DNA of 37,388 nucleotides from assembly GCA_902785885.1 (NCBI GenBank), contig CADAAS010000001.1, forward strand, positions 1-37,388. Direction: 5' to 3'. The stretch is from Pseudoselenomonas ruminantium. Lineage in GTDB: Bacteria; Bacillota; Negativicutes; Selenomonadales; Selenomonadaceae. Below are positions 1-37,388 of this stretch, one piece after another; the stretch's first letter is position 1, and each line of letters starts with the position of its first letter. The position numbers and the translations under genes were made by a program. A model generated the notes under the pieces. That model made no database searches. It was not told where the DNA came from and saw only the letters and a list, made by a program, of their open reading frames with translations.

Positions 1-1
1 G

Positions 2-529
2 CGCACGGCAGAAAGTACTGTCCCTGAAGGCGGCTCGACAAAATACTGGATTTATCCCGAAGATGCGGTAACCGTGATTGATGGCTTGGAAGTGGAGTGG
101 CCGGCCTTTGAACACAAGATTGGCGGCTGGCAGTTCCATACCGGCACCAAAGCCAATGAAGCCATTCACGTTGCCATAAACGACATTCACGCCGAAGCTT
201 TGGGTGTGAAGGCCAAAGACGGCACCAACATCAGCGTGGCTACCTGGTCGGATGCCACAGCCGCCATTCGGCAGATAGATAAATCCCTCAATAGAGCCTT
301 AGGTTATCAGACCAAAATCGGTGCGATTATCAGCCGTATGGAATACACGGCAGCCAACTTGACCACCGCCAGCGAAAATACCCAAAGCTCTGAATCGGTT
401 ATTCGCGATGCGGATATGGCCAAGGAGATGACAAGCTACACGAAAAGCAATGTCCTAATGCAGAGTGCGCAAAGTATGCTGGCGCAAGCTAATCAAAATA
501 GTTCATCTGTACTGAGTCTTTTACAGTAA
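2..529 (+). CDS. Flagellin, C-terminal part (5' end outside window)
   Basis: Structural subunit of the flagellar filament; only the C-terminal about 175 residues are present, as the frame is open from base 2 and the start lies upstream. The GTG at 74 is an internal codon, not a start. The end carries the conserved flagellin C-terminal domain: a TKANEA segment, then TAANLTTASENTQ, then VIRDADMAKEM, then SMLAQANQNSSSVLSLLQ at the extreme C-terminus. These helices pack into the D1/D0 core and are bound by FliS before export. The same C-terminus recurs in the flagellins ending at 5585 and 30729, so this is a paralogue in a flagellin cluster. The next flagellin starts 105 bases downstream with no terminator visible between them, so the two are probably co-transcribed. 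Family call is very secure; which paralogue it is cannot be told from the fragment. Confidence 0.95.
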   Translation, partial: RTAESTVPEGGSTKYWIYPEDAVTVIDGLEVEWPAFEHKIGGWQFHTGTKANEAIHVAINDIHAEALGVKAKDGTNISVATWSDATAAIRQIDKSLNRALGYQTKIGAIISRMEYTAANLTTASENTQSSESVIRDADMAKEMTSYTKSNVLMQSAQSMLAQANQNSSSVLSLLQ

Positions 530-634
530 GGTAATGGGGAGAATGCGCGTGCAAATCAGAAGTCTGGAGCAGTGTGAAAACAACACGAAAATTAGATTGT
601 TAAACAAATGTTGCACTAGGAAGGAGCTAACACT

Positions 635-2281
635 ATGGCTTTAGTCATTAATCATAATTTAGGCTCAAAGAAAGCATTGAATCTCTTGGAAAAGAACCAG
701 ACTGCCTTGGGCAAGGCTCTGAAGGCAGCCGCTTCTGGTTTGAAAATCAAAGACGCCTCAGATGGAGCTTCGGAGTTTGCCATATCCCGCCGTTTGGAAA
801 TCGAGGAGTGGGGCCTGGGGCAGGACATCCAGAACGTAAAAACAGGGAGAGACCTTTTGGGCGTTGCGGAAGGCGGTATCAGGGAAGTAATAGAGAACCT
901 GCGGGACATGAAGGAACTGGCCATCAATGCAGCCAATGACACCAATACCGATGCGGACAGGGCAACTATTGAAAAGGAATTCTCCCAGCGGATGGATACT
1001 ATTATTGATATTGCTGCAACTACGAATTATAATGGGAAGTTATTGCTGGCTGGGGATTACCACAATGGGAAAACTGTAAAGGTTATTAATGGCCACATCA
1101 AAAATATTAATATCGCTACAGAATTTATTGCTGGAACTGGTACAAGTAAAGGCGGTATAGACCAGAATAATGCTGAATATTATGTCGTAGAAAAGAATAG
1201 TGGTTCATTGAAGTTAAAAAAATCTACTCCGAAGCCTATAGCTGATCCAGATAAAGGGGGGGATTCAGGTGCTCTGGTTACCCGCTTTACTGGTATTCCC
1301 ATTAACGTAAAGTTAGATTTTTCTAGCCTGTCACAAAAAGGACTCTCTGTTCATGATATGAATGACCTTCCTTTTACTGCACTTTGCGGAGGTTGCGATC
1401 AATACGTTGAATTTAACTTCAACGACAAAATCAAAACTGCAGACTCAACAATTGAAATAAAAAATATACCGGGGGCATCTCGTCAAAATATTAAGTTAAC
1501 AGTCGGTACAGCTGGACTTAACTCAGTTACGGATATACCCAAAGCAATTTTTGAAGCAGTTTCATCGAAAGTTCCTACTTCCAAAAATCAAGGTAAAAAT
1601 ACACAGAATCAAGTTTATATAGACTATAATGCACACCAATTCTCGATTGTAGAAAATAATGGAGATTACTACTTATACAAGAGTTCTTTACCACTTGACA
1701 TATATAATGGCTCCGTAAAAGGTGGAAACCCGCAGCCACATGATGAATACATTCCTGGTAACCCCTTAGTCATTCACGACACCACCCATTCCAGCAATGC
1801 CGTCCATGTTTTCATTGACAGCATGCACCCCAGAGCCATCACCGGCAAGGTGCCTATGCGCGATCCGGTCACCTGGGAAATCATTGCCCAAAGAGATCCC
1901 AATACAGGTGAAATCCTGAAGGACAATGACGGCAATCCCATCCCTGCCGCATACATCGATCCCGACCCCACCCTAGAGGATGCTCATGTTGTTACTCGGG
2001 AGAAAGCCTTGCAGGCTATAGACATTTTGGACATGGCCATGGACTATGCTCTGAATCAAATTACTGATATAGGTGCCTACCGCATGCGTCTGGAGCAGGA
2101 CGAGGACAAGATTACTGTCCAACAGGAGAGCACCATCAGCTCCAAGAGCACCATTCAGGATGCGGATATGGCTGCCATCATGACGAACTTCACGAAGAAT
2201 AATGTTCTTACCCAGTCTGCACAACTAATGCTGGCTCAATCGAATCAGAATGCCAGCAGGGTTCTGAGCTTGTTGCAATAA
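635..2281 (+). CDS. Divergent flagellin, 548 residues, with large variable centre
   Basis: Flagellin-family protein. The N-terminal D0/D1 region (about 1-145) begins MALVINHN and keeps the AANDTNTDADR block, and the last about 50 residues keep IQDADMAAIMTNFTKNNV and end in VLSLLQ. A strong ribosome site, AGGAAGGAG, precedes ATG 635. It differs from its neighbours: the usual MKINSA.DDASGYAISE.M signature is replaced by LKIKDASDGASEFAISRRL, with extra acidic and tryptophan residues after it. The centre (about 150-450) has no similarity I recognise to the other flagellins and contains a CGGC motif (Cys251, Cys254), unusual in flagellins. The centre is clearly more AT-rich (about 1020-1760) than the two ends, suggesting domain exchange. 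No sigma-28-like promoter is visible upstream; it probably reads through from the preceding flagellin. It may be a minor or specialised filament subunit; that role is inference. Confidence 0.93.
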   Translation: MALVINHNLGSKKALNLLEKNQTALGKALKAAASGLKIKDASDGASEFAISRRLEIEEWGLGQDIQNVKTGRDLLGVAEGGIREVIENLRDMKELAINAANDTNTDADRATIEKEFSQRMDTIIDIAATTNYNGKLLLAGDYHNGKTVKVINGHIKNINIATEFIAGTGTSKGGIDQNNAEYYVVEKNSGSLKLKKSTPKPIADPDKGGDSGALVTRFTGIPINVKLDFSSLSQKGLSVHDMNDLPFTALCGGCDQYVEFNFNDKIKTADSTIEIKNIPGASRQNIKLTVGTAGLNSVTDIPKAIFEAVSSKVPTSKNQGKNTQNQVYIDYNAHQFSIVENNGDYYLYKSSLPLDIYNGSVKGGNPQPHDEYIPGNPLVIHDTTHSSNAVHVFIDSMHPRAITGKVPMRDPVTWEIIAQRDPNTGEILKDNDGNPIPAAYIDPDPTLEDAHVVTREKALQAIDILDMAMDYALNQITDIGAYRMRLEQDEDKITVQQESTISSKSTIQDADMAAIMTNFTKNNVLTQSAQLMLAQSNQNASRVLSLLQ

Positions 2282-2306
2282 AAGACTGTTCCCCGGCTTA
2301 GCCGGC

Positions 2307-2399
2307 TATGAGAAGAACAACATTCTCACCTAGACAGCTCAGTCTGCATTGGCCCAGGCCAATCAGAACAGTAGCGGCATACTCAATATTTTAAAATAG
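2307..2399 (+). pseudogene. Decayed flagellin C-terminal remnant
   Basis: Reading in the frame beginning at 2307 gives YEKNNILT, an in-frame TAG at 2331, then TAQSALAQANQNSSGILN followed by ILK and a stop at 2397-2399. This aligns residue for residue with the end of the intact flagellins in this window (TKNNVLTQSAQSMLAQANQNSSSVLSLLQ is the family pattern). No flagellin start or D1 region precedes it; the intact flagellin stops only 25 bases earlier. It is therefore a leftover 3' end of another flagellin gene, disabled by a nonsense codon and loss of everything upstream. It marks past duplication and deletion in the flagellin cluster. Confidence 0.85.
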
Positions 2400-2407
2400 G
2401 TAGCAGC

Positions 2408-2450
2408 AAGCCTTTCTATGTGCTAGAATTAAGCCATAGAGAGGCTTTTT
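2408..2450 (+). terminator. Rho-independent terminator after flagellin remnant
   Basis: AAGCCTTTCTATG (2408-2420) pairs with CATAGAGAGGCTT (2435-2447), with one G-U pair, and is followed by a run of T to 2450. It should end transcription of the upstream flagellin pair. It lies only 21 bases before the start of the next gene. Confidence 0.8.
2421..2429 (+). promoter_or_regulatory. Possible extended -10 promoter in the terminator loop
   Basis: TGCTAGAAT matches the extended -10 pattern TGnTATAAT at all but one defined base and lies in the loop of the terminator hairpin. The gene starting at 2472 otherwise has no room for its own promoter. No good -35 box is seen (TAGCAG at the expected place), so this is a weak call. 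Confidence 0.3.
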
Positions 2451-2471
2451 GTGCGACTGGAGGTGCTTATT

Positions 2472-4055
2472 GTGGGCACATATCTGAACCCTGGGGCGGG
2501 AAAACTGCAGCAGTCCCGCAACAGTGAAATATACATAGATAAAAGCGGCATGCTGGGCTATCTCAATCATGTAATCAACACGGAACAGCGCTTTGTCTGC
2601 GTCAGCCGGCCACGGCGTTTTGGCAAGTCGATGTCGGCTAACCTGATCAGCGCATACTATGACCATAGCGTTGATGGCAGAGCGTTATTCCATGGCATGG
2701 AAATTGAAAAGGACAAAAGTTTTAATCAGTACGTTAGCAACTACAATGTGATAAAGATTAATATGCAGGAATTTTTGAGCCGGACAGATAGTATGGAGGC
2801 ATTGCTATTGCGCCTGCGCAAAATTATCTTGCGTGATTTATTGCGTGAATATGAGAACATTGATTTCTTCGATACCAATGACCTGATTGAAACCATGCAG
2901 GATATCTATGCTGAAACGCAGCGGCAGTTTGTCATCATCATTGATGAATGGGACTGTATCTTCCGCGAGGAGAAAAATCACAAGGAGCAGCAGGACCAAT
3001 ATCTGGACTTTTTGCGGGACTGGCTGAAGGACAAGGAATATATTGCCCTTGCCTATATGACCGGCATTCTGCCCATCAAAAAATACGGTACCCACTCAGC
3101 GCTCAATATGTTCTCCGAATTTTCCATGTTGGACCAGGGCAGGCTGGCGGTCTATACCGGCTTTACCGAGGCGGAAGTAAAAGCCCTCTGCGAGCGGTAC
3201 AATATGGACTTCATACAGACCAAAGAATGGTATGACGGCTATCGGCTGGAAGGCTGCGGTGAAGTCTACAGCCCCCGTTCCGTAGTGCAGAGCATGCTGA
3301 TGGGCAAGTTCAACAACTACTGGAACCAGACCGAGACCTTTGAAGCCCTGCGCGTCTACATTGACATGAATTATGATGGCCTGCGTGATGCCATCCTGGC
3401 TGTTATGGCGGGTGGCCGCGTGGAAATCGACAGCCGTTCCTTCGTCAATGACATGGTTACCTTCCACAGCGCGGATGATGTACTGACCTTGCTGGTGCAT
3501 TTGGGTTATTTGGGCTATGATGAACCGAACAAGGAAATCTTCGTGCCCAACAAGGAAATCATGGACGAATTCGTTACCGCGACCACCCGTTCTGAATGGT
3601 CGGAGGTCATGCACTCCATCAAAAAATCCAAAGCCCTGCTAAAAGCAACTTTAGCAGGCGATGAAGCTGCGGTAGCGCAGGGGATAGCCGAAGCCCATCT
3701 GGAAACCAGCCATATCCAGTACAATGATGAAAACGCCCTGTCCTATACCTTGTCGCTGGCTTATTATGCCGCCCGTGAACATTACCAGATGATACGCGAA
3801 CTTCCCACCGGCAAGGGCTTTGCCGATATCGTGTTCATCCCCAAAAAACGCTTTGCCGATCGCCCGGCCATTGTAGTAGAACTAAAATGGAACCACGATG
3901 CACAGACTGCTATCCGGCAGATAAAAGCCAACGCTTATCCTGCGGTGCTGCAAGGACTGGAATACAAGCAGGTAATTCTTGTTGGCATCAACTATGATAA
4001 AAAAACACGGGAACATAATTGTCGAATCGAGAAACAGCAGCTCGATATGTTATAA
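2472..4055 (+). CDS. AAA-ATPase-like / PD-(D/E)XK nuclease-like protein (DUF1703 type)
   Basis: About 527 residues. The N-terminal part matches the AAA-ATPase-like family common in anaerobes: GTYLNPG start, EIYIDKSG, a P-loop-like RPRRFGKS (about 46-53) and a Walker B FVIIIDEWD (about 153-161). The C-terminus has a PD-(D/E)XK nuclease-like core with GFADIVF (Asp452) and VVELKW (Glu470-x-Lys472). I place the start at GTG 2472 because GGAGGTG (2459-2465) sits 6 bases upstream and family members begin with this GTYLNPG; an in-frame GTG at 2451 would precede the ribosome site. The cellular role of the family is not established; suggestions include mobile-element or defence roles. It lies between flagellin genes, directly after a flagellin remnant and terminator, so it looks like a separate cargo gene. 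Family assignment is firm, function is not. Confidence 0.9.
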   Translation: MGTYLNPGAGKLQQSRNSEIYIDKSGMLGYLNHVINTEQRFVCVSRPRRFGKSMSANLISAYYDHSVDGRALFHGMEIEKDKSFNQYVSNYNVIKINMQEFLSRTDSMEALLLRLRKIILRDLLREYENIDFFDTNDLIETMQDIYAETQRQFVIIIDEWDCIFREEKNHKEQQDQYLDFLRDWLKDKEYIALAYMTGILPIKKYGTHSALNMFSEFSMLDQGRLAVYTGFTEAEVKALCERYNMDFIQTKEWYDGYRLEGCGEVYSPRSVVQSMLMGKFNNYWNQTETFEALRVYIDMNYDGLRDAILAVMAGGRVEIDSRSFVNDMVTFHSADDVLTLLVHLGYLGYDEPNKEIFVPNKEIMDEFVTATTRSEWSEVMHSIKKSKALLKATLAGDEAAVAQGIAEAHLETSHIQYNDENALSYTLSLAYYAAREHYQMIRELPTGKGFADIVFIPKKRFADRPAIVVELKWNHDAQTAIRQIKANAYPAVLQGLEYKQVILVGINYDKKTREHNCRIEKQQLDML

Positions 4056-4107
4056 CCCATCTTTGCCAGTCCTTCTCATGGGAAAGGGGCTTGCCAAGGT
4101 GGGCTGT

Positions 4108-4127
4108 TGCAGAAAAATTTTTCTGCA
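4108..4127. repeat. Perfect 20-bp palindrome upstream of flagellin
   Basis: TGCAGAAAAATTTTTCTGCA reads the same on both strands. It lies between the end of the ATPase-like gene (4055) and the sigma-28-like promoter at 4133. It could form part of a weak bidirectional terminator or be a protein-binding site. Only the symmetry is certain. Confidence 0.6.
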
Positions 4128-4132
4128 GCACT

Positions 4133-4158
4133 TAAGATTTTGGGAAATCTTTCGATAA
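4133..4158 (+). promoter_or_regulatory. Sigma-28 (FliA/SigD)-like promoter
   Basis: TAAG (4133-4136), 14 bases, then TTCGATAA (4151-4158). This resembles the flagellar sigma consensus TAAA-N15-GCCGATAA. The same arrangement, TAAG-N14-TTCGATAT, occurs before the flagellin at 29413, which strengthens both calls. Transcription would start near 4165, giving a leader of about 85 bases. Confidence 0.72.
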
Positions 4159-4175
4159 CATAAATAGAACAATCA

Positions 4176-4207
4176 GCAAATCTGCGTCGGGGAGGATGTG
4201 GGTTTGC
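4176..4207 (+). promoter_or_regulatory. Candidate CsrA-binding hairpin in flagellin leader
   Basis: GCAAATC (4176-4182) can pair with GGTTTGC (4201-4207), leaving AGGATGT (4193-4199) in the loop. AGGATGT equals the 3' half of the CsrA consensus RUACARGGAUGU, and CsrA favours GGA in a hairpin loop. A second partial match, GAACAAGGAGGT, overlaps the ribosome site at 4230-4241. An upstream site plus one on the ribosome site is the arrangement known for CsrA control of hag in Bacillus subtilis. Confidence 0.5.
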
Positions 4208-4250
4208 GTAGCTATAAATGTTGTGGTAAAGAACAAGGAGGTTGGCCGCT

Positions 4251-5585
4251 ATGGCTATGGTGGTAAAGAATAACATGTCAGCGAAGAACACGCTGAATGA
4301 GTTGAACAAGAATGAGAAGGCGCGCACGAAGAACCAGAAGAACCTGTCCACAGGGATGAAAATCAACAGCGCAGAGGATGATGCTTCGGGCTATGCCATC
4401 TCGGAGAAGATGCAGACACAGATTCGCAGCCTGAATCAGGACCTTGACAATACCCAGACCGCCATGAGCATGCTGAAAGTGGCCGAAGGCGGCGTGCAGA
4501 GCACGGTGGATATCCTCAGCACGTTGAAGGAAAAAGTCATCAATGCGGCTAACGATACCAACACCGATGCAGATAGAGCCATTATCCAAAAGGAATTGGA
4601 TCAGGCTGTCAGCCAGATTGATGAAAATGCTAATGTGATGTACAATGGCAAGGTAGTATTAGATGGGTCGCATAATAATGAAGTAAATCCGGCGACTTTT
4701 ACGGTGTTGGCTAATGAAAGTCTGGATGCGGCTACAAATGGTACGGATAGAATAACCAGTTTAAAGGATTATACTGGCAGAAGTTTAGGAATATTAAGCG
4801 ATAGCAAAATAGAGTTTTCTTATGTTATTCAAGGGAAAACACATATAACAACGTTGGATCCTGTGGGAAATAATTCTGTAATCAATATGTTTACGCGTAG
4901 TGTAGATGAGCATGGTGTTAGACCGCCAAGCACAAGTATCAGCATGATTTTTGAAAATACTACTCAAGGATATGCAGCTGATCGCACTGGAAATCCGGTA
5001 GAGACTGTAAAGGGAAATAAAGCACTAATGTTTATAGCTGGCCAGGCTGGTGTGGATGGTCAGATTTCTGGGCTGACTATCAATGTAATAAATAAAGATG
5101 GTACAATGAATCTGACTGCTAATTCTGTTTTGAATGATTTTGGCGAAATGATTCGTGCAGAGAATGCATCCCCAGATAATGCACTGACTTTTCAAATTGG
5201 AACGAAAGCTAATCAGACAGTGAAGATGGGCTTTTCGGATATGCGCAGCACAGCCTTAGGGTTGCGAGCCAATGATGGCACGAATCTTTCGATTATCACG
5301 CAGAAAAAAGCTAATGCTGCCATCAACGTGCTGGAATTGGCTATTGGCAAGGCTTTGACCTTGCAAACCAGTATTGGTTCTGTGGAAAATCGGATGAATT
5401 TCACCGCTGCCAATATCACGACGGCCAGCGAAAATACGCAGGCTACCGAGTCGGTTATCCGTGATGCGGATATGGCGAGGGAAATGACTGCCTATACAAA
5501 AAACAACGTATTGGTGCAGGCATCGCAGTCCATGTTGGCGCAGGCCAATCAGAATAGTTCCTCGGTGCTCAGTTTGTTACAGTAA
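4251..5585 (+). CDS. Flagellin
   Basis: Filament subunit of 444 residues. It opens MAMVVKNNMSAKNTLN, has the D1 signature MKINSAEDDASGYAISEKM, the block VINAANDTNTDADR, and the C-terminal TAANITTASENTQATES, VIRDADMAREM and SMLAQANQNSSSVLSLLQ. ATG 4251 is chosen: AAGGAGG (4235-4241) is 9 bases away and flagellins start MAMVVKNNM; the frame extends to a TTG at 4242, but that codon abuts the ribosome site. The central region (about residues 130-310) is more AT-rich and unlike the other copies, whereas both ends are near-identical in motif to the flagellin at 29413. It has its own sigma-28-like promoter and a terminator, so it is a single-gene unit. N-terminal lysine and basic content (NEKARTKNQKN) is higher than in the 29413 copy. 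Confidence 0.96.
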   Translation: MAMVVKNNMSAKNTLNELNKNEKARTKNQKNLSTGMKINSAEDDASGYAISEKMQTQIRSLNQDLDNTQTAMSMLKVAEGGVQSTVDILSTLKEKVINAANDTNTDADRAIIQKELDQAVSQIDENANVMYNGKVVLDGSHNNEVNPATFTVLANESLDAATNGTDRITSLKDYTGRSLGILSDSKIEFSYVIQGKTHITTLDPVGNNSVINMFTRSVDEHGVRPPSTSISMIFENTTQGYAADRTGNPVETVKGNKALMFIAGQAGVDGQISGLTINVINKDGTMNLTANSVLNDFGEMIRAENASPDNALTFQIGTKANQTVKMGFSDMRSTALGLRANDGTNLSIITQKKANAAINVLELAIGKALTLQTSIGSVENRMNFTAANITTASENTQATESVIRDADMAREMTAYTKNNVLVQASQSMLAQANQNSSSVLSLLQ

Positions 5586-5597
5586 GTTTCGTATAAT

Positions 5598-5647
5598 AAA
5601 GCCCTGTGCTCGGTAAAGTGGACAGCTTAACCAGGCACAGGGCTTTT
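5598..5647 (+). terminator. Rho-independent terminator after flagellin
   Basis: AAAGCCCTGTGC (5598-5609) pairs perfectly with GCACAGGGCTTT (5635-5646), closing a loop of about 25 bases and continuing into a short T run. It separates the flagellin unit from the secretion locus. Confidence 0.85.
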
Positions 5648-5715
5648 GGGTGGAAAGAATATTACAGACTTTTGAAAAATTTGATTTTATTATATTAAAT
5701 AAAAGTAACTTTATT

Positions 5716-5727
5716 ATGTAAGGATGT
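5716..5727 (+). promoter_or_regulatory. CsrA-like site overlapping tpsA ribosome site
   Basis: ATGTAAGGATGT matches the CsrA consensus RUACARGGAUGU at 10 of 12 positions. Its AAGGA (5720-5724) is also the best ribosome site for ATG 5734, with a spacing of 9. Binding here would block translation of the adhesin. The match is seen; the regulation is inference. Confidence 0.4.
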
Positions 5728-5733
5728 AGGAAA

Positions 5734-6150
5734 ATGGATTATAGGCGCAATTATGATGATGAGGTGTTGAAAATGCGCGGGGATAAAAGACAAAAACAAA
5801 TAGCCTTACAGGTCAGCATTGCGCTGATGGCGGGGATGTTCAGCTTTGTGCCGGTTTCTTATGGCGCACCGGTCGGTGGTGTGGTCAAGAATGGTTCGGT
5901 GGATATCAAGGCATTTGATGCCTCGACCAATACGTTAAATATAAACGATACGGCTGCAGCCACGGGCACGCCGCATAACAATGTGATTGACTGGCAGGAT
6001 TTCTCTGTTGCCAAGGGAGAAACTGTGCAGTTTGACGGCGGTGCGAAAACCAATAACTACATGAATATTGTCACGGGCGCGAATACTTCGGATATCCGAA
6101 TACTTCGGATATCAACGGCACGATTAAAGGTGGCAATGAAGTATACCTGA
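5734..6150 (+). CDS. TPS exoprotein TpsA, N-terminal fragment cut by frameshift
   Basis: First part of a two-partner secretion exoprotein. From ATG 5734 the product has a basic start, a hydrophobic stretch (about 23-40) and a plausible signal-peptide cut at SYG|APVGG (44/45). An alternative ATG at 5773 with GAGGTG six bases upstream would give a more ordinary signal peptide. After that begins the TPS (haemagglutinin activity) domain: GGVVKNGSVDIKAF, NVIDWQDFSVAKGETVQF, NYMNIVTGANTSDI. Residues 1-121 are native; the last 17 are out of frame because of the 17-bp tandem duplication at 6080-6113, and translation stops at 6150. With one copy removed the frame runs into NGTIKGGNEVYLINPNGIIFG, the expected NPNG-containing end of the TPS domain, and on to 17555. 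As written, the product would be a useless exported stub. Confidence 0.85.
   Translation: MDYRRNYDDEVLKMRGDKRQKQIALQVSIALMAGMFSFVPVSYGAPVGGVVKNGSVDIKAFDASTNTLNINDTAAATGTPHNNVIDWQDFSVAKGETVQFDGGAKTNNYMNIVTGANTSDIRILRISTARLKVAMKYT
6080..6113 (+). repeat. Perfect 17-bp tandem duplication that breaks tpsA
   Basis: CGAATACTTCGGATATC occurs at 6080-6096 and again, unchanged, at 6097-6113. The extra 17 bases shift the frame. Deleting one copy joins codon ATC (6094-6096) to AAC (6114-6116) and restores a single frame of about 3,934 codons. The junction also creates a perfect 14-bp palindrome, TTCGGATATCCGAA (6087-6100), which could help slippage during replication. Confidence 0.95.
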
Positions 6151-6188
6151 TTAACCCCAATGGCATTATCTTTGGCAAAGATGCAAGT

Positions 6189-9100
6189 GTGTCCGATGTG
6201 GGGAGCTTTTATGCTTCGACCAGGGAAGTGGTGGTTACGGATGCCGTAAATGCGGCCACAGCTGGCAATATGGGAGCTTTAATTACTGCAGGCAATTCCA
6301 CTAGCGGTGCAGCGATGGATATTGTCAATATGGGCAAGATTTCAGCGGATAAGGTCGTACTGGAAGGGGAAAATATCCGCTTATTGAATTCTGCCGATAT
6401 TACGGCCCCCAATGGCGTTACGGTGCGTGCTGATGAAGGTTATATTCATGTAGGCAGTGCAAATGGCACCGGTGGAGCAGGATATGTTTCGGAAAATTTG
6501 ACTGCCAGCGGAGCAGTTGTACCTGTTGAGCAGTTTACCTTGGTGGATTCGACCAATTGGAATACTACGCTGGGTACAGGTGCGGCGGTCAGTGGCAACT
6601 ATATGTTGTCTGAAGATATTGATGCCAGTGCCATTAGTGGGTTTAAGAATGTAGCTTCTTTTACGGGAAAGATTGATGGTAATTTTTATGCAGTAAAAAA
6701 TATTACCAATGGTACCTCAGGTTTATTTACATCTACCAATAATGCAACTATTGTCAATATGGGGGTGAAAGATTCTACATTTTCAGCTTCAGGGGGAGAT
6801 ACGGGAGCGTTTATTCAAACAGCTGTTGATACTACGCTTATAAATGTATATAATGATAACTCCAATATAACTGATGCTAGTGATTATTCAGCTGGCCTGG
6901 TAGGTTTTGCAAACGGGATTACGATTAAATCTTCATATAGTACAGGAAATGTAAGTTACGGTAATAGTGCTGCTGGTGTAGGTATAGTTGGTTATTTAAA
7001 TGGTGGAACAAACAACGAAGTAACAGATAGTTATAGTACAGGAAGTACTTTTAATGGACTTATTTCAGGTGGAAGTAACGCTGCTAGTATAACCTTTGAC
7101 CGTACTTTTTCAAAAGGAACTGCATTTAGTGATAATTATAAAAAAGCTACTGTAAAAAATTCTGTTGTTATAGGAAATGGTCAATATCGTGTTGCGGGGA
7201 ATACTGGCATTGAAGGAGACAAGACAGGGACTATAGATCTTACTAAATTAACGGGAATAACGAATTTAGTAGCAAATAATGGGACTACATCGGATTCACA
7301 ATTATGGAGCACAGTAAAGGATATTACGAATACTGGTGGTTTGCAGCACAGCGGCACCAAACTCGTCCGTCCCACCTGGCGCATTTACGAGGGGCAGTCT
7401 GCGCCCATTTTAACCGCATTTACGCAGGGCATCAAAACGACCAGCTACAATTATGAATACTTTGATTCCAACAATGCGATTGATACCGCTGCCGCAAAAT
7501 ACAACAATGGTGCCAACAACGGGCAGGATATGACGCCCTATACCTATGGCACGACATTGGATGGCCTGGTCTACAATGGCGATACGTTAAAAATCGTGGA
7601 CAGCAGTGGCAATGCGGCCACTTCGAATGCGACGACCAAGGTCATAAATGATGCCGGCACGGTATTCAAAAAGGCGGCCAATAGCACATCGACAGTTGAT
7701 GCCAGCCATGTATTTTACAATGATGCTGGTCAGCATGATGCTACTTATACGCCTCCGACAGGTACGCAAACCACAGGCACGCAAAATAAGCTGGCGTTTA
7801 TTTGGTCTGACCAAAAAGGCTATGATTTGGTGGGCAACAATATCTCCATTGCACCTCGTCAGGTGACGCTGACCAATAATCTAAGCGGTCAGACCATTGT
7901 TAAGGAATACGATGGTTCCTATGATGCAGCCAAATATGTACCCAACCTGTTTAATGGTTCCAGCACCACATCTTCAGGTGTTTTGCCTGTTGATAGCGGC
8001 TCAATCAAGGTAGGTTTTGACCCCAATTCCAATCCTACAGCTACTTTTGTGAATCGTGGCGGCACGACACCAGATGCCAATGTTGGTGCGGACAAGCAGG
8101 TATTGATTAACGGCAAGCTTTTGCTTACCGATGGCAGTGGTAATGCCTATACGGGCCATAATTATGTCATCGTAAATAGCAGTGGTAATCCAGCCTCCAG
8201 CGTGTCGCTGAACACGACTGTGCCTGCCGCGATTTACCAGCGTCAGCTGAAGGTATCGTTTAACGGCACGGGCATAACGAAAACTTATGACAAGGATGAA
8301 TTTGTCAAGGACAGCAATGGCAATCTGCGCTCGTTTAGCCAGAGCGATTTCACGCTGGATACGACGAATGTGGTTTCGGGCGATAGTGTGTCTTTGGTTG
8401 TAGCGGCGAACAACAGCCCTAAATATGTTGATAAAACCACGGGGCAAGTGCAGGTAAATGTTGGTACCCATGATGTTGAGGTGGGCGGCGTTACCCTTAC
8501 CGGTGGTACGGAGTCCAAGAACTATACGCTGGTAGATGCCAGCGGGACGCCGGTGTATAGCGAGCTGGGCATTGTTACCGGCGTTAACCAGCAGGGGAAT
8601 CCCATTGGCACGGGTACTGGCGGGGGAACATTCTATACCACGGGCGATATTACCCTGCGCTCTTTGGGGGATACCGGCTACAAGTGGTTTAAGACTACGA
8701 CCAGTGGTACGCCGAATTATTTGACGGCCACCAAAGAGTATGATGGAAAGTCTGACTATGCCGATCCAGGGACATTCTATGTCAGCAATGCCGGTTCATC
8801 TTCATCATCGGCTACTACCGGCATGGTGGCAGGGGATAATCTGGATTTTCAGGTGACTGCGGCAGAGTTTACGAATGACAGCACCAACGTGAATTCCACG
8901 GCGGTTCGTGATGCCAATACGACCACCACCCCGCAGGGCGTGCGCTATACCGTTACGGTCAGTGGCTCTGCCGCCGGCAACTATACGTTTGATTCCGCGG
9001 CGGCTATTGCTGCCGGTACGGCTACAGCACTAAGCAATGGCGGTACGGCCAAGGTTATGGGCGAGGGCAATATTACGCCCCGTACAATCCATGTGACTAC

Positions 9101-12100
9101 GCCGCAGGGGAAAGTCGCAGATAAAACGTATGATGGGGATGCTTTAGTCAAGGATGCCAATGGCAATACCACCTTTGACCTGACTTCCGGATATTTGACT
9201 TATGCGAATACGAACACCTATCAGCAGCTGGTCAGCGGTGATGGCTCCAAAATTGATATCACGGGTCTTTATCAGGCTGGCAACGGCTATGCGGATAAAG
9301 ATGTAAATTATGATGCGACGAATGCCGCCAATCCGGTTTTGCAGAAGGATATTGTTTATACGGCCAAAATCATGCAAAACGGCGTGGTTAGCCCGAACTA
9401 TGTCTTTAACATATCCGGCAGCAATCAGGCAACGTTCAACGGCAAAGGTACGATCAATCCTGTGCAGTTAGGCGCAATTACCTTTAATAGTGTATCGAAA
9501 ACCTATGATGGCAGTGCCGCTGTCACCAATACCAAGAATACAACTGCACCGCAGTATACCGATGACCAAATCAAAATCAATACGCCTACTGGCATAATTT
9601 CCGGGGAAACAATCAGCGATGTTTTCCATGTGGACAGCAATGGTAATCTGGATAGCACAGGGGCTGCCTTGCTGGCTAACGGCAGTTTTACGGCCAACTA
9701 TGGTGATTTGGGGTCCAATGGTTTTACGCTGAATGCCAACGTGAAACGTGACCCGCAAAACCTCAGCAATATTTTGGCCAGGGATGTGGAATATGTCGGC
9801 ATTAGCAATTTGATGAAGAATCATAACTATGTTCTTCCTTCAGCTACAGCTGCTAGTGACAAGGTCTATGGTTCCGGTACGATTAATCCTTTCCTGGTTA
9901 CGGATAAAAGCTGGATTAAGCTTGATAGGAACAGCACGCCCATTACCAAAACTTATGATGGCAATGATTCGATTGCCAATCCGATGAACTATCTGAACAC
10001 CACCGGCAACAACAAGGCCAATGCTACGGTTACGACTCCCGCAGGCAAAGTTTTGCCTGGCTTGGCTTCTACGGTTGCTGGAGCGAAATATTCCGACAAA
10101 CACAGCAATAACAATGCTGTACAGAATGTTATTTATACCGTTGATTTTGTAGAATCGGGGAATTACGGCATTGACAGCAGTTTGAAAAACGCCCAAGGTC
10201 AGGTGGAATTAACGTTGGTGGGCGATGGCGTAATCACCCAGAAGCATATTATTGCCACCACGCCGAAAGACCCGAACGTGACCAAGACCTATGATGCTAC
10301 GGATACCATCAGCAAGACCGGCAATGCCTTGGTGGATATCAGCAGCGGCATTTTGTCCGTTGACCAGTCAAGGGTAACGAATGGCACTACAGCGAAGTAT
10401 GTGGCAAATGCCAGTGGGGCGGCGGCTGATGCCAGCACCACTAGCGGCGATAAGACTGTGGAATATACCTTGGCATTACTAGGTGATACCTATCAGGATT
10501 ATCTGCTTGATGATGGCAATGGCAATACGACGATTACCGGTGCGGGCACAATCAACAAACGCAACCTGGTCATATCGGGCAACACCAATCATCATAAGGC
10601 GTATGATGGTACGGCCAAGGTTACGGATATGCCCACCAGCCTGTCCGGCTTTACGTTTGGTGATGCACAGGATACGACGGTTTTGAACCGGGACAACTTT
10701 GATATCACGAAGGTCAGCGGGCTCTATGGTTCGGGGACTACGGATGCATCCTTTGGCACGCAAACCAATGTAGGCAGCTGGGATGTGCAGTATAGCGGCT
10801 TTTTCACGGCTTTGGGCTCAAAAGCGAAAAACTATACCATCAACGGCACAAGCTACAGCAGCACTGGCAGTACGGGAACGGCGTATGGCCACGGAAAAAT
10901 CGATCCGGCAACGTTTGTTGGTCAGTTTATCTTTAAGTTGAATGGTGGTATTACACAAACCTATAGCGGTTCCGCTGATGTCGGACAGTTTGAGTCCAAT
11001 ACGACTAGTACGGCAAAGGATAATTTCCGACGTCAATGGGTCGATTTAACGAACAGTGGCGTAGATATTGATAACGATGGTGTGATTGATATTACGTTGG
11101 GCAATGGTGCTTATACCTATACGATAAATTCGGCAACGTATACCACGGGAGCTGATGCAGGCATCAATAAGCCGGTAAAGTACACCATTACGCTTAATCC
11201 TGCCAGCTTGTCGAATTATACCGGTGCACCTAGTTCGGTAGTCCTCAATGATACCATCACAAATGGCGAAATCAAAGCGCGTGAAGTTTTTGTCGATTTG
11301 ACTACGCTGGCAAAAAATGGTCTGACCAAGAACTATGATGCTACAGGAGCGATCTACAATAACGACAACAAGGCCTATTCCACGGATTCTGCTGTGGGTA
11401 CGGTTCTTGCCGGCAGCAGCATTGTGACGTTTGACCCCGTGGATACGGTGAACCATACAGGTCTGGTCAAAGGCACAAATGCCAGCACGGGTGCGTACAC
11501 GAATTTTGATGCTGGCGGCAGCAAGGTGATAAATTATACGGCAGATATCAGTGGTGACAGTGTTTCCAATTATATTTTCAAGGATAAAAATGGCAATGTC
11601 CTGACAAATGGACAGGGGGCAGCGCTGACGACCAATAATAATACCATCAATGCGTTTGGCGTGGTGTTGACGCCAAACGCCGTAAATAAGACCTATGATG
11701 GTACTATGGCGGTTACCCAGTCGATGGCGCAGGGCGCACTGCAGCTGGGCATTGCAGCTGGCGGCCAGACGGTAGCTTTGCAGAATATCAATGGCAATAC
11801 AGGCGTATACGATAATCCCAACGTGAATCCGGATACTAATGGCAACCCGGGGATTCACAAGGTGACGTATTCAGGTCTGAGCTTAGGGGATAGCAACTAC
11901 AAGCTGGTAAATGCTTCCGGGCAGGAACTGAATCTGGATAGCAGCAACCTGTATACCATAGATGGCACAGGCACGATTGATCCGGCAAACTATAGCGGGC
12001 AGTTTGTGTTCAAACTGAAAAACGGTATTAATCAAATTTATAGTGGCTCTGCGGATGTAGGACAGTTGGAAAACAACACCACAGCTGCGGACAAAGACAC

Positions 12101-15100
12101 CGAACGTAGAAAGTGGGTGGATTTAACTAAGAGTGGTGCTGACCTTAATAGTGATGGTGTTGTAGATATTGCCCTGAACAATGGTGACTATACCATTACA
12201 CAGGCTGTATTTACGGCAGGGCCGGATGCAGGGAAAAATAAACAGGTAGATTACACGATAACGTTGAATCCTGTGGCGTTGAGCAACTATAAAAACATTC
12301 CTGCATCGGTTGTCCTGAATGCCAGTATCACGGATGGTGAGATTAAGGCACGTGAAGTTTTTGTCGATTTGACTACGCTGGCGAAAAATGGTCTGGCCAA
12401 GAATTATGATGCTACGGGGGCAATCTACAATAACGATAACAAGGCCTATTCCACCGATACGGCAACAGGTAACGTTCTGACGGGAAACAGCATTATAGCA
12501 TTTGACACTGTAAATACGACGAATCATACGGGCTTGGTGAAAGGCACGAATGCCAGCACGGGCGCGTATACGAATTTTGATGCAGGGTCAAATAAGTCCA
12601 TAGAATACACGGTAAATATCAGCGGGGATAAGCTCAGTAACTACATTTTCAAAGATGCCAATGGCAATGTGCTTTATGACTACTATAATGCCAACGGCCC
12701 GCAGCAGATGACGCCGCTTGTCACCAACAACAATACCATCAATGCTTTTGGTGTGGTCGTGACGGCTGACCAGATTGCCAAGCCCTATGATGCTACGGAT
12801 TATGTGGCTCCGGCAACAGCGCAAAATGCCTTGCATTTAGGCAGCGCGGTTGGCAATGATGTGGTATCCTTGCAAAATCCAGCAGGCATTAATGCCCACT
12901 ATGTCGGCGTTAATGTGGATGACAATGGGGATGGCACGCCGGATGTCCATGCCGTGAATTACACCGGCCTGGACTTGGGCGTAACCGGCTCTGCGCTGAC
13001 CAATTACCAGTTGGTAGACAGCAATGGAAACGCCCTGGGCACGGATACGAACGGCCTGCATAAATTTGCTGGGACAGGCATCATCAATCCCTACAAACTG
13101 ACTGCCGGGGATGTTACCATTAACATTGGTGACGCAAGCAAGACCTATGATGCGACCAAGGATGTACTGAAGAATGGCAGCGTTACCGACCTTGCCAACA
13201 ACTACATCACGGATCACTATGTGACCATCCCCAATACGGCGGGCGGAACGCAGGAAAATCTTGTTTTTACCAGTTATAGCGCCGAATACAATGAAGCCAA
13301 TGCTACTGCCAATCCGGTTAAGCCCGGCAATCGCGTGGACTATCGTCTGGGGCTTGGCAATTCAAACTACGATTTTTCTGGCTTGCAGGCAGCCGGCCTG
13401 GTCAATAACAACAATGAGTGGATAGCGTCTACCGGCGGCAACATTGATAAGGCTGTGGTAAAGGCCAGCCTGGCCAATAATCCGCTGGACAGCACCATTG
13501 TGAAAACCTATGATGGCAAGAACAATGTCATTCAAGACGTTACGGGCAAGGTGTCTGTAGCCGGCCTGCTTACGGCCAAGGATGGCACGGTTCTCAACGT
13601 GAATGCCATCAATGCCCAATACAAGGATAAAAATGTGGCCAGGGATGCAAATGGCAATGTGGTGGACAAGGATGTTTACTATCATGTGGAACTGTCGGGA
13701 GCGGCCAAGGATAATTACACGATTGTGGGAGCAACCGGTGCTAACTATGCCAGCCTGACGGACAACACGGGTACCCTTGCCGGCACGGGCAGGATTACGC
13801 CCAAGGAATTGACGATAGACTTTAAGCCGGCTGAACGTGGTTATAACGGCAAGGCCAATGTAAATGCTGCGGATATTCAGGTGGAAAAATTCAACGGCCT
13901 GCAGGGAAATGACAGCATTGCGCTGGACAGCACCGCAATTGGCAAGATTACAGGTACTTATGGCACAGGTGACAGTACCGCTGATTTTAAGGCCGATGGC
14001 AATGTAAAGCGCAATGGCGATGCCGTAGGCTATAAGTCGGTGAAGTATGAACATGTGGCAGATGCCTTTGCAGATTATCTTGCACGCAACCTGAATACCG
14101 ATGCAGCCAACTATACGGTGGCAAAGGATACGTTCTACAAGGAGAGTGACAACAAAGGCAAAATCAATCCCGTAGTCCTTTCGGATATCAAGGCAAAATG
14201 GCAGGGCGTGGACAAGGTATATGATGCCACGGCAAATGTGCTGAATCCCGAAAATACCATGAAACTGGTCACGAAGGACACGGCATTGACCGGCAAGGAA
14301 ATCGAATTAACCTACACCGGTGCGGCAAGTGGCGTCTATGTGGACAGCAATGGCGCAGCCCAAAAAGATGTGGGAAACCATGCCCTGAAGTATAGCGTTA
14401 CCGAAGTGAAAAAGAATCTGGGGAACTATCAGCTGGCAGATTCTGTAGCAAGCAGTGCCGAGCGTGATTGGCTCAGCACCACGGCTGCGGACAATGTTGA
14501 CGGACAAGCGGTTACGGGCGAAATAACCCCGTTGACGCTTAATGTCATCGCGCAGGATGGCTTCCATAAGATTTATGATGGAACCGAAGAGATTGCAGGC
14601 AGCGAGGCCCAGGCGAAAATCGGCTTTGGCGCAGCGCAGGCTGCTGTGGTGCAGCGGGATATCGCTGCCGGCGAAATCAGCTATGACGTGGATGCGCATT
14701 ATGTGGGCAGCGATGCCAATGTTGCCCCCGGCGTTATCCGCAACCAGAAGGATATTGCTTATAGCCTGACACTGAAAGGGAATACCAAGGGCAACTATGT
14801 CCTGCAAGGAGCGGTGAATGATATTTTTGAAGGTACCGCTAAGCTTGGGGACATTGAGCAGCGCAAGGTTTATGTGGATGCGCTGAATGTTACAGGGCTC
14901 GACAAGGCTTACGATACCACGAAGGACCTGCCGGCCGATTATTCCAGCAATGGACGGTTTGCCCTTAGGGCCGCGGATGATGCCACGGGCGTAATCCAGA
15001 ATGATGATGTCCAGTTGGATTTTGCTGCAATTAAGGGAGCATACCTGAACGGCCACGTTCAGCGTGATGCAGATGGCAAGCTTGTTCCGCAGGGAATTGC

Positions 15101-17555
15101 CTTCAATAACTTCAAGTTGACGGGAACCGGCAACCTGGGCAATTACGTTATGGGCACGGACAGCTTGTCCGGGAATGGAACCATTCGTCCTGCTACATTG
15201 ACCGTTTCCATCAAGGTGGCGCCGACCAAGGTTTATGATGGTGAAAAAGCGCTCAGCACCCCCTATAATACGAAAGATAATCTTGCCCTGTGGGGAGTTC
15301 TCGGCGACGATGATGTTAACCTGGTGGTTAACTCTGCAGGATACCAGGATGCAAATGCTGCAACCGGCAAGGAATATCGCTATGGCATCAGCATTGACAA
15401 TTTGGACTATCAGCTTGCACAAGGGGAAAATACCCCTGCAATCACGGTGTCGGGCAATGGCCAGGCTGGTGAGCTTACGGCCTATGATGGCACGATTGTG
15501 CCACGGACGCTGACTGCCAGCGTGGTCAAGGACATGGTCAAGGTTTATGATGGAACGAATGCTGGCAAGCAGGATGCAATAAAGAACATTGCCCTAAGTG
15601 CAGGTTATTTGGACAAGGACAAGGATAGCTTGGGGCTGGTGGCAAATGCCGTCTATGATGGCAGTGACGCCGCAGGCAACCGCAAGGTGACCTATACATT
15701 GTCCCTGGGCAATACGAATTACCAGTTAAGCGATACCGTGATCACTGGTGACGGGGCAATTGAAAAACGCAAGGTATGTGTAGTGGCTGATGGCCTGGTC
15801 GGCATTGACAAGGTTTATGATGGCACGTCCGCGCTTCCCAGTGGCTTTACGAATATGGGACATTTTCGGCTGGCAGGTTATGATGCTGCAACAGAAACTG
15901 GCATTGTGGCCCAGGATGCGGATATTGACTTGGACATTGGGGCGATTGCTGGTTCCTATGCCAGTGCCCATGTCAAGCGTGATGCTGCTGGGCGGCCGAT
16001 AGCGCAGGATATTGCGTTCAATAATTTCCTGCTGGCTAATGACAATGGCAATTACATTGTCGAGCCAACCAGCATTGTCGGCAGTGGCACGATTACGCCA
16101 CGGAGCTTGTCCGTAGGCATTAAGGAAGCCCCCGTTAAGGTCTATGATGGCGAAACGGCGCTTGCTTCCACCTATGCGGCCAATGACAATTTGGTTCTTG
16201 AAGGGGTGCTCGCTGGCGATAATGCCAATTTGCTGATTGACTCTGCGGCCTATGCAGATGCCAATGCTGGCAAGAACAAGGAATACAGCTACCAAATCAG
16301 CCTGGGCAATGGCGACTATGAGCTGGTGCAAGGCGCAGGCAAGCCGGCGCTTGCCGTAACGGATAATGGCCAGTCTGGCACCATTACCGCACAGGACGGC
16401 ATCATAACGCCGCGTACCCTCACGGCCAGCGTAATTCGGAACATGACCAAGGAATACGATGGAACCACGGATGGTGTTGAAAATGCTGTAGCCAATGTAA
16501 GCATGGGCAATGTTGTAAATGGCGACCGTATCGGCTTGACCGCAACCGCAGTTTACGACAATCCCAATGCAGGAAAATCCGAGGATACTGATGAACTACA
16601 AGAACATCAGGTTACTTATACTCTGAGCCTTGCCAATCCGAACTATCAGCTGGAGACCGATATCCTTACGGGGACCGGCACGATTTCCCGCAAGGGGCTT
16701 ACGATTGTGGCCACCCCGGCCAGCGTGAATATGGGTGAACCCCTGCCGCAATTTACGGGCACGGTTGAAGGGCTGGTAGCTGCAGACAGCGGCCTGGCCT
16801 CAAGCTTTGCCTTTAATACGCTGCTGGGCGTGAGCACGTCCAATGTCACGGGCGCACAGACCCAGTATCCAGTTTATGGCTGGTATCGCAACAGCTATGA
16901 GGGCGGCAATTTCGGTCTGAACTACACCTATAGTCAGGCCCCGGCCAATGAAACGGCCTTTACCGTGAACTACATCAACACGGATATGGGCAACCCGGAC
17001 CTCAAGCCGACCCCGACCCATGATGTCTATCAGCAGGTGGCCAAGGATGTCACCAGTGGCTTTGGCGATAACAACGCTGCCGCCATTCAGTATGTGGACA
17101 AGAACGGCAAGGTTCTTGCCACAGAGACGATTGGCAGCGGCACAATTGCCACCGGGGAAACCATGGATGGACTGACGGCTCAGGGAACGGACCTGGCCAA
17201 TATCGGCATTGTGGGCGGCGACATTGTCAACCTTGAAGGTGCAGATGCAGCCGGCATAGCCAATATTGAGATGCAGGACAAAGGGGCTGTGGTGAATCTG
17301 GAAGTGTATTCGCTGAACGGGGAAAAGACCTCAACAGACGGCAATCCGGCAGCGGAGATTGTCAGCACGGACAGCCGCAATGCCTTAGGCAGCATCCAGA
17401 TTGTCGATGAATCCGGTCATGTGCTGGAAGAAATCGACCAGGACAAGGCTGAGAAAGAGGAAAAGGAAGGCGAAATCGCCATTCGGTCTTCAGACGGACA
17501 GAACGAAAATGAAATCGAACTGACCGTGGAAAGCACAGGTGTAAATGTGGCCTGA
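6189..17555 (+). CDS. TPS exoprotein TpsA, main body (giant YDG-repeat adhesin)
   Basis: Rest of the exoprotein; its frame is already open from 6114, encoding the last TPS-domain segment with INPNGIIFG. GTG 6189 is only the first start-type codon after the break and has no ribosome site or signal peptide, so it is not a natural start. Order of parts: end of the TPS domain (to about 6470); a GLUG-like beta-helix section (about 6530-7340); about 25 YDG-type repeats (about 7880-16690) each opening with a TYDG- or YDAT-type motif; an MBG-like domain (GLTIVATPASVNMGEPLP onward, about 16695-16980); and an unrecognised, acidic C-terminal tail. Such proteins cross the outer membrane through TpsB and act at the cell surface, commonly in adhesion. 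The tpsB partner starts 60 bases after the stop. Strongly Asn/Thr/Gly-rich, with very little Cys. Whether any of it is made depends on reversal of the 17-bp duplication. Confidence 0.88.
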   Translation: MSDVGSFYASTREVVVTDAVNAATAGNMGALITAGNSTSGAAMDIVNMGKISADKVVLEGENIRLLNSADITAPNGVTVRADEGYIHVGSANGTGGAGYVSENLTASGAVVPVEQFTLVDSTNWNTTLGTGAAVSGNYMLSEDIDASAISGFKNVASFTGKIDGNFYAVKNITNGTSGLFTSTNNATIVNMGVKDSTFSASGGDTGAFIQTAVDTTLINVYNDNSNITDASDYSAGLVGFANGITIKSSYSTGNVSYGNSAAGVGIVGYLNGGTNNEVTDSYSTGSTFNGLISGGSNAASITFDRTFSKGTAFSDNYKKATVKNSVVIGNGQYRVAGNTGIEGDKTGTIDLTKLTGITNLVANNGTTSDSQLWSTVKDITNTGGLQHSGTKLVRPTWRIYEGQSAPILTAFTQGIKTTSYNYEYFDSNNAIDTAAAKYNNGANNGQDMTPYTYGTTLDGLVYNGDTLKIVDSSGNAATSNATTKVINDAGTVFKKAANSTSTVDASHVFYNDAGQHDATYTPPTGTQTTGTQNKLAFIWSDQKGYDLVGNNISIAPRQVTLTNNLSGQTIVKEYDGSYDAAKYVPNLFNGSSTTSSGVLPVDSGSIKVGFDPNSNPTATFVNRGGTTPDANVGADKQVLINGKLLLTDGSGNAYTGHNYVIVNSSGNPASSVSLNTTVPAAIYQRQLKVSFNGTGITKTYDKDEFVKDSNGNLRSFSQSDFTLDTTNVVSGDSVSLVVAANNSPKYVDKTTGQVQVNVGTHDVEVGGVTLTGGTESKNYTLVDASGTPVYSELGIVTGVNQQGNPIGTGTGGGTFYTTGDITLRSLGDTGYKWFKTTTSGTPNYLTATKEYDGKSDYADPGTFYVSNAGSSSSSATTGMVAGDNLDFQVTAAEFTNDSTNVNSTAVRDANTTTTPQGVRYTVTVSGSAAGNYTFDSAAAIAAGTATALSNGGTAKVMGEGNITPRTIHVTTPQGKVADKTYDGDALVKDANGNTTFDLTSGYLTYANTNTYQQLVSGDGSKIDITGLYQAGNGYADKDVNYDATNAANPVLQKDIVYTAKIMQNGVVSPNYVFNISGSNQATFNGKGTINPVQLGAITFNSVSKTYDGSAAVTNTKNTTAPQYTDDQIKINTPTGIISGETISDVFHVDSNGNLDSTGAALLANGSFTANYGDLGSNGFTLNANVKRDPQNLSNILARDVEYVGISNLMKNHNYVLPSATAASDKVYGSGTINPFLVTDKSWIKLDRNSTPITKTYDGNDSIANPMNYLNTTGNNKANATVTTPAGKVLPGLASTVAGAKYSDKHSNNNAVQNVIYTVDFVESGNYGIDSSLKNAQGQVELTLVGDGVITQKHIIATTPKDPNVTKTYDATDTISKTGNALVDISSGILSVDQSRVTNGTTAKYVANASGAAADASTTSGDKTVEYTLALLGDTYQDYLLDDGNGNTTITGAGTINKRNLVISGNTNHHKAYDGTAKVTDMPTSLSGFTFGDAQDTTVLNRDNFDITKVSGLYGSGTTDASFGTQTNVGSWDVQYSGFFTALGSKAKNYTINGTSYSSTGSTGTAYGHGKIDPATFVGQFIFKLNGGITQTYSGSADVGQFESNTTSTAKDNFRRQWVDLTNSGVDIDNDGVIDITLGNGAYTYTINSATYTTGADAGINKPVKYTITLNPASLSNYTGAPSSVVLNDTITNGEIKAREVFVDLTTLAKNGLTKNYDATGAIYNNDNKAYSTDSAVGTVLAGSSIVTFDPVDTVNHTGLVKGTNASTGAYTNFDAGGSKVINYTADISGDSVSNYIFKDKNGNVLTNGQGAALTTNNNTINAFGVVLTPNAVNKTYDGTMAVTQSMAQGALQLGIAAGGQTVALQNINGNTGVYDNPNVNPDTNGNPGIHKVTYSGLSLGDSNYKLVNASGQELNLDSSNLYTIDGTGTIDPANYSGQFVFKLKNGINQIYSGSADVGQLENNTTAADKDTERRKWVDLTKSGADLNSDGVVDIALNNGDYTITQAVFTAGPDAGKNKQVDYTITLNPVALSNYKNIPASVVLNASITDGEIKAREVFVDLTTLAKNGLAKNYDATGAIYNNDNKAYSTDTATGNVLTGNSIIAFDTVNTTNHTGLVKGTNASTGAYTNFDAGSNKSIEYTVNISGDKLSNYIFKDANGNVLYDYYNANGPQQMTPLVTNNNTINAFGVVVTADQIAKPYDATDYVAPATAQNALHLGSAVGNDVVSLQNPAGINAHYVGVNVDDNGDGTPDVHAVNYTGLDLGVTGSALTNYQLVDSNGNALGTDTNGLHKFAGTGIINPYKLTAGDVTINIGDASKTYDATKDVLKNGSVTDLANNYITDHYVTIPNTAGGTQENLVFTSYSAEYNEANATANPVKPGNRVDYRLGLGNSNYDFSGLQAAGLVNNNNEWIASTGGNIDKAVVKASLANNPLDSTIVKTYDGKNNVIQDVTGKVSVAGLLTAKDGTVLNVNAINAQYKDKNVARDANGNVVDKDVYYHVELSGAAKDNYTIVGATGANYASLTDNTGTLAGTGRITPKELTIDFKPAERGYNGKANVNAADIQVEKFNGLQGNDSIALDSTAIGKITGTYGTGDSTADFKADGNVKRNGDAVGYKSVKYEHVADAFADYLARNLNTDAANYTVAKDTFYKESDNKGKINPVVLSDIKAKWQGVDKVYDATANVLNPENTMKLVTKDTALTGKEIELTYTGAASGVYVDSNGAAQKDVGNHALKYSVTEVKKNLGNYQLADSVASSAERDWLSTTAADNVDGQAVTGEITPLTLNVIAQDGFHKIYDGTEEIAGSEAQAKIGFGAAQAAVVQRDIAAGEISYDVDAHYVGSDANVAPGVIRNQKDIAYSLTLKGNTKGNYVLQGAVNDIFEGTAKLGDIEQRKVYVDALNVTGLDKAYDTTKDLPADYSSNGRFALRAADDATGVIQNDDVQLDFAAIKGAYLNGHVQRDADGKLVPQGIAFNNFKLTGTGNLGNYVMGTDSLSGNGTIRPATLTVSIKVAPTKVYDGEKALSTPYNTKDNLALWGVLGDDDVNLVVNSAGYQDANAATGKEYRYGISIDNLDYQLAQGENTPAITVSGNGQAGELTAYDGTIVPRTLTASVVKDMVKVYDGTNAGKQDAIKNIALSAGYLDKDKDSLGLVANAVYDGSDAAGNRKVTYTLSLGNTNYQLSDTVITGDGAIEKRKVCVVADGLVGIDKVYDGTSALPSGFTNMGHFRLAGYDAATETGIVAQDADIDLDIGAIAGSYASAHVKRDAAGRPIAQDIAFNNFLLANDNGNYIVEPTSIVGSGTITPRSLSVGIKEAPVKVYDGETALASTYAANDNLVLEGVLAGDNANLLIDSAAYADANAGKNKEYSYQISLGNGDYELVQGAGKPALAVTDNGQSGTITAQDGIITPRTLTASVIRNMTKEYDGTTDGVENAVANVSMGNVVNGDRIGLTATAVYDNPNAGKSEDTDELQEHQVTYTLSLANPNYQLETDILTGTGTISRKGLTIVATPASVNMGEPLPQFTGTVEGLVAADSGLASSFAFNTLLGVSTSNVTGAQTQYPVYGWYRNSYEGGNFGLNYTYSQAPANETAFTVNYINTDMGNPDLKPTPTHDVYQQVAKDVTSGFGDNNAAAIQYVDKNGKVLATETIGSGTIATGETMDGLTAQGTDLANIGIVGGDIVNLEGADAAGIANIEMQDKGAVVNLEVYSLNGEKTSTDGNPAAEIVSTDSRNALGSIQIVDESGHVLEEIDQDKAEKEEKEGEIAIRSSDGQNENEIELTVESTGVNVA
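6530..7340 (+). other. AT-rich GLUG-like section inside tpsA
   Basis: Encodes YMLSEDIDAS, GKIDGNFYAVKNI, SGLFTSTNNATIVNMGVKDS and SAGLVGFANG, a pattern typical of GLUG-type beta-helix repeats in secreted adhesins. From about 6640 to 7320 the DNA is visibly richer in A and T than the sequence on both sides, with abrupt return to GC-richer sequence at about 7340. This suggests a separately acquired module. Judged by eye, not computed. Confidence 0.6.
10902..13080 (+). repeat. Two-copy 1,077-bp higher-order repeat in tpsA
   Basis: The block 10902-11978 and the block from 11979 to about 13080 encode the same series: GQF.FKL..GI.Q.YSGSADVGQ, then REVFVDLTTLAKNGL.KNYD and ATGAIYNNDNKAYSTD, then GLVKGTNASTGAYTNFDAG, then NNNTINAFGVV. 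The offset is 1,077 bases (359 codons), spanning about three YDG units. The middle third is nearly identical while the edges have diverged, as expected for a multi-domain duplication. Confidence 0.88.
14862..16690 (+). repeat. Two-copy 906-bp higher-order repeat in tpsA
   Basis: Blocks 14862-15767 and 15768-about 16690 encode parallel series: RKV.V.....G.DK.YD, then GIAFNNF or DIAFNNF, then GTI.PR.LSV or PATLTV, then VKVYDGE.AL and TPRTLTASV. The offset is 906 bases (302 codons) and covers about three YDG units. The identity is lower than in the 10902-13080 pair, so this looks like an older duplication. Confidence 0.82.
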
Positions 17556-17615
17556 ATGTGGTAAAATAAGCGTGATGAATGGTTTGTAATTAGGGACTGG
17601 CAGCAAGGAGACAGC

Positions 17616-19280
17616 ATGAAAACAATAGCTAAAGCGCAAATTGCAGCAGGATTTTTCGCCGCATGTTTCAATTTGGGCGGGGGAGCGGTCATGGCAGCTC
17701 CCTCACTGTCACAGCCCGGACAGGATATACAAAAAGAACTTCCCAAACCGGAGGCGGAGGTGGTGGATAATGCACCGGACAAGCCCAGGCAGGCGCCGCA
17801 GGTGGAATTTACCATCACCAACTTCCGTCTGGAAGCCCCGGACCTTTATCTGGACAAGGGGGAACTGACCAAGATCCTGCAGGACGGCATGGGGGAGAAA
17901 AAGACCATGATGCAGCTCAATGCTACGCTCACGGCGATCACCCGCTACTGCCGGCAGCATGGCTATCCGGCGGCGGCAGCCTATGTGCCTGCACAGGAAA
18001 GCAGTGACGGCATGATTACCATCAAGGTTATCCCAGGCCGTTACGGCGAAATCAAAATCGATAACCGCAGCCGCTTGAAGGAACGGATTGCCAAAGGTTT
18101 TGTGAACAGCTTGAAATCCGGCGACATCATTCGTACGGGCAAGCTCGAAACCACCCTGTATTCCATTTCCGATGTGAGCGGTACCAAGGCCGTTGGTGTA
18201 CTGAGTCCCGGCAAGGAATTCGGCACCAGTGACCTGACTGTGCGCATTGAACGGGGCAAGGGCGAGAATACCGTGCTTTATGTGGAAAACTATGGCAGCA
18301 AGGACACAGGCCAGTATCGCTATGGCCTGCAGGAAAACCTCTACGATGTCAGCGGCAACGGCGACAAGATTTCCGTGGGTGTGCTGCTGTCCAATCGGAA
18401 TATGCACAACTACTATGCCAACTATGAAACCATTGTGGGGCGCGGCGGTGCAACGCTGGGCTTCGGTTTCAGCCGCATGGATTATCAGACCGGCCTGCAG
18501 GGCATGGACATGAATGGCACCGCGGAGACCTTCAGCGTGTTTGGCCATCGCTCCCTGTATCACTTGACCAACAGCGGCCTGACCTTCAAATATGGTTATG
18601 ACCATCGCCGGTTGAAGGATAAGTATTCGCTATTCCCGAACCTGAATCAGGAAAAGCGTTCGCATGGCTTCTATGTCGGACTGGATGGCTTCGAACGGCG
18701 CAATGGCGTTATCTTCAATTATGGGGTAAAGCTCACCAGCGGTACGATAAGCCTGGATTCCGGACTCGGTGACCGCAACAACATCGAAGGTCGTTTCACC
18801 AAAGGCGAGTTCAATGTGTCGGCGGTGCAGCGGCTGGGCAATCGTGCGGATGTGCTGGTGAAAGCCAGCGGGCAGCTGGCCAGCCGCAACCTGGACGGCT
18901 CCGAGCGCATGTATCTGGGCGGAGCAAGCGGCGTGCGTGCTTACCCGCAGGGGGAAGGCTCCGGCGATGTCGGGCTGATGGGCACGATTGAACCGCGCTT
19001 TTACACCAGCGTACCCGGCCTGGTCTTCAGCACCTATTTTGATATCGGCCATGTGAGCTATTTCAAGGATGGACGCACCAGCCGGAACTATACCAGCGGC
19101 ACAGGTGTGGACTCCACAGGCATGACCCTCAAAGGCTATGGCGTAGCCCTTTCCTACACCAAGCCTAACGACTGGTTTGCCCGCCTCGACTATGCCCGCC
19201 GCATAGGCAGCGACCCGAACCTCAGCGAAAAGGCCAAAGCCAAGGGCAGATTGTGGTTTATGTTGGGCAAAATATGGTAA
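17616..19280 (+). CDS. TPS outer-membrane transporter TpsB (ShlB/FhaC family)
   Basis: 554 residues, normal for the family. A signal peptide is visible (cut near VMA|APS, about residue 27). A Pro-rich linker is followed by a POTRA region (about 62-150: VEFTITNFRLEAPDLYL, a GYPAAAAYVPAQ segment, MITIKVIPGRYGEIKI) and a second POTRA-like segment to about 220, then a beta-barrel rich in alternating aromatic and glycine residues. The conserved loop motif VRGY/F of this family appears as VRAYPQGEG (Val440-Tyr443), and the chain ends in an aromatic residue (KIW), typical for assembly by BamA. It moves the TpsA partner across the outer membrane. AAGGAG lies 6 bases before ATG 17616. It starts 60 bases after tpsA with no terminator, so the two are one operon; tpsB itself is intact although tpsA is broken. 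Confidence 0.93.
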   Translation: MKTIAKAQIAAGFFAACFNLGGGAVMAAPSLSQPGQDIQKELPKPEAEVVDNAPDKPRQAPQVEFTITNFRLEAPDLYLDKGELTKILQDGMGEKKTMMQLNATLTAITRYCRQHGYPAAAAYVPAQESSDGMITIKVIPGRYGEIKIDNRSRLKERIAKGFVNSLKSGDIIRTGKLETTLYSISDVSGTKAVGVLSPGKEFGTSDLTVRIERGKGENTVLYVENYGSKDTGQYRYGLQENLYDVSGNGDKISVGVLLSNRNMHNYYANYETIVGRGGATLGFGFSRMDYQTGLQGMDMNGTAETFSVFGHRSLYHLTNSGLTFKYGYDHRRLKDKYSLFPNLNQEKRSHGFYVGLDGFERRNGVIFNYGVKLTSGTISLDSGLGDRNNIEGRFTKGEFNVSAVQRLGNRADVLVKASGQLASRNLDGSERMYLGGASGVRAYPQGEGSGDVGLMGTIEPRFYTSVPGLVFSTYFDIGHVSYFKDGRTSRNYTSGTGVDSTGMTLKGYGVALSYTKPNDWFARLDYARRIGSDPNLSEKAKAKGRLWFMLGKIW

Positions 19281-19310
19281 AAATTTTTGCAGGATTTTTC
19301 GTCTTAGTCG

Positions 19311-19335
19311 CGAATAAACGAAATAAACGAATAAA
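19311..19335 (+). repeat. Short direct repeats before yvyF-like gene
   Basis: CGAATAAA (19311-19318), CGAAATAAA (19319-19327) and CGAATAAA (19328-19335) follow one another in the 76-base gap between tpsB and the flagellar gene at 19357. They could bind a regulator or be chance in AT-rich DNA. Confidence 0.35.
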
Positions 19336-19356
19336 CACGCCCAAGGAGTGAGGAAT

Positions 19357-19767
19357 ATGGCTGGAAAAATTAAAAACTGCCCCATGTGCGGAAAACTCTT
19401 TAACGACACGGGGAAAAAGGTATGCATGGATTGTTACCAACAGATTTTGGACAAAGAGCACGAAGTTGTGGAATATGTCCGCGACCATAAAGGCGCGAAG
19501 ATTCCCGAGATTTGTGAAGCCACAGGTGCACCCTCTGGCATGATCAAGAAGATGATTCGCGAAGGCCGCTTTGAACAGATTGGCGTCAAGATGACCTATC
19601 CGTGTGAAAAATGCGGTGCGCCGATTATTTCCGGCAAGATTTGCCAGCAGTGCGAGGAAAAAGCCCGCGCAGAATTGCAGAAACAGGCCTCGCTCCAGAC
19701 GGCGGCCCGTCAGATGGCCAAGACTGACCAGAACCGTGGCCAAGGCTTCCGCTCCAAGGACCGTTAA
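19357..19767 (+). CDS. yvyF: Flagellar operon protein, YvyF type
   Basis: 136 residues. Two zinc-finger-like pairs of cysteines are visible: NCPMCG with KVCMDC near the N-terminus and PCEKCGAPI with KICQQC near residue 85-105. Between them is a helix-turn-helix-like section (AKIPEICEATGAPSGMIKKMIREG), which suggests nucleic-acid binding. This matches the small flagellar operon protein that precedes flgM in Bacillus and relatives; its exact job is not established. ATG 19357 is preferred since AAGGAG (19343-19348) is 8 bases upstream; a GTG at 19348 would overlap that site. The position just ahead of flgM supports the call. A terminator follows at 19854, so it may be transcribed separately from flgM onward. 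Confidence 0.85.
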   Translation: MAGKIKNCPMCGKLFNDTGKKVCMDCYQQILDKEHEVVEYVRDHKGAKIPEICEATGAPSGMIKKMIREGRFEQIGVKMTYPCEKCGAPIISGKICQQCEEKARAELQKQASLQTAARQMAKTDQNRGQGFRSKDR

Positions 19768-19853
19768 AGTGATTTATGCCTGTTTATAGACGTAAATGGG
19801 TGAAAAATGGCGATAATCGGCGGAAAATGGGAATAATCTTAAATAATGATTAG

Positions 19854-19883
19854 AAAGCAGGAATTAAGTTTCCTGCTTTTTTT
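19854..19883 (+). terminator. Rho-independent terminator after yvyF
   Basis: AAAGCAGGAA (19854-19863) pairs with TTCCTGCTTT (19870-19879), followed by T's to 19883. It lies in the 195-base gap between yvyF and flgM; the flgM-onward operon should therefore have a promoter at about 19884-19950, though no clear -35/-10 pair is seen. Confidence 0.88.
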
Positions 19884-19962
19884 GTCGATAGTTCAATCAG
19901 AAGATACTGTGTAACTTCAAGGGATGTAGGGAAAATTCATGGATTGACAGGCGGTGAAAAAG

Positions 19963-20241
19963 ATGATTATCAATGGCAATGTGCAGGCGGTAGCCGGAGC
20001 GTACAGCGTAAGTTCCTCTGGTGGTGTCAAGCGGGCGGCAAGCGTACAGGCAATGCAGAAGAGCGATGAAGTTCACCTGTCGAGCGAAGGACAGAGCTTC
20101 AGCAGTATGCTGCAGAAACTCCAGAACATGGATGATGTCCGCGGCAGCAAGGTGCAGGAATTAAGTGCCAAGGTCGCTGATGGCAGCTATAATGTGCCGA
20201 ATGAAAATATCGCAGCAAGCCTTTTAGGCGTACGATTCTAA
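19963..20241 (+). CDS. flgM: Anti-sigma-28 factor FlgM
   Basis: 92 residues. FlgM binds the flagellar sigma factor (sigma-28) and holds back late genes such as flagellin until it is exported through the finished hook. The C-terminal half has the family pattern: SDEVHLSSEGQSF, then KVQELSAKVADGSYNV, then NIAASLLG. The N-terminus is short and polar, as expected for a partly unfolded protein. ATG 19963 is chosen because AGGCGGTGA (19949-19957) lies just upstream; an in-frame GTG at 19954 would overlap that site. It opens the flgM-flgN-flgK-flgL operon. The two sigma-28-like promoters in this window (4133, 29221) are its natural indirect targets. Confidence 0.9.
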   Translation: MIINGNVQAVAGAYSVSSSGGVKRAASVQAMQKSDEVHLSSEGQSFSSMLQKLQNMDDVRGSKVQELSAKVADGSYNVPNENIAASLLGVRF

Positions 20242-20263
20242 AACAGGCAGGAGGAAATCGTTC

Positions 20264-20746
20264 ATGTGGCAGGATTTTGCAAATACACTCAATGAATTAA
20301 ACAAGGCCTATAAGGCGCTTATCGAACTAGGCAAAAAGAAACGCAATGCCCTGGTCATGGTGGATATGAAGACCGTGGAAAACCTTTTGCCTCAGGAGGA
20401 AAAACTCACAGCCGAGATTGCCCGGCTGGAAAAAAATCGGCAGAGCATTTTGCTTAAAATGGCTGCCACAAACGAAAAACTGGGACCAGAGTCGAAAATG
20501 GAAGATATTCTAAGCCTTGCCCCCGCAGGGAAGATGCGTGAAGTCCTGCAAAAGCTCTACGTTATGCTGCAGGCGACGGTAAAGGAGGCGCAGGAACTCA
20601 GCGAGGGAAATGCCCTGCTTATCCGGGCCGCGATGGAAGCGGCAGCTTTTCACCTGAACCGCCTCGGCGGCGCAACCGTGGAGCCGGCTTATGGCCGGGG
20701 GGGCGAAGTGGTAACGCACCGCAAGAATTTTGATTACAATGCCTAA
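20264..20746 (+). CDS. flgN: FlgN-family export chaperone
   Basis: 160 residues, almost wholly helical. FlgN is the cytoplasmic chaperone for the hook-filament junction proteins FlgK and FlgL. The sequence has the FlgN pattern of long amphipathic helices: NTLNELNKAYKALIELGKKK, then a basic, Glu-rich coiled region (about 45-70) and a C-terminal helix with ANALLIRAAMEAA-like packing. CAGGAGG lies 9 bases before ATG 20264. It starts 22 bases after flgM and is followed by a second, shorter FlgN-like gene; together they precede flgK and flgL, their likely clients. Assignment rests on length, helix pattern and gene order more than on a single motif. Confidence 0.8.
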   Translation: MWQDFANTLNELNKAYKALIELGKKKRNALVMVDMKTVENLLPQEEKLTAEIARLEKNRQSILLKMAATNEKLGPESKMEDILSLAPAGKMREVLQKLYVMLQATVKEAQELSEGNALLIRAAMEAAAFHLNRLGGATVEPAYGRGGEVVTHRKNFDYNA

Positions 20747-20788
20747 GCTTTCCCGCTGGGGAAAGATGGAGAACCAGGAGATACCGAA

Positions 20789-21256
20789 ATGGACGAAGCA
20801 GTACGCCTGCTCAGGGCGCAGATTCTGATCAGCAACACATGCTTGGAAAAACTCAAAGCAATAAAGACAACCATACAGGCAGAAAACAAAGGGGCAAATA
20901 TCGCAGCAGCGGTGCATGAGATGGAGCCTGCACTGCTGGAACTGGGAAAGTTGGAAAAGAGGAAACAGGAATTTTTAGCCAGGCACAAGGTTTCTTCGTT
21001 GCAGGCGGTATTAGCCAGACAGCCACATTCGGCTGAGCGGGAAATTGCGGTGCACCTGTTGCATCGTGCACAGGAATTTGAAGAAAGTCTCGTAAGAGAA
21101 ATTGCCTCTACCCGTTTCCTGCTGGAAAAGGGGAAGAGATATGTAGACTTCAATATCAACGTGATGACACAGACCGTGGCCAGTGATATTTACAATCAGG
21201 ACGCAGCGGAAAGTGAGAGCCGGCGGGGAGTCAAGATGTTTGATTCCAGCGTCTGA
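20789..21256 (+). CDS. Second FlgN-like helical protein
   Basis: 155 residues, strongly helical (LLRAQILISNTCLEKLKAIK, then ALLELGKLEKRKQEFLARH, then a C-terminal helix with RFLLEKGKRYVDFNINVMTQ). Similar in size and helix layout to the FlgN gene just before it, and the C-terminal KRYVDFNINVMTQ segment resembles FlgN-type C-termini. AGGAG (20776-20780) is 8 bases before ATG 20789. It lies between flgN and flgK in the same operon, so a chaperone role for FlgK or FlgL is likely. Having two is uncommon in B. subtilis-like operons, where there is one. It could be a diverged duplicate or a different chaperone. Confidence 0.6.
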   Translation: MDEAVRLLRAQILISNTCLEKLKAIKTTIQAENKGANIAAAVHEMEPALLELGKLEKRKQEFLARHKVSSLQAVLARQPHSAEREIAVHLLHRAQEFEESLVREIASTRFLLEKGKRYVDFNINVMTQTVASDIYNQDAAESESRRGVKMFDSSV

Positions 21257-21304
21257 TGCGTTACGGCAGGAAAACAAGCAGAAAGGATTAACAGGTGAAG
21301 TATT

Positions 21305-23068
21305 ATGCGTTCTACATTTTCCGGACTTAATACCATGGTGCGCGGCGTGTTCGCCAATCAGCTCTCTTTGGATACCGTGGGCCACAATATCACCAATGCC
21401 TCCACGGAAGGGTATTCCCGTCAGTCGGTAAACCAGGCGGCAACCAAGGCACAGGAAGTGCCGTCTTTGTACGGCGGTGCGCTGGTCGGTACCGGTGTTG
21501 ATGCTATGTCGATCATGCGTGCCCGCAATGTCTATGCCGATAAACAGTTTTGGGCCGAAACCTCGACCCATGAATACTACAAGGCCGAACAGGTAAATTA
21601 TGACAAACTGGAAGCCATCTTTGATGATTCGGATAATACTGGGATTAAGGATGCCATGGACGCCTTCTATAAGGCGTGGAGTGCCCTGTCTACGGATGCT
21701 TCTGCTGACAGTTGCCGTGTTACGGTTATCGAGAAGGGCAATATTTTTGCCGATAAAATGAGTACAGTAGCTTCCCAGCTGCAGGATCAGATTAATGCAC
21801 AGTATGATGATATGCGGATTCATCTGACGGAAGTCAATGATATCAACGACCAAATCGTTGAACTGAACAAGAATATATCGGGAGCGGAAGCCGTCGGCGC
21901 ACAGGCAAACGACCTGCGCGACCAGCGTGATTTGCTGGTGGATAAGCTCTCTACCTATATGAATGTCAATATTTATGAGGATGACAAGGGGATGTATACT
22001 GTCGTTTCCAATGGCATTTCCATGGTCAATGGCATTAACAAGCTGACCCTTGAGATGTCAGACCCTTATGTCAATACCGATTATGGCATCAATGATTACA
22101 GCATTATCATAAAGGAATCCGGCGTGGCGTTCGTTCCACAAAATGGAGCGCTAAAAGCAGAATTTGATACCATTGCCGAGGATAAGGGCTATATTGATAA
22201 TCTGGCGGATATGGCAGCCTTTATGATGACGACATTCAATACCATGCACCAACAGGGGGCAGGCATTGATGGCACGGATGGCAATATCGGCCCTTACAAC
22301 AATACGGCAAGCTATACCGGGCCGACATATGGCATTAATTTCTTTGGCGACAATAACACCGTTTATACCTGGGATGCCAATAATCATTGTGTAGTGGCAA
22401 CGGAATATACGAACGCGACGATTTCCCGCTCCCTGAGCTATACTCAGACGGTGGTAAATGGTACAACCATTTATACACCATCTGTGGATATTACCGGTAC
22501 GGTAGGCAGTACGACGAATCTGAAAGGCATCAATATCCTGAATGCCATGAACATCAACAGCAAGCTGACGGAAGTCGGCGGCACAAGTCTGGTGGCAGCC
22601 CGCAAACTGTCAGTGGAGCAGAATGTCAGCAGTACTGGTGCGTATTTGACGACATATAGTGTCAAGGCGGATGGGTCCAAAGATGGTACCAATGCGGTGA
22701 ATCTGAGTACGCTGTTTAATTTGGCCTCAGATAACGTGAACAGCACAGCTGATGTTACCTACAATGGTACGGCTGTGAATATGAACAGCCGCGCGATTAA
22801 CGATATTTCCTTGAATGCCTATTATCAGTCGGTCATGAGCCAGCTGGGCACGGATGCCAATTCCGTTGATGTCAAGGAAAGCGCGCAGGAGGACCTGATT
22901 ACGCAGATTGTGAATTGGCGTTCCTCGACCTCCGGCGTTGACTGGAACGAGGAACTGACCAACATGATCATGTTCCAGAAGGGCTATAGTGCCTGCTCAA
23001 GATGCCTGACGACCATGGATGAAATGCTGGACAGGCTGATTAACAGTACCGGCACAGTTGGCCGTTAA
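21305..23068 (+). CDS. flgK: Hook-associated protein 1, FlgK
   Basis: 587 residues. FlgK forms the first hook-filament junction ring. The N-terminus is diagnostic: STFSGLNTMVRGVFANQLSL, then DTVGHNITNASTEGYSRQ, the rod/hook/HAP signature. A long helical segment (about 95-220) includes QLQDQINAQYDDM and NDLRDQRDLLVDKLS, and the C-terminus ends with the conserved VNWRSSTSGVDWNEELTNMI, then FQKGYSACSRCLTTMDEMLD. The variable centre (about 300-500) is less conserved as usual. AGGTGA lies 9 bases before ATG 21305. It is followed 31 bases later by flgL. Two cysteines near the C-terminus (CSRC) are unusual for the family. Confidence 0.97.
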   Translation: MRSTFSGLNTMVRGVFANQLSLDTVGHNITNASTEGYSRQSVNQAATKAQEVPSLYGGALVGTGVDAMSIMRARNVYADKQFWAETSTHEYYKAEQVNYDKLEAIFDDSDNTGIKDAMDAFYKAWSALSTDASADSCRVTVIEKGNIFADKMSTVASQLQDQINAQYDDMRIHLTEVNDINDQIVELNKNISGAEAVGAQANDLRDQRDLLVDKLSTYMNVNIYEDDKGMYTVVSNGISMVNGINKLTLEMSDPYVNTDYGINDYSIIIKESGVAFVPQNGALKAEFDTIAEDKGYIDNLADMAAFMMTTFNTMHQQGAGIDGTDGNIGPYNNTASYTGPTYGINFFGDNNTVYTWDANNHCVVATEYTNATISRSLSYTQTVVNGTTIYTPSVDITGTVGSTTNLKGINILNAMNINSKLTEVGGTSLVAARKLSVEQNVSSTGAYLTTYSVKADGSKDGTNAVNLSTLFNLASDNVNSTADVTYNGTAVNMNSRAINDISLNAYYQSVMSQLGTDANSVDVKESAQEDLITQIVNWRSSTSGVDWNEELTNMIMFQKGYSACSRCLTTMDEMLDRLINSTGTVGR

Positions 23069-23099
23069 CCATTAAGCGACTAAGATGAGGTGAAATAAA

Positions 23100-24455
23100 A
23101 TGTCCATTCGTGTAAGCAGCAATCAGATGGTCTACGGATATCAGAAACAGTTAAACGATGCCAACACCCGGCAGACCACCCTGCTTGAGCAGGGGGACGG
23201 CAGCAAGCTGCATCGCCCGTCCGATAATCCCGTAGATTATTCCAAGTTTATTCGTTTCGATACCTCGCTCAATGAGAATGAGCAGTATACCAATAATGTA
23301 AATAATGCTTTGGCCTGGATGAAGGCATCAGATTCGGCGCTGGTTAATATGACCGCTATTCAAACGACCTTTAAGGAAAAAACTGTGGCTGCGGCCAATG
23401 ATACGAACAATACCGGTGATATGGCGGCCATCGGCAAGGAAATGATGGCCGAGATTCAGGAGCTGGTATCCCTGGGCAACACCATGCAGGGCGACAGCTA
23501 TGTATTTGGCGGGCAAAAAGACATTACACGCCCGTTCACCCTGTCGGAAGAGCAGATAAGCCGCGGTGTAGCCAAAACCTTGGAGGAAAATCAGCAAGGC
23601 TTCTTCGCGGGCAATCTGGGCGTAGAAGAAACCGGGACGCTGCGACAGTTTCTGTCATTAACGGGATCGTATACGGACAGTTCCGGTAATACCGTTAAAG
23701 AAACCTATTATCTGAATACAATGAATGGCAGGGTTTATACCAAGGATTTTGTGGAAAATGGCTTTAAAGATAAACTGGCAGCTGATGCCAATGCTACGGT
23801 TGCTGCCGGTGATGAAGCCGGAACACTTTCCGGCTGGGGCTCAACGGTGAAGGTTTCCGACTATTTTAAGAACACGGGGGAAATCACGGCCGCAGGTTTG
23901 GCTTTTTCCGATAACATAACAGTAAATAATAACACGGTTACGCTGAATTTTGATACGATTAAACAGCAGGTTGTTTCCTTTACCGGTGATAATAAATATG
24001 TCTCTATGGTCAAGAAAAATGGTACGACTGAACCCAGCGCGGATACGGTAAATGCCACAGCTGTGGAAATTTTCGGCATGGATATCTTTGATGATCCTGC
24101 TTCGGGAAATTCCCCGTCCGGTACGGCGATGCTCAATCAGATGCTTACCGTTCATGCCAAAGTAGTGGGCGATGACCAGATATGGCTGGATACAGACGGT
24201 GTAACCATTGCCGATGAAGCACATTCACAGACCATAAAAGCGGAAACCAAGATGGGGGCCAGAACACAGCTCTACAATTCGGTTAACTCCATGTTGACGA
24301 CACAGAATGAAATCATCACGGGCGATATTACCGATGTATCTTCTACGGATGTGGCAAAACTGGCTGTCCAACTGATGCAGGAACAGACGATTTACAATAT
24401 GAGCCTGTCCTTGGGGGCCAGGATTCTCCCGCAGAGTTTGGCGGATTATCTGTAA
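23100..24455 (+). CDS. flgL: Hook-associated protein 3, FlgL
   Basis: 451 residues. FlgL forms the second junction layer, between FlgK and the filament. The flagellin-like N-terminus reads MSIRVSSNQMVYGYQKQLND, followed by GDGSKLHRPSDNPVDYSKF, the FlgL form of the flagellin motif. Helical D1 region to about 140 with VAAANDTNNTGDM and NTMQGDSYVFGGQ, variable beta region (about 150-380), and a C-terminal helix with ITDVSSTDVAKLAVQLMQ, then NMSLSLGARILPQSLADYL. GAGGTGA lies 7 bases before ATG 23100. It is the last structural gene before the DUF6470 gene, which starts about 92 bases on. Confidence 0.96.
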   Translation: MSIRVSSNQMVYGYQKQLNDANTRQTTLLEQGDGSKLHRPSDNPVDYSKFIRFDTSLNENEQYTNNVNNALAWMKASDSALVNMTAIQTTFKEKTVAAANDTNNTGDMAAIGKEMMAEIQELVSLGNTMQGDSYVFGGQKDITRPFTLSEEQISRGVAKTLEENQQGFFAGNLGVEETGTLRQFLSLTGSYTDSSGNTVKETYYLNTMNGRVYTKDFVENGFKDKLAADANATVAAGDEAGTLSGWGSTVKVSDYFKNTGEITAAGLAFSDNITVNNNTVTLNFDTIKQQVVSFTGDNKYVSMVKKNGTTEPSADTVNATAVEIFGMDIFDDPASGNSPSGTAMLNQMLTVHAKVVGDDQIWLDTDGVTIADEAHSQTIKAETKMGARTQLYNSVNSMLTTQNEIITGDITDVSSTDVAKLAVQLMQEQTIYNMSLSLGARILPQSLADYL

Positions 24456-24547
24456 TTTTTTTAGGGAAATTTTAAGAAAAACATGGTAAAATATGAGTAA
24501 GTAAACGGATTTAGCAGGAATTTCCCAAGGAAAGGGTGAAATAATCT

Positions 24548-25144
24548 ATGCTGAGCAATATGTTAATGCTTAATATGCGGTTCACCCAACCAATGATTGG
24601 CATACGTACGCAGTTGGGCAAATTGGAGGCCCACTCGACTCCTGCCGAGCTGCATTCTGAGGCCAGGTTGCCTCGTTCCAACAGGCATTGGACGCAGCCG
24701 ACGGTGGAAATTGACCAATATCCCAGCCGCCATGCCTATGGCAATGACAACCATAAGGATTTTGCCCAAAAATATGGGCAGCAGGGCTTTGCCGATTTGG
24801 CCAAAACGACTTCCCGCTGGACGCAGGAAGCTTGGGACAATGTGGAAAATAGCGGCAAGAAAGGCAAAAAGCCCGTGGAGCAGCGCTATGACAGCAAGCT
24901 TCGTCAGGAGATTGAGCAAGGCAAAAACCGGCATATCGTAGCGGAGCTTATCCCCGACCCCGTAATCACCTTCCATCCCATTGAGGCGGTAGGCGAGCCG
25001 GATTTGGGGGATGTGACGGTGAAGATTGATACGCAGGCTTTTGCCCAAACCCATTTTACACCGGGGCAGGTTGAGACCTATATGCAGCAAAAGGCCAATG
25101 TAGAACGTTGGGTGACCACAGGCAAGTACGATATTTACGCATGA
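24548..25144 (+). CDS. DUF6470 (YviE-type) flagellar locus protein
   Basis: 198 residues. The position between flgL and fliW is that of B. subtilis yviE, and the layout fits DUF6470: an N-terminal segment of short beta strands (IGIRTQLGKLEAHSTPAEL, then PTVEIDQYPSRHAYG), then helices with DFAQKYGQQGFADLAKTTSR, and a C-terminal part ending with an aromatic motif (VTTGKYDIYA). No catalytic motif or membrane segment is seen. The function of the family is unknown; its constant place in flagellar operons suggests a role in filament assembly or control. A ribosome site, AAAGGGTGA, precedes ATG 24548. A longer AT-rich gap of 92 bases lies before it, but no clear promoter was found there. Confidence 0.75.
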   Translation: MLSNMLMLNMRFTQPMIGIRTQLGKLEAHSTPAELHSEARLPRSNRHWTQPTVEIDQYPSRHAYGNDNHKDFAQKYGQQGFADLAKTTSRWTQEAWDNVENSGKKGKKPVEQRYDSKLRQEIEQGKNRHIVAELIPDPVITFHPIEAVGEPDLGDVTVKIDTQAFAQTHFTPGQVETYMQQKANVERWVTTGKYDIYA

Positions 25145-25174
25145 GTGATTCACGCGGAAGTGGAGGCATAAGAG

Positions 25175-25621
25175 ATGAGAAAAGTCAACACAATAAGATT
25201 CGGTGAAGTAGAAGTAGCAGAAGACAAAGTGGTACATTTTGCTGACGGGATTCCCGCCTTTGAGGACGAACATGAATTTGTGATTGTTCCCTATGATGAG
25301 GAGAGTCCTTATGTGTTTTTGCAGTCGCTGACAACGCCGGATTTGGCATTTTTGATGACGGTGCCCTTTGTATTCTTCCCGGATTATGAGTTTGAGCTGG
25401 ATGATGACAATCAGGAAAAGCTTGGCTTGTATAAACAGGAAGATATGCTCATCTACACCCTGATTACGGTTAACGGCGGCAAGGTCCAGGATATGACGGC
25501 CAACCTGATGGCGCCGATAATCATGAACACGGCCAATATGCAGGCCCGCCAGATTGTGCTTGACCGCAGCAGCTATAACACCAAGCATAGATTGTTTCCG
25601 AAAAATAAGGAGGAACAATAA
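25175..25621 (+). CDS. fliW: Flagellar assembly factor FliW
   Basis: 148 residues. FliW binds free flagellin, and also binds CsrA and stops it from silencing flagellin mRNA. Sequence features: VNTIRFGEVEVAEDKVVHFADGIP, then FEDEHEFVIVPYDEESPYVFLQSL, then FPDYEFELDDD, and NLMAPIIMNTANMQARQIVL, all characteristic of FliW. The stop codon TAA overlaps the ATG of csrA by one base (ATAATG at 25618-25623), so the two are translationally coupled and made in fixed ratio. Preceded by GGAGG about 8 bases from ATG 25175. Confidence 0.97.
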   Translation: MRKVNTIRFGEVEVAEDKVVHFADGIPAFEDEHEFVIVPYDEESPYVFLQSLTTPDLAFLMTVPFVFFPDYEFELDDDNQEKLGLYKQEDMLIYTLITVNGGKVQDMTANLMAPIIMNTANMQARQIVLDRSSYNTKHRLFPKNKEEQ

Positions 25622-25848
25622 TGCTCGTATTAACCAGAAAACCTCGCCAGCAGATTATGATTGGCGACAATATCGTGATCAACGTGGTGGAAGTGCAGGG
25701 GGACAATGTCCGCATTGCCATCGATGCCCCGCGTGACATAAAGATTTATCGCGGCGAAATCTATCGCGCGATACAGGAAGAAAACAAGAATGCGGCCGCT
25801 CCGGTGCCCATGGACTTGGACTTAAGCGCCGGCCTGCCGAAAGAATAA
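25621..25848 (+). CDS. csrA: RNA-binding regulator CsrA
   Basis: 75 residues. CsrA binds GGA-containing hairpins in mRNA leaders and blocks ribosome access. MLVLTRKPRQQIMIGDNIVINVVEVQGDNVRIAIDAPRDI shows the full beta-strand core, with the RNA-binding residues of the N-terminal strand (LTRK) and the C-terminal strand (VRIAIDAP, R44-type) intact. It overlaps the fliW stop by one base. After residue 55 the tail (EIYRAIQEENKNAAAPVP) is longer and more Pro/Ala-rich than in Bacillus but within family range. Likely targets in this window are the flagellin leaders near 4176 and 29274 and perhaps tpsA near 5716. Confidence 0.98.
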   Translation: MLVLTRKPRQQIMIGDNIVINVVEVQGDNVRIAIDAPRDIKIYRGEIYRAIQEENKNAAAPVPMDLDLSAGLPKE

Positions 25849-25888
25849 GAAGTTAGGAAAACTGGTGTAAATCTACGGAGGGATTAGC

Positions 25889-26320
25889 ATGGTAGGTAAG
25901 ATTCAGGACATTGTATCGGCCTCAATTGTGGCTGGTGCTGCGGAGCGAGTCAGTGACACATCGTCGAGGATGGTGGCGCCGGAAAATGAGGAGCCGCAGG
26001 TAAAACGCCTTGATGATGTGCGGAACGCACCTAAGTACAATCAGGCGGAAGAAGAGGAAGACCCCTTAAAGGAACGCGAAGAACGCGAACCGATGGACGA
26101 AGAATCCGTCAGCTACATGATGCAGGAATTAAACGAGCTCATGAGCAAGATTAACTGCAACCTGGAATTCCAGTATCACAAAGAGGTCAATATGATGTCT
26201 GTGCGGATGCTGGACAAGAAAACCCATGAAGTAATCAAGGAAGTGCCGCCAGAAGATATGCTTGACCAAATGGCAAAGGCTCGCGAATGGTTAGGCGCCT
26301 TCCTCGATAAGAATGCGTGA
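25889..26320 (+). CDS. flaG: FlaG-family protein
   Basis: 143 residues. The C-terminal half (about 75-143) matches FlaG: MQELNELMSKINCNLEFQYHKEV, then VRMLDKKTHEVIKEVPPEDML, then QMAKAREWLG. The N-terminal half is poorly structured and very acidic (QAEEEEDPLKEREEREPMDEE), longer than in many FlaG proteins. FlaG is thought to affect filament length; the mechanism is not settled. GGAGGG precedes ATG 25889. It stands right before fliD (gap 13 bases), the common flaG-fliD-fliS order. Confidence 0.92.
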   Translation: MVGKIQDIVSASIVAGAAERVSDTSSRMVAPENEEPQVKRLDDVRNAPKYNQAEEEEDPLKEREEREPMDEESVSYMMQELNELMSKINCNLEFQYHKEVNMMSVRMLDKKTHEVIKEVPPEDMLDQMAKAREWLGAFLDKNA

Positions 26321-26333
26321 GGAGGTGTAAATC

Positions 26334-28400
26334 ATGAGTGGTATGGGAATTTACGGTCTGTCCGGTTCAGGCATTGATGTCGACTCGATGGTTCGCATGG
26401 GAATGATGACCAGGCAGAACCAATATGACAAGATGTACAAGGAAGAAGTCAAGAACGAATGGGTTAAGGAAGCATATACCAATATGTATTCTACCCTGAA
26501 TACATTCAATTCTTCGACGTTGTATAATTACAAAATGTCGTCTACGACCAGCCCAATGTCGGCAGACAGTTCCAATACGACTGTGGCAAAGGCTACGGCT
26601 AATGCGGATGCTGTTCCAATGTCGCATACAGTAAATGTTACATCTACTGCAGCTAATGCCTATTTGTTGACCAAAGACCATATTACCAGAGTCAATAGCG
26701 AGACTTCCAGCGCATCTAAGAGCATCTATCTAAAGGATATCTTGTTTAAAGAAAGCGATCAAGCAAAGCTGAAGTCAGACATGGAAGCTGGTAATTTGCA
26801 AAAAGAAGCGCTGATTAGTTTTACGATTGCCGATGGTACGAGTAAAGATTCTCGCTCTAAGGAAATCACGTTTACTTATGAGGAGATTCTTAGCAATAAC
26901 CAGACGCTGAATGATTTGTCTTCTAAGCTTAACAGCGCTGGAGTTACCATCAAGGCTTCATATGATAGCGTTAATGATGCTTTTTCCCTGTATCAGAAAA
27001 CAGGCGGCGAGGCTAATAAGATTATCTTATCGGTGGGGGTAGGAACTGCGGCTGATAATGGGAAGAAACTGGTGTCCAATCTGAATTTGGGAACGGTATC
27101 GCAGGTGTTGGATGCAAATGGCAACCTGACCAGTGAATTGTCAGACCCGTTGTCCTTTGAAAAAACTACGGGCAACAGTTCTATAACAGCTCAGTCGTTT
27201 ACTGCTTCAGACCCGTTGATGAAAACGCAGCTTTTGAGTTCCTTATTTAATGTTTCGGCCAGCGATACTAAGGCAACGTTCAACCTGTCCTATGGCGGGA
27301 ACGAACCGAAAAAAATAGAAATTGCAGATGTAACAACCGCCACGGTGGAGGATTTGATGGATAAAATCAATAGTGTGGCACCGGGACAGCTTGTTGCTAC
27401 ACTGGAAGATGGACAGTTAAAGATTGCTAACGCTGAAGGATACAGTAATACCATTGGTTTTACGGTTGACAATACCGCCACGGACGCAGCTTCGGCCAAT
27501 GGGCGCAAGTTGATTAACGGGTTGAAACTATCCACTACAGAACTTACTGCGGACACGAATGGCATTCAGGCTTCCGGCACAGATGCCAAGGTTATCATTG
27601 ATGGTCGTGAATATTCTTCGGATACCAGCAAGGTTACTGTAGCTAATGTTACCTATAATCTGGCAGCTAAAGGCTCTACCGTAGTAACGGTTAATCAGGA
27701 TACAGATAAGCTTATTGAGAATGTCAAGAAGTTCGTCGAGGATTACAACAAGATGCTTGATGAGCTTAACAGCAAGTATTATGAAGAAAAATACAGTGAC
27801 TATGGTGTGCTGACGCAAAACCAGGAAAAGGGCATGACGCAGGAGCAGATTGACAAGTGGAATGAAAAAGCCAAATCCGGTCTGCTCAATCACGACAGCA
27901 CCATTGGCAAAATTATCAGTGAAATGCGTGAAGCTATCTACACACCGGTAGAAGGGGCTACGGGCAAGTACAATACGATGATGTCCATTGGTATTTCCTC
28001 ATCTACGGACAGAGGTCATTTGACCTTGGATGAAGAAAAACTCAAAAAAGCTTTGGCTGCTGAACCGGATTGTGTTCGTCAGATATTTAACTCCGATGGT
28101 GACTACAAAGATAAATATGGCAAGGATCAGACGGATTATAGCAAACAGGGTGTGATTGGACGTATCTCCGATTCCCTGTACAATAATCTCAAGACCATGA
28201 AATCCTATGCGGGAACTTCCACGGAAGCGGGGGATGGCAGTTCACTAGGGGAATTGATTCAGCAGCTCCAGACCAAGATGTCCAATTTCAAGACCATGAT
28301 GAAATCCTATGAAAACCTGCTCTATAAGAAATATGATGCAATGGAAGTAGCCATTCAGCGTATGAGTGTTTCCATGGGCTATATTACTGGCGGTCAGTAA
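26334..28400 (+). CDS. fliD: Filament cap protein FliD
   Basis: 688 residues, on the long side for FliD. FliD forms the cap at the filament tip and helps flagellin fold into place. N-terminus: GIYGLSGSGIDVDSMVRMGM, the conserved FliD_N motif, followed by helices (QYDKMYKEEVKNEWVKEAYTNM) and beta domains. The C-terminal FliD_C region has VKKFVEDYNKMLDELNSKYYEE, then MREAIYTPVEG, then SIGISSSTDRGHLTLDEEKL and ends with a helical coil (TKMSNFKTMMKSYENLLYKKY, then MSVSMGYITGGQ). GGAGGTG lies 7 bases before ATG 26334. The operon continues into fliS (gap 33 bases). Confidence 0.96.
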   Translation: MSGMGIYGLSGSGIDVDSMVRMGMMTRQNQYDKMYKEEVKNEWVKEAYTNMYSTLNTFNSSTLYNYKMSSTTSPMSADSSNTTVAKATANADAVPMSHTVNVTSTAANAYLLTKDHITRVNSETSSASKSIYLKDILFKESDQAKLKSDMEAGNLQKEALISFTIADGTSKDSRSKEITFTYEEILSNNQTLNDLSSKLNSAGVTIKASYDSVNDAFSLYQKTGGEANKIILSVGVGTAADNGKKLVSNLNLGTVSQVLDANGNLTSELSDPLSFEKTTGNSSITAQSFTASDPLMKTQLLSSLFNVSASDTKATFNLSYGGNEPKKIEIADVTTATVEDLMDKINSVAPGQLVATLEDGQLKIANAEGYSNTIGFTVDNTATDAASANGRKLINGLKLSTTELTADTNGIQASGTDAKVIIDGREYSSDTSKVTVANVTYNLAAKGSTVVTVNQDTDKLIENVKKFVEDYNKMLDELNSKYYEEKYSDYGVLTQNQEKGMTQEQIDKWNEKAKSGLLNHDSTIGKIISEMREAIYTPVEGATGKYNTMMSIGISSSTDRGHLTLDEEKLKKALAAEPDCVRQIFNSDGDYKDKYGKDQTDYSKQGVIGRISDSLYNNLKTMKSYAGTSTEAGDGSSLGELIQQLQTKMSNFKTMMKSYENLLYKKYDAMEVAIQRMSVSMGYITGGQ

Positions 28401-28433
28401 GGCCGTTCCGTTACATTCTAGGGAGGCAACGAT

Positions 28434-28847
28434 ATGGTAAATAACGCAGCAGAAGCCTACAAACGCCAACAGATTATGACAGCTACGCCAGAGGCATTGA
28501 CGCTCATGCTTTACAACGGTTGTTTGAAATTCATGAACGAGGGTAAAGAGGCGGTGGAAAATAAGCAGTATGAAAATGCGAACAATCTGCTGCAAAAAGC
28601 GCAGCAGATTATTTCCGAGTTTCGTATTACGCTGAATATGGACTACGAAATATCTCACCAGCTGTTGCCTTTGTATAACTATTGCTATAACCGGCTGGTA
28701 GAGGGCAACATGAAAAGTGACCCCGCCCTTGTGCAGGAAGCCATTGATATCATCAAAGAACTCCGCGACGCCTGGGCGCAGGCTATGAAGAAAGCCCGTC
28801 AGGACGGCGGCACGAAGAATGTCCAGGGTGATAGTTATGTCGGCTGA
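28434..28847 (+). CDS. fliS: Flagellin export chaperone FliS
   Basis: 137 residues, all helical. FliS binds the C-terminal end of flagellin and keeps it unfolded for export; the four flagellin C-termini here are conserved, so one FliS can serve all. Motifs: NNAAEAYKRQQIMTATPEAL, then LTLMLYNGCLKFM, then LQKAQQIISEFRITLNMDYEI, then LLPLYNYCYNRLVEGN. GGGAGG precedes ATG 28434. The stop at 28845-28847 overlaps the start of the next gene by 11 bases. Confidence 0.97.
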   Translation: MVNNAAEAYKRQQIMTATPEALTLMLYNGCLKFMNEGKEAVENKQYENANNLLQKAQQIISEFRITLNMDYEISHQLLPLYNYCYNRLVEGNMKSDPALVQEAIDIIKELRDAWAQAMKKARQDGGTKNVQGDSYVG

Positions 28848-29202
28848 AAAAGAAAATGGCTTGCAGCAGGCAAAGGAAAACTGGGATATGTATTATATGC
28901 TGACCCAGGAACTGTTGAAGTTCATCAATCAGCAGGACATAGATCAGTTCCTGGAACTGGAAAAGCAGCGTAATTCTGTCGTGGAGCGGATGAAAGCACT
29001 TCCCGAAACGGAAGACTACCGCAAAACGGCAGAATGTCAGGCATTGGTTGCCCAAATAAAGCCCATGGATATGCAGATTATCTACAAGGCCAAGGCCTGG
29101 CTCAACAAGTCTCGCCAACAGAATGCCTCGGTCCATGCCTATGATTTACAGGGCATGCAGGGGATACAGGGCCTCGGCAACATACTCAATAAAAAATATT
29201 AA
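28837..29202 (+). CDS. FliT-like flagellar chaperone
   Basis: 121 residues, helical, with LQQAKENWDMYYMLTQELLKF and FLELEKQRNSVVERMKALP. Place after fliS and size fit a FliT-type protein, which binds FliD and regulates export. I choose ATG 28837: AGGGTGA (28825-28831) is 5 bases upstream; an in-frame ATG at 28819 lacks a ribosome site. The start lies inside fliS, so the two are translationally coupled. The sequence is not strongly diagnostic; the call rests mostly on context. The C-terminus has a Gly/Gln-rich end (DLQGMQGIQGLGNILNKKY). Confidence 0.65.
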   Translation: MSAEKENGLQQAKENWDMYYMLTQELLKFINQQDIDQFLELEKQRNSVVERMKALPETEDYRKTAECQALVAQIKPMDMQIIYKAKAWLNKSRQQNASVHAYDLQGMQGIQGLGNILNKKY

Positions 29203-29220
29203 AAAAATAAAAAAAACACT

Positions 29221-29246
29221 TAAGGAAATCTAAAAAGCTTCGATAT
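29221..29246 (+). promoter_or_regulatory. Sigma-28-like promoter of main flagellin
   Basis: TAAG (29221-29224), 14 bases, then TTCGATAT (29239-29246), the same layout as at 4133-4158. An A-rich tract (about 29189-29217) lies just upstream and may act as an UP element. Start of transcription near 29253 would give a leader of about 160 bases. Confidence 0.72.
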
Positions 29247-29273
29247 ATTAAGTGTAAGGCAAAGATAATAAGC

Positions 29274-29295
29274 AAATCAATACAAGGACGGATTT
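29274..29295 (+). promoter_or_regulatory. Candidate CsrA hairpin 1 in flagellin leader
   Basis: AAATC (29274-29278) pairs with GATTT (29291-29295), presenting ACAAGGACG in the loop. The 12-mer ATACAAGGACGG (29280-29291) matches CsrA consensus RUACARGGAUGU at 10 of 12 positions. Both flagellin leaders share GCAAATC as the 5' arm. Confidence 0.55.
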
Positions 29296-29353
29296 ATGGT
29301 CAGCTAGCAGCCATGCATCCATGTGGCGATTTGCTCATTATATAGCTTACGAC

Positions 29354-29365
29354 AGTCAGGGATGG
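29354..29365 (+). promoter_or_regulatory. Candidate CsrA site 2 in flagellin leader
   Basis: AGTCAGGGATGG matches the CsrA consensus at 9 of 12 positions. It lies next to ATGGCTGTT (29362-29370), which can pair with AGCAGCCAT upstream (about 29306-29314). Confidence 0.35.
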
Positions 29366-29392
29366 CTGTTACAAAATATTAATTTTTTCTAC

Positions 29393-29404
29393 ATTCAAGG
29401 AGGA
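29393..29404 (+). promoter_or_regulatory. Ribosome site overlapping CsrA-like site
   Basis: ATTCAAGGAGGA contains the ribosome site AAGGAGG (29397-29403), 9 bases from ATG 29413, and matches the CsrA consensus at 9 of 12 positions. CsrA bound here would block initiation, as in B. subtilis hag. Confidence 0.5.
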
Positions 29405-29412
29405 AAATTATC

Positions 29413-30729
29413 ATGGCAATGGTAGTAAAGAACAACATGTCGGCAATCTCGACCCTGAACACCCTGAACAAGAACTCCAGCGCACTGTCCAAGAGCCTGG
29501 AAAAAGTATCTTCTGGTATGAAGATCAACAGCGCAGCTGATGACGCTTCCGGTTACGCTATATCCGAACGTATGCGCGTTCAGATTCGCTCTCTGGATCA
29601 GGCTAATGCCAACACCCAGGCCGGCAACAGCATGATGAAAGTTGCTGAAGGTGCTGTAAGTTCCACCGTTGATATCCTCAAGACTCTGAAAGAGAAAGTT
29701 ATCAACGCAGCCAACGATACCAATACGGACTCTGACCGTCAGACCATCCAGAAGGAACTCAACCAGAGCATCGACCAGATTGATGACAACGCCAATGTAA
29801 CATTCAATGGCAAGTATCTGGTAGATGGTTCCAAGAATACCAAAGGTACTGCTACCTGCACCCATCTGACCAATCAGTCTTTGGCTACGGCTACGGATGG
29901 TAGTACTGCTTTCACGGCGATGAGCAATCGTAATGGTGAAAGTTTGGAGATTATCGGCACCGATAAGATTACGATGTCGTATACTCATCAGGGCACGACT
30001 TTTAGCTGTACGCTGGATGCTTCAGCTGCTACCAACCTTAGTACTATGGTGACCAAGGTGACAGGGGTACCTGGTGCTCATGGATCTTTTGCCTTTACTG
30101 GTGCGACTTCTGTTATTGGTACTAATGCTGGCGGTAATACGATTTATACCGCAGATGGTACGTCTTCTTTGACCTTGGCAGCAGGTGCTAATGGGTTGGC
30201 TGGTCAGATTAGTGGCTTCAGCATCCGTGTTACGGACAACGAAGGCAACGTGAAGAAATCCGCTATCGCTGCATTGGATAACTTTAGCGAAATGATTAAA
30301 GCACAGAATGAGTCTGCGGACAATGCACTGACCTTCCAGGTTGGGGCAAAAGCAAACCAGAGCATTAAAGTTGGTCTTGGTGATATGCGCTCTGAAGCTC
30401 TTGGCCTTAAAGGCTCCGATGGTACAAAGCTCAACATTTCCACGCAGGAAAAAGCGAATGCTGCAATCAGCGTTTTGGACAATGCAGTGTCCAAGGCTCT
30501 TGACCAGCAGACCACTATCGGTTCCATCGAGTCCCGGTTGAGCTACACGAGCACGAACTTGACCACGGCTTCCGAAAACGTTCAGGCTTCCGAGTCCACG
30601 ATTCGTGACGCTGACATGGCGAAAGAAATGACGAACTACACGAAGAACAACGTTCTTCTGCAGGCCGCTCAGTCCATGCTGGCACAGGCTAACCAGAGCA
30701 GCAGCTCCGTACTCAGCCTCCTCCAGTAA
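29413..30729 (+). CDS. hag: Flagellin (probable main filament protein)
   Basis: 438 residues. MAMVVKNNMSAISTLNTLN start, MKINSAADDASGYAISERM, VINAANDTNTDSDR, then C-terminal YTSTNLTTASENVQ, TIRDADMAKEM and SMLAQANQSSSSVLSLLQ. It is the most typical flagellin here, with well-adapted codons at both ends, its own sigma-28-like promoter, a long leader with CsrA-type sites and a strong terminator, and sits at the end of the late flagellar operon as hag does in B. subtilis. Two cysteines in the central domain (Cys149, Cys199) are uncommon in flagellins. The variable centre (about 140-250) is AT-richer and Ser/Thr-rich, a likely site of O-glycosylation by the transferases encoded next door; that is inference. 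Confidence 0.97.
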   Translation: MAMVVKNNMSAISTLNTLNKNSSALSKSLEKVSSGMKINSAADDASGYAISERMRVQIRSLDQANANTQAGNSMMKVAEGAVSSTVDILKTLKEKVINAANDTNTDSDRQTIQKELNQSIDQIDDNANVTFNGKYLVDGSKNTKGTATCTHLTNQSLATATDGSTAFTAMSNRNGESLEIIGTDKITMSYTHQGTTFSCTLDASAATNLSTMVTKVTGVPGAHGSFAFTGATSVIGTNAGGNTIYTADGTSSLTLAAGANGLAGQISGFSIRVTDNEGNVKKSAIAALDNFSEMIKAQNESADNALTFQVGAKANQSIKVGLGDMRSEALGLKGSDGTKLNISTQEKANAAISVLDNAVSKALDQQTTIGSIESRLSYTSTNLTTASENVQASESTIRDADMAKEMTNYTKNNVLLQAAQSMLAQANQSSSSVLSLLQ

Positions 30730-30761
30730 ACTGTATCTTTCGCAGACTTTGCGAGATTACC

Positions 30762-30790
30762 AAAACCCTCCCCTATGGGGAGGGTTTTTT
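30762..30790 (+). terminator. Rho-independent terminator after main flagellin
   Basis: AAACCCTCCCC (30763-30773) pairs perfectly with GGGGAGGGTTT (30777-30787) across a three-base loop and runs into T's to 30790. It is the strongest terminator in the window. Confidence 0.95.
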
Positions 30791-30834
30791 GTATGCCATG
30801 TCGAAGTGATACATATTCGTGAGGAGGAATGATT

Positions 30835-31818
30835 ATGATTTTATCAGCACTGTGCATAGTGAAAAATGAAGCAAATAATTTGCCGCGCTGGCTGAAAGGT
30901 ATGAAACAAGTAGCTGACGAAATCATCGTTACCGATACCGGTTCTACGGATAACAGCCGAGAGATAGTAAGGGCAGCCGGGGCAAGACTTTATGACTACA
31001 AGTGGCAGAATGATTTTGCTGCTGCACGCAATTTTACCCTGGCACAAGCAACGGGGGATATGATCCTATTCCTGGATGCGGATGAATACTATCCATTGGA
31101 GGTATTGAAGAAATTACGCCTGCGTTTAGGCGGTTTATTTCGCAATCCACAGGTAGCCGGTGTTTTAGCTCCGCGGATAAATATTGATGAACAAGCCGGA
31201 AACAGATTTTTGGATGTATCACCTCAGTTGCGCATTTTTCGTCGTGGCTTGCAATATCAAGGAAAAATCCATGAAAACATCATAATTCCTCATGGCATGC
31301 AGCTCGTTCAAGATGATAATTTATTTTTCTATCACACAGGATATGGTGAAGGGCTGATAAAGGCTAAATTGCAGCGTAATCTAGCTATGCTGCAGGCTAA
31401 AATGACCGATAAAGCTTATATAAAACAGCCCATAGATTACCGTTACCTGTTGGATTGTTATTATGGTTTAGGGGATTTGGCTGCAGCTTTTGCAGTAAGT
31501 GGTATTTGCCTTTCCTATCCTAGACAACTGGCGCATGAACGGAATTATATTTATAAAATAAGAGCCAAGACGGCAATTTTTTTGGGTAAACCCCGTTCAG
31601 AAGTAGAATTGATTCTGTCTGAAGCCAAAGCGCAGGGGGATTGGCTGTACTTTACCTTGCTGCATGCGGCATATCTTTATGAGCAGGGCGATTTAGCAGG
31701 AGCACTGTCCTTAGCGAGGACTGGCTTGGAGGTTGCGCCGGGGTTGGATATGCGAAATCCGGCCTATGAATTTCTGCCGGCGATGCAGAAAATTTTGGCA
31801 GAAGGGAATAGCAGGTGA
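30835..31818 (+). CDS. Glycosyltransferase family 2 protein (1 of 3)
   Basis: 327 residues. GT-A type family-2 transferase: LSALCIVKNEANNLPRWL, DTGSTDNSRE, NDFAAARNF and the metal/sugar-nucleotide site DAD (Asp81-Ala-Asp83, in LFLDADEYY). The C-terminal half (from about 190) is helical and TPR-like (DLAAAFAVSGICLSYP, then EQGDLAGALSLARTGLEV). ATG 30835 is chosen; GAGGAGG (30821-30827) is 7 bases upstream and too close to ATG 30829. It lies right after the flagellin terminator with only 38 bases between, so it may depend on read-through. No membrane segment is seen, so it probably acts in the cytoplasm. Flagellin is a plausible acceptor because of position; sugar and acceptor are unknown. Confidence 0.9.
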   Translation: MILSALCIVKNEANNLPRWLKGMKQVADEIIVTDTGSTDNSREIVRAAGARLYDYKWQNDFAAARNFTLAQATGDMILFLDADEYYPLEVLKKLRLRLGGLFRNPQVAGVLAPRINIDEQAGNRFLDVSPQLRIFRRGLQYQGKIHENIIIPHGMQLVQDDNLFFYHTGYGEGLIKAKLQRNLAMLQAKMTDKAYIKQPIDYRYLLDCYYGLGDLAAAFAVSGICLSYPRQLAHERNYIYKIRAKTAIFLGKPRSEVELILSEAKAQGDWLYFTLLHAAYLYEQGDLAGALSLARTGLEVAPGLDMRNPAYEFLPAMQKILAEGNSR

Positions 31819-31824
31819 AGAATT

Positions 31825-33159
31825 ATGGATAGGGTGAAAATATCTGCTTGTTATATTGCGAAAAATGAAGGGCACAATATTGAACAATCACTGCAATCCA
31901 TAAAGGATATTGCAGATGAAATCATTTTTGTAGATACCGGCTCTACAGATGATACCATAGTCCGAGCAGAAAAATATGGAGCAAAAGTATATTCCTTCCC
32001 TTGGCAGGATGATTTTTCTGCGCCGCGTAATTTTGCCTTGTCCAAAGCAAGTGGTGATTGGATTATATTTATTGATGCCGATGAATATTTCCCTTTGGAT
32101 TGCTGCGAGCAGCTGAAATCGATTATTGCGGAACAATTCCGGCAAGGGTATGATGGTATGTTGCTTATCCGTCGTTATGATATCGATGTGGATAACCAAA
32201 ATGAGGTATTGGCGGATACGTTGGTAAGCAGAGTGTATGCCAGCAAGAAAAATCGCCGCTATCATGGTCTTGTCCATGAGGAATTATTAGATGATGGTAA
32301 GCCAATACAGAAACAGATAATTATTTCCCCAGTGCAGGTAAAACTCTTGCATACAGGCTACCGTGCCGGAATGACGGAAGAGAAAGCCCGGCGCAATCTG
32401 GCCTTGCTGGAAAAGGAACTGGCGGCAGGTACAGACCCAGGACGTCTCTATATGTATTTGGCAGATGTCTATCTCGGATTGGGTGATAATGATAAGGCAT
32501 GGCATTATGCCTGGCTGGATGTCAGACAAGGACGCAGGCCGACGACATATGCCAGTCGCTCTTATCGAATCCTGTTGGAACTATCCTTGAAAGGGAAAAC
32601 AGATTTGCGGGGACGCCTTGAGTTGTGTCGCTTGGCTGTTCAGGATTATCCGGAAAATCCGGAATTTCGTGCAGATTTAGCGGAATGCCTGGGAACGTTA
32701 GGAAAGTATCGGGAAGCTGCTGACATGATGGCAGCGGCCATTCAGGCCTATGAGCATTATCAGGGGATAGAGCCAATGCTTATGACAGCAGAAGTGGCAA
32801 AAATTGCAGCTGACCGGGAAAAAATCTTTGCGGCCCTGGCAGAAACTCAAGGTCTTTTACTTACTGCACTATGTGCGATGAGCATTGAGGAATATGGGGA
32901 TACAGAAACAAAAAAAATTTTGGCGCCTGCCTATCGTCAACTACTGGATTATTATCACGAAGGAAAACTGCCGACAGCTGATTGGTCGGAGTTATCATCC
33001 TGTTATGTGGAGTGCGTAAAAGCTCTCTTGGATAATCATGGTGAAGCCTGGTTAGAAAAAATACTGAATATGCTTAATCATTTTTCTGCCGATACCCGGC
33101 AGCAGATATTGTCGCTGCTGGATAGTCAAATTCAGCGAGAGGAGGGCACTGCTCCATGA
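31825..33159 (+). CDS. Glycosyltransferase family 2 protein with TPR-like tail (2 of 3)
   Basis: 444 residues. Same N-terminal enzyme core as its neighbours: ISACYIAKNEGHNIEQSL, VDTGSTDDT, DDFSAPRNFAL and DAD (Asp84-Ala-Asp86, in FIDADEYFP). About 200-440 is a helical repeat region (YLADVYLGLGDNDKAWHYA, then ADLAECLGTLGKYREAADMM), TPR-like, which may hold a protein acceptor. AGGTGA (31813-31818) overlaps the stop of the previous gene and is 6 bases before ATG 31825, so the two are coupled. It is the longest of the three. Its function in glycosylation of flagellin or another protein is inferred from context. Confidence 0.9.
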   Translation: MDRVKISACYIAKNEGHNIEQSLQSIKDIADEIIFVDTGSTDDTIVRAEKYGAKVYSFPWQDDFSAPRNFALSKASGDWIIFIDADEYFPLDCCEQLKSIIAEQFRQGYDGMLLIRRYDIDVDNQNEVLADTLVSRVYASKKNRRYHGLVHEELLDDGKPIQKQIIISPVQVKLLHTGYRAGMTEEKARRNLALLEKELAAGTDPGRLYMYLADVYLGLGDNDKAWHYAWLDVRQGRRPTTYASRSYRILLELSLKGKTDLRGRLELCRLAVQDYPENPEFRADLAECLGTLGKYREAADMMAAAIQAYEHYQGIEPMLMTAEVAKIAADREKIFAALAETQGLLLTALCAMSIEEYGDTETKKILAPAYRQLLDYYHEGKLPTADWSELSSCYVECVKALLDNHGEAWLEKILNMLNHFSADTRQQILSLLDSQIQREEGTAP

Positions 33160-34271
33160 AAATAAAAATTTCTGCCTGTACAATCGTAAAAAATGAAGAA
33201 AAAAATATAGAACGCTGGCTGGAGAGCGTGCGTTCCTTTGCAGATGAAATTCTCATCACCGACACCGGTTCTACAGACGATACCATAGCTTTGGCAAAAG
33301 CAGGCGGAGCTAAAGTGAATTATTTTTCCTGGTGTAACGATTTTGCTGCCGCCAAAAACTTTGCCATCGAGCAAGCGCATGGTGATTGGATTGTGATGCT
33401 AGATGCCGATGAATATTTTGACAAATGTTCGCAAAAGAAACTGCGGCAAATCATCAGCAAATTCCATAAACAAAAACAAGTGGCGGGGCTAATAACCCCA
33501 TTTTTGAATATTGACGTCAATCAAGATAACAAGATTTTATCCAAGGCGTGGCAGATGCGGATTTTTCGCCGGGAGCCTAACTTGCGATTCGTAGGCAAGG
33601 TACACGAAACATTATTGAATATAAATGCTCAGGGAGATAAGCGGGACTTTCTCGTAACGGAGGATTTGCAGTTCATTCATACTGGGTACAGTGTTGACAA
33701 TATTGTAGAAAAATATCGACGAAATTTGCAGATCCTGCAGGCAGAAATAAAAAAACAAGGGGGCGTGACTCCACGCCAGTTTGCCTATTTGCAGGATTGC
33801 TATATGGGGATAAAAGACTATCAAAATGCTATACGTTATGGAAGACTGGCTTTGGAGCACAGGGCAGAATCCGGCTTGGTAGGGAACGAGCGCAAGGCAG
33901 TGTGTCAGCTGCTAGATGCCATCTGGCAGGTAAATCGAAAAGACTATGCGCGAGAACTGGAAGCAGCACTGACCCAATTCCCAAATTTTGCCGAATTATG
34001 GGTTTTGCGCGGCAGATTTCTGTTGGGAAAGAAGAACCTTGTTGCTGCTGAACAGGCCTTTCGAGAGGCATTGCGTTTGCGCAATAAAAAAGTAACGTCT
34101 CTTGCAGAAATATCCAATACAGCGATTGAGTCCTTGTTGCCGGAGATAGAAGCATCTTTAGCTTATATAGAGCGATATAAACCTTATTACGAAGCTATGG
34201 CAGGGCATGATTATGAACGTGCGGCTCGTGTAGTGGTGCAAATGATGCGCGAGCTTAAATGTCAATTGTAA
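33156..34271 (+). CDS. Glycosyltransferase family 2 protein (3 of 3)
   Basis: 371 residues. ISACTIVKNEEKNIERWLESV, TDTGSTDDT, NDFAAAKNFAIEQAHGDW and DAD (Asp83-Ala-Asp85, in MLDADEYF) give the same family-2 core; a helical TPR-like end follows (about 215-371), including YMGIKDYQNAIRYGRLALE. It begins inside the previous stop (ATGA, 33156-33159), so translation is coupled. The three genes are tandem paralogues, similar at the N-terminus and divergent in the tail. Its 3' end overlaps by 17 bases (34255-34271) with the oppositely oriented heptosyltransferase gene. Confidence 0.9.
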   Translation: MKIKISACTIVKNEEKNIERWLESVRSFADEILITDTGSTDDTIALAKAGGAKVNYFSWCNDFAAAKNFAIEQAHGDWIVMLDADEYFDKCSQKKLRQIISKFHKQKQVAGLITPFLNIDVNQDNKILSKAWQMRIFRREPNLRFVGKVHETLLNINAQGDKRDFLVTEDLQFIHTGYSVDNIVEKYRRNLQILQAEIKKQGGVTPRQFAYLQDCYMGIKDYQNAIRYGRLALEHRAESGLVGNERKAVCQLLDAIWQVNRKDYARELEAALTQFPNFAELWVLRGRFLLGKKNLVAAEQAFREALRLRNKKVTSLAEISNTAIESLLPEIEASLAYIERYKPYYEAMAGHDYERAARVVVQMMRELKCQL

Positions 34272-35484
34272 TCCCCATAGCGGCAAAGGCAGATGCCAGT
34301 ACCATATCCGGATGAATAGAGCGGGAACATTCCAGTTCGCGTTTAGTGCCTTGATGGTAAGGACAGATGACATCATCACCCATAAAGGTAACCCGGCTGT
34401 CGTTAAAACAACCATGACAGGTTAAACGATTGATGACACGATACGGGGTGGAAAATTCGCAATAATCTTCGGAGAAACCGCTGATTAATACAACAGGGCA
34501 GCCAACGGCATAAGCAATCCAGGATAAACCACTGCCCAGCCCGATAAAACATTTCGCATGGGTAAGGATTTTTGCCCGTTCTAGTAGAGGGATATCGCCA
34601 GTCATATCTTCGGCATTTGCCGGGATATGGGTTTCGTAATCACCTGCCCGGGACAGCGTATGCCGGTCAATACAGATAACCCGCAGTCCCGCGTTTTGCA
34701 GAATGTTTACCACGATTTCCCATCCCTGGGGATAGTGCCACCCTTTTCGTGGCGTAGAAGCTTCCACACCGATGCAGACATATGGTTCGGGAAAAGGACG
34801 AGGGCAGGGCATGGGGGAAGATAGAATAGGAGGATTCGCATAGAGTCCGGTTATGGCACCGGCGATTTTCCACAGGGGATAGGTGCGCCCTTCTACGGGA
34901 GTGCCGTAAGGACCATCAATCCAGGTGCCAAGGTAATAGGCTGCGTAGCAGTCTTCCGGCAAACCGTCAACGATGGGGATATCCGGATAGAGCGCGGCAA
35001 CCAGTTCACGCAGATAATCGGCCACCCAGCAAACAACCTTGGCGTTAAATTTATCCCGGTAAAGCCGGGCATAGGGGAGAAAAGCCAATGTATCACCAAT
35101 GGCGCTGCTGCTGCAATGGAAAAGCACGGTTTGTCCGGCAGGATTGAAGGTATGGGAAAAAATCAGTTGCTTGTCTTTATATACATCAATTTGATAGTTT
35201 ATCGCATATTTTTCCTGCGAAATGAGCCGTACAGCAGAAATTTCTTCATTGAAGAAGACTTGCTTGCTAAGAGCATCGCTAATGTGTATCTGAAAATTTC
35301 CCGGGGGAACATCCAGCCGCAAACCACAATTAAAATCAATGGCTAAGCCGTTTACATTGGTAAGCCCCCGCAAGGTCCCGCATTTTTCCTGCATTTGGGC
35401 GAAGAGCTCAAGCTGGATACGGGCTATTTTTTTGTTTTCCTGTGCCGAAGGCAGACTGCAGCGGAAATATTGTAGAGGGTACAT
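34255..35484 (-). CDS. BAHT-type protein O-heptosyltransferase
   Basis: 409 residues. It resembles the autotransporter strand-loop-strand O-heptosyltransferases (Aah, TibC): a beta-rich N-terminal part (about 1-115), then a GT-B fold with the nucleotide-sugar motif AIGDTLAF (Gly130-Asp131), GVEASTPRKGWHYPQGW, and FIGLGSGLSWIAYAVGCPVV. A four-cysteine cluster, Cys356-x2-Cys359-x14-Cys374-x11-Cys386, matches the iron-binding finger described for TibC. Known relatives attach heptose to Ser or Thr of secreted autotransporter adhesins. Start ATG 35484, with AGGAGC upstream (9-base spacing). Likely clients here are flagellin or the giant TPS adhesin; both carry long Ser/Thr-rich beta regions. Convergent with the three glycosyltransferase genes; the 3' ends overlap and there is no terminator. 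Confidence 0.88.
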   Translation of the reverse strand: MYPLQYFRCSLPSAQENKKIARIQLELFAQMQEKCGTLRGLTNVNGLAIDFNCGLRLDVPPGNFQIHISDALSKQVFFNEEISAVRLISQEKYAINYQIDVYKDKQLIFSHTFNPAGQTVLFHCSSSAIGDTLAFLPYARLYRDKFNAKVVCWVADYLRELVAALYPDIPIVDGLPEDCYAAYYLGTWIDGPYGTPVEGRTYPLWKIAGAITGLYANPPILSSPMPCPRPFPEPYVCIGVEASTPRKGWHYPQGWEIVVNILQNAGLRVICIDRHTLSRAGDYETHIPANAEDMTGDIPLLERAKILTHAKCFIGLGSGLSWIAYAVGCPVVLISGFSEDYCEFSTPYRVINRLTCHGCFNDSRVTFMGDDVICPYHQGTKRELECSRSIHPDMVLASAFAAMGITIDI

Positions 35485-35634
35485 AGAAGATACGCTCCTT
35501 TTTGTAATCGAATAATCTTTGTATCTATTCGGCGATGATGATGCAATTTCCTTGTCGATTTTTACAGGGAAACGAGGAAATATAGCGAATTATTTATATT
35601 ATTAGGAAAAGAAGAATAAAGGAGATGTGTAATC
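35485..35634. promoter_or_regulatory. Divergent intergenic region
   Basis: AT-rich gap of 150 bases between the heptosyltransferase (leftward) and the TPR gene (rightward). It must hold promoters for both directions, but no convincing -35/-10 pairs were found. AAAGGAGATG at 35618-35627 is the ribosome site of the rightward gene. Confidence 0.4.
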
Positions 35635-36465
35635 ATGGGAAAATCCAATCGCAAGATGAACAAAAAAATAAATCGTCAGCAGGTTAAGGCAGAAAATAAG
35701 GAGCTGACAGTGCTGCAGAATAAACTTACGCAACAATACGAAGCCATGGATTATGATGGTGCTTTGGAAACGATAGCAGAACTGATGGGGAAAAAGTGCT
35801 ATGAACCGGAAATTATGTTCAAAGCCGCGCAAATCTTCTTTTTGCAGGGAGATTATGAACGGGCTGCCAGTTGGGTGACCAATACATTACAATACAATTC
35901 GGGGCATGTAGATGCGCGTTTGTTATTGGCCAGGATTTGCTTGCTGGAAGATCGTACGGATGATGCGATGGCTATTTATGACATTATTCTTCAGCGTGGG
36001 GCAGATTCACTCACGCCGGAACAACAGGAAGATATTAAAGAGGCCACGGATTATATTGTCCGCACGGATGGGCAATGGTTGCAGGAAAACTATCCGTTGG
36101 TGGCAAAGCTGGTGATGCCTGCCGACAATGATGAAAATGTGATGAAGCCTCAAGTAATGCCGGAAGCGGTGACATCGCCGGCTGTAGAAACCGATCAGGT
36201 AATGACGGATATTATGCAAACGCCTGTATCCTTAACGGAAAAAATTGCTTTGCTTAATGCTTATGCAGGTGGCTGCTTTGTCGGCAATGATTATGAAGGT
36301 GCCGCGAAATTTTTGCAAAAGGCGGAGGAATTGGATGCGCATGATAATATGACCTTGCGCAATTTGGCGATGTTGGCCAAGGAAATGGGGCAGCAGGAGA
36401 AAGCGCTGGCCTATGCCGGGCGCATGAACGGCACGGATTTTGTACTGCTTAGGCAGTTGTTGTAA
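35635..36465 (+). CDS. TPR-repeat protein of unknown role
   Basis: 276 residues. A basic N-terminus (KSNRKMNKKINRQQVKAENK) is followed by TPR-like helix pairs: YEAMDYDGALETIAELM, AAQIFFLQGDYERAASWV, ARICLLEDRTDDAMAIYD, then a Glu/Val-rich linker (about 165-200) and further pairs GNDYEGAAKFLQKAEELD and LAKEMGQQEKALAYAGRM. No enzyme domain. The next gene, starting 27 bases on, is a TPR/O-GlcNAc-transferase-like enzyme, so it may assist in glycosylation or recognise acceptor proteins. Preceded by AAAGGAG about 10 bases from ATG 35635. Function not known. Confidence 0.8.
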   Translation: MGKSNRKMNKKINRQQVKAENKELTVLQNKLTQQYEAMDYDGALETIAELMGKKCYEPEIMFKAAQIFFLQGDYERAASWVTNTLQYNSGHVDARLLLARICLLEDRTDDAMAIYDIILQRGADSLTPEQQEDIKEATDYIVRTDGQWLQENYPLVAKLVMPADNDENVMKPQVMPEAVTSPAVETDQVMTDIMQTPVSLTEKIALLNAYAGGCFVGNDYEGAAKFLQKAEELDAHDNMTLRNLAMLAKEMGQQEKALAYAGRMNGTDFVLLRQLL

Positions 36466-36492
36466 AAATTTTTACAAGAGGGTATGGCAGCT

Positions 36493-37388
36493 ATGGAAAA
36501 GGTCAGAGGAACGAACTTGCATAATTTAGTCCGCAGTTTTCGAGAGGCCGTGTGTAATGCCGAATGGCAATCTGCCCTGAATTTTGCACGGCAGATAATG
36601 CCGCTCGCGCCACGTAATCGTGACGTGTGGGAAAGCATGGCCGGCCTTTTCCTGGATAATAATTGTATTGTCGAGGGGCAAAAGGCCATAGAGTTTTTGG
36701 AGAAACATTTTTCGCCGCAGCCTGGCTGGTTGATGCTGAAAACAAAACTTGCTCATTTGCAGGATGATTGGGATATGGCCATTTCACTGGGTGAAGAAGC
36801 TTTGGCGGCAAATTTGTCCAATGCGCAAAAAGCTGTAGTATATAATTGTTTGGCGCAAATTTATACCGAAATAAATGAGGAAGAAAAGGCTGTTTCTTAT
36901 CATAAAGCGGCAAGTATGCTGCCGGATAATCCCGGGGCATTGATATCTTATAGCAATTATCTTTTTTATATGCATTACTGTGAATATGGGCAGACGGAGT
37001 TTGTAGAGGCGGCAAAGCTTTATAACACTGCATTTGCATATGTTGTCCCCTATCAGCATAAGCAGCATAAGCAGCATAAAAAAATCCGTATTGGCTATCT
37101 GTCGGCAGATTTTCATGCCTCAGTAACAGCTGTATTTTGTTATCCGTTTTTCAAGGCCTATGATAGAAGGAATTTTGAAGTATATGTTTATGCCAAAGGG
37201 GAAGCGGACAATATCAGCCGTGATTTAGCACAATATGTGGATGTTTGGCGCAATATAGATGGCCTGGAGCCTGAGAATGCAGCGGCTATGATCTATGCTG
37301 ATGGCATAGACATACTCTTTGATCCCTCGGGGCATAATAAAAATAACTGTCTGCCCATTTTTGCTTATAAGCCTGCACCCGTTCAGAT
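36493..37388 (+). CDS. TPR / O-GlcNAc-transferase-like glycosyltransferase, 5' part (cut by window end)
   Basis: The frame is open to the window end; 298 residues are seen. Residues 1-about 185 are helical TPR-like repeats (SFREAVCNAEWQSALNFAR, then AQIYTEINEEEKAVSYHKAA). From about 196 begins a family-41 (OGT) catalytic region: KKIRIGYLSADFH (His208), FEVYVYAKGEADNIS, DGIDILFDPSGHN (His281) and FAYKPAPVQ, in the order seen in bacterial OGT-like enzymes. ATG 36493 is preferred; an in-frame ATG at 36484 lies too close to AGAGGG (36476-36482). It would transfer a sugar from a UDP-sugar to Ser or Thr of proteins. The region between the TPR and catalytic parts holds a 9-base repeat (QHK x3). Bacterial OGT-like genes often sit in flagellar glycosylation regions. 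Confidence 0.88.
   Translation, partial: MEKVRGTNLHNLVRSFREAVCNAEWQSALNFARQIMPLAPRNRDVWESMAGLFLDNNCIVEGQKAIEFLEKHFSPQPGWLMLKTKLAHLQDDWDMAISLGEEALAANLSNAQKAVVYNCLAQIYTEINEEEKAVSYHKAASMLPDNPGALISYSNYLFYMHYCEYGQTEFVEAAKLYNTAFAYVVPYQHKQHKQHKKIRIGYLSADFHASVTAVFCYPFFKAYDRRNFEVYVYAKGEADNISRDLAQYVDVWRNIDGLEPENAAAMIYADGIDILFDPSGHNKNNCLPIFAYKPAPVQ
37054..37080 (+). repeat. Three 9-base tandem repeats in OGT-like gene
   Basis: CAGCATAAG at 37054-37062 and 37063-37071, then CAGCATAAA at 37072-37080. They encode QHKQHKQHK between the TPR region and the catalytic domain. Since 9 is a multiple of 3, copy-number change would alter linker length and not the frame. Confidence 0.9.

Follow-up and report, generated by a model that had tools for sequence, protein, structure and literature searches.

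In a draft genome of the Selenomonas ruminantium group, the giant adhesin gene tpsA has probably been inactivated by a real, recent and spontaneous 17-bp duplication, which makes it a possibly revertible null allele and not a demonstrated phase-variation system. The gene lies in a window of 37,388 nucleotides (the whole stretch of DNA analysed, positions 1 to 37,388 of contig CADAAS010000001.1 from assembly GCA_902785885.1). So far the finding amounts to a single allele in a single draft genome. If real, this null allele of a giant adhesin gene, found in a gut commensal, is clean, recent and possibly revertible, and it provides a cheap marker to seek in rumen metagenome reads.

The 17-mer CGAATACTTCGGATATC occurs twice on the forward strand, back to back and with zero mismatches, at 6080–6096 and 6097–6113, and the reading frame changes in the second copy. 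According to an exact-match search, these are the only two occurrences in the whole draft assembly (2,683,727 bases); when up to three mismatches are allowed, the window contains three matches versus 0.08 expected by chance. A simple slip between direct repeats usually leaves microhomology at its ends. Such slippage on microhomology at the flanks can be discarded here, as the repeat has exactly 2.00 copies and its neighbouring bases mismatch (G at 6079 versus C at 6096, A at 6114 versus C at 6097); comparison of these bases revealed no direct microhomology at the flanks. The junction of both copies makes a 14-bp palindrome, TTCGGATATCCGAA, which can be read directly at 6087–6100. A longer inverted repeat, GATATCCGAA-TAC-TTCGGATATC, whose 10-bp arms enclose a 3-nt loop, is also a product of the duplication and spans 6091–6113 (calculated DNA hairpin energy of -7.9 kcal/mol). 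Both the perfect duplication at 6080–6113 and the 14-bp palindrome had been reported in a preliminary description of this DNA and are borne out, whereas the 10-bp-arm inverted repeat was absent from it.

The locus at 5734–19280 is, as judged from its sequence, a two-partner-secretion pair, tpsA-tpsB. The 5' fragment of tpsA (5734–6150, forward strand), identified by translation and by a PF05860 match, encodes a signal peptide and the first part of the TPS domain. From the ATG at 5734, the frame encodes 138 amino acids, 121 native and 17 out of frame, and then reaches a TGA at 6148–6150. The remainder of the gene (6114–17555, forward strand) carries no stop and, according to translation and domain search, encodes the NPNG region, a long passenger and YDG domains; its frame runs without interruption over 6057–17555 (3,832 codons), with NPNG just behind the break. 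The intact tpsB gene (17616–19280, forward strand) was found by domain search over 17616–19277 to encode an outer-membrane partner with POTRA_2 (PF08479) and ShlB (PF03865) domains. The pair therefore shows a TPS domain near the N-terminus with NPNG and an adjoining TpsB with POTRA and an FhaC/ShlB barrel, but the continuous frame joining signal peptide and TPS domain that is found in relatives is lacking; tpsA of this genome is a broken member of two-partner secretion. The counts of 121 native and 17 wrong residues and the stop at 6150 given in the preliminary description are right, the frame of about 3,934 codons that it obtained by removing one copy agrees with the coordinate arithmetic, NPNG is in place in the downstream frame, and tpsB and the 11 kb behind the break, said to be fully open, contain an intact tpsB and no stop up to 17555.

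The pre-break half of tpsA scores 32.4 bits against PF05860, just under the cut-off of 33.5, and a scan of the whole genome recovered both halves, with scores of 30.7 and 29.5 bits that fall short of this cut-off, as would be expected of a split TPS domain. About five tpsB-like genes were found in the assembly (contigs C1, C15, C62, C75 and C188), with TPS domains at only two places; the missing TpsA partners may fall into gaps or score below the cut-off.

Export of TpsA proteins depends on an N-terminal signal peptide, and it is the TPS domain that TpsB recognizes (PMC5422565). Neither fragment should therefore reach the surface, and tpsA is predicted to be off in the assembled strain. The effect of the mutation can be viewed as follows: the added 17 bp would shift the frame, translation would terminate within the TPS domain, 138 residues from the start, and the cell would make no adhesin that can be secreted. 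A restart at GTG 6189, the first in-frame start candidate listed behind the break, would be an unlikely rescue, as it provides no signal peptide and the first part of the TPS domain would be missing.

The close relatives belong to the Selenomonas ruminantium group (UBA3715, RUG12654, RUG14411, ATCC 12561 and HD4). Signal peptide and TPS domain are encoded in one frame through the site in 19 relative genomes and in two further named records, and the relatives whose DNA aligns cleanly at the site show a 17-base gap relative to this genome. UBA3715, which is the closest relative downstream of the break, has a single copy of exactly this 17-mer in the same context; the duplication is therefore derived from a one-copy ancestor. 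The preliminary description had proposed to compare the site in related strains: these have one copy and an open frame, and two copies are not fixed among them. When 22 genomes of the genus were searched at the DNA level, 17 yielded similar sequence and the present genome a single locus, so that only the two-copy form of this strain is assembled and no one-copy allele stands beside it. No variable-number repeat tract is kept among the relatives examined, which come from outside the species and all have one copy. A search of viral contigs with the flanking sequence of the duplication gave no match.

The gene order flagellin-tpsA is conserved in relatives, and tpsB follows tpsA in HD4. A gene encoding an AAA-ATPase/PD-(D/E)XK protein lies between two flagellin genes in the window (2451–4055) and is 92–99% identical in UBA3715, RUG12654 and RUG14411 (only part of it in the last). 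The region of tpsA at 5734–7100 looks mosaic: its first 121 residues are 95% identical to RUG14411 and 93% to RUG12654 but only 66% to UBA3715, whereas the 304 residues starting at 6189 resemble UBA3715 at 90% and RUG12654 at 64%.

The form of the 17-bp unit suggests that the duplication arose by foldback template switching. The unit consists exactly of a stem (CGAA), a loop (TAC), the complementary stem (TTCG) and a palindrome (GATATC), an arrangement (stem of 4, loop of 3, stem of 4, palindrome of 6) that fits 166 of the 773,144 17-mers of a sample of the genome (0.02%). Its boundaries coincide exactly with those of the hairpin and palindrome, and the product expected from foldback matches the sequence base for base. 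The following model can be proposed. During replication, the growing strand would fold back on the short hairpin CGAA-TAC-TTCG and, once folded, would copy the neighbouring palindrome GATATC. The nascent strand would then pair again with GATATC on the template and copy the hairpin segment a second time, giving exactly the observed sequence. This model was framed after the sequence had been seen, and its stem is just 4 bp long. Arms of at least 10 bp are the outcome of 1.5% of random 17-bp duplications, and the two-copy hairpin reaches -7.9 kcal/mol, compared with -2.1 where UBA3715 has one copy. As UBA3715 carries the same unit unduplicated, duplication at this site is not inevitable. Template switching at quasipalindromes is established in Escherichia coli and resembles the proposed event in that copying after foldback leaves a more perfect inverted repeat; there, however, an imperfect palindrome is usually corrected, whereas here a tandem copy would arise from a 4-bp stem beside a 6-bp palindrome (PMC7202029).

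An assembly artefact, in which two contig ends with 17 bases in common were put together and the overlap kept twice, or in which the consensus took in a rare chimeric read, is an unlikely explanation. The genome, probably a MAG, is a fragmented 2.68-Mb draft (266 contigs, 86% complete), and the two-copy form is known here from the assembled sequence rather than from reads, which leaves some room for an assembly error or a minor variant. Against this, the 34-bp array is far below the usual read length, and the ends of the unit coincide with the hairpin and palindrome. Furthermore, 17 is an unusual length for a k-mer overlap, not being among those that assemblers usually employ. Perfect or near-perfect tandem duplications of at least 10 bp are few in the 773,841 bases surveyed, made up of the window and 40 further stretches of this assembly, and the tpsA case is the only perfect one that breaks a frame inside a gene; the other intragenic ones either have a length divisible by three or sit in a long frame that remains open, and the rest are intergenic. 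The lack of a second frame-breaking case in 774 kb argues against a systematic assembly fault, which can be largely rejected. Contig C26 of the same assembly carries two perfect two-copy duplications, one of a 57-bp unit inside a long open frame (3157–3270; a multiple of three) and one of a 68-bp unit between genes (9425–9560). The window itself contains, at 37054–37079, almost three copies of the 9-bp unit CAGCATAAG, in frame inside an open frame.

The duplication could also be the OFF state in an active phase variation whose one- and two-copy forms interconvert often and beneficially enough to make up a selected ON/OFF switch. The product of tpsA is a surface adhesin, the 17-bp unit is not divisible by 3, the partner tpsB and the downstream frame are intact and a hairpin lies at the junction of the copies. 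Nevertheless, this is distinctly improbable: every relative examined has one copy and no variable-number tract, the OFF form is found in one genome only and there are just two copies. Moreover, a 9-bp insertion is expected to revert at a frequency of at most about 1e-5 (PMC4022640). The ON/OFF switch of a giant adhesin put forward in the preliminary description thus holds at the sequence level for the OFF state (frame broken, stop at 6148–6150) but not for switching. Two copies of a 17-bp unit have the look of a one-off, spontaneous duplication that destroys function and may revert; they do not resemble an evolved phase-variation tract. Hairpins are known to promote slippage deletions between direct repeats (PMC4134008), and loss of one copy by slippage, perhaps aided by the hairpin with 10-bp arms, could restore the frame at low frequency.

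Short duplications that knock out a gene are already known, both as reversible events, in capsule genes of pneumococci, and as plain mutations, in lrp of Xenorhabdus nematophila. Those of pneumococci, found in the type 3 capsule locus, cap8E and tts (Waite et al. 2001, 2003, cited in PMC4243769 and PMC4022640), are described as spontaneous and reversible (PMC4243769). Their phase variation, as cited in PMC4243769, favours a switch in tpsA. As in these cases, a perfect short tandem duplication (17 bp, two exact copies, stop at 6148–6150) in one surface-related gene abolishes the product, but phase variation in pneumococci was reported from experiment, whereas the present case is one site of a protein adhesin gene in one genome of a rumen commensal. 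In X. nematophila, spontaneous tandem duplications also lead to loss of function and, with units of 26–116 bp, belong to a set of lrp mutations that the study considered plain mutations rather than phase variants, which argues against a switch; however, the units are longer, the gene encodes a regulator and this verdict covers all kinds of lrp mutation together (PMC6786866). Eight isolates with distinct lrp mutations showed no genetic reversion when grown; they are listed in that account as sense, nonsense, frameshift and transposon mutants, and duplication mutants are not named among them (PMC6786866). Among two-partner-secretion adhesins, HMW1A and HMW2A of Haemophilus influenzae also have tandem repeats that alter their output, and the phase variation of HMW1A through promoter repeats lends some plausibility to a switch, but these are many 7-bp promoter units giving graded expression, in contrast to two 17-bp units in a coding region with complete loss (PMC8262952). 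The literature searched on switching by short tandem duplications in bacteria yielded little beyond the pneumococcal and Xenorhabdus cases, and the search for phase variation in Selenomonas ruminantium yielded no paper. Should both forms be found in rumen metagenome reads, type Vb adhesins of non-pathogens would join the cases of duplication-based phase variation. It is highly improbable that the hairpin and palindrome in the TPS domain repeatedly make and lose the 17-bp duplication, so that the giant adhesin of a rumen commensal would flip ON and OFF by foldback template switching and not by slippage on short repeats.

The data support the view that the remainder of tpsA and tpsB, both open, were formerly under purifying selection and that the break is recent. 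Behind the break, dN/dS relative to UBA3715 is 0.146 over 1,771 codons, a value that mostly reflects history before the break. A stronger argument for recency is that the 3,788 codons behind the break contain no stop, though 3.0% of single changes would create one. This sets an upper limit (95%) of about 0.009 substitutions per site since the loss of selection, or 0.002–0.003 if indels occur at 5–10% of substitutions, limits that assume zero selection since the break; a gene that is intact most of the time would look no different. By comparison, synonymous divergence from the nearest relatives is 0.13–0.8. The preliminary description had considered the change recent or reversible and not old decay: recency is upheld by the stop-free codons, dN/dS and the intact tpsB, but reversibility is not, no one-copy form of this strain having been found. 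An old pseudogene in decay is barely credible, for even though the gene is broken and tpsA of the sister MAG RUG14411 is also shortened, from a different cause, the length of the open frame (3,788 codons without a stop) and the dN/dS of 0.146 lead to its rejection, and tpsB is intact. In RUG14411 (2111–3094 of the corresponding stretch), tpsA is shortened to 327 amino acids by a rearrangement, an insertion or a chimeric contig, its homology stopping abruptly near 3067 and being followed by unrelated sequence.

Follow-up and report, generated by a model that had tools for sequence, protein, structure and literature searches.

A class B branch of the BAHT family appears to have been recruited in Selenomonadaceae to a flagellin-glycosylation island behind fliC, where it would heptosylate flagellin, either directly or on its glycans; we put the probability of this reading at roughly 0.55. 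The evidence consists of family membership, an intact active site and finger, the predicted fold, the presence of ADP-heptose genes and the repeated linkage of the branch to flagellin islands. From these, we infer the activity of the enzyme encoded in the window, as well as its donor sugar, its acceptor and the order in which sugars are added; by the window, we mean the whole stretch of DNA that was analyzed (37,388 bases, the length of the contig).

Glycosyltransferase genes behind the main flagellin gene

The main flagellin gene, fliC (29413..30729, plus strand; PF00669, E 5.5e-37; PF00700, E 4.3e-23), encodes a protein of 438 amino acids that is the presumed acceptor and contains 51 serines and threonines among the 208 residues of its variable center. 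Profile searches placed FliD and FliS 5′ of this gene, together with a weak match to FliT. A GC-rich hairpin followed by a run of T residues lies 3′ of fliC (30763..30790, plus strand); read by eye and absent from our pattern-scan list, it is a probable intrinsic terminator, so that the downstream genes would depend on read-through or another promoter. A promoter scan yielded 17 matches compared to 15.8 in shuffled sequences, which is no excess.

Three GT2 glycosyltransferase genes follow in tandem on the plus strand, as an earlier note on this DNA had described: GT2a (30829..31818, 329 amino acids; PF00535, E 6.2e-18), GT2b (31825..33159, 444 amino acids; PF00535, E 6.4e-21) and GT2c (33156..34271, 371 amino acids; PF00535, E 7.3e-18), with the last two overlapping by 4 bases. 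The TPR-like tails that the note gave to all three hold for GT2b, which passes the Pfam TPR_19 cut-off (27.7 versus 25 bits); GT2c has weak TPR matches that fall below the cut-off, and GT2a has none. The closest solved relative of GT2c is GmaR (PDB 22ao, E 4.6e-30), followed by SunS (E 5.9e-23). GmaR of Listeria, a GT2 enzyme, puts O-GlcNAc on flagellin. GlcNAc-linked glycans are also found on the flagellin of Selenomonas sputigena, a point against our reading. We rejected the idea that the GT2 enzymes are SunS-type peptide S-glycosyltransferases, since despite the match of GT2c to SunS their scores against TIGR04195 (65-96 bits) are far below its cut-off of 350.

The predicted BAHT-family O-heptosyltransferase gene (34255..35484, 409 amino acids) lies on the minus strand, with its 3′ end overlapping the 3′ end of the GT2c gene. 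A stretch of 150 bases (35485..35634) separates it from the divergent gene for a TPR protein (35635..36465, plus strand, 276 amino acids; PF14559, E 4.3e-11), with RBS-like sequences (AAGGAG/AAAGGAG) ahead of each start. Relatives of this TPR protein recur in the islands of other genomes. The last gene encodes a GT41 (OGT/SPINDLY-like) glycosyltransferase with a TPR start (36484..37388, plus strand; PF13844, E 4.3e-13; SPINDLY 7y4i, E 3.8e-14); it is cut by the contig end, and its PF13844 match spans profile positions 66-184 of 543. The BAHT gene runs against the direction of the neighboring glycosyltransferase genes, in the window as well as in the closest relative of the window (G016), and thus does not belong to their operon. 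By gene content, the region is a putative flagellin-glycosylation island, in which glycosyltransferase genes adjoin flagellin, as they do repeatedly in relatives. Besides the GT2 enzymes, the earlier note had listed in this island a BAHT-type enzyme with a four-cysteine finger, a TPR protein and an OGT-like enzyme, and all of these were confirmed behind fliC, which precedes every gene of the island; the strand of the BAHT gene had gone unstated.

A complete BAHT-family enzyme and its probable sugar donor

The 34255-35484 gene encodes a complete BAHT-family member, with a full-length frame, an intact active site and an intact metal finger. It scores 350.4 bits against TIGR04414 (cut-off 200), also matches PF21129 (TibC_1st) and PF01075, and aligns with the TibC chains 4rap/4rb4 at E 2-3e-63. 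Residues D131, K247, R303 and W322 are identical to TibC Asp110, Lys230, Arg286 and Trp305, while the iron-finger cysteines C356, C359, C374 and C386 align with TibC C339, C342, C358 and C370. The predicted structure (pLDDT 93) superimposes on TibC with a TM-score of 0.83 (TMq, 376 columns) and has the TibC fold, consisting of an N-terminal β-barrel and a GT-B domain with thumb and finger. The protein is therefore like TibC and AAH in profile, catalytic Asp, Arg, Trp and Lys residues, four-cysteine finger and predicted fold; it differs from them in belonging to a separate Selenomonadaceae clade, in its linkage to a flagellin island and in coming from a genome in which we found no strand-loop-strand partner.

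The search for heptose nucleotide synthesis genes that the earlier note had suggested revealed that the source genome carries genes for ADP-heptose synthesis (the HldE/HldD pathway), whose lack would have refuted the note's proposal. Because the best GmhA match (on contig C67) reaches 104.7 bits, under the cut-off of 209, the GmhA step is only probable. In line with the note, which had seen no classical autotransporter, TIGR04415 strand-loop-strand repeats were absent from this genome at E ≤ 1; at 86% completeness, however, the assembly could lack the gene for such a target.

A pathway can be proposed in which HldE and HldD supply ADP-heptose and the BAHT enzyme transfers heptose to flagellin serines and threonines in the cytoplasm. 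Alternatively, heptose could be added to a sugar already set on flagellin by the GmaR-like GT2 and OGT-like GT41 neighbors. Heptosylation would precede flagellin export and filament assembly.

Linkage of class B enzymes to flagellin in Selenomonadaceae

We surveyed 151 Selenomonadaceae genomes. Among the matches listed, BAHT genes over the cut-off were present in at least 65 of these genomes, in a patchy distribution. A quickly built tree with long branches separated the proteins into two clades, A and B (30 versus 63 rows; SH-aLRT 100 for the split). The window protein falls in class B, with its nearest tree relatives coming from three other genera and from one genome of the same genus (59% identity). 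Class A accompanies strand-loop-strand autotransporters, with a TIGR04415 partner in 12 of 19 genomes, while class B does not (G126, class A by its repeat neighbor, was moved for this repeat count only and is taken as class B in the TPS comparison below). Of 10 class A regions examined, 5 (L056, L057, L059, L060 and L064) have an adhesin-like gene within 200 bases of the BAHT gene.

To measure linkage, 24 genomes were picked for good assembly from the 56 with class B, with genus g13 giving 4 of its 16. Of 31 class B clusters, 14 were within 20 kb of flagellin (1.9 expected) and 16 within 30 kb (2.7 expected); the distances are upper bounds, as only the best flagellin matches were listed, and the expected values assume independent clusters, an assumption weakened by kinship among the genomes (one array is common to five g1 genomes). 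For HldE, used as a control, the number within 30 kb was 0 of 24. An unbroken run of same-strand genes, with gaps of at most 154 bases, extends from fliC to the first BAHT gene over 15-18 kb in five genomes (G109, G122, G114, G104 and G094) and over about 3 kb in G002, while the G021 run has one gap of 1398 bases; the end of fliC was taken from the gene in G109, whereas in the other six it was approximated from the position at which the Pfam match begins. In four regions (L049, L068, L083 and L087), the BAHT gene is less than 2 kb from a flagellin gene. The cassette fliC-GT2-GT2-GT41-TPR recurs in several genomes, with and without BAHT, and was not found in regions L095 and L096.

The remaining 15 of the 31 clusters had no flagellin within 30 kb on the same contig. 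Those in G028 (four), G146 and G108 (two each), G055, G099 and G020:C13 count against linkage. Contig ends may hide flagellin for some of the 15. Outside Selenomonadaceae, comparison by eye revealed linkage in 0 of 21 genomes; we therefore rejected a link general to Negativicutes and limit our claim to this family. Within the family, g13 class B arrays adjoin large, S/T/G/N-rich, repetitive RTX-like proteins at 0.5-1.3 kb (L067, L074 and L075), and class B is thus not restricted to flagellin. More tentatively, at a little under even odds, the BAHT enzyme, a ring dodecamer that heptosylates autotransporters, may have become a dedicated flagellin heptosyltransferase in Selenomonadaceae, with g13 arrays of at least three copies serving RTX-like proteins or giant flagellins.

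Other possible acceptors and roles

Another β-solenoid or repeat surface protein, such as a TPS adhesin, an RTX-like protein or an undetected autotransporter, could be the target, making the place behind fliC incidental. This would fit the β-helix passengers that known BAHTs modify, as described in PMC4358343, the g13 arrays near RTX-like proteins and the strand of the BAHT gene, opposite to that of the glycosyltransferase genes. The window also contains the giant TPS-type adhesin that the earlier note reported (3788 amino acids, with YDG domains), encoded with a ShlB-type partner at 5734-19280, 17-28 kb away. However, class B shows no association with TPS domains, which were matched in 35 of the 57 genomes that have it and in 63 of the 94 that lack it (p 0.49), a TPS match is absent from 14 of the 16 class B genomes of g13, class B is enriched near flagellin and the source genome yielded no strand-loop-strand repeats. 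We consider such a target unlikely. The note had named flagellin or a TPS protein as the target; the gene neighborhoods of relatives favor flagellin, and on the basis of co-occurrence, tested for BAHT, we rejected the TPS adhesin as a general partner.

It is similarly improbable that the enzyme extends the flagellin glycan rather than starting on serine or threonine, or that its donor is something other than ADP-heptose. Further glycosyltransferases abound in the island, including GT9 enzymes in relatives (L036, L080 and L083), and the position of TibC P300, which sets stereoselectivity (PMC4358343), is Gly in the window protein and mostly Ser or Gly across class B. Yet AAH, with Ser at this position, uses ADP-heptose according to the same source, and the donor-binding and catalytic residues that we tested match those of protein-modifying BAHTs, apart from S243 at the position of TibC Thr226. 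This position is Ser in 56 of 64 class B rows and Thr in 26 of 31 class A rows; as the sole donor residue that separates the classes, a Thr to Ser change is too little to infer a new donor.

That the gene is an orphan or recent arrival in a variable island, lacking a functional partner here, is very improbable: the patchy presence, the tree relatives and the GC content (0.486 versus 0.434-0.461 for neighboring glycosyltransferase and TPR genes) would fit, but the full-length frame, the active-site and finger residues and the repeated placement of class B near flagellins speak against it.

Heptosylation of flagellin by a class B enzyme, our preferred reading, has partial precedents. Heptosylated flagellin itself has already been reported: mass spectrometry of enterotoxigenic E. 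coli (ETEC) H10407 FliC reportedly detected heptose on serines and threonines at 14 sites (Boysen 2016, PMC5000012); the portion of that paper drawn on here names neither a dedicated enzyme nor an island behind fliC. In the related bacterium S. sputigena, flagellin is heavily O-glycosylated (Rath 2018, cited in PMC7142665 and PMC13339959). Both observations, together with the closeness of GT2c to GmaR, count for our reading; counting against it, the S. sputigena O-glycans are described as rhamnose-linked, with heptose not mentioned where these papers cite that work.

If our reading is correct, BAHT acceptors would extend from secreted β-helix adhesins to flagellin, a kind of acceptor new to the family. 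It would also provide a genetic handle on flagellin heptose, reported in ETEC with no enzyme named in the source as drawn on here, and would put to the test how a ring enzyme suited to β-helices handles flagellin, which is mostly helical and leaves the cell through the flagellar apparatus. Heptose would then join the sugars expected on Selenomonas flagella.

The gene island behind the main flagellin

The window is a complete contig (37,388 bases) from a 2.68-Mb genome of 266 contigs and 86% completeness. From about 20 kb it carries a flagellar block encoding FlgM, FlgN, FlgK, a flagellin-type gene at the FlgL place, DUF6470, FliW, FlaG, FliD, FliS, a weak FliT match and the main flagellin, fliC (29413-30729, plus strand). 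Three GT2 genes, a bacterial autotransporter heptosyltransferase (BAHT) gene on the opposite strand (34255-35484), a TPR gene and a GT41 gene truncated by the contig end lie 3′ of fliC. The glycosylation island of several enzyme types described in an earlier note is thus real. Since a GC-rich hairpin and a T run lie between fliC and the first GT2 gene, the island is more than a downstream part of the fliC transcript. The genome has ten flagellin N-domain matches, three of them in the window (647-1057, 4263-4670 and 29425-29835), where 74-529 encodes one more flagellin C-terminus. Flagellin genes flank an AAA-ATPase-like gene (2451-4055) whose product has a PD-(D/E)XK domain; its relatives (698 and 635 bits) lie in two further regions, L057 (2674-4248) and L105, that also hold flagellin-like genes.

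Assignment of the 34255-35484 gene to the BAHT family is firm. In a profile search, its 409-residue product scored 350 bits against TIGR04414 (curated cut-off 200), and it matched the TibC structures 4rap and 4rb4 at E 2-3e-63. The predicted model (pLDDT 93) superposed on TibC with a TM of 0.83 across 376 columns; LPS heptosyltransferase II and a GT9 protein of Veillonella followed as far weaker matches. The named relatives found belong to Selenomonas or to an uncultured Veillonellaceae bacterium. For TibC, Asp110 is described as the catalytic base, Arg286, Trp305, Thr226 and Lys230 as sugar binders, Pro300 as the stereoselectivity site and Cys339, 342, 358 and 370 as the iron finger (PMC4358343). 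Asp110, Arg286, Trp305 and Lys230 are retained as D131, R303, W322 and K247, while Thr226 and Pro300 are replaced by S243 and G317. All four finger cysteines are kept (C356, C359, C374 and C386), bearing out the four-cysteine heptosyltransferase of the earlier reading. These sites are nearly all conserved across 95 aligned Selenomonadaceae BAHT rows; the exceptions are Asp to Glu in six, Trp to His in one, altered Lys and Arg in one row from region L083, and two incomplete rows.

Among solved structures, the third GT2 enzyme is closest to GmaR (22ao, E 4.6e-30), which transfers O-GlcNAc onto flagellin in Listeria, and next to SunS; all three GT2s fell far below the cut-off of the SunS model. 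The structures nearest the GT41 fragment are plant SPINDLY, an O-fucosyltransferase, and the bacterial TPR protein 5djs.

A check for heptose nucleotide synthesis genes was positive: contig C6 of this genome encodes an HldE-type kinase, an HldE-type adenylyltransferase and HldD, all over cut-off. Two LPS-type heptosyltransferases on C6 and a GmhA-like gene in the genome scored below theirs. The C6 LPS-heptose cluster holds two HldE-type kinase genes (L078:9922-10899 and 13626-14657), the second narrowly under its cut-off (322 versus 345 bits). The kinase model matched 151/151 Selenomonadaceae genomes and exceeded its cut-off in 133.

Linkage of class B BAHTs to flagellin genes

Among the matches listed, 65 of 151 Selenomonadaceae genomes exceeded the BAHT cut-off. 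A tree of 93 sequences separated 30 class A from 63 class B members with SH-aLRT 100; the window BAHT falls in class B beside that of genome G016 (59% identity). We compared 31 BAHT clusters in 24 well-assembled class B genomes with the positions of the flagellins listed. Seven lay within 10 kb of a flagellin (1.0 expected), 14 within 20 kb (1.9 expected) and 16 within 30 kb (2.7 expected), while the control, heptose kinase, was within 30 kb in 0/24. The 15 clusters with no flagellin within 30 kb include all four of G028 and that of G099, from the same genus as the window; of the four genus g13 genomes examined, three contributed their clusters to this set. Class A clusters in these 24 genomes were near flagellin in 1/5 (G066:C6), and there the BAHT is 4 bases from a repeat protein.

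On the fliC strand of G109, G122, G114, G104 and G094, genes continue up to the first BAHT over 15-18 kb with no gap above 154 bases; the equivalent run in G002 is 3 kb. In G109 this run contains GT2, GT2, GT41, GT41, TPR and later GT9, GT2, BAHT, GT2, GT9, GT8, BAHT. A 1087-residue flagellin lies 296 bases from the BAHT in G113, the distance is at most 1.7 kb in G020 and G073, and in G050 a flagellin lies about 0.5 kb behind the BAHT. The cassette fliC-GT2-GT2-GT41-TPR, slightly variable in order, was absent from the sampled regions of G139 and G137. As it also occurs in genomes of genus g1 that lack class B (e.g., G043, G060 and G093), the island is a general feature to which the BAHT is accessory.

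GT9 genes that do not score as BAHTs recur in relatives' flagellin islands (L036:4965-6245, L036:9590-10948, L080:12344-13582 and L083:5797-7116). GT9 is Pfam's heptosyltransferase family, and these genes hint further at heptose or similar sugars on flagellin. Beside the closest BAHT relative, in G016 (L080:1282-7449), octopine-dehydrogenase-like, ATP-grasp and DegT aminotransferase genes suggest a glycan bearing an amino sugar or amino acid.

Other candidate targets

TIGR04415 strand-loop-strand repeats, found in 16/151 genomes, go with class A: 12/19 genomes with class A have them versus 4/132 without (p 4e-10), and the 3/46 first listed for class-B-only genomes include G126, which is really class A. 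The 86%-complete genome of the window has none, even at E 1, in agreement with the earlier view that no classical autotransporter is visible.

The earlier note had named flagellin or a TPS adhesin as a possible target. TPS domains occur in 98/151 genomes, at similar frequency in class B genomes (35/57) and others (63/94; p 0.49), and in 2/16 g13 class B genomes. These counts argue against the TPS adhesin as a general target, though it may be one in this genome; the flagellin half of the proposal is favored by the clade's gene neighborhood. The window TPS secretion domain (5734-6150; 32.4 bits, narrowly below cut-off) and the adhesin body (6189-17555; 3788 aa, YDG domains) are out of frame and 38 bases apart, so the adhesin gene is broken or mis-assembled.

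Class B BAHTs may have a second use in g13, where arrays of at least three adjoin large repetitive S/T/G/N-rich proteins (L067:14108-19900, L074:1-6870 and L075:4987-8031). S, T, N, G and D make up about 50% of these proteins, cysteine is almost nil, and one has RTX-like repeats by eye. A radical SAM gene lies between array and repetitive protein in L074.

Flagellin as a probable target and the reach of the link

Gene neighborhood gives good grounds for regarding flagellin as the target of the class B clade, and moderate grounds for the window BAHT, whose gene stands alone on the opposite strand. Heptose on flagellin is not new, as BEMAP mass spectrometry is reported to have found 14 heptosylated Ser/Thr in FliC of ETEC H10407 (PMC5000012). 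An hldE mutant of that strain is described as lacking both flagella and their transcription (PMC6090259), so the causes of flagella loss are not separated. Selenomonas sputigena flagellin reportedly carries heavy O-glycosylation with rhamnose-linked glycans (PMC13339959; PMC7142665). Among the papers listed by literature searches, none describes a BAHT in a flagellin island, as judged by titles and abstract openings.

Outside Selenomonadaceae, 21 Negativicutes genomes have a relative of the window BAHT (E 1e-40). In none (0/21) is it 50 kb or less from any of the flagellins listed; 7/21 have no flagellin match. Thus, the flagellin link is a trait of Selenomonadaceae, not of the BAHT family at large.
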